Below the pieces are notes generated by a model that searched no databases, had not been told where the DNA came from, and was given only the letters and a program-made list of their open reading frames with translations. Source: Pseudomonadota bacterium (GTDB lineage Bacteria; Pseudomonadota; Gammaproteobacteria; Burkholderiales; Burkholderiaceae_C). From it: 64,000 nt of DNA. This document shows positions 1 through 64,000 of the stretch, one piece after another. The stretch covers positions 52,665-116,664 of the forward strand of contig JAJZWA010000004.1 in assembly GCA_021846965.1 (NCBI GenBank), given 5' to 3'. Numbering within the stretch: position 1 is the first letter of the stretch; every line of letters begins with the position of its first letter. The position numbers and the translations under genes were made by a program.

Positions 1-51
1 CAGGATCGAAGCCCGGGTGCTTCACGCCGCTCGGGTTTTTTGGCGTCTGGG
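1..51 (+). repeat. Copy R1 of the island repeat: end of a tRNA-Glu-like 3' terminus (CA) followed by terminator hairpin AAGCCCGGGTGC-ttcacgcc-GCTCGGGTTTTTT and GGCGTCTGGG
   Basis: Direct sequence match to the copies at 2514, 5486, 6435 and 7230; truncated by the window edge. Confidence 0.75.
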
Positions 52-77
52 ACGGGCAGGTGCTGCTGGCGCGAAGC

Positions 78-1136
78 TCAAGCGACGGAGCCGTGGCCTG
101 CCGATGCCGAATCAATGGCGGCGGGTGCCGCGCAGACAGGGCGGCGCAAGCCAACGGCTCGCCGGATGCCTTGCATGCGTGCTTGGGCAATGCGGCGAAC
201 GCGCTCTTCGCCCTGTTCCAGGACAGCCTCGATGCGTTGGGGATGCTCCAGGTAATCCCGGTACAGACTCCTGGGGCCGGCCAGGTGGCGCTCGATGGTG
301 CCGACCAGGATGTCCTTCATCTCGCCCCACCCGATGCCGGCCTCGTAGCGGCGCATCATCGACGCGATCTCGTCCGCTTCGGCGAAGCCGCGGTAGAGCT
401 CGAACAGCGTGCATGAGCGCCAGTCCTTCGGTTCTCCCGGAGCGAGGGAGCTGGTCTTGATCTTGCGGATGGATCGGCGCAATTCGTCGACCGGGCAGAA
501 GATCGGAATGGTGTTGCCGTAGCTCTTGCTCATCTTCCGGCCGTCCAGTCCCGGAAGGCTTTGCGCGTCGCCGACCATCGCGCGGGGAAGACGAAACCGC
601 ACCCCGTAGCGGGCGTTGAAGGAGCCCGCGATGTCGCGTGTGATTTCCACATGCTGCACCTGATCCTTGCCCACGGGAACGAAGTCCGCGTCGAACAGCA
701 GGATGTCGGCCGCCATCAGCGCCGGGTAGGAGAACAGGCCGAGCGACACGTCGGTGTCCGGGTCCGCGCCGCCGGTCGTGTTGCGCTCGCGCAGGGCCTT
801 GTAGGCGTGCGCGCGGTTCAGCAATCCCTTCGGAGTGACGCAGCTGAGCATCCAGTGCAGCTCGGCGATTTCCGGAACGCGGGACTGACGATAGAACAGG
901 ACCTGCTGCGGGTCGAGGCCGAGCGCGAGCCATGCCGCGGCGATTTCCAGCGTGAAACGCTGGACGTGCTCGGCGTCGTGGCACTTAACCAGCGCGTGAA
1001 GGTCGGAGATGAAGTAGTAGCAGTTCCGGCCGTCCTCGGCGCTCATGGCGACCGCAGGCTTGATCATGCCGATGTAGTTGCCGAGGTGAGGCGTGCCGGA
1101 CGGCGTGATGCCGGTGAGGACGGTTTTCAGTTCCAT
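78..1136 (-). CDS. trpS: Tryptophanyl-tRNA synthetase-like protein
   Basis: Class I aaRS signatures TPSGTPHLGNYIG and GRKMSKSYGN; TrpRS-like throughout; MELKTVLTG start overlaps the upstream methyltransferase gene (alternative start 1163). Confidence 0.9.
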   Translation of the reverse strand: MELKTVLTGITPSGTPHLGNYIGMIKPAVAMSAEDGRNCYYFISDLHALVKCHDAEHVQRFTLEIAAAWLALGLDPQQVLFYRQSRVPEIAELHWMLSCVTPKGLLNRAHAYKALRERNTTGGADPDTDVSLGLFSYPALMAADILLFDADFVPVGKDQVQHVEITRDIAGSFNARYGVRFRLPRAMVGDAQSLPGLDGRKMSKSYGNTIPIFCPVDELRRSIRKIKTSSLAPGEPKDWRSCTLFELYRGFAEADEIASMMRRYEAGIGWGEMKDILVGTIERHLAGPRSLYRDYLEHPQRIEAVLEQGEERVRRIAQARMQGIRRAVGLRRPVCAAPAAIDSASAGHGSVA

Positions 1137-2116
1137 TTTTCGACCCTCGCAATGAATATCCAAGTGCTCGGGATGCCCGAAATCTCGCGGCTCGACACAA
1201 GCTCCAGCCCGTTGCTGGAAAGCGCTGCCTCGTAAGCGGTGCGCGGATGCAATTCGACATTCATCAGTGCGTGAATCAACGTAAAGCCATTGATGAATAT
1301 CGGCGTGCTCGATCCGATGTGCTCATCGGGTTGTAATGTGTCGACCACGATGATGTGCTGCGATGATGGAAAGAATTTCTGCAACCAGGCTGGAAAATCA
1401 GCGCATGCCAGATGCCCAAGGATGTCATGCATCATCAACGAGCAGATCACGCAGTCAACATCAGGGTATGGGTGCGGAAGTCGAAAAATGTCCTGGGAAA
1501 TGAACGTAAGTCGCGAGCTGACGTTTTCACGTTCGGCCTTCGCAGATGCAAGCTCTATCGACTCGGCATCCAGATCCATTCCGATGCCTCGAAGGCCAGG
1601 GTGGTCCTTTGCAAGCGAAAATAGCCGATGCCCATCGCCGCAACCAAGATCCGCCACGCACTGGGCGCCGAGTTTGGTGAATTCTGACTGGAAAATTGGA
1701 TCAATAAATCGCTCGTTGCACAGGCGTGAACCGCGTGATACCGAATAACCGTCGCGAAGCGTTCTCCAGTCTGGTGGCTCCGCGCTGAGCATGTCGGAAC
1801 CCGCTGTGCGAATGAGCCTGCCGTAGCCGTCCATTGCCCAAACGAAGAAACCGATATTTTCCAGGAAATTGATGCCGCGCGCAGAAAGAGAAAATGAATC
1901 TGTAGTGCGCTCGAGTCGAATGATGTCCCAATCGAGTAGATGACGAGACACGGCTTGAGTGCGGTGTATGTTGAGATTATGTTGCGCGCAGAGCATGTCC
2001 AAGTGCACGCCACCCGGAGCGGACAGTGCATCCAGGACCCCGACATCGTGCAATCCCAATAGAACGTTGGCTGCCAAGACATCATTGAAAGCAGGTGCTG
2101 CGCTTCCCGTATGCAT
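1127..2116 (-). CDS. Class I SAM-dependent methyltransferase (O-methyltransferase-like)
   Basis: VADLGCGDGHRLFSLA motif I and GIGMDLDAESIELA; N-terminal winged-helix-like dimerisation region; visibly lower GC than flanks. Confidence 0.8.
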   Translation of the reverse strand: MHTGSAAPAFNDVLAANVLLGLHDVGVLDALSAPGGVHLDMLCAQHNLNIHRTQAVSRHLLDWDIIRLERTTDSFSLSARGINFLENIGFFVWAMDGYGRLIRTAGSDMLSAEPPDWRTLRDGYSVSRGSRLCNERFIDPIFQSEFTKLGAQCVADLGCGDGHRLFSLAKDHPGLRGIGMDLDAESIELASAKAERENVSSRLTFISQDIFRLPHPYPDVDCVICSLMMHDILGHLACADFPAWLQKFFPSSQHIIVVDTLQPDEHIGSSTPIFINGFTLIHALMNVELHPRTAYEAALSSNGLELVSSREISGIPSTWIFIARVEKWN

Positions 2117-2257
2117 TTCTCAATCCTCTCCAAGGCAGGTTTTCGGTTCCGCGCGCAACGCATCGCCCGGGTTCACGCGGCCAAAAGCTACTTGGAGACA
2201 CGCGATCGTTCAGAAGTTCCATGGCGATCGTGGGGGCACTGTCCAGCGGCACGAAAG

Positions 2258-2407
2258 GCCGACACGGCGGTGCTCTTGGCGGCGTTCTTCGGGACTGATG
2301 CGCAGAGTTGGATGAATCTGCAGGCTCACTACGACACGAAGTTGGGCAGGGAGCGCATCGGGAACGAGTTCCTGGCCGAGATCCGGCGCCATGCTGCGCC
2401 GGCGTGA
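2258..2407 (+). pseudogene. 3' remnant of a HigA-type antitoxin gene
   Basis: Translation LLAAFFGTDAQSWMNLQAHYDTKLGRERIGNEFLAEIRRHAAPA matches the C-terminus of the intact antitoxin at 6026-6328; the downstream ~170 nt also match. Confidence 0.8.
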
Positions 2408-2513
2408 GCCGGGATTCACGCCTGAGGGTTTTGTCGTTTCCGCACCGCCTTCAGCGGTAGTACGACCTCCCAGCCCACTCCCCGCGCCAACTCGTGGCGA
2501 GTCTGTGCAAATC

Positions 2514-2573
2514 TAGGGGACGCCAGTTTCAAGGCCCGAGTGGTTCACGCCACTCGGGCTTTTTGGCGTCTGG
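2514..2573 (+). repeat. Copy R2 of the island repeat: tRNA-Glu-like 3' end TAGGGGACGCCA plus terminator hairpin GCCCGAGTGG-TTCACG-CCACTCGGGC-TTTTT
   Basis: Perfect 10-bp stem followed by a T tract; the outer arms GACGCCA/TGGCGTC are also complementary. Confidence 0.85.
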
Positions 2574-2720
2574 GGGGCGCATGGGACGCGGCGCACCTGT
2601 GGGCAATGCCCTGCAAAGCCTGATTCCCCGGCAGGTCATGATGTTGGTGAATGGCTGCAAGGATGCCGGAACCGGCTTGACCTCATGACGAGGCTGCGGC
2701 CGCTTCCTGGAGCATGCATC

Positions 2721-3128
2721 ATGGCGCGACGCGCGTTGGCCCTGGTGGGCGACAGCACCTCGCATGGCGGGGTCGTGCTGGAGGGCGCCGACACCGACAC
2801 CCTGAGCGGCCGCGCCATCGCCTGCGTGGGACACAGGGTGTCGTGCCCGAAGTGCAAGGGCGACTTCCCCATCGTTCCGGACGGATCGGGAGGCCATGTG
2901 CTGCCGTGGATCGGAGGTCTCACCGTGGCGGTGGAGGGCATGCAGACCGCCTGCGGAGCCACGCTGATCGCCTCCCAACAGGCATTCGTGGTCGATGAGG
3001 CGCCGCCAGCGCCGGCGCAGCCCGAAGCGCCGAGGGCGCCGCCACCATCGGGCACGGGGCTTTGCCTGGAGTGCCTGCGACATGCGGCCATCCACGGCGC
3101 GGTGAGCGTGTTGCGGAGTGAGGCATGA
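2721..3128 (+). CDS. PAAR-domain protein (T6SS spike-tip type)
   Basis: MARRALALVGDSTSHGGVVLEG...GRAIACVGHRVSCPKCKGDFPI, typical PAAR pattern. Confidence 0.85.
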   Translation: MARRALALVGDSTSHGGVVLEGADTDTLSGRAIACVGHRVSCPKCKGDFPIVPDGSGGHVLPWIGGLTVAVEGMQTACGATLIASQQAFVVDEAPPAPAQPEAPRAPPPSGTGLCLECLRHAAIHGAVSVLRSEA

Positions 3129-3646
3129 AGTCCGACGACACCGGCGCCGTCGAGGCGTGCCTGGTCGATGCACGCCGAGCCGGTTGGCCGTCGGCGCGCC
3201 TGTACGCGCTGCTCGATCTCCTGCTTCCCGCGCATGAAGGCTTGGCCCCGATGCTGGAGCGCGGCGCGGGCAGGGTGGCCTTGTTCGACCAGACCGTGGA
3301 TGCCGAGGTGGCCGATGGTGGCCCCTGGCTGGTGGAACTCGACGCCGCCAACGCGGAACTGGTCAGCGGCCTGCTCGCGCTGGGGCGGGATCCGCAGGGT
3401 GTGGTGTGGCTGATCAGCGAGCGCGACCCACCGGGTCTGGCGCAGGCCTTGCGCGAGCGCCTGAACGTGCGCCTGCGGGGCATCGGCGTGGCGCTGCTGC
3501 GCTTTTACGACCCCACGCTGCTGCAGGGGATCCTGGCCTTGTTGTCACCGAGCCAGCGAGCGAGCTTCGTCGCCCCGGCGGTGCAGTGGCTGATCGAGCG
3601 GGATGGACAACTCGTGCAGCTCAGCCCGGAGAAGCTCCGTGCTTGA
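3125..3646 (+). CDS. DUF4123-like T6SS effector chaperone (Tap-type)
   Basis: ALLDLLLP..GPWLVELD...GVVWLISERDPPGLAQALRERLNVRLRGIGVALLRFYDPTLLQGILALL; 4-nt overlap with the PAAR gene. Confidence 0.8.
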   Translation: MKSDDTGAVEACLVDARRAGWPSARLYALLDLLLPAHEGLAPMLERGAGRVALFDQTVDAEVADGGPWLVELDAANAELVSGLLALGRDPQGVVWLISERDPPGLAQALRERLNVRLRGIGVALLRFYDPTLLQGILALLSPSQRASFVAPAVQWLIERDGQLVQLSPEKLRA

Positions 3647-3986
3647 GCTCGCCGCCGGCCAGAGGCAGGCATTGCAGGGCCTGAACGAGACCAGCTTTGT
3701 CGAGCGCGTGCGCCTTGAGTTGCTGGGCGACCGGCCGGAGCTGGGCGCCCAGCCCGATCTGGCCCAGCGCATGCTGCGCGCGCTGCGGGTGGCGCAGCAC
3801 TGGGGAGTCGACGACAAGCTGATGGGTGAGTTCGTGCGCCTGGAGGCTGCGGCGCCGGGCTTTCATGCGCAACCGGCGGTGAAGGCGTGGATCACGCGCC
3901 CGGGGCGCAGTGCGTCGCAACGGTTTGCCGACTACCTGTGCCTCGTGCGCTGGCGGGGCAGGGCCCAAGGCGCGAACAAGGAGTGA
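3603..3986 (+). CDS. Small uncharacterised protein of the T6SS effector cassette
   Basis: ORF overlaps the DUF4123 gene and ends 4 nt before the toxin ORF; co-directional cassette. Confidence 0.6.
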   Translation: MDNSCSSARRSSVLELAAGQRQALQGLNETSFVERVRLELLGDRPELGAQPDLAQRMLRALRVAQHWGVDDKLMGEFVRLEAAAPGFHAQPAVKAWITRPGRSASQRFADYLCLVRWRGRAQGANKE

Positions 3987-3989
3987 AGC

Positions 3990-4565
3990 ATGGCCGCATT
4001 CGCGATCCCGTTGATCGAGTCGGCCGTGGCGGCACTGGGCGGCTGGCTCGTGCGAGCGGCAGCGGTGGCCGCAGGGGCAGGCCTGGCACAGATGGCCAGC
4101 ACGAAGAAGGATGACACCCGGGCGCGCACGTCCGTGCAGGAACTGACTCGCGACGACAGACCCTGCAAGGATTGCCCTCCCGGGGCCGGCTTTCGAGGGC
4201 GAGCGACGCACTCCATGAATCCGCCCCCGCGGAAGTACCAGGGCCGGGTCACCGGCTGGCCCTACTGCGTCGAGCAGGGGTGGAGCGAGGAGTGGAAGTG
4301 GGATGGAACGTGGTTCGATGCCTTTGTCAGCGATCCGTGCCTGATCCAGGAGGCCAAGGGAAATTACGACCAGTTCTTCCAGCCCTGGGCCAACAACAGG
4401 TTCAAGGGGTTTCGAAAAATGGAAGAGGAAATCAAGGGCCGTGGCGCGATCGCCAAGGCCAACCCGCCGACACGTGTGAGGTACTACTTCCAGGGACCCC
4501 GAACGCTCCAGGAGATGCGCAAGGTTTTGCTGAAAAGTGGAGTTGAGTTTGAATTTCTTCCGTGA
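3990..4565 (+). CDS. Putative T6SS effector with a Tox-REase-5-like (restriction endonuclease fold) domain
   Basis: CKDCPPG...YQGRVTGWP..EWKWDGTWFDAFVSDPCLIQEAKGNYDQFFQPW pattern of Tox-REase-5; hydrophobic N-terminus. Confidence 0.78.
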   Translation: MAAFAIPLIESAVAALGGWLVRAAAVAAGAGLAQMASTKKDDTRARTSVQELTRDDRPCKDCPPGAGFRGRATHSMNPPPRKYQGRVTGWPYCVEQGWSEEWKWDGTWFDAFVSDPCLIQEAKGNYDQFFQPWANNRFKGFRKMEEEIKGRGAIAKANPPTRVRYYFQGPRTLQEMRKVLLKSGVEFEFLP

Positions 4566-4575
4566 GGAGGTTCGT

Positions 4576-5308
4576 GTGTACACCAAAATCAGCGCCGAGT
4601 TTCGAGATCCTTCTTTGGGAATCCGAGATTTCGAGTGGATTCTGCGGAAGCAATCCAAGGTGGTCGAAGTTCTTGAGCGCCACTATCCGGAGCTCGACAG
4701 AGCGAGCTGGCGCTTGCCGGGCGACACCGAGCAAATGGCCAGACTGTTCCCGGTGTTCGATGCGAGCGGGCCGTCCCGGATCGGGCTTGCAGCTCTGGAA
4801 CAGGAGTTCAAGGGAGAGCGGGATCGAAGCTATGTGGCGATGTGGGACGGCCAGGAGCAGCCGCCGCTCAGCGTGGGCATGGCTTGCCACATCGGGCCCC
4901 CCGAGCTTGCACATACCCTGAACATCGAGTTGTATGGCCGCTCGGCGCATCGACGCGGAACTGTTGGTCGATGTTCTGCGTCCGGTCGTGGCACAGTTCG
5001 ACCCGGTCTGGGTTGAGGTTTATCCCCCCGAGTACTCGGAGCGGCAGGTGTTCCCCGACAAGCCCGGCGTTGGCTGGATGTTGTACTTGCCGAGGGAGAT
5101 CATCGCGCAGCAGGTTCCCGAGGCCGCGGCGCTGGTGCCGATGGCCGGGCGCGACGGAAGGCGCCGGGGGACGGTGGTGCTCAGCGTGGTGGACGAAGTG
5201 TTCGACGGTCAAAACCCGCGGCACATCGAGGCGGCGGCGAACATCGACATTCGCATGGTCGACCAGGACCTGATGCCTTGCTACTCGGATCTGTGGCCGG
5301 CGACCTGA
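4576..5308 (+). pseudogene. Imm52-like immunity gene, copy 1, disrupted by a frameshift near 4945
   Basis: GTG start 4576 after GAGGAGG; reads to GRSAH, then the frame changes (TCGGCGCATCG versus TCGGCGCTCATCG in copy 2; 2-nt difference); second half is open as ORF 4934-5308. Confidence 0.75.
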
Positions 5309-5485
5309 GGCTGGCGGCGCTTGACGTTCGGTTCGCCGCGCCTTCATCGGTCGAGGCATCCAGCCGCTGGCTCGCCATGCGCAGGAGTTCCTGACGGCGC
5401 CCTTCGCGGTTGCCGTGGCGGCTTCGACGGCAGTGTCGCCACCAGCGGGCGCTACACCCTGACTCGTGGCGAGCGTGTGCAAATC

Positions 5486-5546
5486 CAGGGGATGCCAGGA
5501 TCGAAGCCCGAGTGGTTCACGCTACTCGGGCTTTTGGGCTTCTGGG
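5486..5546 (+). repeat. Copy R3 of the island repeat (CAGGGGATGCCA plus terminator hairpin AAGCCCGAGTGG...CTACTCGGGCTTTT)
   Basis: Direct match to R2/R4 including upstream ACTCGTGGCGA..GTGCAAATC. Confidence 0.82.
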
Positions 5547-5728
5547 GCGCGCGGACGACGCACGCGGCTCCCGCGCGATGGAGTCTCCTTGCCGCAGGGC
5601 AGCCTGTTGCTCGAGCTCACGCTGCCGCCTTCGGCCACTTGCGCCAGGGAAGCGGCCGCCGGGCCACGCGCTCGCCACGGTCAAGACCATGCGGTGGACT
5701 CTAGTAACGCGGCGCGTTAACATGAGGC

Positions 5729-6007
5729 GTGATCAAGACCTTCCGTTGCCGGGACACGCAGGCCCTGTTCGAGGGACGGCGTGTGGCGAGGTTCGCCAAC
5801 ATCGAGCGTATCGCGATGCGCAAGCTTCAGCAGATCCACGCGGCGAGCCAACTGGAATTCCTCAGGATCCCGCCGAACAACAAGCTCGAGGCCCTCAAGG
5901 GCGATCGGCGCGGCCAGTTCAGCATCCGCGTCAACGATCAGTGGCGCATCTGCTTCCGTTTCGCAGAGGGCCAAGCGTCCGAGGTCGAGATCATCGACTA
6001 CCACTGA
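5729..6007 (+). CDS. higB: RelE/HigB-type toxin
   Basis: MIKTFRCRDTQALFEGRRVARF...RGQFSIRVNDQWRICFRF...VEIIDYH. Confidence 0.92.
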   Translation: MIKTFRCRDTQALFEGRRVARFANIERIAMRKLQQIHAASQLEFLRIPPNNKLEALKGDRRGQFSIRVNDQWRICFRFAEGQASEVEIIDYH

Positions 6008-6025
6008 ATACAGCAGGAGAGGACC

Positions 6026-6328
6026 ATGCCACGTGAAGTCCCATTGTCGACCCCCGGAGAGATCCTGGTCGAGGAATGGCTCGCGCCGATGGGGCTGAGT
6101 CAGTACGCGCTGGCCAAGGCCATCGGTGTGCCGCCGCGGCGCATCAACGAGATCGTCAAGGGACAGCGCGCGATCACGGCCGACACGGCAGTCCGCCTGG
6201 CGGCGTTCTTCGGGACCGACGCACAGAGTTGGATGAACCTGCAGACCCATTACGACACGGAGTTGGCCAAGGAGCGCATCGGTGCCGAGTTCCTGGCCGA
6301 AATCCGGCGGCATGCCGTGCCGGCGTGA
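6026..6328 (+). CDS. higA: HigA-type antitoxin (XRE family)
   Basis: PGEILVEEWLAPMGLSQYALAKAIGVPPRRINEIVKGQRAITADTAVRLAAFFG HTH; directly follows higB. Confidence 0.93.
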   Translation: MPREVPLSTPGEILVEEWLAPMGLSQYALAKAIGVPPRRINEIVKGQRAITADTAVRLAAFFGTDAQSWMNLQTHYDTELAKERIGAEFLAEIRRHAVPA

Positions 6329-6434
6329 GTCGGGATTCATGCCTGAGGGTCTTGTCGTTTCGGCACCGCCTTCAGCGGCAGCGCGACTTCCCAGCCCGCT
6401 CGCTGCACCAACTCGTGGCGCGAGGCTGCAAATC

Positions 6435-6496
6435 CAGGGGAGGCCAGGATCGAAGCCCGAGTGGTTCACGCCACTCGGGCTTTTTGGCGTCTGGGG
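6435..6496 (+). repeat. Copy R4 of the island repeat (CAGGGGAGGCCA plus terminator AAGCCCGAGTGGTTCACGCCACTCGGGCTTTTT)
   Basis: Near-identical to R2/R3; the region 6200-6496 also parallels 2258-2575. Confidence 0.85.
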
Positions 6497-6531
6497 GCTT
6501 TGTTGGCAGCTCCTGCGTATAGGTAACGTAT

Positions 6532-6876
6532 GTGGTACCGTTGGGTATGCTGAGTCTGCGCGAGTACCTGGAAGAGGACGGTAGCAGCCCGTTCGGGGAC
6601 TGGTTCACGCGCCTGGATGCCGCGGTTGCCGCGAAGGTCACGGTCGTGCTCGGGCGAATCGGGCAGGGCAATCTGTCCAACGTCAAGGGCGTCGGCGAAG
6701 GCGTGCTGGAGCTTCGGCTGAACTTTGGCCCGGGCTATCGGGTGTACTTCGGGCGCGAAGGCGACGTCGTGGTCGTTCTGCTGGGTGGCGGGACGAAGAG
6801 GCGGCAGCAGCGGGACATCGAGGCCGCGAAGGCGTGCTGGACAGCGTACAAGCGGCGCAAGCGAACGGGGAGATGA
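6532..6876 (+). CDS. RelE/HigB-family (Gp49/DUF891-like) addiction module toxin
   Basis: MLSLREYLEEDGSSPFGDWFTRLDAAVAAKV...VLELRLNFGPGYRVYFGREGDVVVVLLGGGTKRRQQRDIEAAKACW; start may be 6547. Confidence 0.9.
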   Translation: MVPLGMLSLREYLEEDGSSPFGDWFTRLDAAVAAKVTVVLGRIGQGNLSNVKGVGEGVLELRLNFGPGYRVYFGREGDVVVVLLGGGTKRRQQRDIEAAKACWTAYKRRKRTGR

Positions 6877-6879
6877 ACC

Positions 6880-7212
6880 ATGGCTCTGACACGAGACTTC
6901 AAGCAAACGGTGCTGGCGCGCGTGCAAGCCGATCCGGGATTCCGCGACGCCCTGCTCAAGGAGGCCATCGAAGCCATGCTGAGTGGCGACGTGGACAGCG
7001 GACGCGCGATCCTGCGCGACTACATCAAGGCCACCGTGGGCTTCGAACGACTCGGCGCCGAGATCGGTTCGTCGCCGAAGAGCCTGATTCGCATGTTCGG
7101 CCCCTCGGGCAACCCGCAGGCGCGCAATCTGTTCAACGTCATCGGCCATCTTCAACGCCATGCGGGACTGACCCTGCACGTGACCGCACAGCCCGATCAT
7201 TCAGCAGGCTGA
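6880..7212 (+). CDS. Addiction module antidote protein (HTH)
   Basis: Immediately follows the toxin; DALLKEAIEAMLSGDVDSGRAILRDYIKATVGFERLGAEIGSSPKSLIRMFGPSGNPQARNLFNVIGHLQRHAGLTL. Confidence 0.88.
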   Translation: MALTRDFKQTVLARVQADPGFRDALLKEAIEAMLSGDVDSGRAILRDYIKATVGFERLGAEIGSSPKSLIRMFGPSGNPQARNLFNVIGHLQRHAGLTLHVTAQPDHSAG

Positions 7213-7229
7213 TCCGAGGCGTCCCGAGG

Positions 7230-7256
7230 TAGGGGACGCCAAGATCGAAGCCCGAG
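7230..7256 (+). repeat. Copy R5, truncated: TAGGGGACGCCA plus left arm of the terminator (AGATCGAAGCCCGAG), fused to the Imm52-like copy 2
   Basis: Repeat sequence stops in mid-hairpin and the sequence continues as TTCCTTCTTTGGGAATCCGAG, identical to 4610-4630. Confidence 0.82.
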
Positions 7257-7960
7257 TTCCTTCTTTGGGAATCCGAGATTTCGAGCGGATTCTGCGCAAG
7301 CAATCCAAGGTGGTCGAAGTTCTTGAGCGCCACTATCCGGAGCTCGACAGAGCGAGCTGGCGCTTGCCGGGCGACACCGAGCAAATGGCCAGACTGTTCC
7401 CGGTGTTCGATGCGAGCGGCCCGTCCCGGATCGGGCTTGCAGCTCTGGAACAGGAGTTCAAGGGAGAGCGGGATCGAAGCTATGTGGCGATGTGGGACGG
7501 CCAGGAGCAGCCGCCGCTCAGCGCGGGCATGGCTTGCCACATCGGGCCCCCCGAGCCTGCACATACCCTGAACATCGAGTTGTATGGCCGCTCGGCGCTC
7601 ATCGACGCGGAACTGTTGGTCGATGTTCTGCGTCCGGTCGTGGCACAGTTCGACCCGGTCTAGGTTGAGGTTTATCCCCCCGAGTACTCGGAGCGGCAGG
7701 TGTTCCCCGACAAGCCCGGAGTGGCCTGGATGCTGTACCTGCCGCTGGAGATCACCGCGCAGCAGGTTCCCGAGGCCGCGGCGCTGGTGCCGATGGCCGG
7801 GCGCGACGGAAGGCGCCGGGGTACGGTGGTGCTCAGCGTGATTGGCGAGGCCTTCGACGGCGACAACCCACGGCACATCGAGGCGGCGGCCAACATCGAC
7901 ATCCGCATGGTCGACCAGGACCTGATGCCCTGCTACTCGGATCTGTGGCCGACGGCCTGA
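7257..7960 (+). pseudogene. Imm52-like immunity gene, copy 2: 5'-truncated and with in-frame TAG at 7661-7663
   Basis: Near-identical to 4609-5308; GTCTAGGTTGAGG versus GTCTGGGTTGAGG in copy 1; remaining frame open to 7960. Confidence 0.8.
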
Positions 7961-8055
7961 GGCTGGCGGGGCTTGACGGCGGCCTTCGCGGTGAACGTTG
8001 TGCGCCTGGAAATTCTGCTTTCCTCGGGGTTCCGCGGCAACTAGAGTACGGTCGT

Positions 8056-9024
8056 ATGAACCGATCGACTCTTTCTTCCGTCGCGTTGCCAGGCGCCATG
8101 CGGGCGCGTGACATCGCACTGGTCCTGCTGGTCGTGACCATCTGGGGCTCGAATTTCGTGGTCATCAAGCTCGGGCTGCGCGGTATGCCGCCTCTGCTGT
8201 TCACGAGCCTGCGTTTCCTGTTCGCGGCCTTTCCCCTCGTGTTCCTGCGCAAGCGGCCGGCGATTCCGCTCGGGCTGCTGGTGGCCTGGGGCATGGCCCA
8301 GTTCGCCGTCCAGTTCGCCTTGCTGTTCGTCGGCATCAAGCTGGGCATGCCGGCCGGCCTGGCCTCGCTGGTGATTCAGTTGCAGGCTTTTTTCACCATC
8401 GGCCTGGCGTGGTGGATGCTCCATGAGCGTGTACGCATATTCCAGGTCGTCGGCGCGCTCGTGGCGCTGCTCGGCATGGCGGTGGTCGCGCTACATCTGG
8501 ATCAGCCGTCCACGATGTACGGTCTGCTCATGGTGCTCGGCGCCGGGCTGTCCTGGGCGACGGCCAACATCCTGACCAAGCGCATCGGCCGGGTCGACCC
8601 CCTGGGGCTTGCCGCCTGGGGAAGCCTGGTCGCCGTGCCGCCGCTGGCGGCCTTGTCCCTGCTGATCGAGGGCCCCGGCACCGTCGTCGCGGCGCTGCGC
8701 GGCATGGACGGCTGGTCCTGGGCGACCGTGCTGTTCCAGTCCTACCCCAACACCCTGTTCGGCTTCGGCGTGTGGTCGATGCTGATGCGCAAGCACGCGG
8801 CCGCGGAACTGGCGCCCTTCACCCTGCTCGTGCCAGCCGTCGGCATGCTCTGCGCCGCCGTCGTTCTGGGCGAGCCCTTGCCGCCCTGGAAGATCGGCGC
8901 GGGGCTGCTGGTGCTGGCGGGGCTGGCGATCAACCAGATCGCGGTGCGCCTGCAGCTCTGGCAGCGCCGCCCGCTCGCCGCGCCGGCGGGCGGCACGCCA
9001 CGGTCGCCCGCCCAGGAGCCATGA
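8056..9024 (+). CDS. EamA/DMT family transporter
   Basis: Ten-TM-like hydrophobic protein, MRARDIALVLLVVTIWGSNFVVIKLGLRGMPPLLFTSLRF. Confidence 0.92.
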   Translation: MNRSTLSSVALPGAMRARDIALVLLVVTIWGSNFVVIKLGLRGMPPLLFTSLRFLFAAFPLVFLRKRPAIPLGLLVAWGMAQFAVQFALLFVGIKLGMPAGLASLVIQLQAFFTIGLAWWMLHERVRIFQVVGALVALLGMAVVALHLDQPSTMYGLLMVLGAGLSWATANILTKRIGRVDPLGLAAWGSLVAVPPLAALSLLIEGPGTVVAALRGMDGWSWATVLFQSYPNTLFGFGVWSMLMRKHAAAELAPFTLLVPAVGMLCAAVVLGEPLPPWKIGAGLLVLAGLAINQIAVRLQLWQRRPLAAPAGGTPRSPAQEP

Positions 9025-9560
9025 TGAATCCACGAGTCGGCAGGGGGCCATCGCCCCGCCTTCGCCTGGCTGCGCTACTGGTCCCGCTCGCCTGCGCGGC
9101 GCCCGCGGCGCATGCCGCCGCAAGCTGGGTCAGGCATCCGGGGGATTTCTCCTCCAGCCCCCTGTGCAAGCCTCGGGAGGTGACCTTGTGGACCTGCACG
9201 GCCCGGCACAGGACCTACTCCCTGTGCGCGCAGGACGGCGCCCTGAGCGATCGGATCGCCATCCAGTACCGGGTGCGGGATCGACAGGGCAAGACGGTCT
9301 TTCGCTACCCCGAGCCCATGCGTGCGGCGAGCTCGGCCTTTGCCTACGAGGTCTCCGCGAACGGCGATGCGGAAGTCGAATTCACGATCGGCAAGACCAC
9401 CTACTCGCTGGTCGACCCGCTGCGGGATGTCTCCTTCCTGTCCATCGTGAGGGGCGGAAGGGAGCGGAGCCATCGCACCTGTGATGAAGGCAATCAATCC
9501 TTGCAGCTCAACGACACCATGGCGCTGATGAAGGCGCTCAAGGTGCCGCCGCCGAGGTGA
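9021..9560 (+). CDS. Hypothetical secreted protein
   Basis: Signal peptide RLRLAALLVPLACAAPAAHA; overlaps the preceding gene by 4 nt. Confidence 0.65.
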   Translation: MMNPRVGRGPSPRLRLAALLVPLACAAPAAHAAASWVRHPGDFSSSPLCKPREVTLWTCTARHRTYSLCAQDGALSDRIAIQYRVRDRQGKTVFRYPEPMRAASSAFAYEVSANGDAEVEFTIGKTTYSLVDPLRDVSFLSIVRGGRERSHRTCDEGNQSLQLNDTMALMKALKVPPPR

Positions 9561-9576
9561 GCGGCCGTGCGTGTCG

Positions 9577-10227
9577 TCAGGCGCGCGGGCGAAACATCTG
9601 GAACATCTCGCCCAGCCGGGCATAGTCGCCCCGGTAGCCGGCGCGCAGGACCGGCTGCGCGGCCTGGGTGTCGAACACGCCCTGCTTGAGGAAGGCCTTG
9701 CGGATGTGCACGCCCACCACCTGGCCCAGCGCCAGCCAGTTGTCCAGGGGGTGGCCGTCGAGGTCGTGCAGGCGCACCACCTGCAACAGCCGGCATTCCA
9801 GCGCCGCCGGCGACTCGCCGACATGGGGCACCGACACCTTGCGCCCGGCCACCGGAGTGAGGCCCGCGAGCTCGAACTCGTCGACCTCGGGCGCGACCGG
9901 GGCGGAGCTCTGGTTCATCTTCTCGGCCAGATCGTAGGAGCACAGGTTCCAGACGAACTCCCCGGTCTGCTCCACATTGCGCAGCGTGTCCTTGCGGCCC
10001 TCGCTGCTGAAACCGATGACCGGCGGCGAGCCGGCGAAGGCTCCGAAAAAGCTGTAGGGCGCGAGGTTGAGCCGTCCGTCCGCGGAGCGCGTGGACATCC
10101 AGCCGATGACGCGTGGCGCAACGATGGCCTTGAAGGGGTCGTGCGCCAGCCCATGGCCGACGGCCGGATCGTAGAAATGCACCTCCGATCCGGGGCCCGG
10201 GGCTTGGGGTTCCGAGAGGGTGTTCAT
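9577..10227 (-). CDS. Flavin reductase-family protein
   Basis: RVIGWMSTRSADGRLNLAPYSFFGAFAGSPPVIGFSSEGRKDTLRNVEQTGEFVWNL. Confidence 0.9.
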   Translation of the reverse strand: MNTLSEPQAPGPGSEVHFYDPAVGHGLAHDPFKAIVAPRVIGWMSTRSADGRLNLAPYSFFGAFAGSPPVIGFSSEGRKDTLRNVEQTGEFVWNLCSYDLAEKMNQSSAPVAPEVDEFELAGLTPVAGRKVSVPHVGESPAALECRLLQVVRLHDLDGHPLDNWLALGQVVGVHIRKAFLKQGVFDTQAAQPVLRAGYRGDYARLGEMFQMFRPRA

Positions 10228-10468
10228 GGACCCGGATGGTAGTGTCCTGTCCCGCTCATGACTGTCATTTCGTTCGTGTGCCTGCGGGAGCGATCGGCGG
10301 CCGCTCCCCTCGACTTCCCTGCGGCAGGCCTGCTGAGCTGCCGGGGGGTTCCATGTCGTTCGGCCCGCCTCCGCCGGGGTTTCGCCAGCGTCCCTGCAAA
10401 AGATCAAGGAAATCAGAAGCCGATGGTGGTGGCATGGCGTCCAGTCCCTCGGGGAAGGAGATGCGACC

Positions 10469-11749
10469 ATGCGAAATCAATTGCGGGAACGGGTGGCGAT
10501 ATCGGGTGTCGGCTGCTCGCGATTCGGCGACTTGCTCACCACGCCCGAGCTTCAGGGAATGAGCATCCAGGAACTGACCGCGCGCGCGGTCCGTGACGCG
10601 CTGGACGACGCCGGCATGACCGGACAGGACGTGGACGCGGTGTTCGCCGGCAACGCCATGACCCACAGTTCGCAACTGCCGGGGACCTATTCCCAGCTGT
10701 CCAAATGGACCGGCACCCAGTTCAAGGCCGGGGTGCATTTCGAGGCCCAGTGCTCCACGACCAATGTGGGTGCGGCCATGGCGGCGATGGCCATCGCCGC
10801 GGGTGTCTACGACACCGTCCTGGTCTACGGCCTGGAGACCACGCGGACCAAGGTCCGGGGCTTCAGCCCCTACGAGCGCGAGCCCATCTCCCACCAGCAG
10901 ACCTGGCTCTGGACGGACATGGCGGTCAACCAGGCCTATGGCGTGCCCCAGGGCTACGACATTTTCTCGACCTACAACGGGCTGGTCGCGCTGGGCTACT
11001 GTCGCAAGTACGGCATGTCCATCGAGGATTTCGATCGCGGCATGTTCGAACTCTGCCGCACGCGCCGCCTGCACGGCTCGATGAACCCGAAGGCCAACAT
11101 CCAGGAGCGCCTCGAGGATCGCGCGGCCCGCGAGGGCTTCTCCGATCCCTACGCCTACTGGCAGTCGGGCACCCACAACCCCTTCGTGGCCTGGCCCTCG
11201 CGCCTGCTCAGCCTGGTGACGACGGCCGACGGTGCCTCGGCCATGGTGCTCACCCGGGCCGAGTTGGCCAGGGGTGCCCGCTCGGCTCCGGTGGAACTCA
11301 AGGGCTTCGGCATCAGCTACAGCGATCTTCCCTGGTACGGCGAGGACCCCACCTACTGGGAATTCGACAAGCGCGCCACCGATGCCGCCTTCGCCATGGC
11401 CGGAATCGGCGCCGCGGACATCGATTACCTGCACACCCACGACTGCTCGCACATCTCCAGCATCTGCACGGCGGAGATGATGGGCTACCTCGAACCCGGC
11501 AAGGGCCTCGCCGCCGCGCGCGACGGGCGCCTGCGCTTCGACGGCGACCGGCCCATGTCCACCCACGGGGGGCGCCATGCCTTCGGCCACGCCTGGGCCG
11601 CCAGCGCCGGCTCCGATACCTACGAGGCCGTGCTGCAGATGCGCGGCAAGGCGGGGGCGCGACAGATTCCGAAGCCCCCCGCAACCAGCGTCATTCATAC
11701 CCACGGCTACGCCATGATCGGCACCGTGATCGTTCTCGGGAGCATGTGA
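10469..11749 (+). CDS. Thiolase-family acetyl-CoA acetyltransferase-like protein (SCPx type)
   Basis: VAISGVGCSRFGDL; EAQCSTTNVGAAMAAMAIAAG; STHGGRHAFGHAWAASAG. Confidence 0.9.
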   Translation: MRNQLRERVAISGVGCSRFGDLLTTPELQGMSIQELTARAVRDALDDAGMTGQDVDAVFAGNAMTHSSQLPGTYSQLSKWTGTQFKAGVHFEAQCSTTNVGAAMAAMAIAAGVYDTVLVYGLETTRTKVRGFSPYEREPISHQQTWLWTDMAVNQAYGVPQGYDIFSTYNGLVALGYCRKYGMSIEDFDRGMFELCRTRRLHGSMNPKANIQERLEDRAAREGFSDPYAYWQSGTHNPFVAWPSRLLSLVTTADGASAMVLTRAELARGARSAPVELKGFGISYSDLPWYGEDPTYWEFDKRATDAAFAMAGIGAADIDYLHTHDCSHISSICTAEMMGYLEPGKGLAAARDGRLRFDGDRPMSTHGGRHAFGHAWAASAGSDTYEAVLQMRGKAGARQIPKPPATSVIHTHGYAMIGTVIVLGSM

Positions 11750-11750
11750 C

Positions 11751-12188
11751 ATGCAAGACCTTGCCCAAGGACCCGGCGCCATCCGCGCCTACTACGAAGG
11801 ACTGGCCGCGGGAAACGTTCTCGCCAGCGCGTGCAAGAGCTGCGGGCGCTACACCTTCCCGCCCACCGGCTGCTGCGAGCATTGCGGCAGCTGGGAGGTG
11901 GAGATCCACAAGCTCAGCGGCCGCGCCACGCTGCTGTACGCGTCCCACAACATCACCCCGGCCTGCCATCCGCGCTTCGAATCCATCGCCCCCTACGTCT
12001 ACGGGCATCTGCGCCTGGAGGAGGGCCCTGTCGTGCAGGCCATCATCCTCGGCGTGCATGCGACGCCGCAGGAGTTGCAGCGCCTGTTCGATCGAGGCCC
12101 CGTGCCGGCCAGCGCCGAGGTGTTGACCATGGACGATCTGCCGGTGCTGGCCTTTCGCGTCGCCGCGCCTCAGATCGCCAGCGTGTAG
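11751..12188 (+). CDS. Zn-ribbon / OB-fold (DUF35) protein, thiolase partner
   Basis: CKSCGRYTFPPTGCCEHCGSWEVE zinc ribbon followed by OB-like region. Confidence 0.9.
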   Translation: MQDLAQGPGAIRAYYEGLAAGNVLASACKSCGRYTFPPTGCCEHCGSWEVEIHKLSGRATLLYASHNITPACHPRFESIAPYVYGHLRLEEGPVVQAIILGVHATPQELQRLFDRGPVPASAEVLTMDDLPVLAFRVAAPQIASV

Positions 12189-14257
12189 CCCAGCGAGAAG
12201 GACGCGATGTTGAAGTTCCCCAGCCTGGGCCGATCGAAGGAGGTGTTCAGGCTGAGGCTGCTCCGCGGCCCCAGGCGCAGGCCCACACCCGCGCCCAGGC
12301 CCAGGGAGTTGTAGTGTCCCCCGGGCTGTGCCACCACGAAGCTGCCCAGGCCGGGGATGTCGCTGCCGCCGGACACCGGGTCCGAGCGGTAGCGAAGGTT
12401 GTGCGTGAGCCCGGCCGACAGGGACGCGGACCAGCTGCGGGTGATGCGGGCATCCAGGCCCACTCCCATCAGGGCGTCCAGGACGCTTTGCTGCACCCCG
12501 TTGAAGCGCAGGGGATAGGCCGCACCGGTCTCCGTGTAGCCGTCGATGCCCAGGCGGGCCAGGCGCAGCCCCAGGTAGGGGGTCAGCCGCAGGCGCCCGA
12601 ACAGGGGCAGGGTGTAGGCGCTCATGAGCTGCAGGGCGTCGCCTCGCGAACCGGTCTGCCCGGAGGCGGCTTCGGAGTAGGCGCTGGCATAGCGGGCGAT
12701 GTCCAGGGTCGATGCGTTCGTGGCCAGCGACGCGCTCAGGCCCAGACCGGTTCCGTCTTCATGCGCGTCCCACCTGAGAAGGGCGCCGAGCATGGGGTGC
12801 CTGGCGCCCACGCTCACGCCGTCCAGGCTGGCATGCCCCAGCGCTTCGTCGGCGAACAAGCCCACGCGCCAATGGCGGCCCAGGCCGACACCGAGCTGAA
12901 CGCCGGCATCGCGGGTCCACGCACCGGCGCCCCGGGAGGAGCCGAGGGCCACGCCGGCGCAGACTCCGTGGGAGCCCAAGGCGCCGCAATCGGAGCCCAG
13001 GTCGGCGGAAAGACCCTGCATGGCCAGCGCGTCCATCGCGGAGACGCCCGCCGCCACCTGATCGATGGAGGACTGGGTCGCGCCCGGGTTGGGCGAGACG
13101 TTCAACTGTGCCTGGCCGTTGGCATAGGACAGCGCGTAGCCCAGCTGGCCGGGCGCGTTGCCGTTCAGTTGCACCGCGGACCAGCTCCCGCTCAGCGAGC
13201 CCGCGTCGAGCAGGGTGTAATGGCCGATGGTGTAGCTCCCCGAGCTCGGGCTCAGGCTCAAGGTGCCCGCCAGGGTGGCCTGGCCGCTGACGCTCAAGGG
13301 CGCGGTCGCACCCGCGGCGATGGCCTCGGTCAGGTTGGCGCCCGATGCCTGGGTGTAGCTGGCGACGGTGAGCGGCTGCGTGCCCGAGGCAAGCTGGATG
13401 GTGCCGTTGTTCACCAGGCCGCTCGAGGGGGCCAGGGTGCCCGCGCCGGTGAAGGCCAGGGTGGCGTTGGCGTCCACGAGCGTGGGGCCGGTATAGAGCT
13501 GGGCGTAGCTGAAGGTGATGGACCCCCCGCCCACCGAGTCCTTGATCTCCACGCTGCCGGGCGTGGATGCGTCGTAGAGCACGCTGGGGATGGTGATGGG
13601 CTCGCCCGCGGCATCCAGTACGAAGCCCGCCGGAATGGCCTGCAGGTTCTCCAGCCCGAGGCCGCTGGACTTGGTCGCGATGATCTGCGTGGTGGATTGC
13701 AGGAGCAGGGAGTAGTTCACCGTGTCGGGAGCCTGGCTTTGCGCGACGATGGTGCCGCCCATGATCAGCGAGTAGGGAGTCTGATCGCTGGAATCGATGG
13801 CGCTGCCGTGGAGCACGTAGTGAAGGCTGGAGCCGCTGTAGGTGAAGGACAGGGTCAGGCTGGAGTCCGGGCTCAGCGTGAACAGGGTCGCTCCGCTGGC
13901 ATCGGGAGCGGCCAGCGACAGGGTCAGGGGTTGCTGGGCCAGGCTCGCCGTTCCGCTGGGGTAGGAAAGGCTCAGGCTGCCCGCGGCGGTCCTGGGCTGG
14001 AACAGACTGTCCTGGCCGACCATCGCGGAACTGTAGTTTCCGGTGGTCGTGACGCCCTGGTAGGCAAATTCGTTGCCCAGGGCCGAGTAGGCCCCGCTCG
14101 ATACCCCATTGAACACGCTGGTTCCCCGGGATGCGATGTTGAACATCATGTAGGAACTGGCGCTTGCAAGGCCATCGGGCGCGGCGCCCCACATCAGGAG
14201 CGCGGCGATCGTGACGGCAAGGACTCTCGGGCGAAGGGGCATGGTCGGGCGGGCCAT
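12170..14257 (-). CDS. Autotransporter beta-domain outer membrane protein
   Basis: N-terminal signal; repetitive Ser/Thr/Gly/Ala passenger; C-terminal beta-barrel repeats ending FSLGYTLAI. Confidence 0.85.
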   Translation of the reverse strand: MARPTMPLRPRVLAVTIAALLMWGAAPDGLASASSYMMFNIASRGTSVFNGVSSGAYSALGNEFAYQGVTTTGNYSSAMVGQDSLFQPRTAAGSLSLSYPSGTASLAQQPLTLSLAAPDASGATLFTLSPDSSLTLSFTYSGSSLHYVLHGSAIDSSDQTPYSLIMGGTIVAQSQAPDTVNYSLLLQSTTQIIATKSSGLGLENLQAIPAGFVLDAAGEPITIPSVLYDASTPGSVEIKDSVGGGSITFSYAQLYTGPTLVDANATLAFTGAGTLAPSSGLVNNGTIQLASGTQPLTVASYTQASGANLTEAIAAGATAPLSVSGQATLAGTLSLSPSSGSYTIGHYTLLDAGSLSGSWSAVQLNGNAPGQLGYALSYANGQAQLNVSPNPGATQSSIDQVAAGVSAMDALAMQGLSADLGSDCGALGSHGVCAGVALGSSRGAGAWTRDAGVQLGVGLGRHWRVGLFADEALGHASLDGVSVGARHPMLGALLRWDAHEDGTGLGLSASLATNASTLDIARYASAYSEAASGQTGSRGDALQLMSAYTLPLFGRLRLTPYLGLRLARLGIDGYTETGAAYPLRFNGVQQSVLDALMGVGLDARITRSWSASLSAGLTHNLRYRSDPVSGGSDIPGLGSFVVAQPGGHYNSLGLGAGVGLRLGPRSSLSLNTSFDRPRLGNFNIASFSLGYTLAI

Positions 14258-14491
14258 GGCGTGGCCAGGCGTTCGGGGAGTTGCCTGGCACTTTATGCAG
14301 CAAAACGAGCGAAAAGTAGTGCGTCCACCCGAGGTTCACGGGGTGCGAACGGACGCGTCGCAAAAAACTATCCCGCGAATCAGGCGCAGCTGAAGCGGGC
14401 GCCAGGGTGGAACTTCCGGGGGCAAGAATTGATACGGCGTTGAGGTCTTCGGACCTAGGCTTGCAGCAGGGATTGCGAAGGAGAAACCGTC

Positions 14492-14584
14492 ATGGATCTT
14501 GGGTATCTGGGCATCGCCCTGGCCTGCTGGGCCGCCATGGTCTGGCTGGTACGCGGCTGCGAGAAGCTGCAGGGAGGACGCTGA
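14492..14584 (+). CDS. 30-aa single-TM ORF upstream of kdpF (MDLGYLGIALACWAAMVWLVRGCEKLQGGR)
   Basis: ATG with GGAGAA upstream; stop one base before the kdpF ATG; hydrophobic. Confidence 0.6.
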   Translation: MDLGYLGIALACWAAMVWLVRGCEKLQGGR

Positions 14585-14585
14585 C

Positions 14586-14675
14586 ATGAGCCTGCTCTAT
14601 TGGGTGGGCGGGGCCATCACGCTGTTGCTGGTGATCTACCTGGCCTATGCGCTGGTGCGCGCGGAGGATTTCTGA
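14586..14675 (+). CDS. kdpF: KdpF small subunit (29 aa)
   Basis: MSLLYWVGGAITLLLVIYLAYALVRAEDF; overlaps the kdpA start by one base. Confidence 0.85.
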   Translation: MSLLYWVGGAITLLLVIYLAYALVRAEDF

Positions 14676-16474
14676 TGACTCCCGCGTTCTGGACCCTCGT
14701 GGGAGCCTTGTTCGTGGCGCTGCTGCTGGCGGGCAGGCCGCTGGGCCTGTACATGGCCGCGCTGGCCGAGGGGCGCATGCCCCGCGCACTGCTCGCGCTG
14801 GAGGCCCGCGTGCTGGGTCTGGCGGGCGCGCACCCTGACGGGGAAATGAGCTGGGGCGCCTATGCGCGCGCCTTGCTATTGTTCAATTTCCTGGGCGTGC
14901 TGGCGCTGTATGCCCTGCAGCGCCTGCAGGCGGTGCTGCCGCTCGACCCCCGGCAGCTCGGGGCGATCAGCCCCGGCTCCGCCTTCAACACCGCCATCAG
15001 CTTCGTCACCAACACCAACTGGCAGGGCTACGCGGGCGAGAGCACCATGGGCAACCTGGTGCAGATGGCGGGGCTGGCGGTGCAGAACTTCCTGTCGGCG
15101 GCCACCGGCATCGCGGTGGCCTTCGCGATGGTGCGGGGCTTCGCGCGGCGCAGCGCGTCGACCATCGGTAATTTCTGGGTCGACCTGCACCGCATCACGA
15201 GCTACGTGCTGCTGCCGCTGTCCGTCGTGTTCGCCATCGTGTTGGTGAGCCAGGGCGTGCCGCAGACCTTGCGCGCCGAACGCGCGGTCGACCTCATCGC
15301 CCCGGTCGGTTTCCAGGTGCCCGCGACCGATGCCCAGGGGCATCCCGTGGTCGACGCCAAGGGGCAGCCGGTGATGGCGGCCTCGCAGGCCGCGCGGCAG
15401 ATCCTGCCGCTGGGTCCGGTGGCCTCGCAGGAGGCGATCAAGGAACTCGGGACCAACGGCGGCGGTTTCTACAACGCCAATTCGGCGCATCCCTACGAGA
15501 ATCCGAACGCCCTGACCAACGGTCTGGAAATCTTCGCCCTGCTGTTGATCTCGGTGGCGCTGACCTTCACCTTCGGTCGCATGGTCGGCGACAAGCGCCA
15601 GGGCTGGGCATTGCTGGCGGCGATGGCCGTCATGCTCGGCGTGGCGATGGCGGCGGAGGCGCACTTCGAGCAGCAGGGCAACCCCGCGCTGGTCGCGTTG
15701 CACGTGGACCAGAAGGCCAGCGCCCTGCAATCGGGCGGCAACATGGAGGGCAAGGAGACGCGCTTCGGAATCGCCTCCACCGCGGTATTCACCGCCGCCG
15801 CCACCGGCACCTCCACGGGTGCGGTGAATTCAATGCTCGACTCCAATACTCCGCTCGGCGGCCTGGTTCCGATGCTGCTGATGCAACTCGGCGAGGTCGC
15901 TCCCGGGGGGACCGGCACCGGCCTGTACGGCATCCTGATGGTGGCGCTGATGGCGGTGTTCGTGGGCGGCCTGATGATCGGACGCACGCCCGAGTACCTG
16001 GGCAAGAAGATCGAGTCCTTCGAGATGAAGATGGTCTCGATGGGGCTGCTGATCTCCCCGCTGCTGGTGGTGATCGGCACGGCGGTCGCGTCGGTCAGCG
16101 CCGGCGGGCTGGCCGGGCTGGCCAACCCAGGCGCGCACGGCTTCTCGGAGATGCTCTACGCCTTCAGTTCGGCGTCCAACAACAACGGCAGCGCCTTCGC
16201 CGGCCTGAGCGCCAACACGCCTTTCTACAACCTGAGCCTGGGTCTGGCGATGTGGTTCGGTCGCTTCGTGTCCATCGTCGCGGCGCTGGCCATCGCTGGC
16301 TCGCTGGCGTCGAAGAAGCGCCTGGCCGCATCCAGCGGAACCATGCCCACGCACGGAGCGCTGTTCGTCAGCCTGCTGATCGGCACGGTGCTGCTGGTGG
16401 CCGCGCTCACCTTCCTGCCCGCGCTGGCCCTGGGCCCGATCGCCGAGCATCTGGCGCTGTGGGCCGGACATTGA
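14675..16474 (+). CDS. kdpA: K+-transporting ATPase subunit A
   Basis: [35 protein letters not shown]. Confidence 0.98.
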
Positions 16475-16490
16475 TTCGCGACGAAGGACG

Positions 16491-18611
16491 ATGATGACGC
16501 ACAAACGTCTTCCCCTATTCGATTCCGCGCTGATCGGGCCGGCGATCCTGGACTCCTTTCGCAAGCTCGACCCGCGGGTTCAGTTCCGCAACCCGGTGAT
16601 GTTCGTGGTCTATGTCGGCAGTCTGCTGACCACCGGGCTGTGGCTGCAGGCGCTGCACGGAGGCGGCGAGGCGCCGAGCGGCTTCATCCTGGCCGTCACG
16701 GTGTGGCTGTGGTTCACCGTGCTGTTCGCCAATTTCGCGGAGGCGCTGGCCGAAGGCCGCAGCAAGGCGCAGGCGGCGAGCCTGCGCGGAACCCGCAGCG
16801 CGACCAAGGCGAAGAAGCTGAGCGCGTCTTCGGAGCGGCCGTCCGGTGCGCGGGGCGAGGCAGCCGAGCAGACGGGCCCTCGCTACGGCTCGCCGTGGAC
16901 CCTGGTCGACGGCGACGACCTGCGCAAGGGCGACGTCGTGGTCGTGCTGGCCCACGAGGTGATTCCCTGCGACGGCGAGGTCATCGAGGGCGCGGCCACG
17001 GTCGACGAGAGCGCGATCACCGGCGAGTCGGCTCCGGTGATCCGCGAGTCGGGAGGCGACTTCTCGTCGGTCACGGGCGGCACCACGGTGCTGTCCGACT
17101 GGATCGTCGTGCGCTGCACGACCAACCCCGGCGACTCCTTCCTCGACCGCATGATCGCGCTGGTCGAGGGCGCCAAGCGCCGCAAGACCCCGAACGAGAT
17201 CGCGCTGACCATCCTGCTGGTGGCCCTCACCGTGATCCTGCTGGCCGCCACCGTCACGCTGCTGCCGTACTCGATCTATTCGGTCAAGGCCGTGGGTGCC
17301 GGCCATCCGGTGAGCATCACCGTGCTGGTCGCCCTGCTGGTGTGCCTGATTCCGACCACCATCGGCGCGCTGCTGTCGGCCATCGGCGTGGCCGGCATGA
17401 GCCGCATGCTGGGCGCCAACGTGGTGGCCACCTCGGGACGCGCCGTCGAGGCCGCCGGCGACATCGACGTGCTGCTGCTGGACAAGACCGGAACCATCAC
17501 CCTGGGCAATCGCCAGGCCAGCGCCTTCCTGCCGGTGGCGGGCGTGAGCGAGCGCGAGCTGGCCGACGCCGCGCAACTCGCGTCGCTGGCCGACGAGACC
17601 CCCGAGGGCCGCAGCGTCGTGGTGCTGGCCAAGCAGCGCTTCAACCTGCGCGAGCGCGACCTGGAGTCGCTGCATGCGAGCTTCGTGCCGTTCTCGGCGC
17701 AGACCCGCATGAGTGGCGTGGACATCGGCGGCCGGCCGATCCGCAAGGGCGCGGCGCAGGAGATCGCCGGCTTCGTGCGCGAGCGCGGCGGGGTGCTGCC
17801 CGAGGACCTGAAGGCCCTGGTCGAGGCCGCGTCGCGCCGCGGCAGCACGCCCCTGGTGGTGGCCGACGACCGGCGGGTGCTGGGCGTGATCGAGCTCAAG
17901 GACATCGTCAAGGACGGCATCAAGGAGCGCTTCGCCCAGTTGCGGCGCATGGGGATCCAGACCGTGATGATCACCGGGGACAACCGGCTCACCGCGGCGG
18001 CGATCGCCGCCGAGGCGGGCGTGGACGAGTACCAGGCCGAGGCCACGCCGGAGACCAAGCTGGCGCTGATCCGCAAGTACCAGGCGGAAGGGCGCCTGGT
18101 GGCCATGACGGGCGACGGCACCAACGACGCGCCGGCGCTGGCGCAGGCCGACGTGGCGGTGGCCATGAACAGCGGAACGCAGGCGGCGCGCGAGGCGGGA
18201 AACATGGTCGACCTCGACTCCAACCCCACCAAGCTGATCGAGGTGGTGGAAATCGGCAAGCAGATGCTCATGACCCGCGGCGCGCTGACCACCTTCAGCA
18301 TCGCCAACGACGTCGCGAAGTACTTCGCGATCATTCCGGCGATTTTCATCGGCACCTACCCGCAGCTGGGCGCGCTCAACGTGATGCACCTGGCGACCCC
18401 GGACTCGGCGATTCTCTCGGCGGTGATTTTCAACGCCCTGATCATCGTGTTCCTGATCCCGCTGGCGCTCAAGGGCGTTCGCTTCCGTGCGCTGTCGGCC
18501 TCGGTGCTGTTGCGCAACAACCTTCTGATCTACGGCGTGGGCGGGCTCATCCTTCCGTTTTTCGGCATCAAGGCGATCGACCTGCTGCTGAACGCGCTTC
18601 ACCTGGTTTGA
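16491..18611 (+). CDS. kdpB: K+-transporting P-type ATPase subunit B
   Basis: [55 protein letters not shown]. Confidence 0.98.
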
Positions 18612-18624
18612 CCCGGAGACTGCC

Positions 18625-19215
18625 ATGCTGCGCATGTTGCGACCCGCGATCGTCCTGTTCGCAGGCTTCACCTTGCTGACCGGCCTGATCTATCCCTTGC
18701 TGGTGACCGGAGTGGCCGGGGCACTGTTCCCGTGGCAGGCCGGGGGCTCGGTGCTGGCGTTGCGGGGCAAGCCCGTCGGCTCGAGCCTGATCGGCCAGTC
18801 CTTCACCGCCCCCGGGTACTTCTGGGGACGACCCTCGGCGACCTTGCCGCAGCCCTACAACGGCCTGGCCTCCGGCGGCTCCAACCTGGGCCCGAGCAAT
18901 CCCGCGGAACTCGCCGCGGTGAAGGCCGAGGTCGAGGCCCTGCGCGCCGCCGATCCGGCCGACGCGAAGCGCGCGGTTCCGGTCGACCTGGCGACCGCCT
19001 CGGGCTCCGGACTCGACCCCGACATCAGCCTGGCCGCGGCGCAGTACCAGGTGGCGCGGGTCGCGCAGGCTCGCCATCTGTCGCCCCAGCAGGTGCGCCG
19101 GATGGTGGAAAGCCATGCCCGGCGGCCCTGGCTGGGGCTGTTCGGCGAGCCGCGGGTCAATGTGCTGGAGCTGAACCTGGCGCTCGACGGGGTCGTGCCG
19201 ACGCGGCTTCGCTGA
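18625..19215 (+). CDS. kdpC: K+-transporting ATPase subunit C
   Basis: FTLLTGLIYPLLVTG, GSSLIGQSFTAPGYFWGRPSAT, ATASGSGLDPDIS. Confidence 0.97.
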   Translation: MLRMLRPAIVLFAGFTLLTGLIYPLLVTGVAGALFPWQAGGSVLALRGKPVGSSLIGQSFTAPGYFWGRPSATLPQPYNGLASGGSNLGPSNPAELAAVKAEVEALRAADPADAKRAVPVDLATASGSGLDPDISLAAAQYQVARVAQARHLSPQQVRRMVESHARRPWLGLFGEPRVNVLELNLALDGVVPTRLR

Positions 19216-19291
19216 GCACGCCCAGGCACAATGCGTGCCGGGGGACGCTCCCCGGGCGCGCGGCGCGGCCGGCAGGACCCCAGCCCATCCG

Positions 19292-22036
19292 ATGACCGAC
19301 GACGACCGCCCCGATCCGGACGCCCTGCTGCGCGAAGTCGAGCAGCAGGAGCAGCAGGCGCTGAGAGGCAAGCTGAAGATCTTCTTCGGCGCCTCTCCGG
19401 GCGTGGGCAAGACCTACGCGATGCTGGCGGCGGCGCAGCAACTGCGCGCCAAGAGCGTCGACGTGGTGTGCGGAGTGGTCGAGACCCACGGCCGCCAGGA
19501 GACCCAGCGCCTGCTGGAGGGGCTGGAAGTCCTGCCGCGCATGCAACTTGGGCCGGCGACGCGCAGGGTCGCCGAGTTCGACCTCGCCGGCGCGCTGCGC
19601 CGCCGTCCGGGCGTGCTGCTGGTCGACGAACTCGCCCACAGCAATGCCCCGGGCAGCCGCCACCCCAAGCGCTGGCAGGACGTGGAGGAGCTGCTGGCCG
19701 CCGGCATCGACGTGTACACGACACTCAACGTCCAGCACCTGGAGAGTGTGAGCCACATCGTGGCCAGCATCGCCGAGGTGCCGGTGCGCGAGACCGTGCC
19801 GGACAGCCTGCTCCAGGAAGCGGCCGAGGTCGTGCTGGTCGACCTGCCGCCCGACGAATTGCTGCAGCGCCTGCGCGAAGGCAAGGTCTACGTCGCCGGG
19901 CAGGCGGCGCGCGCGCTGAAGCATTTTTTCCGCAAGGGCAACCTGCTGGCGCTGCGCCAGCTCGCGCTGCGCCTGACCGCCGAGCGCGTCGACAGCCAGA
20001 TGCGCAGCTACCGCAGCACCCAGGTGGGCGGCGCGGTGTGGAGCGCTTCCGAAGCCCTGCTCGTCTGCGTGGGGCCCGACAACGGGCCGGGCCTGGTACG
20101 CGCCGCCGCGCGCCTGGCCGAGGCGCTGCACGCGCGCTGGCATGTGGTCTACGCCGAGACGCCCCCGCTGCAGAAGCTTCCCGAGGCGCGGCGCTCGGCC
20201 ATCCTCGGGCTGCTCCAGCTCGGCCGCGACCTCGGCGCGCACACCGCGGTGCTGGCGGGGCAGCAGGCTGCCGCCGAGGTGCTGGCCTATGCGCGCACGC
20301 ACAACCTCAACCGCGTGCTCATGGCGCGCCATCGCGGTCGCCGCTGGTGGCGCGAACTCGTGCAGGGCTCCTTCGCGCGTGCGCTGGGCAGGCTCGCGCC
20401 GGACCTCGACCTGATCCTGCTCGCGCCGGAGTCCGATGCCAAGGCGGCGTCCGCGGGCGCGGCGGGCGCTTCGGCCGAGTCGCCGCCCCTGCCATGGCGG
20501 GACTATGCCTGGGCGCTGGCCGGCAGCGCGGCGGTGACCCTGCTGGCCAGCCCGCTGCTCGGCTACTTCGAATTGTCGAACATGGTCATGCTGTTCCTGG
20601 CCGGGGTGGTGCTCACCGCCTGGCGCCTGGGACGCGGGCCGGCGGTGCTGGCGGCCTTCGTCAACGTGCTGGCCTTCGACTTCTTCTACGTGCCGCCGCG
20701 CTTTTCCTTCGGCGTCAGCGACGTGCAGTACGTGTTCACCTTCAGCGTCATGCTCGGGGTGGGCCTGCTCATCGGCCATCTCACCTCCGGCCTGCGCTAC
20801 CAGGCGCGGGTGGCCAATCTGCGCGAAAGCCGCGCGCGCGACCTGTACGCCCTGTCGCGCGACCTGTCGGGCGCGCTCACCGTGGAACAGGTGGTGGACT
20901 TCGGCCTGCAATATGTCCGCAACGGCTTTCGCGCGCGCGCCGCGCTGCTGCTGCTGGACAACGACGAGCGCCTGCACGAGGCCGACGCGCCCGATCCTGG
21001 CGGGCGCATCGAGGACATCGATACCGACCTGGCGCGTTGGTGCCTGGACCATGAGGAAGCCGCCGGCATCGGCACCAATACCTTGCCCGCGCTGGCGCTG
21101 CTGTACCTGCCGCTGAAGGCCCCGATGCGCGTACGGGGGGTGCTGGTCGTGGCCCCCGGGGTGCGGCGCAACGTGCTGGTTCCCGAGCAACGACGGCTGC
21201 TCGACACCATCGCCACGCAGATCGCCATCGCGCTGGAGCGGGTGCACTTCGTCGAGGTGGCGCAGGAGACCCTGGTCGCGATGGAGGCCGAGCGCCTGCG
21301 CAACTCGGTGCTGTCGGCCCTGTCGCACGACCTGCGCACTCCGCTGACCTCGCTGATCGGCGCCACCGACGTGCTGCGCATGCGCGCGGCCGGCGAGGCG
21401 CCGGCGCTGCAGCAGCAGGTGGCGGCCATCGGCCTGCAGTCCCGCCGCGTGGCCAAGATGGTGGAGGACATGCTGGAGATGGCTCGGCTGCAGGCGGGCA
21501 GGGTGACCTTGCGCAAGGGCTGGCACTCGATGGAGGAACTGGTGGGCAGCGCGCTGCGCCTGCTCGACGAGGAACAGTTGGCGCAGCATCCGCTGAGCCT
21601 GGAGTTTCCGGGCGATCTGCCGCTGATCCAGGTCGACGCGCAATTGCTGGAGCGGGTGTTGGTGAACCTGTTCGACAATGCCTTGAAATACACGCCGCCC
21701 GGCACGCGCATCGGGGTCGACGCGCGACCGGCGGGGCGTTTCCTGCGGGTGGCGGTGTGGGACGAGGGGCCCGGCCTGCCGCGCGGGCGCGAGCATGATC
21801 TGTTCGACAAGTTCGCGCGCGGCCAGCCGGAATCACCCGTTCCGGGAGTCGGCCTGGGGCTGGCGATCTGCCGCGCGGTGATCGAGGCGCATGGCGGAAG
21901 CATCCGCGCGGCCAACCGCCCGGAGGGCGGAGCCGAAGTGGCTTTCGAGCTGCCGTTGCAGGCCCCGCCGGCGCTGGCCGGCGAGGCCGCGGAGGACATC
22001 CGGGATGACCAGCCAGCCGCTGATCCTGCTGCTTGA
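19292..22036 (+). CDS. kdpD: Osmosensitive K+ channel sensor histidine kinase KdpD
   Basis: GKLKIFFGASPGVGKTYAML; SALSHDLRTPLTSLIGATDVL; VGLGLAICRAVIEAHGG. Confidence 0.97.
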   Translation: MTDDDRPDPDALLREVEQQEQQALRGKLKIFFGASPGVGKTYAMLAAAQQLRAKSVDVVCGVVETHGRQETQRLLEGLEVLPRMQLGPATRRVAEFDLAGALRRRPGVLLVDELAHSNAPGSRHPKRWQDVEELLAAGIDVYTTLNVQHLESVSHIVASIAEVPVRETVPDSLLQEAAEVVLVDLPPDELLQRLREGKVYVAGQAARALKHFFRKGNLLALRQLALRLTAERVDSQMRSYRSTQVGGAVWSASEALLVCVGPDNGPGLVRAAARLAEALHARWHVVYAETPPLQKLPEARRSAILGLLQLGRDLGAHTAVLAGQQAAAEVLAYARTHNLNRVLMARHRGRRWWRELVQGSFARALGRLAPDLDLILLAPESDAKAASAGAAGASAESPPLPWRDYAWALAGSAAVTLLASPLLGYFELSNMVMLFLAGVVLTAWRLGRGPAVLAAFVNVLAFDFFYVPPRFSFGVSDVQYVFTFSVMLGVGLLIGHLTSGLRYQARVANLRESRARDLYALSRDLSGALTVEQVVDFGLQYVRNGFRARAALLLLDNDERLHEADAPDPGGRIEDIDTDLARWCLDHEEAAGIGTNTLPALALLYLPLKAPMRVRGVLVVAPGVRRNVLVPEQRRLLDTIATQIAIALERVHFVEVAQETLVAMEAERLRNSVLSALSHDLRTPLTSLIGATDVLRMRAAGEAPALQQQVAAIGLQSRRVAKMVEDMLEMARLQAGRVTLRKGWHSMEELVGSALRLLDEEQLAQHPLSLEFPGDLPLIQVDAQLLERVLVNLFDNALKYTPPGTRIGVDARPAGRFLRVAVWDEGPGLPRGREHDLFDKFARGQPESPVPGVGLGLAICRAVIEAHGGSIRAANRPEGGAEVAFELPLQAPPALAGEAAEDIRDDQPAADPAA

Positions 22037-22688
22037 GGACGAGGCCGAGATCCGGCGCTTCGTGCGCTCGGCGCTGGAGGCCGAGGGCTATCGCGTGCAC
22101 GAGGCCGAGCAGTGCGCGCGAGGGCTTCTCGATGCCGCTGCGCGCCGGCCCGATCTGGTGCTGCTGGACCTCGGACTGCCCGATGCCGACGGCATGGTGT
22201 TCCTGCGCGACTTCCGCGCCTGGAGTCATGCGCCGGTGATCGTGCTGTCGGCACGCAAGGAGGAAGACGCCAAGGTGCGCGCGCTCGACCAGGGGGCCGA
22301 CGACTACCTGACCAAGCCTTTCGGGGTGGCCGAACTGCTGGCGCGGGTGCGGGCCGCGCTGCGCCGGCGCACGACCGGCGAGCATGGCAGCGTGCTGCGT
22401 TTCGGCGACGTGGTGATCGACATGGCCAAGCGATCGGTGGAAAAGGGCGGAGCCGCCGTGCACCTGACCCTGATGGAGTACCGGCTCCTCGAACTGCTGG
22501 CGCAGCACGCGGGTTCGCTGCTCACCCACCGGCGCCTGCTGCAGGCGCTCTGGGGCCCGCATGCGCTGGACAACGAGCACTACGTGCGGGTGTACATGGG
22601 GCGCCTGCGCCACAAGCTGGAGGACCAGCCCGCGCGGCCCCGGCACCTGCTCACGGAAAGCGGCGCGGGCTACCGCCTGGTGCCGTGA
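22005..22688 (+). CDS. kdpE: Response regulator KdpE (OmpR family)
   Basis: Receiver (LVLLDLGLPDADGMVF) plus winged HTH; start overlaps the kdpD end. Confidence 0.96.
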   Translation: MTSQPLILLLEDEAEIRRFVRSALEAEGYRVHEAEQCARGLLDAAARRPDLVLLDLGLPDADGMVFLRDFRAWSHAPVIVLSARKEEDAKVRALDQGADDYLTKPFGVAELLARVRAALRRRTTGEHGSVLRFGDVVIDMAKRSVEKGGAAVHLTLMEYRLLELLAQHAGSLLTHRRLLQALWGPHALDNEHYVRVYMGRLRHKLEDQPARPRHLLTESGAGYRLVP

Positions 22689-22718
22689 AGCCTGCGCGCG
22701 CGCCGGAGATAATGGACC

Positions 22719-23270
22719 ATGCACATCCTCGCCGTCGCCGGCAGCCTGCGGGCCGCCTCGATCAACGCCGCGTTCTGTCGTGCCGCCTCTCGGCTGGCGC
22801 CGGCCGACGCGCCGATCGCCGTGTACGACGGCCTGGGGGAACTGCCCTTGTTCAACCCGGACCGCGAAACCGATGCCCCCGCGCCGGTGCGGCGGTGGTG
22901 GCGCGCCGTCGGGGACGCCGATGCCCTGCTGATCGCCAGCCCCGAGTACGCCCACGGCGTGTCCGGGGTGATGAAGAACGCGCTGGACTGGCTGGTCGGC
23001 CAGGAATCCTTCGTGGGCAAGCCGGTGGCCCTGGTCAACACCTCGCCGCGGGCGCATCACGCCCACGACGCGCTGCTCGAGATCCTGCGCACCATGTCGG
23101 CCGACGTGGTGGAGGGCGCGTCATCGAGCGTCGCCCTGCTCGGCGTGTGCACCGGCGAGGCCGAGATCCTGGCCAGCGCGCCGGTTTGCGCCGGCATCCG
23201 CCAGGTGGTCGCGTCCGTGCGTGCGCATCTGCTCGACCCGCGGGCCCCGGCGCCGCGCATGGGGCTTTGA
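22719..23270 (+). CDS. NADPH-dependent FMN reductase family protein
   Basis: ILAVAGSLRAASINAAF; LLIASPEYAHGVSGVMKNALDWLVG. Confidence 0.92.
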   Translation: MHILAVAGSLRAASINAAFCRAASRLAPADAPIAVYDGLGELPLFNPDRETDAPAPVRRWWRAVGDADALLIASPEYAHGVSGVMKNALDWLVGQESFVGKPVALVNTSPRAHHAHDALLEILRTMSADVVEGASSSVALLGVCTGEAEILASAPVCAGIRQVVASVRAHLLDPRAPAPRMGL

Positions 23271-23407
23271 CAGGTCGCGCAGAGCCAGGGGTGTCACGGC
23301 AGTTGCGGTGGGTCAAGCCCCACCGGGCCGCTGTGCTTCTACAGTGATCCCCAGGGTCCGCGGGCCGGTGCGCCGAGGCTTCGCGGGCCGCATCGGGAGA
23401 TCGCGTC

Positions 23408-24280
23408 ATGCAGGCAATTCGTGTGTTGCTGGCGGCCCTGGGCTGCGCCGCGTTCGCGCTGGCCCACGCGGCCGCGCCGACCTTCACGGAAGGCAAGGAC
23501 ATCTTCATCGAGACCGGGGTGGAGGCGCCGGATCGCTCGCCGACCTGGTATGCCTCGATGGTCAACCGGCCCTATGCGCCGACCTTCGAGATGCTGGCCA
23601 CGCAGGGCACGCAGGGGCGTTACTACCCCTACACCTACCCGGTGACCCTGAAAGACCTGATCCGCTTCCACGGCCACGATTGCGAGGGGACGGTGCACGT
23701 GGCCAACGCCGCCTGGGTGGCCTTCAGGATTCTGTTCCCCGACGGCATCATCGATCGCAGCGTGTTGTGGGGCATCAGCGGCGACTCGCCCTGCTGGTCG
23801 GACGGCGTGGCCTTCCTCACGGGGGCCCGGTTGCAGTACGGCAACCTCGGCTTTTTCCGCGACAAGCGCTACAGCCACGCCATTGTCCTGTACCGCGACG
23901 ATACCAAGGTCGCCGTGCTCGCCACCTGGAAGGAAGGCATCAACAACATTCCCGGCGAGCCGGTGATGCTGCCGGGCCGGATCCAGTGGAAGCCCAAGGT
24001 GAGCATGCGCGAGATCGAAGCCTTGAAGGCCGTGGTGAAGTCGGCCGGCGGCGAGCCCACGCCCTACCAGGTCGACCAGATGCGCTACCAGCAATGGGAG
24101 CAGGTCAACGACATCCTGGACCACCCGCTCACGGACAGCTACAGCGCCCGGATCCTTCCCGATTTCCAGTGGGCGCAATGGGTCGATCCGGCCAGGACGG
24201 TGCAGCACACCATCACGCGCAGCGACGTGCGCCTGAAGAACTACCCCTATCGCAAGCGCCCCGTGGACAGCGGGCCATGA
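23408..24280 (+). CDS. Exported FmdE-domain-like protein
   Basis: Signal peptide MQAIRVLLAALGCAAFALAHA; RFHGHDCEGTVHVANAAWVAF...VLWGISGDSPCWSDGVAFLTGARLQYGNL. Confidence 0.72.
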   Translation: MQAIRVLLAALGCAAFALAHAAAPTFTEGKDIFIETGVEAPDRSPTWYASMVNRPYAPTFEMLATQGTQGRYYPYTYPVTLKDLIRFHGHDCEGTVHVANAAWVAFRILFPDGIIDRSVLWGISGDSPCWSDGVAFLTGARLQYGNLGFFRDKRYSHAIVLYRDDTKVAVLATWKEGINNIPGEPVMLPGRIQWKPKVSMREIEALKAVVKSAGGEPTPYQVDQMRYQQWEQVNDILDHPLTDSYSARILPDFQWAQWVDPARTVQHTITRSDVRLKNYPYRKRPVDSGP

Positions 24281-24753
24281 GCCGGTGGGGTGCCGACGGG
24301 CGGGGGGCCGTAGGCATCCATGCACCGGGCCCAGCCATAGTCGTAGGCATCCTGCGGGCTGAGGGCCGCGGTGAAGGCGTGCATCGCGGTGGCGCGGATG
24401 ATGCGCCCCTCGCGTCCCTCGGGAATGGGATGCAGGGTGTTCATCTGCTGCAGCCACACCCGTGCGGCCGAGCGAAGCTCGAAGCGGTTCATGATGCCCG
24501 CGGTCGAGGGCCGTGCCTGGAAGGCGCTGGCGCCCAGCTCGCCGATCGAGCGGCAGGCCTGCTGCACGCGCACTGCGTCGAGGTAGGGACCCGCCAGCGC
24601 CGTGCCGGGGGCGAGCAGGGCGCTGGCCGCCAGCACGATCGCCGTCAGCCTCGGGAACAGGGCGCCTTGCAGGGCCAGGAGCCTCGCGGGCCACTCGGCC
24701 TGAAGCGGTGTCGGCAGGCGTGTGGGCTGCGGGAAGGAGCGGAGCCTGGGCAT
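24247..24753 (-). CDS. Hypothetical exported protein
   Basis: Hydrophobic segment FPRLTAIVLAASALLAPGTALAGP; start uncertain; converges with and overlaps the FmdE-like gene. Confidence 0.5.
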   Translation of the reverse strand: MPRLRSFPQPTRLPTPLQAEWPARLLALQGALFPRLTAIVLAASALLAPGTALAGPYLDAVRVQQACRSIGELGASAFQARPSTAGIMNRFELRSAARVWLQQMNTLHPIPEGREGRIIRATAMHAFTAALSPQDAYDYGWARCMDAYGPPPVGTPPAHGPLSTGRLR

Positions 24754-24882
24754 GGGGAACGAGCTCGAAGCTGCGGTTCCCCATTGTGCGATGCCAGCGC
24801 GGGCCCGCGAGCCCTCGTGCACACAGTGGCCGTGAAGCGCGCATCAGGCACCGATGAGGTGCCGATGAGCCGACGATCCGGC

Positions 24883-25449
24883 TCAGCCGACCTTGGCCGC
24901 CAGCGCCGCCAGGGCCTTGAGCTGGGTGGAGATGAACTCGCGCGTGGCGGGGTCGCTGAGCTCCAGAGTGTCGGCATGGACCTTGGTCGCCGCCTGGCCC
25001 ACCATGACCTCGGGCTTGTTGAGCACATGCGCGTCCAGGAACACCAGGCTCTGGCGCAGGTGGTATTGGGCGCGGGCACCGCCCAGCAGGCCCGGCGAGG
25101 CGGTCTGGATCGCCACGGCCTTGCCGGCGAAGGGCTGAGGCGTCAGGCGCGACAGCCAGTCGATGGCATTCTTGAGCGCTCCGGGCACCGAGTAGTTGTA
25201 CTCGGGCGTGACGATGATCACCCCGTCGGCCGCGCGGATCTGCTCGGCCATCGCCACCACCGGGGCGGGAAAGCCGCCGGCCTGCACGTCGGCGTCGTAA
25301 TGGGGGAACTCGCCCACCGAGCCGAGCCCCGCGATGGACACCCCTGCCGGCGCCAGCGCCGGCAGGGCGCGCGCGATGGCGGCATTCAGCGAGCCCTTGC
25401 GCAGGCTGCCGAGCATGGTGACGAAATGAAGCTTCCTGGATTCGCTCAT
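24883..25449 (-). CDS. NADPH-dependent FMN reductase / chromate reductase-like
   Basis: MLGSLRKGSLNAAIARALP; IIVTPEYNYSVPGALKNAIDWLSR. Confidence 0.93.
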   Translation of the reverse strand: MSESRKLHFVTMLGSLRKGSLNAAIARALPALAPAGVSIAGLGSVGEFPHYDADVQAGGFPAPVVAMAEQIRAADGVIIVTPEYNYSVPGALKNAIDWLSRLTPQPFAGKAVAIQTASPGLLGGARAQYHLRQSLVFLDAHVLNKPEVMVGQAATKVHADTLELSDPATREFISTQLKALAALAAKVG

Positions 25450-25535
25450 CGTGGGATTCCCCTGTTGTTGGTCCCGGTATTTCAGCAGATCGCGGGAATC
25501 CGCGCCGGGCGCTGCGCGGGCGCAATCCGCGCGGC

Positions 25536-26471
25536 TCAGTCGGGAAGGTAGGGGGAAAGCTCCAGCAGCCGCCAGCGCTGGCGCAGCGCGGCCGGTCGGT
25601 GGACCACGCGATCCACGTGCAGCAGCACCCCGCGCTCGGCACCGCCCAGTGCCGCCGCATGCTCCGGGCCCAGCACTTCGGCGCGGCCGGCCACGTGCAC
25701 CAGGTCCCCGGTCTCGAAGTCCGGGAACACCAGGCCGGCGCGGGGCTCCAGCAGCAGGTTGCCGAGGGTGTTGAAGTAGCGGTTGCCGGGAAAGTCCGCC
25801 CAGGCCAGGCGCTGTCCGGTGGCGTCCACCTGCACGAAGCCTGGCCTGCCTCCGCGGTGCGAGGCGTCGGCCCCGCCGCCTGCCTGCCCCTGCAGGGCCT
25901 GCGAGGCGATGAACAGGGTGTCGGCACGGCGCACCAGCTCGGCCGCTTCCCCCTGCAGCCGCGAGGCGGGCACCGGGGCGCGTGGCTCGCTGCCGGGAAG
26001 CTCCAGCCGCGGCTCGCGCAGCTGAATGTAGCGTGGGCAGTTGCCGAAGCTCTGCTCGACCTCCACGCTGAAGCCCGCGGCATCGAGATCGATCACGCGG
26101 CCGTTGACCCGGTTGCGCCGGCGCGTGCCGAGCTCGATGCCCAGCATGCCCACGCAGGCACCCAGGCGCAGGCTCGCGCCCAGCGGATCCTGCGGATGCG
26201 GCAGCGCCTGTACACGAAGGGTGCGCGCGTCGCGGGCCTGCACGAAGCCGGGCCGGCCTTCCAGCAGCCCGCACCAGGGCTGTCCCTCGGCGTCGGCGGC
26301 GCCGACGACGAGGAAGGGCAACTGGGCGAAGAAGGCCTGATGCGCCGGGGCCATGCTTTGCTGCACGATGCGAGCGCCGTGAAGGGCCAGCTGTTCAAGC
26401 GAGCCGGCCTGCTGCTGCAAGGCCAGTTCGCCAGCGTGGAACACACCTTGGCCAGGGGAGCTTTGCGGCAT
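25536..26471 (-). CDS. Pyridoxamine 5'-phosphate oxidase-family flavin-binding protein
   Basis: FLVVGAADAEGQPWCGLLEGRPGFVQ ... FPGNRYFNTLGNLLLEPRAGLVFPDFETGDLVHVAGRAEVL. Confidence 0.85.
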   Translation of the reverse strand: MPQSSPGQGVFHAGELALQQQAGSLEQLALHGARIVQQSMAPAHQAFFAQLPFLVVGAADAEGQPWCGLLEGRPGFVQARDARTLRVQALPHPQDPLGASLRLGACVGMLGIELGTRRRNRVNGRVIDLDAAGFSVEVEQSFGNCPRYIQLREPRLELPGSEPRAPVPASRLQGEAAELVRRADTLFIASQALQGQAGGGADASHRGGRPGFVQVDATGQRLAWADFPGNRYFNTLGNLLLEPRAGLVFPDFETGDLVHVAGRAEVLGPEHAAALGGAERGVLLHVDRVVHRPAALRQRWRLLELSPYLPD

Positions 26472-26486
26472 GGCGGGAGTCCAGGT

Positions 26487-27107
26487 TCAGCCAAGCCGGG
26501 AGGCCGGCATGGCGATGAAGCCGGGCAGGGCCTGCACCCGCGCCAGCCAGGCGCGCAGTCGCGGATAGGGTTCGAGCGAGATGTCGCCCTCCGGGGCATG
26601 CGCGGTGTAGGCGTACATGGCCAGGTCGGCGATGGTGGGGGTGGCGCCGGCGAGGAAGCCCTCGCCCTCGAGCAGCTCGTCCATGCGCGTGAACAAGGCC
26701 TGTGCGGTCGCGATCGCCTCGGCAGGATCGGTCGCGCGCCGGAACACCCGGACCGCGCGGGCACGCGCCGCTCCGAAGGCCAGGGGTCCGGCGGCCAGAG
26801 AGAGCCAGCGCTGCACCCGCGCCGCGCCGACGGGGTCGCGCGGCAGCCAGGACCCATCGTCGTAGCGCAGGGCCAGGTACACCAGGATGGCGTTGGAATC
26901 GCTCACCACGGTGCCCGAGTCATCGATCACCGGCACCTGCCCGAAGGGATTGAGTGCCAGGAAGGCCGGCTGGCGCTGCTCGCCGGAGGGCAGGTCGATC
27001 TCACGGATTTCATGAGGCAGGCCGAGCATGCGCAGCAGCAGTTCGACGCGGTGGCAATGCCCGGAAAGACGATAGCGGTACAGCACGATGGGTTTTGCGA
27101 GGGACAT
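26487..27107 (-). CDS. Glutathione S-transferase
   Basis: YRYRLSGHCHRVELLLRMLGLPHEIREIDL...NPFGQVPVIDDSGTVVSDSNAILVYLA. Confidence 0.93.
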   Translation of the reverse strand: MSLAKPIVLYRYRLSGHCHRVELLLRMLGLPHEIREIDLPSGEQRQPAFLALNPFGQVPVIDDSGTVVSDSNAILVYLALRYDDGSWLPRDPVGAARVQRWLSLAAGPLAFGAARARAVRVFRRATDPAEAIATAQALFTRMDELLEGEGFLAGATPTIADLAMYAYTAHAPEGDISLEPYPRLRAWLARVQALPGFIAMPASRLG

Positions 27108-27204
27108 GGCGGGGCTCCAGCTGCAGGGTGGGTGGATCCAAGGCTTGTGCCGAGCATTGTGGCCCCGAAGGATCGTGCAATAAAGGGTCATGAATGCAAT
27201 TGAC

Positions 27205-27223
27205 TACGCCATAAAGCGGCGTA
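27205..27223. promoter_or_regulatory. Inverted repeat TACGCC-N7-GGCGTA between divergent gst and lysR-type genes; candidate regulator operator
   Basis: Perfect 6-bp palindromic arms in the divergent intergenic region. Confidence 0.45.
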
Positions 27224-27262
27224 ATCATCCGGGGGAGCTTGGATTTCACGGGGACGCCATTC

Positions 27263-28156
27263 ATGGACAAATTGCGGGCGATGCGCGGCTTCGTCGCCAT
27301 TGCCGACCACGGCAGTCTCAGCGCCGCCGCGCACGCGCAGGGCGGGTCGCTATCGGCCACCGTGCGCCTGCTGGCGGCGCTGGAGGATCAACTCGGCGTG
27401 CGACTGTTCAACCGCACCACCCGGCGGTTGTCGCTCACCGAGGATGGCCGCCTGTACCTCGAGCGGGCGCGGCGCATCCTGGCCGACCTGGACGAGGCCG
27501 ATCGCATGGTGGGTGCCGGGCGCGCCGAGCCCGCGGGGGTGTTGGGCATCACGGCCCCGGTGCTGTTCGGGCAGTATCACGTGGCTCCCGCGGTGGCGCG
27601 GTTCCTGCAGCGCTATCCGCGCGTGCAGGTGCGACTGGTGCTGCTCGATCGCGTGGTCAACCTGGTCGAGGAAGGGCTCGACGTGGGTATTCGCATCGGG
27701 CATCTGCAGGATTCCTCCCTCGTCGCGCTGCGCGTGGGAGAGATCCGCCGGGTGGTGGTGGCCAGCCCCGAGCTGCTGCAGCGTTGCGGCACGCCGAGCC
27801 ATCCCCGCGAGCTGGCCGATCTGCCCTGCCTGCGCTTCGACAGCGCCGAGGCAGGTGTCTGGAGTTTTCGCGACCGGGCGCAGGGCACCGAGTTCAAGGT
27901 CCCGGTGCAGGGCGCCCTGCAATGCAACCTGGCCGCGCCGGTCCTGCACGCCTGCGCGCAGGGCCTGGGCTTTTGCCGGGTGCTGTCCTACCAGGCCGCG
28001 CCCTGGCTGGAGCAGGGGCGTCTGCGCATCGTGCTGGAGGACTTCGAGGTGGAGCCCTGGCCGGTCAGCCTCACCTACCCCAGCGCGCGCTGGCTGTCGG
28101 CACGCACGCGCGCCTTCCTCGATGCCATGTCCGAGGAATTGCGCGACGCTTTGTGA
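27263..28156 (+). CDS. LysR-family transcriptional regulator
   Basis: [62 protein letters not shown]. Confidence 0.96.
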
Positions 28157-28329
28157 ACAATGTCGCCGCAAAGCGCGACTACGGGCTTTCTCGCAAGGCA
28201 GGGCCGGGCGTCGGATGTATCCTTGGGCACCCCCTGCGTGCCTTCGCGCCGGCCCGGATCGGCGCGCGGCACGCAGTTCACGCCACGGTCCGGTCCGTCG
28301 GCGCCAACCTTTTCACACTAGCGAGACCC

Positions 28330-29958
28330 ATGCTCCAAAAACTTCGCATCGGACCGCGGCTCACCCTGGCCTTCGCAATACTCGTTCTCCTGTTGTTGGC
28401 GACCAGCGCCTTCGGGGTCATGCAGCTCTCGCGCATCGACGCCACGCTCAAGGACATCATCACCGTGCGCGTGGCGGCCGAGCGAGCCGCCAACACCGCG
28501 TTCAGCAATTTCCAGGGCACCACCCGCGTGACCCTGGTCTGCCTGCTGCAATACAACTGCGCGGAAAACAATGTCAAGCAGATCCACGCCAACCAGAAAT
28601 CGACCAACGTCGCAGTGACCCAGCTGTCGCATATGGTGCTGGATCCGAAGGCGGCGGCCGACGTCCACGCCCTGCAGACCGCGCTGCATGCCAGCCGCGG
28701 GGCCGAGCTGGCCGTGCTGGCCAAGATGAACGCCGGGGACTTCGCCGGCGCCACGCAGGCCTACCTGCAGCAGTCGCTGCCCAGGATCGGCGCGCTGCAG
28801 GGCGCGATGGAAAAGCTGCTCGCCGACCAGAAGGCGGACATCGACGCCATGTACGCGGCCAGCCAGGCCAACTACCACGCCACGGTCAAGCTCAGCATCG
28901 GCGCCGGGGTGCTGGGGGTGGTGGTGGCCGTGGTGCTGGCGCTGCTGATCACCCGCTCCATCGCGAGCCCGCTGGGCGAGGCGGTGAAGGTCGCGCAGGC
29001 CGTGGCCGGAGGGGACCTGACGGTGCGGGTCGATTCCAGCGCGCGTGACGAGACCGGTGCGCTGCTGCGGGCCATGCAGGAGATGGTCGATCGCCTGGGC
29101 ACGGTGATCGGCTCGGTACGTCAGTCGGCCTCGCAATTGCTGGCCGCCTCGGCGCAGGTGTCCTCCACCTCGCAGAGCCTGTCGCAGTCGGCATCCGAAC
29201 AGGCGGCCTCGGTCGAGGAGACCTCGGCGACCCTGGAGCAGGCGAGCGCGTCCATCCGCCAGAACGCCGACAACGCGCGCCTGACCGACACCACGGCCCA
29301 GCAGGCCGCCAGGCAGGCGCAGGAAGGGGGCGCGGCGGTGCAAGGCACCGTGAGCGCCATGCAGTCCATCGCCGAGCGCATTTCCATCGTCGACGACATC
29401 GCCTACCAGACCAATATGCTGGCGCTGAACGCGGCCATCGAGGCCGCCCGCGCCGGCGAGCATGGCAAGGGCTTCGCCGTGGTCGCCGCCGAGGTGCGCA
29501 AGCTGGCCGAGAAGAGCCAGGCGGCGGCGCGGGAGATCAGCGACCTGGCCTCCTCCTCGGTGAAACAGGCCGACCGCGCCGGCAAGCTGCTGGCCGAGGT
29601 GCTGCCGGCGATCGGCAAGACCTCCGACCTGGTGCAGGAGATCAACGCCGCCTCCGAGGAGCAGGCCACGAGCATCCAGCAGATCAACCAGGCGGTGGCC
29701 CAGCTCTCGGCCGTGACCCAGCAGAACGCCTCGGCCTCCGAGGAACTCGCCGCCAGCGCCGAGGAGATGAACGGCCAGGCCGCCGCGCTGCAGGACTCGG
29801 CCGCGCAGTTCCGCATGCCCGGCGACGAGGCGCAGGAGGCCTCGCTCGCGCATGCGGGCGCAGCGCAGGCCGAGACGCGAAGCCGCGCAGAGCCCATGCC
29901 GGTGCCCGAGCTCGCGCCGGCGGCGCCCGCGCAAGGCGACGGTTTCGTGAAATTCTGA
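28330..29958 (+). CDS. Methyl-accepting chemotaxis protein (4HB-type sensor)
   Basis: N-terminal TM, HAMP-like region, hairpin [46 protein letters not shown]. Confidence 0.96.
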
Positions 29959-30020
29959 GTCCCGCGACGGGCCGGCCCGAAGGCGCCGGCCCCGGCGCCC
30001 GGATCCCGCGGGGCAGGACA

Positions 30021-30593
30021 CTAGCCCGGGCGTGTCGCCGAAGGGCGCAGTTGTTCCAGCAATTCGCGGGTGGTGGCGGTCTCGCCCAGGCGCGGGAAGA
30101 TGCGCTGCACGCTGTTGGCGTGCGCCTCCCCGCTGAGATCGGTCATCGCGTCCACGGCGAGCGCGACGTTGAAGCCCAGCTCGTGCGCCTGGCGCGCGGT
30201 GGACTCGACGCCGATGCTGGTGGCGATGCCGCACAGCACCACCTGGGTGACGCCCCAGCGACGCAGGTACTCCTCGAGGTCGGTGCCGGTGAAGGCTCCC
30301 CAGGTGCGCTTGGTCACCAGGTGGTCGCCCGCCTGGGCGCCCAGCTCGGGCAGCAGGGTGGACCAGTTGGGATCCTGCGACGCCGCCCGACGCGGCTGCT
30401 CGCAGCGGCCGGGGGCGGTGCCGGCGACATTGACCAGCACCACGGGCAAGCCGCGGCCCCGGAAGGCGTTGGCGAGGCGCGCTGCCTGCGCCACCACCGC
30501 CGGGACCGGGTGGGCGGTGGGCAACACGGCAACTCCCTGCTGCAGGTCGATGACGATCAGTGCGGTCTTGGGGTCGAGGGGGCTCAGGCTCAT
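30021..30593 (-). CDS. Isochorismatase-family cysteine hydrolase
   Basis: TALIVIDLQQGV; VTKRTWGAFTGTDLEEYLRRWGVTQVVLCGIATSIGVESTARQAHELGFNV. Confidence 0.93.
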   Translation of the reverse strand: MSLSPLDPKTALIVIDLQQGVAVLPTAHPVPAVVAQAARLANAFRGRGLPVVLVNVAGTAPGRCEQPRRAASQDPNWSTLLPELGAQAGDHLVTKRTWGAFTGTDLEEYLRRWGVTQVVLCGIATSIGVESTARQAHELGFNVALAVDAMTDLSGEAHANSVQRIFPRLGETATTRELLEQLRPSATRPG

Positions 30594-30672
30594 CGATGCG
30601 AATGCGAGGATGGTGGCCAGAGTGTAGTCGCTCGACCCCGTGGGGGCGTCGGCCGCTGGGGCGGCCGCGGGC

Positions 30673-33087
30673 TCACTGGAAGGAATACAGGTACTCGGCG
30701 TACACCGCGTTGACCGAGACCGTCGGGTTCTGCTCATTCCAGGGCAGCACGCTGGTGGGCGTGTAGCCCATCATCTGCGCCAGGTACATGTAGTCGTTCA
30801 CGTCGTAGCGGGCGTACATGTAGCCGAAGTGCAGGGCGCTTTGCGGGTTGAGCTTGTACTTGGCGGCCAGATCCAGGCGCGTGATCTTGGTCTTCAGGTC
30901 CGGCACGTTGCCGCAGGTGTAGCCGCTGGTGCTGGGCGTGGCGCAGCTCAGCGCCGTGGCGGCGGCCTTGCTGCCGCTGCCCGGAACGACGGCCGTGTTC
31001 TCGTTGTTCGTGTCCTCCGAGTACGAGAGGCTCGCCATCAGGCTGAGCTTGTCGTCCATCAGCCCGGCCTGCTTGAAGGCCGCTCCCAGGGTGAGCGCCT
31101 GATCGCGCAGCCCGGTCACCCAGTTGAAGCCGGCGCCGCTGGCGGCGGACACGCCGTCGGTGGCCTGGCGCTGCCAGGTGGCGAACACGCTGGCGCTGCG
31201 CTGGTTGCCCAGCTGATAGTCGCCTTCCAGGTCGACGGTGGCGTCGTGGCCGCTTTGCCGGCCCAGCACCGAGTCGCCGTACTGGTCGTTGCCCACGGCC
31301 CCGTCGAGACTCATGGTGAACTCGCTGTTGACCATCCAGTTCACCCCGAAGTGCCCCTGCAGCTGCCTGCGCGAGGCATCGAAGAAGGCCACCCAGCCGG
31401 GCATGTCGGCCTCACCGCTGTTCATGTCGGTGATCGGGTTGTAATAGCTGGTGTTGAGGGTCGCCTTGCGGTTGGCCCATTTCACGCCCGCGAGGAAGTT
31501 CAGGCTGCCGTGGGGGCGCAGGTAGTAGTCCAGCTTGACGGTGTTTTCCCGGCTCTGGGGCACCGCTGCGCAACCCGTGGGCGACACCCCGGTGCCGGTG
31601 TACAGATCGTTGGGCGTCACCAGGTTGGCCGTGTAGGCGTTGCTGTCGCACCAGCGCTCCACGCGTTCGTTCTGCAGGGCCAGGTGCAGGCGCTGGCCGG
31701 GCAGGAAGCGCCAGTCGCCGCCCAGCTTGGTCTGCAGGTGGCTGTTGCTCATCGGAATGTTGTACACGCTGAACCAGTCGGTCCCGGGGCCGCTGTCGGG
31801 GGCCTCGAAGTTGTACAGGTACGAGGCCGTCTGGTTGTCGCGCTTGCTGTAGATCATGCCCGCCGACAAGGTCATGGTCTTCGTGGTCTGGTGGGTCAGG
31901 CTCCAGTTGGCGTGCTGCGTGACCACCAGTCCGTCCAGCGAGCCCACGGGCAGTCCGCCGAGGCTGGTCGGGCCGGTCCCGATCTGCGCCGGCTCGTAGG
32001 CGTAGGACATGTTCTGGGTATTGCGCCCGTAGGAATAGCCGGCGACCAGCAAAGTCTTCGGATTGAAGTGGTAGCCGCCGCTGAACTGCAGTTCATTGTC
32101 GGTGTTGCTCGGCGGCGTGGATTCGACGTCCAGCGGGTAGGTGCTGCCGACCACGGCCCCGGTGGTGACGTTGTTGCGGTAGGGGTTGGGAAACCACACG
32201 CCGTTGTAGTCGTCGTGGAACATCGAGCCGTAGTAGGCACCGGTGAAGAATCCTTTCTCACCCGCCCAGTTCAGGGCCAGCTGGAAGTTGTTGGTCTTGT
32301 ACTGGGTCGGATAGGGCAGACCGAGGGTCTTCTGCCCGCCGAGATTCGACGTGAACCGGGTTCCCGACTGGGTGATGATGCCGCCGGTCAGTGAATCGAC
32401 CATGGCCGAGGCCAGGATGGCGCCGGTCTCGCGGATGCTGGTCCAGTGGAAGGTCAGGTCCCATCCCAACTTCAGCTGGTGGCTGGCGTCGAGCCGGGTG
32501 GTGTTGCGCTGCACGTACAGGTGGTCGGTGTGGAAGAACTGCTGCTGGTCGGCCGTCAGGCCCTGCGTGCCGGTTCCGGCGGTGCTGATGTAGCCGAAGG
32601 TGGACGGCAGGGTGTACACGTTGCCGCCGGGGTTGCCGAGCAGTGGGGTCTGGAAGCTGCCCGGGGCCGTGGTCAGCGAATCGCCGCCGTAGTTGCGCAA
32701 CTGGTCGAAGCTCAGGCCCAGGCTCCAGCTGCCCTGGTTGGCGATCCCGCCGGACACCGAGCGCGAGGTCGTGCCCAGCTTGCTTCCCTGCACGAACCAG
32801 GTGTTCGCTCCGGGTTGCTGGCCGTAGCCGTCGCCTCCACGCAGATCGAAGCCGCCCAGCAGGGTCGGGCCCGAGTTCTCCAGTCCGTTGTATTGCCCGA
32901 ACAGGTCCGAGCTCTGGTTGAGGTAGATGCCGCCGATGTCGAGGGTGTTGGTCGGCTTGATCAACTTGTCGAGGGCTCCGTCGGCCATGGCCGACGGGGC
33001 GACCGACGCTACGGCAAGGGTGGCTAGGGCGGCGCGCAGGGCGATGGTGATGGGCCTGGCGCGCAGCACGGTCTTGCGATGTGTCAT
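30673..33087 (-). CDS. MtrB/PioB-family decaheme-associated outer membrane beta-barrel protein
   Basis: ~800-aa signal-peptide protein with alternating strands ending in YAEYLYSFQ; directly downstream of a decaheme cytochrome gene. Confidence 0.88.
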   Translation of the reverse strand: MTHRKTVLRARPITIALRAALATLAVASVAPSAMADGALDKLIKPTNTLDIGGIYLNQSSDLFGQYNGLENSGPTLLGGFDLRGGDGYGQQPGANTWFVQGSKLGTTSRSVSGGIANQGSWSLGLSFDQLRNYGGDSLTTAPGSFQTPLLGNPGGNVYTLPSTFGYISTAGTGTQGLTADQQQFFHTDHLYVQRNTTRLDASHQLKLGWDLTFHWTSIRETGAILASAMVDSLTGGIITQSGTRFTSNLGGQKTLGLPYPTQYKTNNFQLALNWAGEKGFFTGAYYGSMFHDDYNGVWFPNPYRNNVTTGAVVGSTYPLDVESTPPSNTDNELQFSGGYHFNPKTLLVAGYSYGRNTQNMSYAYEPAQIGTGPTSLGGLPVGSLDGLVVTQHANWSLTHQTTKTMTLSAGMIYSKRDNQTASYLYNFEAPDSGPGTDWFSVYNIPMSNSHLQTKLGGDWRFLPGQRLHLALQNERVERWCDSNAYTANLVTPNDLYTGTGVSPTGCAAVPQSRENTVKLDYYLRPHGSLNFLAGVKWANRKATLNTSYYNPITDMNSGEADMPGWVAFFDASRRQLQGHFGVNWMVNSEFTMSLDGAVGNDQYGDSVLGRQSGHDATVDLEGDYQLGNQRSASVFATWQRQATDGVSAASGAGFNWVTGLRDQALTLGAAFKQAGLMDDKLSLMASLSYSEDTNNENTAVVPGSGSKAAATALSCATPSTSGYTCGNVPDLKTKITRLDLAAKYKLNPQSALHFGYMYARYDVNDYMYLAQMMGYTPTSVLPWNEQNPTVSVNAVYAEYLYSFQ

Positions 33088-33109
33088 CTCGTGCTCCTTG
33101 TCTGGATCT

Positions 33110-34123
33110 CTAGCGCTGCAGGTAGGCGCCGGCGGGGTTGTTCGAACCGTGGACCATGATGTGGCAGTTCATGCAGCCCTCGCCCACGCCTCCTGCTGCC
33201 GGGCTACCCGGGATGGCGCTGAATCCGGTTGCGGTCGACGGGCCGGCGACGCCGGGGCCGAACATGTTCTTGCTCTGGTGCGGGCCGTCATGGCATTCCT
33301 GGCACAGGAAGGGCGGACGAGCCTTGAGCAGGGGCGCGATGTTCGAGCCGTGCGGGTTGTGGCAGTTGGTGCACTTCTCGGTGACCGGCTCGTGTTCCCA
33401 CAGGAAGGGGCCGCGCTTGTCGGCGTGGCAGGTCCAGCAGGTCTCGTTGATGGTCGCCTTCTTCATCAGGAAGGGGCCGACCGAGCCGTGCGGATTGTGG
33501 CAATCCGAGCACATCATCTTGCCCTCGGGCACAGGGTGGTGCGACAGCTTCATGAAGTCCGCGCGCCGGTCCTTGTGGCAGGTGTAGCAGACGGTCTGCT
33601 GCAGCCCCTTGGTGCGCACGGGATCGACCGCGGCGTGCACCTTGTGGCAGTCGTTGCAGGCCAGGCCGTTGACCTGGTGCGGGCTGCCCTCCCAGTGCGT
33701 GCGCTGGGTGCCGGAGTGGCAGGCCAGGCAGGCTTCGGCGCGGTTCGCGGCGCTGGACTCGGAGTAGGGCCCGGTGCGGTTGAACACCACGTCAGGCGGC
33801 GCGATCTTCCCGTTGACCGGCCCGCGCAGGTGCGCCAGGCTGGGGCCGTGGCAGCTCTCGCAGGTGGGGGTGCGCGGGTCTCCCGTGACCCCCATGGGGG
33901 TCTGGAAGAAGGCCAGCACCGGCTTGGACTCGTTCTCGTCGTGGCAGCGCGTGCACTTGGCGTCCTGCGCCAGGTGCTCCCTGGAACTCTGCGCGGCCGA
34001 TACGGACTCTTGCTGCGGGGCGCCCAGCGCCGGCAGCCGGATGGGGTCGGCGGCATGCGCCGCGACGGCCCAGCTGCCGAGCAGGATCGCGGCAGCCACG
34101 ATGACTTTCTGGGTGATCTGCAC
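33110..34123 (-). CDS. DmsE/MtrA/PioA-family decaheme c-type cytochrome
   Basis: Signal peptide and exactly ten CXXCH motifs (CTRCH, CESCH, CLACH, CNDCH, CYTCH, CSDCH, CWTCH, CTNCH, CQECH, CMNCH). Confidence 0.95.
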   Translation of the reverse strand: MQITQKVIVAAAILLGSWAVAAHAADPIRLPALGAPQQESVSAAQSSREHLAQDAKCTRCHDENESKPVLAFFQTPMGVTGDPRTPTCESCHGPSLAHLRGPVNGKIAPPDVVFNRTGPYSESSAANRAEACLACHSGTQRTHWEGSPHQVNGLACNDCHKVHAAVDPVRTKGLQQTVCYTCHKDRRADFMKLSHHPVPEGKMMCSDCHNPHGSVGPFLMKKATINETCWTCHADKRGPFLWEHEPVTEKCTNCHNPHGSNIAPLLKARPPFLCQECHDGPHQSKNMFGPGVAGPSTATGFSAIPGSPAAGGVGEGCMNCHIMVHGSNNPAGAYLQR

Positions 34124-34166
34124 CTTGTGCTCCCTAGGAACGGAAGAGGGGATGGCGGACTCGGGC

Positions 34167-34508
34167 CTACTTCTTCAGGCTCAGGATCCAGTCGGCGATC
34201 TGATCGAGTTCGGCCTGGCTCAGCGTCGGGTTGGGCGGCATCGGGGTTCCCTGGACTCCGGCGTGCACGTCCTGGTCGAGCGCCTTCTCGGCCTTGTCCT
34301 CGCCCATGGCGGCGAACTTGGCGGACAGGTCGGTGAAGCTCGGCCCGACCTTGGTGCCTTCGATGGCGTGGCAGGTGAAGCAGGCGTGTTGCTGGACCAG
34401 CGCCTTGCCAGCGGCGATGTCGGCCTTCTCCGCGGCATGCGCCGCGGGCACGGCAAGGGCGAAGGCGGTGGCGACGGCGGCGAGACGGTGCAGCTTGAGG
34501 GCTTTCAT
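34167..34508 (-). CDS. Class I monoheme cytochrome c
   Basis: Signal peptide; ACFTCHAIEGTKVGPSF; MPPNPTLSQAELDQIADWILSLKK. Confidence 0.93.
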   Translation of the reverse strand: MKALKLHRLAAVATAFALAVPAAHAAEKADIAAGKALVQQHACFTCHAIEGTKVGPSFTDLSAKFAAMGEDKAEKALDQDVHAGVQGTPMPPNPTLSQAELDQIADWILSLKK

Positions 34509-34739
34509 GATGGGGATCCGAAGCAAGAGGATGCGTAGGGGGCAGCGCCAGGCGCCACCGGTGGTTCATGGCGTCCATTCTTCTTGGGGATAACCCGTGG
34601 GCGCCATCGGCGCAGGCCCAAAATGCCCATCGGAAAATTCCGACCCCGCATCGGAATCACGGCGGCGGCGCGCAGGCTCGCGCCGAGCGCGGCAGCGCTG
34701 CGGAACTTCGGCGGGGTCAGGGGCGCGCGAGGCGCGCCG

Positions 34740-35390
34740 TCAGTCCATGGTGGCGTCGGCCAGCCCGTGCTGCAGCGCGTAGCGCACGAGGTCGACGTCG
34801 CGTTCCACACCCATCTTCTCGAGGATGTGCGACTTGTGGGTGCTGATGGTCTTGACGCTCAGGCTCAGTTCGCTGGCGATGTCGGTCAGGCTGCGCCCGT
34901 CGACGATGCGCTGGAAGATCTCGAACTCCCGATTCGACAGCAGGGTGTGCGCCGGCACGTCGCGCGGGCGGGACACGTCCGCGGCCAGCAGCTCCGCCAG
35001 CTTGGCGCTGACGTACACCCCGCCCCGGGCCACCTTGCGCATCGCCGCCAGCAGCACGTCGCCGTCGACCTCCTTGGTGAGATAGCCCGAGGCGCCGGCG
35101 CGCATCGCGCGCACCGCGTACTGCTCCTCCTGGTGCATGGTGAACACCAGGATGGGAAGCTGCGGCCGCTCGGCCTTGACCAGGCGGATCAGGTCCAGCC
35201 CGTTGCGCCCCGGCATCGACAGATCCAGGATCAGCAGGCCCCAATCGCGCCGGCGCACCAGTTCGAGAAGGTCGTGGCCATTGCCCGCCTCCGCCGCGCA
35301 GCGCAGGTCCTCGGTGTCTTCCAGGATGTTGCGCAGGCCATTGCGGATGATCGCGTGGTCGTCGGCCAGCAGGACTTCGATGCGGTTCAT
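34740..35390 (-). CDS. NarL/FixJ-family response regulator
   Basis: Receiver domain LLILDLSMPGRNGLDLI and LuxR-type HTH LSNREFEIFQRIVDGRSLTDIASELSLSVKTISTHKSHILEKM. Confidence 0.96.
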   Translation of the reverse strand: MNRIEVLLADDHAIIRNGLRNILEDTEDLRCAAEAGNGHDLLELVRRRDWGLLILDLSMPGRNGLDLIRLVKAERPQLPILVFTMHQEEQYAVRAMRAGASGYLTKEVDGDVLLAAMRKVARGGVYVSAKLAELLAADVSRPRDVPAHTLLSNREFEIFQRIVDGRSLTDIASELSLSVKTISTHKSHILEKMGVERDVDLVRYALQHGLADATMD

Positions 35391-37411
35391 GTCGTCTCTC
35401 CCTCGGCTGCGTGCTCGTGCAGGGGCATGTCCAGCTCGATCTCGGTGCCGCCGCCCTGCGCGGCGCGGATATGCAGGCGGGCGCCCAGCGAGGTCGCGCG
35501 CTCGCGCATGCTGAGCAGCCCGACGCCCGAGCCGATGCGACCCGGGTCGATGCCCCGGCCGTTGTCGCGGATCCTCAGGCTCAGCCGGCCCTCGCGCTCG
35601 AACAACTCGATGCGCACCCGCGTGGCCTGGGCGTGGCGCGCGACATTGGTCAGCGACTCCTGCACGATGCGGAACAGGCCGGTCGACATCGCGTCTCCCC
35701 GCACATGCCCGGCCGCCGCGAGGTCCAGTTGCACCTCGATGGAGCTGCGTCGGCCGAATTCCTCCGCCAGCCAGCTCAGCGCCTCGCCGAAGCTGAGGTC
35801 GTCGAGCATGCGCGGGCGCAGCTCGGTGGAAATGCGCCGCACCGAGGCCATCGCCCCGTCCAGGAGCTGGCGCATGGACTCGAAGGTCTGCGGACTCAGG
35901 GCACGCCCGTCGCGCGAGCGCGCGATCAGGCGCGACAGGTCGAGCTTGACGCCCGTGAGCAACTGTCCGAGGTCATCGTGCAGTTCCCGCGAGATGCGCG
36001 CGCGCTCCTCTTCGCGTACCGATTGCTGCGCCGTGGACAGGCGTCGCAACTCGCGGTTCATCTGCTCCAGCTCCGCCTGGCGTCGTCGCCGCTCGGTGAC
36101 GTCGCGCAGCACGGCCGTGAACTGCAGCGCGCCGTCGATGCGGGTCTGCGACACCGCCGATTCCACCGGGAACTCACTGCCGTCGGCGCGTCGGCCCAGC
36201 ACCTCCCGGTTCGGCGCCATGTCCCGCGAGGCCACGGCGGATTGCGCGAAGGCATGCATGTGCCCGTTGTGCGCGCCTTGCAGGCGAGGGGGGATGAGCA
36301 GGTCCAGCGGCTGGCCCAGGGCCTCCTGGGCGGGGATCCCGAACATGCGCTCGGCGGCCGGGTTGAACAGGATGATGCGGTGCTTGGCGTCGACCGACAC
36401 CATGGCATCCATGACCGAATCGATGGTGCGCCGGTAACGGTCGTCGGCCTCGCGCAGCGCCTGATCCAGTTTTTGCTCACGCTGCAACTCGTAGCCCAGC
36501 AGCAGCGCGGCCGTGCCCAGGAAGCCGCAGACCAGCAGCGCGCCCAGCGCGATCGGCGCGGCCAGTTCGCGCCACGACGCCAGGGTCTGCGCGCGGGTCT
36601 GCTCCACTCCCACCAGCAGCGGCTGACCGGGAACCCGGGACAGGCTCAGCAACTGATCGCCCTCGCCCCGCAGCACGTCGGCGCGCAACAGCGAGCCCGG
36701 CGGCGGAAGCTTCAACCCGGAGAGCTCCGGCGCCTGCTGGTCCAGCAGGGAATCGCGCCGCGGCAGGCTGGCCAGCAGCCGACCGTCGGCGAGGTACAGC
36801 GCGACCGGACGCCCGAAGTCCTGCAACACGTAGCGGAACAGCGATTCCAGCTGCCTGCGCGCGATGCCCGCCACCAGCACACCGCGCAGGGAACCGTCGG
36901 GGTTGCGCAGTGCGCAGGCCAGGTGCACGGTCCATGTGGCGCTGGCGCGGCTGCTCACCGGGCCGCCGAGATACAGGCCGCGCGCGCCCTCGCGCGCGAA
37001 GGCCCGGTAGTAGCCGCGATCGGCCACCGAGAGCGGCTGCGCCGGAAAGGCTCGGGTGCTGTTCACCACCTGGCCTTGAGGGTTCACGATGAACAGCGTG
37101 CCCGACTCGCCGAGCCCATGCGCATGCGCGGCCAGCAGCAGGTGTACGGGCAGGCTGTCCAGCCCGAGACGACCGATGAAGGAGGAGTCCAGCCGATCCG
37201 CGACCGTGCGCAGCGTGGCATCGCTGCGCGCGAAATTCTGTGCCGTCTGCCGTGCCAGCATGCGGGTCAGCATGTCGGTGCGTTGCTCGTCCCGGGCGAG
37301 CGCGCGCTCGCGCAGGCCCCACAGCAGGGCCAGCACGGACACCGAGACCGCCAGGATGGCCAGCACCGCGAACAGGGCGACCACGCGCGCGGGCTGAATT
37401 CGGATCGACAT
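35387..37411 (-). CDS. Sensor histidine kinase (periplasmic Cache-like sensor, PAS, HisKA_3)
   Basis: Two TM segments flanking the sensor; PAS RIILFNPAAERMFGIPAQEALGQ; ARISRELHDDLGQLLTGVKLDLSRL. Confidence 0.94.
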   Translation of the reverse strand: MSIRIQPARVVALFAVLAILAVSVSVLALLWGLRERALARDEQRTDMLTRMLARQTAQNFARSDATLRTVADRLDSSFIGRLGLDSLPVHLLLAAHAHGLGESGTLFIVNPQGQVVNSTRAFPAQPLSVADRGYYRAFAREGARGLYLGGPVSSRASATWTVHLACALRNPDGSLRGVLVAGIARRQLESLFRYVLQDFGRPVALYLADGRLLASLPRRDSLLDQQAPELSGLKLPPPGSLLRADVLRGEGDQLLSLSRVPGQPLLVGVEQTRAQTLASWRELAAPIALGALLVCGFLGTAALLLGYELQREQKLDQALREADDRYRRTIDSVMDAMVSVDAKHRIILFNPAAERMFGIPAQEALGQPLDLLIPPRLQGAHNGHMHAFAQSAVASRDMAPNREVLGRRADGSEFPVESAVSQTRIDGALQFTAVLRDVTERRRRQAELEQMNRELRRLSTAQQSVREEERARISRELHDDLGQLLTGVKLDLSRLIARSRDGRALSPQTFESMRQLLDGAMASVRRISTELRPRMLDDLSFGEALSWLAEEFGRRSSIEVQLDLAAAGHVRGDAMSTGLFRIVQESLTNVARHAQATRVRIELFEREGRLSLRIRDNGRGIDPGRIGSGVGLLSMRERATSLGARLHIRAAQGGGTEIELDMPLHEHAAEGETT

Positions 37412-37652
37412 CTCGAGGGGGCACCGCCGCGGCGGCACCGGAAGGGCTTTCCCGCGCCGATGCTAGGAGCGGCAGGGGCCGGCCCGGCTTGCGCTCGATC
37501 AAGCCGGGGCGAGGTGCCGCGCGTGCCTTTGTCGTTTTTGGCGGAATGTGGATTTGCTTGATTCCGCGCAAAGGGGCCGCACGCTCGCGTGCCTATCGTT
37601 CAGCCTCGAAACCTCATGGGCGCCGGAGCCGGCGACCCCGGGTCGCTTCGAG

Positions 37653-38294
37653 ATGCCTGTCATGAACGCCACCGCCGAGCACGAACTGCGAGCCACCGGG
37701 CTGAGCTGTCGCCGCGGGAATCGCGTCTTGTTCGAGGACCTCGGTTTCGAGCTCGGCCCGGGGCAGTGGCTGCATGTTCGCGGAGCCAACGGCTCGGGCA
37801 AGACCAGCCTGCTGCGGCTGCTGACCGGCCTGGCCCGCCCCGAGACCGGAATCGTCGCGTGGAATGGCGTCGAGCTTTCGCGCGCCGGAGAGGACTACCG
37901 TGCCGCGCTGGCCTACTTCGGGCATCGCCACGCCGTGAAGGATGATCTGAGCGCGCTGGAGAACCTGCGCCTGGGCGCCGCGCTCGACGGTCGTGCCCTC
38001 GACCCGCGCGCCGCCTGCGCCGCCCTGTGGCGCGTGGGACTGCGCGGGCGCGAATCCCTGCCCATGCGGGTGTTGTCCCAGGGCCAGCGCCGGCGAGCCC
38101 TGCTCGCGCGCGTGCTGGTGCGGGGCGCCAGCCTGTGGGTTCTTGACGAGCCCTTCGCCGCGCTGGACGCGGACGGCGTGGACATGGTGAGTTCGCTGGT
38201 GCAGGAGCATCTGCGCGGCGGTGGCAGCGCGGTGCTCACCAGCCACCAGCCGATCGCGCTGCCCGGGGGCTGCAGCCTGGAACTCGGCGCATGA
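37653..38294 (+). CDS. ccmA: Cytochrome c biogenesis heme exporter ATPase CcmA
   Basis: ABC ATPase, HVRGANGSGKTSLLRLLTGL, VLSQGQRRRALLARVLV; operon context. Confidence 0.96.
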   Translation: MPVMNATAEHELRATGLSCRRGNRVLFEDLGFELGPGQWLHVRGANGSGKTSLLRLLTGLARPETGIVAWNGVELSRAGEDYRAALAYFGHRHAVKDDLSALENLRLGAALDGRALDPRAACAALWRVGLRGRESLPMRVLSQGQRRRALLARVLVRGASLWVLDEPFAALDADGVDMVSSLVQEHLRGGGSAVLTSHQPIALPGGCSLELGA

Positions 38295-39043
38295 AACCGA
38301 TGAGCCCGACCATCCAGCGCGGCGCGTCGCCCCACGTGGTAATCGATGCCGTCGCAGCCGCCGCGCCCGTGGCGAGCACCAGCCCCCTGCTGGGCGTGCT
38401 GCGCCGCGAGCTGCTGCTGACCCTGCGCCGGCGCAGCGAGGTGGCCACCGTGCTGGTGTTCTTCGTCATGGTCGCCAGCCTGTTCCCGCTGGCCATCGGC
38501 CCGGAGCCGCAGCGCCTGCGGGTCATCGGCCCCGGCGTGCTATGGGTGGGCGCGCTGCTGTCGACCCTGCTCGGGCTGCCGCGCATGTTCGGCGACGACT
38601 TCGCCGACGGCACGCTGGAGCAGATGCTGCTCTCGCCGACCCCCTTCGCCTGGCTGGTGGTGGGCAAGATCGTCGCCCACTGGCTGGTCACCGGCTTGCC
38701 TCTGGTCCTGCTGGCGCCGCTGCTGGGCCTGCAATTCGGGCTGGCTGGGCAGGCGCTGGGCCTGCTCGTGCTGGCCCTGCTGCTGGGCACGCCGCTGCTT
38801 TCGCTGCTCGGAGCCATCGGTGCCGCGCTGACCCTCGGCGCGCGCGGCGGCGGCGCCTTGCTCGCCTTGCTGCTGCTGCCCCTGTACGTGCCCGCGCTGG
38901 TGTTCGGCGCGGGCGCGCTCACCGCCCAGGCCGCCGGCCTGGACCCCTCGGGATATCTCGCTCTGCTGGGCGCCATGCTGGTGGTCGCAGTGTTCCTCGC
39001 ACCGCCCGCCGCTGCCGCCGCCGTCAGGATCGCCCTCGAATGA
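38291..39043 (+). CDS. ccmB: Heme exporter protein CcmB
   Basis: LGVLRRELLLTLRRRSEVATVLVFFVMVASLFPLAIGPEP. Confidence 0.96.
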   Translation: MKPMSPTIQRGASPHVVIDAVAAAAPVASTSPLLGVLRRELLLTLRRRSEVATVLVFFVMVASLFPLAIGPEPQRLRVIGPGVLWVGALLSTLLGLPRMFGDDFADGTLEQMLLSPTPFAWLVVGKIVAHWLVTGLPLVLLAPLLGLQFGLAGQALGLLVLALLLGTPLLSLLGAIGAALTLGARGGGALLALLLLPLYVPALVFGAGALTAQAAGLDPSGYLALLGAMLVVAVFLAPPAAAAAVRIALE

Positions 39044-39789
39044 AAACCTCGAAGCTACGCTGGACCCACTACGCCAGCCCGGCCACCTTCTACGAACCGG
39101 CGGGGCGCCTCGTGCCCTGGTTCGCAGGGGCGGCGCTGCTGCTGGCCCTCGCCGGCACCTGGGTGGGCTTTTTCCTGGCCCCGCCGGACGCCACCCAGGG
39201 TGATGGTTACCGCATCATCTTCCTGCATGTGCCGGCGTCCTGGATGTCCATGTTCATCTACGTGGTCATGGCGGGCTGGTCGGCCCTGGGCCTGGCCTTC
39301 AACACCCGCCTGTCGGGGATGATGGCTTCCGCGCTGGTGCCCACCGGGGCGATGTTCACCGCCCTCGCGCTGGTCACCGGCTCGCTGTGGGGCAAGCCGA
39401 TGTGGGGTACCTGGTGGGTGTGGGACGCTCGCCTGACCTCCGAGCTGATCCTGCTGTTCCTGTACCTGGGGCAGATCGCGCTGCGCGCGGCCATCGACGA
39501 TGCGCGTCGCGCCGACAAGGCCTGCGCCGTGCTCGCCGTGGTCGGCGTGGTCAACATCCCGGTGATCTATTTCTCCGTGCAGTGGTGGAACACCCTGCAC
39601 CAGGGCGCCTCGATCTCCCTCACCCATGCACCCTCGATGGCCCTCACGATGCTCGCGGGCATCCTGCTGATGACCGGGGCCGCATGGATGTACGCCATTT
39701 CCACGACCCTGGCACGACTGCGGGTCATCATCCTCGAGCGCGAGCAGGACTCGAGCTGGCTCGGGCATCTGATGGAGGCTTCATCATGA
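39040..39789 (+). CDS. ccmC: Heme exporter protein CcmC
   Basis: FLHVPASWMSMFIYVVMAG; WGKPMWGTWWVWDARLTSELILLFLYLG. Confidence 0.97.
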   Translation: MKTSKLRWTHYASPATFYEPAGRLVPWFAGAALLLALAGTWVGFFLAPPDATQGDGYRIIFLHVPASWMSMFIYVVMAGWSALGLAFNTRLSGMMASALVPTGAMFTALALVTGSLWGKPMWGTWWVWDARLTSELILLFLYLGQIALRAAIDDARRADKACAVLAVVGVVNIPVIYFSVQWWNTLHQGASISLTHAPSMALTMLAGILLMTGAAWMYAISTTLARLRVIILEREQDSSWLGHLMEASS

Positions 39790-40025
39790 TCTGGCATTCC
39801 ACGGGCGAGTTCCTCGCCATGGGCGGCTATGCCCTGTACGTGTGGGGCAGCGTGGCGGCCTGCGCGGCGGCGATCGCGGGCGAGGTGGTCGCGCTGCGAC
39901 TGCGTCGTCGCGCCGCGCTGCGCATGCTGCAGCAGCAGGGAGCGGTGCGCCGCATCGAACGCGCCGAGCGCGCGCGCGGCGGCGAGCGCGATCTGGCGGT
40001 TCCGCTGCAGCGGGAGGCGGCATGA
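39786..40025 (+). CDS. ccmD: Heme exporter protein CcmD
   Basis: Small single-TM MIWHSTGEFLAMGGYALYVWGSVAACAAAIAGEVV; position. Confidence 0.92.
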   Translation: MIWHSTGEFLAMGGYALYVWGSVAACAAAIAGEVVALRLRRRAALRMLQQQGAVRRIERAERARGGERDLAVPLQREAA

Positions 40026-40462
40026 AGGCGCGCAGTCGTCGCGGCGCCTTGATCGCCGCCGGCCTGGCAGGCCTGGGCGTGGCCACCGCCCTGGTGCTGC
40101 ACGCCTTGAACGGCGCCATCGAGTTGTACGTGACGCCCACGCAGATCGTCGAGGGCCAGGTACCCCATGACGGGCTGTTCCGGCTCGGCGGGCTGGTCGA
40201 GAAGGGCAGCCTGCGGCGCCAGGGCACGAAGGTGCGCTTTCTGGTCACCGATACGGCCAAGCAGGTTTCGGTGGTCTACGACGGCATCCTGCCCGACCTC
40301 TTCGCCCCGGGGCGCGGCGTGGTGGTGCAGGGCAGGCTGGGGCCGAACGGCACCTTCCACGCCACCCAGGTGCTGGCCAAGCACAGTGCCAACTACATGC
40401 CGCCCGAGGCGCGCAACGCGCTCGACCAGGCACGGCAGACCCAGAGGACCCTACGGCCATGA
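40022..40462 (+). CDS. ccmE: Heme chaperone CcmE
   Basis: FRLGGLVEKGSLRRQGTKVRFLVTDTAKQVSVVYDGILPDLFAPGRGVVVQG; KHSANYMPPE. Confidence 0.97.
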   Translation: MKARSRRGALIAAGLAGLGVATALVLHALNGAIELYVTPTQIVEGQVPHDGLFRLGGLVEKGSLRRQGTKVRFLVTDTAKQVSVVYDGILPDLFAPGRGVVVQGRLGPNGTFHATQVLAKHSANYMPPEARNALDQARQTQRTLRP

Positions 40463-42399
40463 TTCCCGAACTCGGACATTTCGCGCTGCTGCTGGCCCTG
40501 CCCGTTGCGCTGGTGCAGGCGCTGCTGCCGCTGCTGGGCGCATGGCGCGGCCAGCGCACGTGGATCGCGCTGGCCAGGCCGGCCACCCGCGCCACCTTCG
40601 TGCTCGTGGCCTTTGCCTTCGGCTGCCTGCTGTGGTCGCTGCTGCACGATGACTTCTCGGTGCTGTACGTGGCCGAGAACTCCAACACCCTGCTGCCCAC
40701 CCTCTACAAGATCGGCGCCGCCTGGGGCGGCCACGAAGGCTCCTTCCTGCTGTGGCTGCTCATGCTTTGCGGCTGGTCGCTGGCGGTGTCCTTCTTCTCC
40801 CGCAGCCTGCCCGAGGAAATGGTCGCGCGGGTGCTGGGGGTGCTGGGGAGCATCGCCTTCGGCTTCCTGGTCTACATCCACCTGAGCTCCGATCCCTTCC
40901 AGCGCCTGCTGCCGGCGGCGATGAACGGGCGTTCGCTCAACCCCCTGTTGCAGGACCCGGGCATGATGGGCCATCCGCCGATGCTCTACATGGGCTACGT
41001 GGGCTTCGCCGTGGCCTTTGCCTTCGCCATCTCGGCGCTGCTGGCGGGGCGCCTGGACGCGGCGTGGGCGCGCTGGTCGCGGCCCTGGACCCTTGCCGCC
41101 TGGGTCAGCCTGACCCTGGGCATCGCGCTGGGCTCCTACTGGTCCTACTACGAGCTGGGATGGGGCGGCTGGTGGTTCTGGGATCCGGTGGAGAACGCAT
41201 CCTTCATGCCCTGGCTCGTGGGTACCGCGCTGATCCACTCGCTGGCCGTCACCGAAAAGCGCGGCAGCTTCCGCAACTGGACCGTGCTGCTGGCCATCGG
41301 GGCCTTCGGCCTGTCCCTGCTGGGCACCTTCCTGGTGCGCTCGGGCGTGCTGTCGTCCGTGCACGCCTTCACCACCGATCCGCGCCGGGGCATGATGATC
41401 CTGCTGCTGTTCGCGCTGTACATCGGCGGCTCGCTGCTGCTGTTCGCGCTGCGCGCCCCGGGACGCGGACCGGGCGGGAGCTTCGAACTGGTCTCGCGCG
41501 AGAGCCTGCTGCTGGGCAACAACGTGCTGCTGGTGGTCGCCGCCGCCAGCGTGCTGCTGGGAACCCTGTATCCGCTGGTGGTCGAGGCCCTGAACCTGGG
41601 CAAGCTGTCGGTCGGGCCTCCGTATTTCAACAGCGTGTTCGTGCCGGTGGTGGTCCCGCTGTTCCTGCTGGCCGCGGTCGGTCCGCTGGCGCGCTGGCGC
41701 AGTGAGCGGCTGGCCGACCTGGCGCGCCCGATGCGGGTGCCGGCGCTGGTGGCGCTGCTGGCCGCGATCGCGCTGCCGCTGTCGCTGGGGCGCTGGGATG
41801 CCGGCGCCGCGATCGGCAGTTTTTGCGCGCTGTGGCTGGCCACGGCCGTGTTCCAGCAAGTGCGCAAGCGCCTGCGCAGCGGGATGCCCCCTGGCGGCTA
41901 CTGGGGCATGCAGCTGGCCCACCTCGGCCTCGCCGTGAGCATCGTCGGCGTCGCGCTGGTCAGCCACTACCAGGCCGAGCGCGGCCTGCGCATGCAGCCC
42001 GGCGACTACACCCGGCTGGCCGGCTACACCGTGCGCTTCGAGGGCGTCAAGACACTCCCCGGCCCCGACTACACGGCGCAGCAGGGCGTGTTCGAGTTGT
42101 TGCGACACGGCAAGCTGCTTGCCGTGCTGCGTCCCGAGAAGCGCGACTACTTCAGTTCCTCGATGGAAATGACCGACACGGCGATCGACACCGGCCCCTT
42201 GCGCGACATCTACGTTTCCCTGGGCGCGCGCCTGCGCAATGGCGCATGGGCGGTGCGCGTGTACTACAAGCCCTTCGTGATCTGGATCTGGTGCGGCGCG
42301 CTGCTGATGGCCCTGGGCGGCGTGGCTGCCGCCGCAGACCGACGCTACCGCACCCTCAGCCGCCGCGCGGCCCAAGCCCTGGAGGCCCTCGCATCATGA
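40459..42399 (+). CDS. ccmF: Heme lyase subunit CcmF
   Basis: WGGHEGSFLLWLLML; YYELGWGGWWFWDPVENASFMPWL. Confidence 0.98.
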   Translation: MIPELGHFALLLALPVALVQALLPLLGAWRGQRTWIALARPATRATFVLVAFAFGCLLWSLLHDDFSVLYVAENSNTLLPTLYKIGAAWGGHEGSFLLWLLMLCGWSLAVSFFSRSLPEEMVARVLGVLGSIAFGFLVYIHLSSDPFQRLLPAAMNGRSLNPLLQDPGMMGHPPMLYMGYVGFAVAFAFAISALLAGRLDAAWARWSRPWTLAAWVSLTLGIALGSYWSYYELGWGGWWFWDPVENASFMPWLVGTALIHSLAVTEKRGSFRNWTVLLAIGAFGLSLLGTFLVRSGVLSSVHAFTTDPRRGMMILLLFALYIGGSLLLFALRAPGRGPGGSFELVSRESLLLGNNVLLVVAAASVLLGTLYPLVVEALNLGKLSVGPPYFNSVFVPVVVPLFLLAAVGPLARWRSERLADLARPMRVPALVALLAAIALPLSLGRWDAGAAIGSFCALWLATAVFQQVRKRLRSGMPPGGYWGMQLAHLGLAVSIVGVALVSHYQAERGLRMQPGDYTRLAGYTVRFEGVKTLPGPDYTAQQGVFELLRHGKLLAVLRPEKRDYFSSSMEMTDTAIDTGPLRDIYVSLGARLRNGAWAVRVYYKPFVIWIWCGALLMALGGVAAAADRRYRTLSRRAAQALEALAS

Positions 42400-42929
42400 A
42401 CCGCGCATGGAGAATCTCGCTGGTCCTGCTCGTGTTCGCCGGACTGCTCGCACTGCTCGACATCGGCTTGCACCACGATCCGCACCGCATCCCCTCGCCG
42501 CTGATCGGCAAGGCGGCGCCGCAGTTCGACGCCCCCCTGCTCATGCCCACCACGGGGAGCTTCTCCCCGCAACAGCTCCGGGGCAAGGTGTGGCTGCTCA
42601 ACGTGTGGGCTTCCTGGTGCACCTCCTGCCGCGAGGAGCACCCGCTGCTGCTGGCCTTCGCCCACGGCAGGCACGTGCCCCTGGTGGGCCTGGACTACAA
42701 GGACGACCCCGTCGCCGCGCGCCACTGGCTGGCCGAGGCCGGGGACCCCTACGACATCGTGGCCAGCGACGGCAACGGGCACATCGGCATCAATTACGGG
42801 GTCTACGGGGTGCCCGAGACCTATGTGATCGACGGCGATGGCCACATCGTCTACAAGCAGATCGGCCCGCTCACCGTGCGCGTGCTGAAGGACAAGATCC
42901 TGCCCCTGGTCCGGAGGTTGTCGTCATGA
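42396..42929 (+). CDS. ccmG: Thiol:disulfide interchange protein CcmG/DsbE
   Basis: LLNVWASWCTSCREEHPLLLAF; YGVYGVPETYVIDGDG. Confidence 0.97.
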   Translation: MNRAWRISLVLLVFAGLLALLDIGLHHDPHRIPSPLIGKAAPQFDAPLLMPTTGSFSPQQLRGKVWLLNVWASWCTSCREEHPLLLAFAHGRHVPLVGLDYKDDPVAARHWLAEAGDPYDIVASDGNGHIGINYGVYGVPETYVIDGDGHIVYKQIGPLTVRVLKDKILPLVRRLSS

Positions 42930-43390
42930 AGCGCCTGTTCCTGATGCTCCTGCTCGCCCTCGCAGCCTCCTCGGCCTGGGCCGGACTGGCGCCCCCGCTG
43001 GCGCACGACGAGGCGGCCGAGCAGCGCATGCTGACCATCACCCGCAACCTGCGCTGCCTGGTGTGCCAGGACGAGTCGCTGGCCGCCTCCCAGGCCAGCC
43101 TGGCGCGCGACCTGCGCGCCGAGGTGCGCACGCTGATCGAACGCGGCTACACCGATCAGCAGGTGGTCGACTACCTGGTCGCCCGCTACGGCAACTATGT
43201 GCGCTTCCGCCCGCCCTTCGACCCCGAGACCTGGGCGCTGTGGCTGGGTCCCTACGTGCTGCTGGCGCTCGGCCTCGGGGCGCTGGCGCTCACCATACGC
43301 GCTCGTCTGCGGCGCAGCGAGGCCCCGCTGGACGCGGCCGATATGGCGCGTGCCCAGGCCCTGCTGGCGCGCGACGGAGAACTCGAATGA
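42926..43390 (+). CDS. ccmH: CcmH (LRCLVCQ-type apocytochrome reductase subunit)
   Basis: ITRNLRCLVCQDESLAASQASLARDLRAEVRTLIERGYTDQQVVDYLVARYGNYVRFRPPF. Confidence 0.97.
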   Translation: MKRLFLMLLLALAASSAWAGLAPPLAHDEAAEQRMLTITRNLRCLVCQDESLAASQASLARDLRAEVRTLIERGYTDQQVVDYLVARYGNYVRFRPPFDPETWALWLGPYVLLALGLGALALTIRARLRRSEAPLDAADMARAQALLARDGELE

Positions 43391-44673
43391 CCACTTTCCT
43401 GCTTGCCGCCGCGCTGCTCACCGCGGTGGTGCTGGCGATCCTGGTGCTGCCCCTGCTGGGGCAGCGATCGAGCGCCGGTGTCGACCGCGCCGCGGTGAAT
43501 GCACGCCTGCTGCGCGAGGACATGGCCGCGCTGGAGCGCGAGCGCGCCGCGCTGGGCGAGGCGCGCTACGAACAGGCGCGCGAGGAACTGGCGCGGCGCG
43601 TGCTGGCCGACACCGCGCCCATGCCGCGCGGGCGCGGCGCCTCCAGCGCGCTGCCCACCATCGCCGGCCTGCTGCTGGGCTTGCCCGTCTGCGCTGCTCT
43701 GCTGTATGAGCTGATGGGCACTCCGGCGGCGCTGGCCGGCAATCCGCCCAGCGCCGCCGCCGCCACGCAGGCAGCCGCCCCGGCGGCCCAGAGCCAGGTG
43801 CAGAAGATGGTCGATTCCCTGGCCGCGAAACTCGCCGCCCATCCCGACGATCCGGCTGGCTGGGCCATGCTCGGCCGCTCCTACGCGGTGCTCGGCGACT
43901 TCGGCAAGGCGGCGGCCGCCTACGCGCGCGTCGGTCCGCAACTGCAGCACCACGCGCGCTGGCTGGCCGAATACGCCGACGCCCTGGCCATGAGCGCCAA
44001 CGGCAGTCCGCTGGGCAAGCCCGAACGCCTTGCGCGCCAGGCCCTGGCCATCAACCCCAACAACCTGCTGGCGCTGATGCTCGACGGCTACGCCCACGCG
44101 CTGCGGGGCGACGACCGCGGTGCCTTGCCCCTGCTCGAGCACGCCAGCCGCGAGGTGGTGGCCGGCTCCGAGGACGCCGCTTTCCTCGACCACGTGATCT
44201 CCCAGGTGCGCCGTCGCATGGGACTGACGGCCGCCGAGAACGCCACGCCGGGGCCGGCCGGCGCCAGCAGCGCTGCGCAGGCGCCCGCGGTGCGGAAGGT
44301 CTCCACGGCCGAGACCGCGAGTCCCGTGCGCCAGCAGCCGGTGGCCCTGATGCAGGTGCGGGTGAGCGTCGCGCCTTCCCTGCGGGCGCAGGCGCAGGGG
44401 CGCACCCTGTTCGTGATCGCCCGCGTGCCCGGCGAGCGCATGCCGCTGGCGGCGGCCCGGCGCGCCGATGCCAGGCTGCCGCTGCAGGTGGCGCTGAGCG
44501 ACGCGGACTCCATGAGCCCTTCGCAACTCCTGTCGAGCGCGCCCAGCGTGCAGATCGAGGCCCGCCTGTCGGCCACCGGGGACGCGATGCCGGCCAGCGG
44601 CGACCTCTACGGCACGGCCAGCGTGGCGCGCGGCGGCAGCGTCGACGTGCTCATCGACCACCGTCGCCCCTGA
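43387..44673 (+). CDS. ccmI: CcmI (TPR-containing)
   Basis: N-terminal TM pair, TPR region LAAHPDDPAGWAMLGRSYAVLGDFGKAAAAY; operon context. Confidence 0.93.
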   Translation: MTTFLLAAALLTAVVLAILVLPLLGQRSSAGVDRAAVNARLLREDMAALERERAALGEARYEQAREELARRVLADTAPMPRGRGASSALPTIAGLLLGLPVCAALLYELMGTPAALAGNPPSAAAATQAAAPAAQSQVQKMVDSLAAKLAAHPDDPAGWAMLGRSYAVLGDFGKAAAAYARVGPQLQHHARWLAEYADALAMSANGSPLGKPERLARQALAINPNNLLALMLDGYAHALRGDDRGALPLLEHASREVVAGSEDAAFLDHVISQVRRRMGLTAAENATPGPAGASSAAQAPAVRKVSTAETASPVRQQPVALMQVRVSVAPSLRAQAQGRTLFVIARVPGERMPLAAARRADARLPLQVALSDADSMSPSQLLSSAPSVQIEARLSATGDAMPASGDLYGTASVARGGSVDVLIDHRRP

Positions 44674-44791
44674 GCCGAAACGGCCCCGGGCCCGGCCGCT
44701 GGCCTGCGAGGGCGCGGCAGGGCGGCCGGGGTACACTGCGCCCGCCCGGGTCCGGGCCCGCGCTCGGCGGGCCCGCCGGTGCGCCGTTCCC

Positions 44792-45784
44792 GTGAGCCCG
44801 ACCGAATCCGAAACCCCCTACGCCGACCTCGGCCCCGACGCCGTGCTCGACGCCGTGGAGAGCGTCGGCCCGCGCTGCGACGGCCGCCTGCTGCAGCTCA
44901 ACAGTTTCGAGAACCGGGTGTTCCAGCTCGGGCTGGAGGACGGCTCCAGCCGCATCGCCAAGTTCTACCGTCCGGGGCGCTGGAGCGACGCCGCCATCCT
45001 GGAGGAGCATGCCTTCAGCCTGGAGCTGGCCGAGCGGGAGATTCCGGTGGTGCCGCCCCTGCTCCTGCAGGGAGCCACGCTGCACCACCACGGCCGGCAC
45101 CGGTTCGCGTTGTTCGCGCGCCAGGGCGGGCGCACCCCGGAAATCGAGCAGGAGCCTGTGCTCGAGCGCATCGGGCGTTTTCTCGGGCGCATCCACGCGG
45201 TGGGCGCCGAGGCGGGCTACGCGCACCGTCCGCCGCTGGAGCCGCGGGTGTTCGGCTTCGAGTCGCGTGACTTCCTGCTGCAAGGCGACTGGATCCCGCC
45301 CGAGCTGCGCGAGCCATGGAGCGCGGTGGCCGAGCTGGCGCTGCAAGGCGTGCGCCAGGCCTGGGAATCGGTGGGCGAACCGCGCATGCTGCGGGTGCAC
45401 GCCGACTGCCACGCCGGCAACCTGCTGTGGACCGACGAGGGCCCGCATTTCGTCGACTTCGACGACAGCCGCTGCGCTCCCGCGGTGCAGGACCTGTGGA
45501 TGCTGCTGGGCGGCGACCCCCAGGACATGCGCCGCCAGCTGGCCGCACTGCTGCGCGGCTACGAGATGTTTCGCGAATTCGACCCCCGCGAGCTGCGCCT
45601 GGTCGAGGCGCTGCGCACCCTGCGACTGCTGCACTACAGCGCGTGGATCGCGCGGCGCTGGCACGATCCGGCCTTTCCGGCGGCCTTCCCGTGGTTCGGC
45701 GGCGCCCGCTACTGGCAGGACCGCATCCTGGAATTGCGCGAGCAGGTGGCCTTGATGCAGGATCCGCCGCTGCCGGACTTCTGA
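44792..45784 (+). CDS. srkA: Stress response Ser/Thr kinase (SrkA/YihE family)
   Basis: LLQLNSFENRVFQLGLEDGSSRIAKFYRPGRWSDAAILEEHAFSLELAEREIPVVPPL; HADCHAGNLLW. Confidence 0.94.
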   Translation: MSPTESETPYADLGPDAVLDAVESVGPRCDGRLLQLNSFENRVFQLGLEDGSSRIAKFYRPGRWSDAAILEEHAFSLELAEREIPVVPPLLLQGATLHHHGRHRFALFARQGGRTPEIEQEPVLERIGRFLGRIHAVGAEAGYAHRPPLEPRVFGFESRDFLLQGDWIPPELREPWSAVAELALQGVRQAWESVGEPRMLRVHADCHAGNLLWTDEGPHFVDFDDSRCAPAVQDLWMLLGGDPQDMRRQLAALLRGYEMFREFDPRELRLVEALRTLRLLHYSAWIARRWHDPAFPAAFPWFGGARYWQDRILELREQVALMQDPPLPDF

Positions 45785-45894
45785 AGTCGTGGGAAGGCGG
45801 GCGGTCCTTGCCTAGAATCAAGGCGAGGCCCGAGAACGCCGAAGAGCCACCCACGCACCGCCGAGGGGCCCGAGGGGCCGCCCGAGGGACCGCC

Positions 45895-46086
45895 ATGTAC
45901 TCGCTGATCCTGTCCACGCTCGCCTACCCCATCGTCGCCTGGTGGCTGCACCGGCGCCTGGAGGACTGGCTCGAGCCCGGCATGGTGCGCAAGATGCTGG
46001 TGTTCCTGCTCGCCAGCATCGCCTGCTGGATGCTGGGCAGCGCCATCGACTGGATGTTCCCGGCGCAGGCCATCCACCTGCTCTGA
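45895..46086 (+). CDS. Hypothetical small membrane protein (63 aa)
   Basis: MYSLILSTLAYPIVAWWLHRRLEDWLEPGMVRKMLVFLLASIACWMLGSAIDWMF. Confidence 0.55.
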   Translation: MYSLILSTLAYPIVAWWLHRRLEDWLEPGMVRKMLVFLLASIACWMLGSAIDWMFPAQAIHLL

Positions 46087-46165
46087 GGGCACCGGCGGGC
46101 CGCCTCGGCTCCACGCTGACCTGGGTCAACGCGCTCCCGCGCCGGCGGGGCTAGAACCGCGGCAT

Positions 46166-47431
46166 GTGCATTCGCGGGAGTGTCTCGTGAGCGCTTCACC
46201 TGGAGCATCGCCGCGTGCCGCGCGCGGCCGCGCGCGCGCCCTGCGCTTCGGCGCGGGCGTCGCGCTGCTGCTGCTGGCGGGCGCGCTGGGCCTGGCCTGG
46301 TGGATCGCGCGGCGCCCCCCCGAGGTCCGCTACCTGACCGAGCCCGTCACGCGCGGCGAGGTCGCGCGCAGCATCCACGCCACGGGCACGGTGAACCCCG
46401 TGCTCACCGTCATCGTCGGCTCCTACGTGTCGGGGGTGATCCAGTCGCAATCCTGTGACTTCAACACCCGCGTGCGCAAGGGTCAGTCCTGCGCACGCAT
46501 CGACCCGCGCCCCTACCAGACCGTGGTCGACGAGAACCTCGCGCAGCTCGCCGTGGCCCGCGCCCAGCTGGACAAGGATCGGGCGGCGCTCGACTACGCC
46601 CGCATCAACGAGCGCCGCCAGGCCTCGCTGATCGGCCGCGGCGTGGTCTCGCAGGACGTGGTCGACGTCGCGCGCAACGCCCTGGCCCAGGCGCGGGCGC
46701 AAGTCGCCCTGGACCAGGCCATGGTGCGCGAGCGCGAGGCCGCGCTGGAGGCCGCGCGGGTGAACCTGGGCTACACCAACATCGTGTCCCCCGTCGACGG
46801 CACCGTGGTGTCGCGCAACGTGACCATCGGGCAGACCGTGGCCGCCAGCTTCCAGACCCCGACGCTGTTTCTCATCGCCACCGACCTCACCCGCATGCAG
46901 GTGGACACCAATGTCAGCGAAAGCGATATCGGCAACGTGCACGACGGCGACCCGGCACGATTCACCGTGGAGGCCTGGCCCGGCAGGAGCTTCGACGCCC
47001 GCGTCATGCAGGTGCGCCAGGCGCCGCAGTCGGTGCAGAACGTCATCACCTACGACGTCGTGCTCGACGTGGACAACGCCGGCCTGCTGCTCAAGCCGGG
47101 CATGACGGCCACCGTGGGCATCGTGACCGCGCGGCGTCCGGACGTGCTGCGCGTGCCCGACCAGGCACTGCGCTTCGAGCCAGGCGCGGGCGCCGCGCCG
47201 CAGGCCTCCGGGGGCGGCAGGGGCACCGGCGCGCGTACCGGCTCCCAGGTCTGGGTGCTGCGCGATGGCAAGCCCGTGTCCGTGCCGCTGCGCATCGGAC
47301 TGGACGACGACACCTACGCCGAAGTGCTCGCGGGACAGATTCGCCAGGGAGATGCGGTGATCGTCGGCGAGCAGCGCGGCGACGCGGCGAAGGGCGCCCG
47401 CGCGGCCGCGCCGCTGCGCCTGGGCATGTAG
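46166..47431 (+). CDS. macA: MacA-like periplasmic adaptor (HlyD/RND type)
   Basis: TGTVNPVLTVIVGSYVSGVI; YTNIVSPVDGTVVSRNVTIGQTVAASFQTPTLFLIA; alternative GTG start 46187. Confidence 0.88.
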   Translation: MHSRECLVSASPGASPRAARGRARALRFGAGVALLLLAGALGLAWWIARRPPEVRYLTEPVTRGEVARSIHATGTVNPVLTVIVGSYVSGVIQSQSCDFNTRVRKGQSCARIDPRPYQTVVDENLAQLAVARAQLDKDRAALDYARINERRQASLIGRGVVSQDVVDVARNALAQARAQVALDQAMVREREAALEAARVNLGYTNIVSPVDGTVVSRNVTIGQTVAASFQTPTLFLIATDLTRMQVDTNVSESDIGNVHDGDPARFTVEAWPGRSFDARVMQVRQAPQSVQNVITYDVVLDVDNAGLLLKPGMTATVGIVTARRPDVLRVPDQALRFEPGAGAAPQASGGGRGTGARTGSQVWVLRDGKPVSVPLRIGLDDDTYAEVLAGQIRQGDAVIVGEQRGDAAKGARAAAPLRLGM

Positions 47432-47451
47432 CGGCGCGCGGGGAGCCGGCG

Positions 47452-49617
47452 ATGGGCGAGGCCGTGATCGAGCTGCGCGGGGTGACGCGGGTCTACGTGA
47501 CCGGCGACACCGAGGTGCGCGCGCTGGACGGAGTGGACCTGCGGGTCGAGCGCGGCGAGTTCGTCGCCATCATGGGCTCCTCCGGTTCCGGCAAGTCGAC
47601 CCTCATGCACCTGTGCGGCTGCCTGGATCGACCCAGCTCCGGCAGCTACCTGCTCGAGGGGCTCGACGTGGCGCGCCTGGACGAGCCGCGCCTGGCGCGC
47701 ATCCGCGGCGAGCGCATCGGCTTCGTGTTCCAGAGCTTCAACCTGCTGGCCCGTACCAGCGCCCTGGACAACGTGGCCCTGCCGCTGCTGTACGGAACGG
47801 CGGGACCCACGCGCCGCGCCGAGCGCATGCGCCGGGCGCGCGAATCCCTGGCCCGCCTCGGCCTGGGCGGGCGCGAGGCCAACACCCCCGGGCAACTCTC
47901 GGGCGGGCAGCAGCAGCGCGTGGCCATCGCGCGCGCCCTGATCAACCGCCCGGCCTTGCTGCTGGCCGACGAGCCCACCGGCAACCTGGACACGCGCACC
48001 TCCCACGAGATCATGCGCACCCTGCGCCAGCTGAACGTGGAGCAGGGCCTCACCGTGATCGTCGTCACCCACGAAAGCGACGTCGCCGCCTACGCCGGGC
48101 GGGTCCTCACCATGCGCGACGGGCGCATCGTCGATGACCGCCGCAACCCCGAGCCCAGCGAGGCCGCCGACTTCGGAGCGTCGCGAGCCGCGACCGCCAA
48201 CGGCGGGAACGGTGAGCCGGGCCCAGCCGGCGAGGCTGCCCAGCCCCGACCCTCCGCGCTGGCCGGCGCCGGCTTCGCCGGAATGATCGTCGCCGCGGCC
48301 GCGCAGGCCATCGCGCGCAACAAGATGCGCTCCGCGCTGACCATGCTCGGCGTGTTCATTGGCGTGGCGGCGCTGATCGTCATGGTGGCGGTGGGGCAGG
48401 GCGCGAACGCCGCCGTGCGCAAGCAGATCGAGAGCCTGGGCACCAACCTGCTGGTGGTCATGCCCGGCGCCACCACGCGCGCCGGCGTGCGTGCCGGCTT
48501 CGGCAGCGCCTCCACCCTGACCGAGGCCGATGCGCGCGCGCTGCGCCACGATGCTCCCGCGGTGGCACGCACCGCCTACATGATCCGGCAGGTGGGGCAG
48601 GTGCAGTACGCCGGCAACAACTGGAGCACCAGCATCCAGGGCGTCACCCCGGCCTACCTGTCCATGACCAACTGGCGCATCCAGCGCGGACGCGCGCTGG
48701 AGGAATCCGACCAGGACTCGGCGGCCATGGTCGCTGTGATCGGCCAGACCGTCGCGCGTGAACTCTTCGGCCCCTACGCCAACCCCATCGGCGCCAGCAT
48801 CCTGGTCAAGGGCTTCAGCGTGCGCGTGGTCGGGCTGCTGCAGTCCAAGGGCCAGACCCCCTACGGCCAGGACCAGGACGACCTGATCATGCTTCCCTTC
48901 AGCGCCGCGCAGCGCAAGGTGCTGGGAGTGGCAGCGCCCAGCCAGGCGCAGACCGTGGCCGTGACCGCGCTGGGCGCTGCCAGCGTGCCGGTGAACAACA
49001 CCGCGGCGGCTTTTCCCGCGCCGCCCAATCCCTTCAAGATCCCGCCGCGCCTGACCGGCTACGTCAACGTCATTTTCGTGCAGGCAGCCAGCCCCGAGCT
49101 GGTGGACGCCGCCATGCGTCAAGTCACCCAGACCCTGCGCCGCCGACACCACGTGGCCGCTGGAGACACCGCGGACTTCTCCGTGCGAAACCTCAGCCAG
49201 ATCGCCGAGACCGCACAGAGCTCCTCCGCGGTGATGGCCCTGCTGCTGGCGGTGGTGGCCTCGATCTCCCTGCTGGTGGGGGGCATCGGCATCATGAACA
49301 TCCTGCTCGTGTCGGTGACCGAGCGCACGCGCGAGATCGGCCTGCGCATGGCCATCGGTGCGCGGCGTCTGCATGTCCTGCTGCAGTTCCTCGCCGAGGC
49401 CACCTTCCTCAGCGCCACCGGAGGTCTGGTCGGCATCGCATGCGGGGTGGGGGTGTCCGCCGCGGTTTCGGCGCTGGCCCATTGGCCCACCCTGCTATCG
49501 CCGGCGGCCATGGCCGGCGGTTTCGGCTTCGCCGCGGCGGTGGGCGTGTTCTTCGGCTTCTACCCGGCGCGCAAGGCCTCGCGCCTGGACCCCATCGAGG
49601 CGCTGCGCTATGAATGA
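47452..49617 (+). CDS. macB: MacB-like ABC transporter (ATPase-permease fusion)
   Basis: MGSSGSGKSTLMHLCGCLDRPSSGSY; LSGGQQQRVAIARAL; C-terminal FtsX-like domain. Confidence 0.94.
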   Translation: MGEAVIELRGVTRVYVTGDTEVRALDGVDLRVERGEFVAIMGSSGSGKSTLMHLCGCLDRPSSGSYLLEGLDVARLDEPRLARIRGERIGFVFQSFNLLARTSALDNVALPLLYGTAGPTRRAERMRRARESLARLGLGGREANTPGQLSGGQQQRVAIARALINRPALLLADEPTGNLDTRTSHEIMRTLRQLNVEQGLTVIVVTHESDVAAYAGRVLTMRDGRIVDDRRNPEPSEAADFGASRAATANGGNGEPGPAGEAAQPRPSALAGAGFAGMIVAAAAQAIARNKMRSALTMLGVFIGVAALIVMVAVGQGANAAVRKQIESLGTNLLVVMPGATTRAGVRAGFGSASTLTEADARALRHDAPAVARTAYMIRQVGQVQYAGNNWSTSIQGVTPAYLSMTNWRIQRGRALEESDQDSAAMVAVIGQTVARELFGPYANPIGASILVKGFSVRVVGLLQSKGQTPYGQDQDDLIMLPFSAAQRKVLGVAAPSQAQTVAVTALGAASVPVNNTAAAFPAPPNPFKIPPRLTGYVNVIFVQAASPELVDAAMRQVTQTLRRRHHVAAGDTADFSVRNLSQIAETAQSSSAVMALLLAVVASISLLVGGIGIMNILLVSVTERTREIGLRMAIGARRLHVLLQFLAEATFLSATGGLVGIACGVGVSAAVSALAHWPTLLSPAAMAGGFGFAAAVGVFFGFYPARKASRLDPIEALRYE

Positions 49618-51046
49618 CAGGCTCCGACTGACCGGACCTTGCCTGCCGCGCGCAGCCGGCCTGCTGGCAGGCAGCCTGATGCTCGCCGCCTGCACCGTGG
49701 GCCCCGATTTCCACGCACCGCGCGCTCCGGTCGAGTCGGCCTACACCTACCACCCGGTCACCCTGGCCGCGCCCGGCGCGTCGGCCGCGGCTCAGCAACT
49801 GCGCGCCGACGCCGCCATGCCGGCGCGCTGGTGGCGTGCCTTTGGCAACCCGCGGCTCGATGCCACCGTCGAGCTGGCGCTGGCCGACAGCCCCACGCTG
49901 GGCCAGGCCGTCGCCGCGCTGGCGCAGGCGCGCGAGCAGGTGCTGGCCGCGCGCGGCGCGGCGCTGCCGCAGCTGGACCTGCAGGCCTCGGGCACGCGCG
50001 CCAGCCCCCAGGCGGGGGCCCCCGTGCTCGAACAGTACAGCGCCGGCCCCCTGGTGAGTTTCGCGCCCGACGTGTTCGGCGGCACGCGGCGTCTGGTCGA
50101 GCAGCGCGAGGCGCTGGCCGAGGTGCAGTCGGCCCAGCTCGAGGCCGTGCGCCTGAGCCTCAGCGCCCAGGTGGTCGCCCAGGCCATCACCGCCGCGTCG
50201 GCGCGCCAGCAGCTGCAGGCCCTGCGCGCGATCCTCGGCTCCGACCGCGACAACCTGCGCCTGGTCGAGCTGGCGCGCGCCGCGGGGCGCGCGTCCGGCG
50301 CCGACCTGGCCGCGGCGCAGGCCCAGCTCGCCGCCGACCAGACCCTCGAGCCCCCGCTGCGCCAGCAGCTGGCCACGGCGCAGGACGCGCTGGCCCTGCT
50401 GGTCGGGCGCGGCGCCGGCGCCTGGCAGGCGCCGAGCTTCGAGCTGGTCGATCTGCGGCTGCCCCGCGATCTGGCCATGGTGGTGCCCTCGCAACTCCTG
50501 CGCCAGCGCCCGGACATCCGCGCCGCCGAGGCCCAGTTGCACGCGGCCAGCGCCGCCATCGGCGTGGCCGAGGCCGAGCTGTTTCCCCGCATCGCGCTGG
50601 ACGCCAGCTGGAGCGCGCAATCGGCCAGCCTGGGCACGCTGTTGTCGGGCGGCCAGGCCTGGGGCTTGTCGGCGGCGCTGGGAGCGCCGCTGTGGCATGG
50701 CGGCACCCTGCGCGCCCAGCGCCGCGCCGCGCAGCAGGCGTACGAAGGACAGTTGCAGCAGTACCGGCAGACCGTGCTGCAGGCCTTCGCGCAGGTCGCC
50801 GACGTGCTGCAGGCCCTGCAACACGACGCGCAGGCCGTGCAGGCCCAGCAGCAGGCGCTGGCCAGCGCCGCCGAATCGCTGCGCATGGCGCGCGACGCCT
50901 ACGAGGCCGGAGCCGGCAGCCTGCTGCAGGTGCTGTCGGCCCAGCGCGGATACGCGCAGGCGGGCATCGGCGAGGCGCAGGCCCGGGCGCGCCAGCTGGC
51001 CGACAGCGCCCAGTGGTTCAGCGCCATGGGCGCGGTGCCGCGTTGA
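49610..51046 (+). CDS. NodT/TolC-family outer membrane efflux lipoprotein
   Basis: Lipobox LAACTVGPDF; VPSQLLRQRPDIRAAEAQLHAASAAIGVAEAELFPRIAL. Confidence 0.95.
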   Translation: MNDRLRLTGPCLPRAAGLLAGSLMLAACTVGPDFHAPRAPVESAYTYHPVTLAAPGASAAAQQLRADAAMPARWWRAFGNPRLDATVELALADSPTLGQAVAALAQAREQVLAARGAALPQLDLQASGTRASPQAGAPVLEQYSAGPLVSFAPDVFGGTRRLVEQREALAEVQSAQLEAVRLSLSAQVVAQAITAASARQQLQALRAILGSDRDNLRLVELARAAGRASGADLAAAQAQLAADQTLEPPLRQQLATAQDALALLVGRGAGAWQAPSFELVDLRLPRDLAMVVPSQLLRQRPDIRAAEAQLHAASAAIGVAEAELFPRIALDASWSAQSASLGTLLSGGQAWGLSAALGAPLWHGGTLRAQRRAAQQAYEGQLQQYRQTVLQAFAQVADVLQALQHDAQAVQAQQQALASAAESLRMARDAYEAGAGSLLQVLSAQRGYAQAGIGEAQARARQLADSAQWFSAMGAVPR

Positions 51047-51229
51047 GGCGGTCGGATCGGCGCCGGCCTCCCCCGCGAGGCCTCGAAGTTGTTTCAAATT
51101 AAGAAAAAGTGCTCGAATACCGGACATTTTTTGAAATTGCGATCTGCGAATGGCTCCTTGTCCCCTTATGCTTTTCCTTGGTCCGCGGGTGTCGCCCACA
51201 CCCGCCATCGAAAACATTCTTCCCGGGAC

Positions 51230-52330
51230 ATGAACCAGACGGTGGACATTGCCGCACAAGTCGAGGACGCAGCGAGCGCGCGTCTGTACATGCAGCGCGT
51301 GAACGATGGTCTGGCTGCGGTCGAGCGCATGCGCGGCAAGGTGGCACAACTGGTGCTGGCGCAGAACCTGGACGCCTCCTGGCTGGAGCGCATCGGCCTG
51401 GCCGTCGACGACCTGTTGGAGCTGGCCCGTGAGCACCCGGATCTGACCCTGTACTTCCTGCTCAACGAGAAGGTCAACAACCCGGCCCAGTACAGCGCGC
51501 TGCATTCGGTGTGTTGCGCGATGATGGTCGTGCTGGGCGCCGCCTGGCTGGGATGGACCGAGTCCGAGCTGCGCGGTGTCACCGGCGCGGCCCTGACCAT
51601 GAACCTGGCCATGGGCGAGCTGCAGGACCAGTTGGCGCGCCAGATCGAGCCGCCCAGCATGCGCCAGCGCGAGGTCATCCGCCACCACGCCGAGCGCGGC
51701 GCGGATGCGCTGGAGAAGGCCGGCGTCACCGACCCCTTGTGGCTGCAGGCGGTGCGCGAGCACCACACCGTGCACGCCGACGGCGATGCCCACAGCATGG
51801 AGCCGGGGCAGCGCGCCGCTGAATTGCTGCGCCGGGTGGATGTGTACGCCGCCAAGCTGAGCACCCGGCGCACGCGCCAGGCGCTGACCCCGGCGCTGGC
51901 GGCGCGCGGCGCGCTGCTGGGGCCGGCCGACCATCCCGACGCCATGGGCGCGACCCTGCTGCGCGTGCTGGGCCTGTACCCTCCGGGCACCTATGTCGAG
52001 CTGGCCGATGGAGAGCTCGGCGTGGTGATCGAGCGCGGCAACCGCGCGCATACGCCGCTGGTGGCCAGCCTGCGCAGGGGCGACGGCCGCGTACTGCTGG
52101 TGCCCCAGGCACGCGACTGCTCGCTGCGGGCCCACGCCGTGCGACGCGGCGTGGATGCCGCCGCCGTGCACGTGCGCCCCGGACACCAGCAGGTGTTGAA
52201 GGCCCGGTTGCAGCTGGGGCTTCCCGCCGCGCTCCTCCCCTCCGCCGCGGCCGACTCCGCCGGCGCCACCGACGACGCGCAGCTCACGGACGAGGCCCCG
52301 GCCCGGACCCCGACGGACTCCACGACGTAG
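51230..52330 (+). CDS. HD-GYP-like protein with degenerate catalytic motifs
   Basis: HSVCCAMMVVLGAAWLGWTESELRGVTGAALTMNLAMGELQDQ...REVIRHHAERGADALEKAGVTDPLWLQAVREHH layout of HD-GYP without canonical HD or GYP. Confidence 0.7.
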   Translation: MNQTVDIAAQVEDAASARLYMQRVNDGLAAVERMRGKVAQLVLAQNLDASWLERIGLAVDDLLELAREHPDLTLYFLLNEKVNNPAQYSALHSVCCAMMVVLGAAWLGWTESELRGVTGAALTMNLAMGELQDQLARQIEPPSMRQREVIRHHAERGADALEKAGVTDPLWLQAVREHHTVHADGDAHSMEPGQRAAELLRRVDVYAAKLSTRRTRQALTPALAARGALLGPADHPDAMGATLLRVLGLYPPGTYVELADGELGVVIERGNRAHTPLVASLRRGDGRVLLVPQARDCSLRAHAVRRGVDAAAVHVRPGHQQVLKARLQLGLPAALLPSAAADSAGATDDAQLTDEAPARTPTDSTT

Positions 52331-52409
52331 CCGGTCGCCCGCGGCTGCCGCCGGCGCCTGCGCGAGGCGGCTTCGCTAACATGCCGCGCCGACATTCCAG
52401 GAGACGCCG

Positions 52410-53522
52410 TTGAACCACCAGGAACCCTCCGCCGCGGCCGCGGCGCCCGTGCTGGTCGAGCGCCACGGGCGCGTCGGACTGCTCACCCTCAACCGGCCGC
52501 AGGCGCTGAATGCGCTGGACCTGCAGGCCGTGCGCTGTCTCACCCAGGCGCTGCGCGACTGGGCGGCCGATCCCGAGGTGATCGGCGTGGTGCTGCGCGG
52601 GGCCACCCGCGAGGGCCGTCCGGTCGCGCTGTGCGCCGGAGGCGACATCAAGTTCTTCCATCGCGCCGGGCTGGCCGGCGACCCCGATCTGGATGCGTTT
52701 TTCACCGAGGAATACACCCTCAACCACCTGATCCACCGCTATCCCAAGCCCTACGTGGCCCTGATGGATGGCGTGGTCATGGGCGGTGGCATGGGCATCA
52801 GCCAGGGAGCCGCGCTGCGCGTGCTCACCGAGCGTTCGGTGCTGGCCATGCCCGAGACCAACATCGGCCTGTTTCCCGACGTGGGCGGCGGCTGGTTCCT
52901 GGCGCGCTGCCCCGGGCGACTGGGCGAGTACCTGGCCCTCAGCGGCCACGGCCTGCACGCTCCCGACGCCATCGCCTGCGGGCTGGGCGACCGGCTGGTC
53001 GATTCCGCGGAGCTGGGCGGCCTGTGCGAGCAACTGCTGCGCGCGCGCGAGCCGGACGAACTGCGCGACATCGTCGACCGCGCCGCGCGCACGCCGTCGC
53101 CCTCGCCGCTGCTGGAGCAGCGCGAGTCCATCGACCGCCACTTCGCGCAACCCGACCTGCCCGCGGTGCTGGCCTCGCTCGAGGCCGACCCCGCCGCCTT
53201 CGCGCAAGCTGCCCTGGAGCAGTTGCGCCAGCGTTCGCCCCTGATGATGGCGGTGTCGCTGGAGCTGGTGCGCCGCGCGCGCAACATGGCGCTGGCCGAG
53301 GAACTGCGCATGGAGCGCGACCTGATGTACCACTGCTTCCACCCGACCGGCGGCGGGCATGGCGATGCCATCGAGGGCATCCGCGCGCTGGCCATCGACA
53401 AGGATCGCCGGCCCCGCTGGAACCCGCCGACCGTCGGGCAGGTCGACCCGCGTACCGTGCAGGACTTTTTCCGCAGCCCCTGGACCCCCGAGACCCACCC
53501 GCTGGCGGGGCTGCGGGACTGA
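52410..53522 (+). CDS. Enoyl-CoA hydratase/isomerase family; 3-hydroxyisobutyryl-CoA hydrolase-like
   Basis: VGLLTLNRPQALNALDLQAV; LCAGGDIKFFH; VMGGGMGISQGAALRVLTERSVLAMPETNIGLFPDVGGGWFL; TTG start. Confidence 0.92.
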   Translation: MNHQEPSAAAAAPVLVERHGRVGLLTLNRPQALNALDLQAVRCLTQALRDWAADPEVIGVVLRGATREGRPVALCAGGDIKFFHRAGLAGDPDLDAFFTEEYTLNHLIHRYPKPYVALMDGVVMGGGMGISQGAALRVLTERSVLAMPETNIGLFPDVGGGWFLARCPGRLGEYLALSGHGLHAPDAIACGLGDRLVDSAELGGLCEQLLRAREPDELRDIVDRAARTPSPSPLLEQRESIDRHFAQPDLPAVLASLEADPAAFAQAALEQLRQRSPLMMAVSLELVRRARNMALAEELRMERDLMYHCFHPTGGGHGDAIEGIRALAIDKDRRPRWNPPTVGQVDPRTVQDFFRSPWTPETHPLAGLRD

Positions 53523-53553
53523 GCCGCCGCGCGCGCGCCCCGGAACCGCGCGC

Positions 53554-54462
53554 TCAGGCCGGCGCGCGCCGGCGCATGACCAGATGCAGGCCGGCGGCGG
53601 CCAGGGCCATTCCCAGCCAGGCCAGCGGCGCCACGCGCTCGCCCAGCGCGGCCCAGGCGATCAGGGCCGTGGCCGGAGGCACCAGGAAGAACAGCGCCGA
53701 CACGCGCGAGGCCTCGCCGTGGCGGATCATCGCCAGCAGCAGGGTGATGCCCACGATGGAGTTGGCCACCACCAGGTAGGCCAGGGACAGCAGCATCTGC
53801 GGCGCCCATTGCAGGCGCATGGGCTCCAGGGACCAGGCCAGCGGCGCCACCACGGCCAGGCCGACCGTGTACTGGATCAGGTTCGCCGCCAGCGGGTGGG
53901 TGGGGCTGCCGAAGCGCTTTTCCCACAAGGTGGCCGCGGTCAGGGCCAGCAAGGCGCTCAGCGCGAACACCAGGGCCAGCGGCGAGGCCACGTGGATGCC
54001 CGAGCGCGACACGATCACCAGCATCGCGCCGCACACCCCCAGCGCCAGTCCCAGCCAGCGCATGCGATCCACGCGCTCGCCGGCGATGGCCGGGGCCAGC
54101 AGCCCGATGAGCAGGGGTTGCTGCGAGGTGATCAGTGCCAGCGCGCCGGCCGACATGCCGTGCTTCAGGCTCAGGTAGGTGGAGCAGAAATAGCCCGCCT
54201 GCAGCAACAGGCCGATCATGGCCAGGTGCCCCCACTGGCGCGCGCCGCGCGGAAAGCGCGGGCGCATCCAGGCGCAGGCCACGGCGAGCAGCGCCACCAC
54301 GCAGGCATAGCGCAGGGCCAGGAAGGTCAGCGGATCCGCATAGCGCAGGCCCAGCGCCAGGAACACGAAACCGCTGGACCACAGCAGCAGGAACAGGGCG
54401 GGAGCGACGCGCAGCCAGGGCGGGGCGGCACTGACCGGGAAGGTGGTGCGAGGTGCGGACAT
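53554..54462 (-). CDS. EamA/DMT family transporter
   Basis: PALFLLLWSSGFVFLALGLRYADPLTFLALRYACV; ten-TM-like. Confidence 0.92.
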   Translation of the reverse strand: MSAPRTTFPVSAAPPWLRVAPALFLLLWSSGFVFLALGLRYADPLTFLALRYACVVALLAVACAWMRPRFPRGARQWGHLAMIGLLLQAGYFCSTYLSLKHGMSAGALALITSQQPLLIGLLAPAIAGERVDRMRWLGLALGVCGAMLVIVSRSGIHVASPLALVFALSALLALTAATLWEKRFGSPTHPLAANLIQYTVGLAVVAPLAWSLEPMRLQWAPQMLLSLAYLVVANSIVGITLLLAMIRHGEASRVSALFFLVPPATALIAWAALGERVAPLAWLGMALAAAGLHLVMRRRAPA

Positions 54463-54635
54463 GGCGGGCATCCTAGGGCCTGTACCTCCTGTCATGAATG
54501 GTTACGCATTCGCCTGCGATCCGCTTGTCAGGAAAGCCCGCGCCCCGCCGACCAAGCCGGCGTGGAGCGCATTCGATCCACGTCGATTCACTTCCGTCCA
54601 CCCTTGCACACCATCAGCTAGAGGAGTCTGAAATC

Positions 54636-54965
54636 ATGAACAAGCGCCAACTCGTCCAAGCCGCCGCCGCCGCTTCGCTGCTCGCCCTCGGATCCCTGGG
54701 GGCCGTCAGCGCCGCGCATGCCGACACGCTGGGCAAATGCTTCGGCGTGGCCACCGCCGGCCACAATGACTGCGCCGGCCTGTCGGGCCTGCACTCGTGC
54801 AAGGGCACCGCCAACATGAACTACAACCCGGGCGACTTCGTGGTCGAGCCCTCCGGCACCTGCGCCAAGATGGGGGGGCTGGACATGACCCAGGCCAAGG
54901 CCGTGCTCGCCTCCCCGGCGAAGACCAAGGCCTTCGAGGCGAAGATGGCCAAGCGCATGATGTGA
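54636..54965 (+). CDS. BufA1-type bufferin precursor (DUF2282)
   Basis: Signal peptide; four Cys: LGKCFGVATAGHNDCAGLSGLHSCKGTANMNYNPGDFVVEPSGTCAKMGG. Confidence 0.92.
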   Translation: MNKRQLVQAAAAASLLALGSLGAVSAAHADTLGKCFGVATAGHNDCAGLSGLHSCKGTANMNYNPGDFVVEPSGTCAKMGGLDMTQAKAVLASPAKTKAFEAKMAKRMM

Positions 54966-54997
54966 GCCCGGGGCGGATACGGACTTCGGAGCCCGGG

Positions 54998-55888
54998 ATG
55001 CCCATGCCAGACAGTCTGCCGGCCACGGCGGCCGGCATCGGACTGCGCCATGCGCACTATGCGCAGGTGGCGCGCGAGCGCCCCGCGCTGGGCTTCCTGG
55101 AAGTGCATTCGGAGAACTTCTTCTGCCCCGACGATGCGCCCGCGCAGGTGCTTCGGCACATGCGCGGCCTGTACCCGCTGAGCCTGCATGGCGTGGGCCT
55201 CGCGCTGGGCTCGGCCTGCGGCGTGGATGCCGGACATCTGGAGCGCCTGGCCGCGCTGGTCGAGCGCATCGAGCCCGCACGGGTGTCCGACCACGCCTGC
55301 TTCGCCCGCGCGCCCCTGGGCGCGCGCGGCGTGGCGCATGGGAATGACCTGCTGCCCCTGGCGTTCACGCGCGCGCAGTTGCGCCTGCTCGAATCCAATG
55401 TGCAACAGGTGCAGGAACGCCTGCGGCGTCCGATCCTGCTGGAGAACCTGAGCAGCTACATCGAGTTCCGGGACTGCGAGATGCCGGAGCCCGAGTTTTT
55501 CGCCGAACTCGCGCGACGCAGCGGCTGCGGCCTGCTGCTGGACGTGAACAACCTGATGGTCAATGCGCGCAACCGTGGCGCCGATTCGCCCTTGCACGAG
55601 GTGTGTTCCTGGCTGGACGCACTCGTTCGCGCCGGTGCCGGTGCCAGCGTGGGCGAGATGCATCTGGCCGGCCACAGCGTGCAGCAGGGCCTGGTGATCG
55701 ACGATCACGGCAGCGCCGTTTCCCCCGACGTGTGGAGCGCCTACGCCCATGCGCTGCGCCTGCTGGGCCCGGTGCCCACGCTGATCGAGTGGGACACCGC
55801 GATCCCCGAACTGCAGGTGCTGCTCGACGAGGCGACCCAGGCCCGCGAACTGCTGGCCCAGGCCGCGTCGCGCGACCCCGGAGCCTGA
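54998..55888 (+). CDS. MNIO family (DUF692) BufB-type modification enzyme
   Basis: GIGLRHAHYAQV; LGFLEVHSENFFC; LSLHGVGLALGS; VSDHACFAR; LLENLSSYIEF; LLLDVNNLMVNARN; GEMHLAGHSV. Confidence 0.96.
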   Translation: MPMPDSLPATAAGIGLRHAHYAQVARERPALGFLEVHSENFFCPDDAPAQVLRHMRGLYPLSLHGVGLALGSACGVDAGHLERLAALVERIEPARVSDHACFARAPLGARGVAHGNDLLPLAFTRAQLRLLESNVQQVQERLRRPILLENLSSYIEFRDCEMPEPEFFAELARRSGCGLLLDVNNLMVNARNRGADSPLHEVCSWLDALVRAGAGASVGEMHLAGHSVQQGLVIDDHGSAVSPDVWSAYAHALRLLGPVPTLIEWDTAIPELQVLLDEATQARELLAQAASRDPGA

Positions 55889-55890
55889 GC

Positions 55891-56793
55891 ATGCAAGATC
55901 CCGCGCAGTCAGCGCGCCGCGAGCGCGACGCAGCCCTTGCCGAGACCGCCTCGGCAGCCGGCGCTTGCGATACCGATTCCCCGAGCCTGCAGCTCGAGAT
56001 GCAGCGAGAAATGCAGCGAGAAATGCAGCGTCAGACCGCGCTGTTGCGCGCCTTGTTCGATCCGCGTCCGACGTGCCCGCCCGCCGCGGCGCTGGGCGTG
56101 GACACCACCCGGCTGGACTGGCAGGCCGGGCTCGACGCCATGCGCGGCAACGCCCGCTCGCATGCCGAGCGGGCGCTGCTGGCCCAGTTCCCCACGCTGC
56201 TGGCCATGCTGGGTGAGGCGCCCATGCGTGCGCTGTGCGTCGCCTACTGGCGCGCCCGTCCGCCGCGGGTCGGAGACCTGGCCGGCGTCGGCGCCGAATT
56301 TCCCGATTACGTGGGACGCCTGAGGCGACTGCGCGCGTGGCCCTGGCTGCGCGACAGCGCGCGCCTGGACTGGGCGCTGTGGCAATTGCAGTACGCAAGC
56401 GCACCGCGCCTGGATGCGCGGCACCTGCAGGCCCTGGCCACGCATGATCCCGCCCGGCTGCGCCTGCGCCTGGCCGAGGGCGTCGCGCTGCTGGATGCGC
56501 GCTGGCCTGTGGTCAGCCTGTGGCAACTTCATCGCGGCGCGGAGCCGGACTCCGCTCGCCTGCGCGAGGCGCTGGGCGAAGGCCCGCAATGCGCATGGGC
56601 CTGGCGCGGTGCCGAGGGCACGCGGTGCGAGCCCCTGGGTGGTGCCGGGCGGCGCTGGCTGCGCGCGCTGCAACGCGGCGCCAGCGTGGCCGCGGCCCTG
56701 CGCAGCGCCGGCCCCGGCTGGGACTTCGCGGCCTGGCTGCAGCGCGCCGTGCGCGAAGGCTGGCTTGACGGCATCGAGCCCTGCATCGCCTGA
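55891..56793 (+). CDS. DUF2063 BufC-type partner protein
   Basis: Position after bufB; GNARSHAERALLAQFPTLLAMLGEAPMRALCVAYWRARPPRVGDLAGVGAEFPDYVGR. Confidence 0.88.
   Translation: MQDPAQSARRERDAALAETASAAGACDTDSPSLQLEMQREMQREMQRQTALLRALFDPRPTCPPAAALGVDTTRLDWQAGLDAMRGNARSHAERALLAQFPTLLAMLGEAPMRALCVAYWRARPPRVGDLAGVGAEFPDYVGRLRRLRAWPWLRDSARLDWALWQLQYASAPRLDARHLQALATHDPARLRLRLAEGVALLDARWPVVSLWQLHRGAEPDSARLREALGEGPQCAWAWRGAEGTRCEPLGGAGRRWLRALQRGASVAAALRSAGPGWDFAAWLQRAVREGWLDGIEPCIA
55999..56034 (+). repeat. 12-nt tandem repeat (ATGCAGCGAGAA x2 plus ATGCAGCGTCAG) inside the bufC-like gene
   Basis: Read directly; encodes MQRE-MQRE-MQRQ. Confidence 0.9.
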
Positions 56794-56849
56794 ACCGGAC
56801 ACCCCGCGGCCCGGGCCATCCACGGCCCGGGCCCGAGGTGGTTGCGGAC

Positions 56850-57341
56850 CTAGGTCCGAGTCGCGTCGCGGCGCGAGGCCAGCCAGGCGTCCACCGACCA
56901 GCTTCCCGGACCCCACAGCGCCACCGAGGCGATCAGCGAGCCCCAGATGTAGTGCAGTTCGATGGCCGCCGGCTGCAGCGCGTACATGTACGACAACAGC
57001 GCCACCGCGTTGACCACGAACAGTCCGGTGGCGGCGAATCGCCCGCCCAGGCCCAGCGCCACGAAAGGCGGCAGCAGCAGTTCACCCGCGCTGCCCACCA
57101 GCGCCGCGATCAGCGGTGGCAGCAGCAGCACGTGGAATTCGTTCTGGTACAGCCAGACCGTTCCCTGCCAGTTGTACAGGGTCTCCAGCCCAGAATGGAA
57201 AAACACATAGGACACGTACAGGCGCGCTGCCAGCAGCGCCGGGGCGCGCAGCGCGTCCAGCACACGGCTGGCCAGGCGCCAGGCATGCAAGGGCAGGCGC
57301 AACAAAGCGAAGGGTCTCTTGTCGGACACGGTAGCGGACAT
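56850..57341 (-). CDS. DoxX-family membrane protein
   Basis: LLAARLYVSYVFFHSGLETLYNWQGTVWLYQNEFHVLLLPPLIAALVGSAGELLLPPFVALGLGGR. Confidence 0.9.
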   Translation of the reverse strand: MSATVSDKRPFALLRLPLHAWRLASRVLDALRAPALLAARLYVSYVFFHSGLETLYNWQGTVWLYQNEFHVLLLPPLIAALVGSAGELLLPPFVALGLGGRFAATGLFVVNAVALLSYMYALQPAAIELHYIWGSLIASVALWGPGSWSVDAWLASRRDATRT

Positions 57342-57479
57342 CGGGGTCTCCTCGGGGGTGGGCGCGGCACCATGCCGCGATGCCGGTTTGGTCGAGCGGC
57401 GAGCCGCTTCCTGACAGCCCCCATCGCCGATCCCGGCGAGCTGTGAAAGAATCCGGGCAGCCGCGCCCGCCCACCGACC

Positions 57480-58076
57480 ATGAGCGTTCCCGAACCCAGC
57501 AGCGCCAGTCCCGAACAGCAGTCCGAATGGCTGTCGCGTATCGAGGCCCTGCGCCCCACGCTCATGCGACTGGCCCTGCTGCAGTTGCGCAACCGTGCAT
57601 GGGCCGAGGACGCCGTGTCCGAGGCGCTGCTGGCGGCCATCGAGGGCCTGTCGCGCTTCGGCGCGCGCGCCCAGTTGCAGACCTGGGTGGTGGGTATCCT
57701 CAAGCACAAGGTGCTGGACCAGCTGCGCCAGCGCCAGCGCGAACAGCAGTTCGACGAGGTCGACGACGGCGAGGACCCGGCCGAGCACATGTTCGTCGCC
57801 GACGGACATTTCGCGCAGTTCCCGCAGGTGTGGAACGCGCCCTCGGAGGTGCTGCGCCAGAAGCAGTTCCTCGAAGTGCTGGAGGCCTGCATGGACCTGC
57901 TGCCCGGCCAGCTCGGGCGCGTGTTCCTCATGCGCGAGTGGCTGGAGCTGGGCACCGACGAGATTTGTCAGGAGCTGGGCTTCACCGCGACCAACGTATG
58001 GCAGATGCTTTCCCGCGCCAGGTTGCGCTTGCGGGAATGCCTGCAACTACGCTGGTTCGGTGAGCAGAGATCATGA
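57480..58076 (+). CDS. ECF-type RNA polymerase sigma factor
   Basis: RPTLMRLALLQLRNRAWAEDAVSEALLAAIEGLSRFGARAQLQTWVVGILKHKVLDQLRQ; region 4 LGFTATNVWQMLSRARLRLRECL. Confidence 0.94.
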   Translation: MSVPEPSSASPEQQSEWLSRIEALRPTLMRLALLQLRNRAWAEDAVSEALLAAIEGLSRFGARAQLQTWVVGILKHKVLDQLRQRQREQQFDEVDDGEDPAEHMFVADGHFAQFPQVWNAPSEVLRQKQFLEVLEACMDLLPGQLGRVFLMREWLELGTDEICQELGFTATNVWQMLSRARLRLRECLQLRWFGEQRS

Positions 58077-58291
58077 GCTTCAAGCCCTTTCGCACATGCC
58101 GCGAGGTCACCGCGCTGGTGATCGCGCGGGAGGACCGCGCGCTGCGGTTGCGCGAGCGGGCGATCATCCGCGCGCACTTCCTGATCTGCCAGGCCTGCCC
58201 GATTGTCGAGCGCCAGGTGCTGGGCATGCGCGAGGCCCTGGGCGCCTGGCGCCAGTATCGCGACGGGGTGGACGAAGCCGGGGGCGAGTGA
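58073..58291 (+). CDS. zf-HC2-like anti-sigma factor (72 aa)
   Basis: H-x3-C-x2-C motif (HFLICQAC); 4-nt overlap with the sigma gene. Confidence 0.85.
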
Positions 58292-58412
58292 AGCGCCGGG
58301 CCTGTGGGCCTTCGTTACAAGATTTCACGTTTGCGCGGCCTCGCGCAAGAAATCCAAGTTGTTCTTAGGATTCTCGGAGTTTGCGCGCGATGCGCAGCCG
58401 AGGGAGAACAAC

Positions 58413-58877
58413 ATGATCGAATTCACCGTCAACGGCAAGGCCCAGTCCCTGGACCTCAGCCCCGACACGCCGCTGCTGTGGGCCATCCGCGACCATCTGC
58501 ACCTGACCGGCACCAAGTTCGGCTGCGGCATCGCCGAATGCGGCGCCTGCACCGTGCACCTGAACGGCACCGCCGTGCGCTCCTGCCAGATTCCCGTGTC
58601 CTCCGTGCAGGGCATGCACGTGACCACCATCGAAGGCCTGCAGACCCGCGAGGCGAAGGCCGTACGCGCGGCCTGGGTGGCCCACCAGGTGCCGCAATGC
58701 GGCTACTGCCAGTCGGGCCAGATCATGTCGGCCAGCGCCCTGCTCAAGCAGAACGCCAAGCCCAGCGACTCCGACATCGACGCCTTCATGTCCGGCAACA
58801 TCTGCCGCTGCGGAACCTATCCCCGCATCCGCGCCGCCATTCACGACGCCGCGCATGCGCTCGCCGAGGAGTCCTGA
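58413..58877 (+). CDS. iorA: Molybdenum hydroxylase 2Fe-2S subunit (IorA-like)
   Basis: [47 protein letters not shown]. Confidence 0.95.
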
Positions 58878-58878
58878 G

Positions 58879-61092
58879 ATGGCCGACGAACTGCTCGAAC
58901 TCTCCGCCGATGCGGCTTCGCGCCGCGCCTTCCTCAAGAGCTCCGCGCTGGCCGGCGGCGGCCTCGTGCTGGGCCTGGCCCTTCCGCTGGCGTCGCGCGC
59001 GGCCCAGGCGGCGCCGATGGCGGCCCCCGTATTCAACCCACTGGCCGAACCCGGCAGCTTCTCGCCGAACGCCTATGTGCGCGTGGGCACCGACGACCAG
59101 GTCACGCTTGTGGTCGACAAGTCCGAGATGGGCCAGGGCGTGATGACCGCGCTGCCCATGCTGCTGGCCGATGAAATGGATGCCGACTGGCCCCGCGTGC
59201 AACTGCAGCAGGCCGGCGCCCATGACGCCTACAAGAACACCCTGCTGGGCATGCAGGCCACCGGCGGCAGCACCAGCGTGCGCAGTTCCTGGCTGCCGCT
59301 GCGCCGCGCCGGCGCCGCCGCGCGCGCGATGCTGGTGCAGGCCGCCGCGCGCCGCTGGCAGGTCGATGCCTCGGCCTGCACGGTCAGCGCCGGGGTGGTG
59401 CACGGCCCGGGCGGCCGCCAGGCCCGCTTCGGCGAACTCGCCGAGGAGGCCTCGCGCCTGCCCGTGCCGAGCCAGGTACGCCTGAAGGATCCGAAGGAGT
59501 TCCGGCTCATCGGACGGCCCCTGGCGCGGGTGGACGTGCCCGAGAAGACCACCGGCCAGGCGGTGTTCGGCCTGGACATGCAGCTGCCGGACATGCTGGT
59601 GGCCAGCGTCGCGCAGCCGCCGGCCTTCGGCGCCACCGTGCGTGGCGTCGACGATGCGGCCGCGCGCGCCATCCCCGGCGTGCACTCGGTGCACCGCACC
59701 AGCGACGGCGTGGCCGTGCTGGCGAAGGATTTCTGGACCGCGCGCAAGGGCCGCGACGCCTTGCGCATCGACTGGGACCTCGGCCCCAACGCCACGCTCG
59801 ACGACGCCGGCATCCTGGAGCTGTTCCGCAAGGCCGGCGAGCAACCGGGTGCCGTGGCCTGGAAGGTGGGCGAGGGCGAGGCGGCGCTGGCACCGGCCGC
59901 CGCGGCCCCCGGTGCCAGGACCCTGCGGGCCGAGTACTCGCTGCCCTTCCTGGCGCACGCCACGATGGAGCCGATGAACTGCACGGCCTTCGTGCAGAAG
60001 GACCGCGTGGACATCTGGGGCCCGACCCAGGCGCAGACCCTGAACCAGATCGTCGCCGGCAAGATCGCCGGGCTGCCCCCGCACGCGGTGCACGTGCACA
60101 CCACGCTGCTCGGCGGGGGCTTCGGCCGGCGCTTCGAACAGGACTTCGTGTCCCAGGCGGTGGAACTGTCCAAGGCCAGCGGAAGGCCCGTGAAGGTGGT
60201 GTGGACCCGCGAGGACGACACCCGGCACGACTTCTACCGCCCCGCCAACCTGCACCGCCTGCACGCCGTGCTCGACCGCGACGGCAGGCTGCAGGCCTGG
60301 GCCCACCAGATCGTCGGCCCGTCCATTTTCTCGCGCGTGTTCCCCCAGTACGTGAAGGACGGTGTGGACGACAGCTCCGTGCAGGGCGCCATCAAGCTGC
60401 CCTACGCCATGCCCAACGCGCAGACCCGCTACGTCTTGTGCAACACCCCGGTGCCGGTGGGCTTCTGGCGCTCGGTCGGGCATTCCATCACCGCCTTCAC
60501 CGTCGAGTCCTTCATCGACGAGCTGGCGCATGCCGCGGGCACCGATCCCTACCGCTTCCGGCGCGATCTGCTGCTGCACGGCGACCAGCGCGCGCTGGCC
60601 ACGCTGGACGTCGCGGCGCGCGAGGCCGGCTGGGGCAAGCCCCTGCCGGCGGGGCATTTCCACGGCATCGCCATGCACCATTCCTTCGGCAGCTACGTCA
60701 GCGAAGTGGCCGAGGTCTCGGTGGATCCCAAGGGGCAGGTTCGCGTGCACCGCGTGACCTGCGCGGTGGACTGCGGGCAGGTCGTCAACCCCGACATCGT
60801 GACCGCGCAGATCCAGAGCGCGGTGGTGTACGGGCTGACCGCGGCGCTGTACGACCGCATCGAGCTGCGCCAGGGCGGGGTGGTGCAGGGCAATTTCGAC
60901 AAGTACCGCATGCTGCGCATGGACAGCGCGCCGCGGGTCGACGTGCACATCCTGCCCAGCGGGGAAGCGCCCGGCGGCCTGGGCGAGCCGGGCACGCCGC
61001 CCATCGCGCCCGCCGTGGCCAACGCGGTGTTCGCCGCCACCGGCAAGCGCCTGCGCGAACTGCCGCTGCGCCCGGAACTGCTCAAGGCCTGA
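58879..61092 (+). CDS. iorB: Xanthine dehydrogenase-family molybdopterin-binding subunit (IorB-like), Tat-like leader
   Basis: SRRAFLKSSALAGGGLVLGLALPLASRA; ADEMDADWPRVQLQQA; GGSTSVRSSWLPLRRAGAAARAML; LGGGFGRRFEQDF. Confidence 0.95.
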   Translation: MADELLELSADAASRRAFLKSSALAGGGLVLGLALPLASRAAQAAPMAAPVFNPLAEPGSFSPNAYVRVGTDDQVTLVVDKSEMGQGVMTALPMLLADEMDADWPRVQLQQAGAHDAYKNTLLGMQATGGSTSVRSSWLPLRRAGAAARAMLVQAAARRWQVDASACTVSAGVVHGPGGRQARFGELAEEASRLPVPSQVRLKDPKEFRLIGRPLARVDVPEKTTGQAVFGLDMQLPDMLVASVAQPPAFGATVRGVDDAAARAIPGVHSVHRTSDGVAVLAKDFWTARKGRDALRIDWDLGPNATLDDAGILELFRKAGEQPGAVAWKVGEGEAALAPAAAAPGARTLRAEYSLPFLAHATMEPMNCTAFVQKDRVDIWGPTQAQTLNQIVAGKIAGLPPHAVHVHTTLLGGGFGRRFEQDFVSQAVELSKASGRPVKVVWTREDDTRHDFYRPANLHRLHAVLDRDGRLQAWAHQIVGPSIFSRVFPQYVKDGVDDSSVQGAIKLPYAMPNAQTRYVLCNTPVPVGFWRSVGHSITAFTVESFIDELAHAAGTDPYRFRRDLLLHGDQRALATLDVAAREAGWGKPLPAGHFHGIAMHHSFGSYVSEVAEVSVDPKGQVRVHRVTCAVDCGQVVNPDIVTAQIQSAVVYGLTAALYDRIELRQGGVVQGNFDKYRMLRMDSAPRVDVHILPSGEAPGGLGEPGTPPIAPAVANAVFAATGKRLRELPLRPELLKA

Positions 61093-61114
61093 GCGCGGGG
61101 CCGGGCGAGGGGGC

Positions 61115-61528
61115 TTGAAACTCCCGCGCCCGGCCCGCATGTTTCGCATGGGTACGCAGATTTCTTGCACTGCCATGTCGCAATCCGCCGTTTCCTCCGT
61201 TCGCGCCCAGGTCCTGCCGGCCCGCCTGCGGGATCTGGCGATGCTGGCCGCGCTGCTCGAGCGCATCGAGCGCGATGCCCGCCGCCCCGACCCCGAGCAG
61301 TACCGGCTGCTGGTCGCGCGCATTCGAGAACAACTCCGCTGCCTGCCGATGGACGCCGCGCTGGACGCCATGCTCGCCGGCTTTCCCGCCACCGCCGAGA
61401 TCTACGAGAACCTGCGCTACGAGCTGGCCGGCCTGTGCCGGGCTCCGCTGGCCCACTCCGTCGGCACCGAACGCGCTGCGCGTGAGCTGATCGCCCGCAT
61501 CGGCCGCGAACCCCCGGACAAATACTGA
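61115..61528 (+). CDS. Hypothetical protein
   Basis: Open frame with coding-like composition; start uncertain (61142 or 61175 possible). Confidence 0.5.
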   Translation: MKLPRPARMFRMGTQISCTAMSQSAVSSVRAQVLPARLRDLAMLAALLERIERDARRPDPEQYRLLVARIREQLRCLPMDAALDAMLAGFPATAEIYENLRYELAGLCRAPLAHSVGTERAARELIARIGREPPDKY

Positions 61529-61593
61529 TAGAGGTATATGTATTCCGGCCCTCACAATGGCGCCATGTCCAGGCAGCCGGGGAGCCGCGCCAC

Positions 61594-62049
61594 ATGTCCT
61601 TTGTCATCGAATGGAGCCATCTGCACCCGCTTGCCGCCATCGGCGGCGGGGTGCTGATCGGCACGGCTGCCGGGCTGCTCGCGCTGGGCGCGGGCAAGAT
61701 CATGGGCTGCAGCGGCATCGCCGGCGCCATGCTGCATGACGCCGTGTATGGCGTGCGTGCGCAGGCCTGGCGCGGCTGGTTCATGGGAGGCGTGCTGCTC
61801 GGCGGCCTGCTGTGGCTGGCGCTGGGCGGGAGCTTTCCCGGCGCCGCGCATGCGCTGCCGGCGGCGCTGGTGCTTCCAGCCGGCCTGCTCACCGGCTTCG
61901 GCACCCGACTCGGCTCGGGCTGCACCAGCGGCCACGGGGTCTGCGGCATCCCGCGCCTGTCCGCACGCTCGCTGCTGGCGGTGGGGCTGTTCATGGCCAG
62001 CGGCATGGTCACGGTGTTCCTGGGCCGGCAGCTGGGGGTGCTGTCGTGA
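61594..62049 (+). CDS. YeeE/YedE-family (DUF6691-type) membrane protein, half 1
   Basis: GGVLIGTAAGLLALGAGKIMGCSGIAGAML; GFGTRLGSGCTSGHGVCGIPRLSARSLLAV. Confidence 0.92.
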   Translation: MSFVIEWSHLHPLAAIGGGVLIGTAAGLLALGAGKIMGCSGIAGAMLHDAVYGVRAQAWRGWFMGGVLLGGLLWLALGGSFPGAAHALPAALVLPAGLLTGFGTRLGSGCTSGHGVCGIPRLSARSLLAVGLFMASGMVTVFLGRQLGVLS

Positions 62050-62555
62050 GCGGGGGCAGCGGGGGCAGAGCCCGGCCCTGGGGGCAGTCGATCAGCAAGA
62101 GGGCCGTCAACCTCATCGCGCTGCTCTCGGGCACCTTGTTCGGTCTCGGGCTCATGCTCTGCGGCATGGTCGATCCCGTGCGGGTGCTCGGATTCCTGGA
62201 CGTCGCCGGGCACTGGGACCCGACCCTGCTGCTGGTGATGGGCGGCGCGGTGGCCGCCTCCGCCGTGCCCATCCGCCTGGCCATGCGCCGGGGCCGTCCG
62301 ATGCTGGGCGGGATGCTCGAATTCCCCAGCCAGCGCGCCATCACCGGGCGCCTGGTTGCCGGCAGCGTGCTGTTCGGCGTGGGCTGGGGCCTGTGCGGCG
62401 TCTGTCCCGGCCCGGCCTTGCTCAACCTGCTGAGCCTGCGAGCCGATCGCTGGGAGTTCTTCGCCTGCATGCTGATCGGCATGGCACTGTTCGATGCCTG
62501 GAACCGGCGCGGCGCCGGCGCCCGCTCCACGGCGGGCTCCCTGCCGCGTCCTTGA
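62046..62555 (+). CDS. YeeE/YedE-family membrane protein, half 2
   Basis: GTG start overlapping the stop of half 1; LSGTLFGLGLMLCGMVDPVRVLGFLD; GVGWGLCGVCPGPALLNL. Confidence 0.92.
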   Translation: MSGGSGGRARPWGQSISKRAVNLIALLSGTLFGLGLMLCGMVDPVRVLGFLDVAGHWDPTLLLVMGGAVAASAVPIRLAMRRGRPMLGGMLEFPSQRAITGRLVAGSVLFGVGWGLCGVCPGPALLNLLSLRADRWEFFACMLIGMALFDAWNRRGAGARSTAGSLPRP

Positions 62556-62598
62556 TCCACGGGGCTTGCCGCCGCGCCCGGCGGGGCGAGAATGCGCC

Positions 62599-63879
62599 AT
62601 GGACACGAGCCTCGGCGATCTCCTGCGCTGGGTGGCGGCCCTCGGGGCCGGCCTGCTGATCGGCGTCGAACGCGAGCGCAGCCACCCGGACGAGCAGGCC
62701 AGTGCCGGCCTGCGCAGCTTCGCGCTGGCCGCGCTGGCCGGCGCCGCGGCCGCCCGCCTGGGCCTCGCCGCGCTGGTCGCCGCCGTGCTGGCGGTGGCGG
62801 GGCTGGCCGTGGCCGGCTACCTGCGCACCCGCGACACCGACCCCGGCATCACCACCGAGATCGCGCTGCTGCTGTGCGTGCTGCTGGGCGCGCTGGCCAT
62901 GCAGGAGCCGGCACTGGCCTCGGCGCTGGCCGTGCTGACGGCCGTGCTGCTGGCCGCCAAGGCCCGCCTGCACGGTTTCGTGCGCTCCGTGCTCAGCGAG
63001 CAGGAACTGCAGCATGGCCTGCTGCTGGCCGCCTCGGTGCTGGTGGTGCTGCCGCTGCTGCCCAACCGCGCCTTGCCCGCGCTCGGCGGGCTCAACCCCC
63101 ACACCCTGTGGACCCTGGCCGTGCTGCTCATGGTCATCCAGACCCTGGGCCATGTCGCGTTGCGCTGGCTGGGCCCCGTGCGCGGCCTGGCCCTTACCGG
63201 GCTGCTGGGCGGCTTCGTCTCCAGCACCGCCACCATCGCCGCGATGGGACGGCGCGCGCGGGAGCATCCCGCGTGGTTCGAGGCCTGCCTGGCCGGCGCC
63301 CTGTGGTCCAACCTGTCCACCGTCGTGCAACTGAGCGTGATGACCGCCGTGGTGGCGCCCGGCCTGCTTTCCCGCCTGGCACCGGCGCTGCTGCTGGCGG
63401 GCGCCGTGACCCTGGGAGCGGGCTGGTGGAGCGCCCGCCTGGCGCGGCTGCGCGGCGAGCCGGCCGCGCCCCCCGCGGCGGCCGTGGCCGGGCGGCCCTT
63501 CAGCCCGCGTGCGGCGCTGGTCTTCGCGGCGGCGGTGGGGGCCATGCTGTTCGTGGCCGAGCAGGCGCATCGGCGCTACGGTGGCAGCGGCGTGCTGGTG
63601 ACCACCGCGCTGGCCGGGCTGGCCGACGCCCACGCCTCCGCGGTGTCGGCGCTGCAGCTGCATGCCGGGGGCGGCCTGGGAGCCGGACTGGCCGCCGCTT
63701 GCGTGGGCGCGGCCTTCAGCACCAATGCGCTGAGCAAGACCGTGGCGGCAGCTTCCGGCGGCAGCGCGCGCTTCGCCCGCCTGCTCGCGGCATCGCAGGC
63801 GGCGATGGTGCTGGGTTTCTGGACCGGCCTTGCGTCGGCGCCGTGGATCCAGCGCGTATTGACAGGCGGCAGCGCATGA
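62599..63879 (+). CDS. MgtC/DUF4010-family membrane protein
   Basis: LLRWVAALGAGLLIGVERERSH; GLRSFALAALAGAAAARLGL; multi-TM DUF4010-like C-terminus. Confidence 0.9.
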   Translation: MDTSLGDLLRWVAALGAGLLIGVERERSHPDEQASAGLRSFALAALAGAAAARLGLAALVAAVLAVAGLAVAGYLRTRDTDPGITTEIALLLCVLLGALAMQEPALASALAVLTAVLLAAKARLHGFVRSVLSEQELQHGLLLAASVLVVLPLLPNRALPALGGLNPHTLWTLAVLLMVIQTLGHVALRWLGPVRGLALTGLLGGFVSSTATIAAMGRRAREHPAWFEACLAGALWSNLSTVVQLSVMTAVVAPGLLSRLAPALLLAGAVTLGAGWWSARLARLRGEPAAPPAAAVAGRPFSPRAALVFAAAVGAMLFVAEQAHRRYGGSGVLVTTALAGLADAHASAVSALQLHAGGGLGAGLAAACVGAAFSTNALSKTVAAASGGSARFARLLAASQAAMVLGFWTGLASAPWIQRVLTGGSA

Positions 63880-63922
63880 CGCACAATGCTTGCTTTCGCT
63901 TGCGGCAAACCGCAAAGCGAGT

Positions 63923-63999
63923 GGAGTGGTAGTTCAGTTGGTTAGAATACCGGCCTGTCACGCCGGGGGTCGCGGGTTCGAGTCCCGTCCACTCCGCCA
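63923..63999 (+). tRNA. tRNA-Asp (anticodon GTC), CCA encoded
   Basis: GGAGTGG/CCACTCC acceptor, anticodon stem CCGGC-CTGTCAC-GCCGG, T arm GCGGG-TTCGAGT-CCCGT, G + CCA. Confidence 0.97.
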
Positions 64000-64000
64000 A

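Follow-up and report, generated by a model that had tools for sequence, protein, structure and literature searches.

How electrons that enter through an Mto-type outer-membrane conduit reach the respiratory chain is unsettled, and a 2026 study of Sideroxydans has proposed a split between a low-potential branch (PmcA/ImoA) and a high-potential branch running from MtoD to an oxidase (PMC13390432). The locus described here, within a stretch of 64,000 nucleotides analyzed as a whole (the window), bears on this question, as its Burkholderiales genus is apparently without the low-potential branch and carries a predicted His/Met carrier, making it a natural test of the split. The reading we favor, and regard as probable, is that the locus encodes a conduit for electron uptake that would pass electrons through a high-potential carrier to an oxidase, would be controlled by a regulator acting at a palindrome, and would be matured by a linked Ccm apparatus.

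Three genes on the minus strand, from 34508 to 30673, formed an operon: a monoheme cytochrome c (34167..34508), an MtrA/MtoA-type decaheme cytochrome (33110..34123), and an MtrB/PioB-family barrel (30673..33087). The gaps between them, 43 bp between the monoheme and decaheme genes and 22 bp between the decaheme and barrel genes, were operon-like, and the genes would be co-transcribed. An earlier note on this DNA had placed the three genes at these positions, with the monoheme gene first, and had proposed a porin-cytochrome conduit, as our searches bore out. Specifically, the barrel (MtoB, 804 aa) exceeded the cut-offs of both PF11854 (5e-88) and TIGR03509, and its AlphaFold model (pTM 0.72, from a 22-row alignment) had MtrB of the 6R2Q structure (6r2q_B) as its first Foldseek match in the PDB, with an E value of 4e-39 against 1e-9 for the runner-up, a gap of about 30 orders of magnitude. 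The barrel had no N-terminal CXXC, as had been observed, its sole cysteines being at residues 480, 506, 715, and 725. This says little, because just one of the 79 MtrB homologues compared has such a motif, and CXXC was dropped as a marker of direction for the same reason.

The decaheme (MtoA, 337 aa) starts with GTG, preceded by a good Shine-Dalgarno sequence, and contains exactly the ten CXXCH motifs that had been counted, the first at residue 57; the maximum among 20,000 residue shuffles was three. It passed the TIGR03508 cut-off and matched, at 2e-65, chain A of 6R2Q, which is the MtrA subunit of the Mtr complex from Shewanella baltica (the molecule name differs in the PDB copy). Searches of PHROGs gave no match for either the barrel or the decaheme, and a genome-wide search for CXXCH pairs set close together (N 6-36 nt) was not informative, since the hemes of the decaheme are themselves farther apart and escape the pattern. 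By homology, then, the pair is an outer-membrane conduit of the MtrAB/MtoAB/PioAB kind and would transfer electrons across that membrane.

A single scan of named genomes yielded 80 loci with related decahemes, and a tree of 85 decaheme sequences was reconstructed by a quick search with SH-aLRT support and no bootstrap. The window sequence was placed in a 22-row clade (SH-aLRT 93), enclosed by a clade of 33 rows (99), together with homologues from Sideroxydans, Gallionellaceae, Polaromonas, and Methylophilaceae. The Mto label of this clade rests on the named Sideroxydans and Gallionellaceae MAG homologues, which stand in for ES-1 MtoA. None of its 22 rows had an adjoining MtrC-like cytochrome, while most had a monoheme gene and many a NapC-type tetraheme beside the barrel. 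Its position in this MtrC-less clade therefore identifies the decaheme as Mto-type rather than MtrCAB- or DmsE-type, in line with the leaning towards Mto in the earlier note, which had named phylogeny as a check.

The same note had seen no MtrC/OmcA-like gene adjoining the operon and had pointed to the genome as the place to look for CymA and MtrC. The genome (3.66 Mb, 94% complete) encoded one barrel and one decaheme, and in it we found neither an MtrC (TIGR03507, best E 0.89) nor a NapC/NirT tetraheme of the ImoA/CymA type. Either gene could lie in the missing part of the genome. For NapC this is less plausible, because such proteins were absent from all 28 genus genomes (the window's and 27 others), where the sole matches to the NapC profile were the decahemes themselves. 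The operon had no gene for a PioC-like HiPIP. Oxidases of both the aa3 (CtaD) and cbb3 (CcoN) types were encoded in the genome. RuBisCO was not found there, which leaves Calvin-cycle autotrophy on Fe(II) unsupported and suggests that any uptake would be mixotrophic.

The monoheme protein (113 aa) is a class I cytochrome c, c551/c552-like by PF00034 and its PDB matches, encoded at the place of MtoD. Sideroxydans MtoD has bis-His ligation through His47 and His95 and a potential of +155 mV (PMC4412085). Its second His lies 48 residues past the first, the same place at which all 50 monohemes compared from other genera had a His (about +48 from the CXXCH His; +47 to +51, small indels allowed). Every genus member examined instead had a Met motif of the kind typical of c551/c552, either PMPPN (the form in the window protein), MAMPAN, or MMMAH; one member, L035, had both a Met motif and a His near +48, so that its ligand is ambiguous. 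Additionally, the window protein was nearer to c552/c551 structures than to the MtoD structure 4XXL. The carrier has a Met motif in place of the conserved bis-His ligand, and is predicted to be His/Met-ligated and more oxidizing than MtoD, which was itself judged too oxidizing to feed ImoA and to feed a terminal oxidase probably (PMC13390432).

From the quinone branch not found, the apparently more oxidizing carrier, and the presence of aa3 and cbb3 oxidases, we infer a route from MtoA through the c551-like carrier to an oxidase. MtoA, inside the barrel, would take electrons inward through the outer membrane, and the donor outside the cell would most likely be Fe(II), either in solution or bound to minerals. 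The His/Met cytochrome, co-transcribed with it, would ferry them over the periplasm, and the high-potential acceptor would be a cbb3 or aa3 cytochrome c oxidase and not the quinone pool reached via a NapC-type tetraheme.

Phylogeny does not fix this direction, because MtoA and PioA form no function-specific clade, nor are they separated from MtrA by function, and Mtr conduits are able to work in reverse (Baker et al. 2022, PMC8805035). Electrons might instead flow outward, from quinol through cytochrome bc1 and the c551-like carrier to MtoA and on to Fe(III) or another acceptor outside the cell, in anaerobic or microaerobic respiration. The failure to find RuBisCO speaks for such a flow, and a relative within Burkholderiales, Rhodoferax MIZ03, performs both iron oxidation and iron reduction (PMC8552755). 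We nevertheless consider outward flow unlikely, given that neither a CymA/NapC quinol dehydrogenase nor MtrC was found and that the predicted His/Met carrier is expected to be too oxidizing to drive electrons into the low-potential hemes of MtoA (+30 to -350 mV in ES-1). Iron itself might also be incidental, the conduit serving redox balancing, metal detoxification, or a different donor or acceptor, such as another metal or an electrode-like mineral. The module is patchy in the genus (16-18 of 28 genomes), the Cache domain of the adjoining sensor kinase is without an assigned ligand, and substrates vary across the family, as the name DmsE and related clusters attest; against this, iron oxidizers (Sideroxydans and Gallionellaceae) are the source of the nearest named homologues, and no DmsAB-type molybdoenzyme or other extra surface enzyme was among the adjoining genes identified. 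A role of this kind seems to us quite unlikely, and we retain uptake, most likely from Fe(II), as the preferred reading.

The conduit itself is not new, because an mtoABD cluster without an inner-membrane redox gene nearby has already been published for Thiomonas sp. FB-6 and FB-Cd (He et al. 2017, PMC5566968). The locus shares with it MtoA, MtoB, a monoheme at the MtoD position, and the lack of a nearby inner-membrane redox gene, while the part of that report considered here does not mention regulators, an operator, a ligand swap, or genome-wide NapC absence. With the Mto system of Sideroxydans lithotrophicus ES-1 (MtoAB, MtoD, and ImoA/CymA) it has in common a decaheme-in-porin without MtrC, a clustered monoheme, and placement of the decaheme among Sideroxydans homologues. 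However, two features of that system, the NapC-type partner (ImoA) and the bis-His carrier, are replaced here by no such protein in the genome and by a Met motif, respectively, and a Cache-PAS/NarL-type pair is present; we therefore regard the locus as an Mto-type variant. PioABC of Rhodopseudomonas palustris TIE-1 likewise pairs a decaheme with a barrel, has no MtrC, and uses a soluble carrier of high potential, but that carrier is a HiPIP rather than a c551-like cytochrome, and the window decaheme is without the long N-terminal extension of PioA. Homology to MtrA and MtrB and the barrel fold are shared with Shewanella MtrAB (6R2Q), in contrast to MtrC and CymA, which are absent here, and to barrel length (804 aa versus 695 in 6R2Q). 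Unlike in DmsEFAB, no DmsAB molybdoenzyme genes adjoin the conduit. Beyond what the earlier note had described, the analysis thus adds the absent NapC partner and the putative His/Met carrier, along with the ccm operon, the regulators, and the operator-like element.

The System I ccm operon began 109 bp past the kinase gene on the opposite (plus) strand. It comprised ccmA (37548..38294; heme exporter ATPase, ABC_tran, adjoining ccmB), ccmB (38291..39043; PF03379, 2e-70), ccmC (39044..39789; the C-terminal part of ORF 38221-39789, with PF01578 on ORF residues 289-460), ccmE (40020..40462; PF03100, 7e-32, match at 40121-40405, G000:C44:92785-93069), ccmF (40459..42399; PF16327, 1e-115), thioredoxin-like ccmG (42400..42929; Redoxin in the C-terminal part of ORF 41823-42929), ccmH (42930..43390; PF03918, 3e-44, in ORF 42407-43390), and ccmI/cycH (43387..44673; PF23892 and PF23914 in ORF 43063-44673), the starts of ccmC, ccmE, ccmG, ccmH, and ccmI being approximate. 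This set is additional, because a System II ResB was encoded elsewhere in the genome, and it would mature the ten-heme protein. Linkage of System I ccm genes to mtrCAB, with System II elsewhere, has already been published for betaproteobacteria (ccmA-I; Baker et al. 2022, PMC8805035); those loci differ in having MtrC, and that paper does not mention two-component systems or histidine kinases. Across the 28 genus genomes, the ccm operon, regulators, and conduit occurred together: the decaheme was in 16, CcmE in those 16 and G017, and the kinase in those 16, G017, and G003, while ten genomes had none of the three. We did not treat G003 and G017, which had the kinase and no decaheme, as exceptions, since in both the contig breaks off at the regulator or kinase, just before the place expected for the conduit.

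Finally, a kinase/regulator pair lay upstream of the operon on the same strand, consisting of a NarL/LuxR-type response regulator (34740..35390, 216 aa; PF00072 and PF00196) and a histidine kinase with dCache-PAS-HisKA_3-HATPase architecture (35387..37438, 683 aa), assigned by domain profiles and genus co-occurrence. The dCache match was below the curated cut-off in the window protein and above it in the orthologue from L041. Related pairs were kept beside mtoA and its conduit in 19 of the 80 named loci, including those of Polaromonas, Ramlibacter, Aromatoleum, and a Phenylobacterium record, with regulators outside the genus at 57-70% identity. Pair-less loci often had NtrC-type or OmpR-type regulators instead, and the two kinds never occurred together.

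The intergenic sequences had a 40-bp element in common, TMGGAA-N2-TTCCKA followed by 19 bp and CCKATA, which in the window lies at 34604..34643 on the minus strand with its palindromic core TCGGAATTTTCCGA at 34630-34643. A matrix built from eight sites was run across 2.7 million positions, and 21 matches exceeded the threshold of 15 bits. Each was directly upstream of a cytochrome gene belonging to a conduit operon. Of the 19 loci with the pair, 18 had a match (L104 had two), and the remaining two matches were the window's own and one in L046, where the contig starts just before the element. The best score outside these sites was 14.4, and twelve of the matched loci were outside the training set. 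The association of element and pair had a Fisher p of 1e-15, which overstates independence because the loci are related; L059, with the pair and no element, is an unexplained exception.

We propose that the element is a putative operator of the NarL-type regulator, through which the Cache-PAS kinase, on sensing a presumed signal, would govern the operon. Another possibility, which we hold to be improbable, is that it belongs to the promoter or the mRNA, or that a different protein binds it, for example a global regulator. The element does lie in the 5' region, in some loci the CCKATA that forms its third part looks like a -10 box, and binding by the regulator is predicted from sequence. On the other hand, among informative loci the element is confined to 18 of the 19 with the pair, and its arms co-vary symmetrically: in four genus members both were altered together (TCAGA...TCTGA), as a dyad-binding protein would require. 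A global regulator is argued against by the exact palindrome, which occurs once in the window's genome.

We give an even chance to a broader proposal, namely that this dedicated control module (kinase, regulator, and element) accompanies Mto/Mtr conduits in Burkholderiales and beyond, and that the genus conduit, connected to the high-potential oxidase branch alone, represents a natural deletion of the Mto quinone branch. A limited literature search turned up no description of an operator or two-component regulator for the mto/mtr genes of this group, and the module is the newest part of the find as well as directly testable. The pair and element offer a handle on what switches such conduits on, and the element is usable as a DNA signature for regulated conduits in genomes. 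When only the 14-mer consensus was searched for, four genus members along with L051, L052, and L081 seemed to be without the element, and the 40-bp matrix recovered it in all of them.

A membrane protein of about 246 amino acids was encoded near mtoAB, the genes for the decaheme cytochrome and its MtrB/PioB-family barrel, in nine of the compared loci (L036, L048, L050, L053, L060, L062, L063, L071, and L076; for example, L076:13641-14381). Most copies contained one CXXCH motif, and the single copy scanned had no Pfam or NCBIfam match. Across the 80 loci, this protein was restricted to those lacking a gene for the inner-membrane tetraheme partner NapC, which was present in 0 of these nine versus 28 of the 71 others (p 0.02). 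We therefore consider it a candidate alternative inner-membrane partner of the conduit, albeit one missing from the window and from the loci of its genus that were examined. In the L089 group, the 8-heme MtrC-like protein (L089:3488-5482) also matched the cytochrome b561 profile PF01292, just under the profile cut-off, which suggests an integral-membrane multiheme protein rather than a plain surface MtrC.

Conduits without the pair formed by a Cache-PAS histidine kinase and a NarL-type response regulator frequently had a different regulator type nearby, either NtrC-type (L049, L055, L056, L061, L073, L089, L094, L106, and L110) or OmpR-type (L039, L057, L061, L065, L066, L068, L070, L082, L084, and L103). 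Neither type co-occurred with the pair in any compared locus, and whole regulatory modules seem to have been exchanged between conduits. Downstream of the window conduit were an isochorismatase-family hydrolase (30021-30737, minus strand), a methyl-accepting chemotaxis protein (about 28320-29958, plus strand), and a LysR regulator (27239-28156, plus strand), none with an evident link to it.

The putative operator-like element occurred twice in L104 (at L104:6599 and L104:7278), each copy preceding a monoheme cytochrome gene, and an MtrC-like multiheme gene adjoined the conduit there. L059, with kinase and regulator on the opposite strand, was the sole pair-bearing locus without a recognizable element. 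In L138 (G020:C64), about 1.3 kb of unrelated sequence (16383-17696) followed the regulator at the contig end and occupied the expected place of the element, possibly representing an insertion between regulators and conduit.
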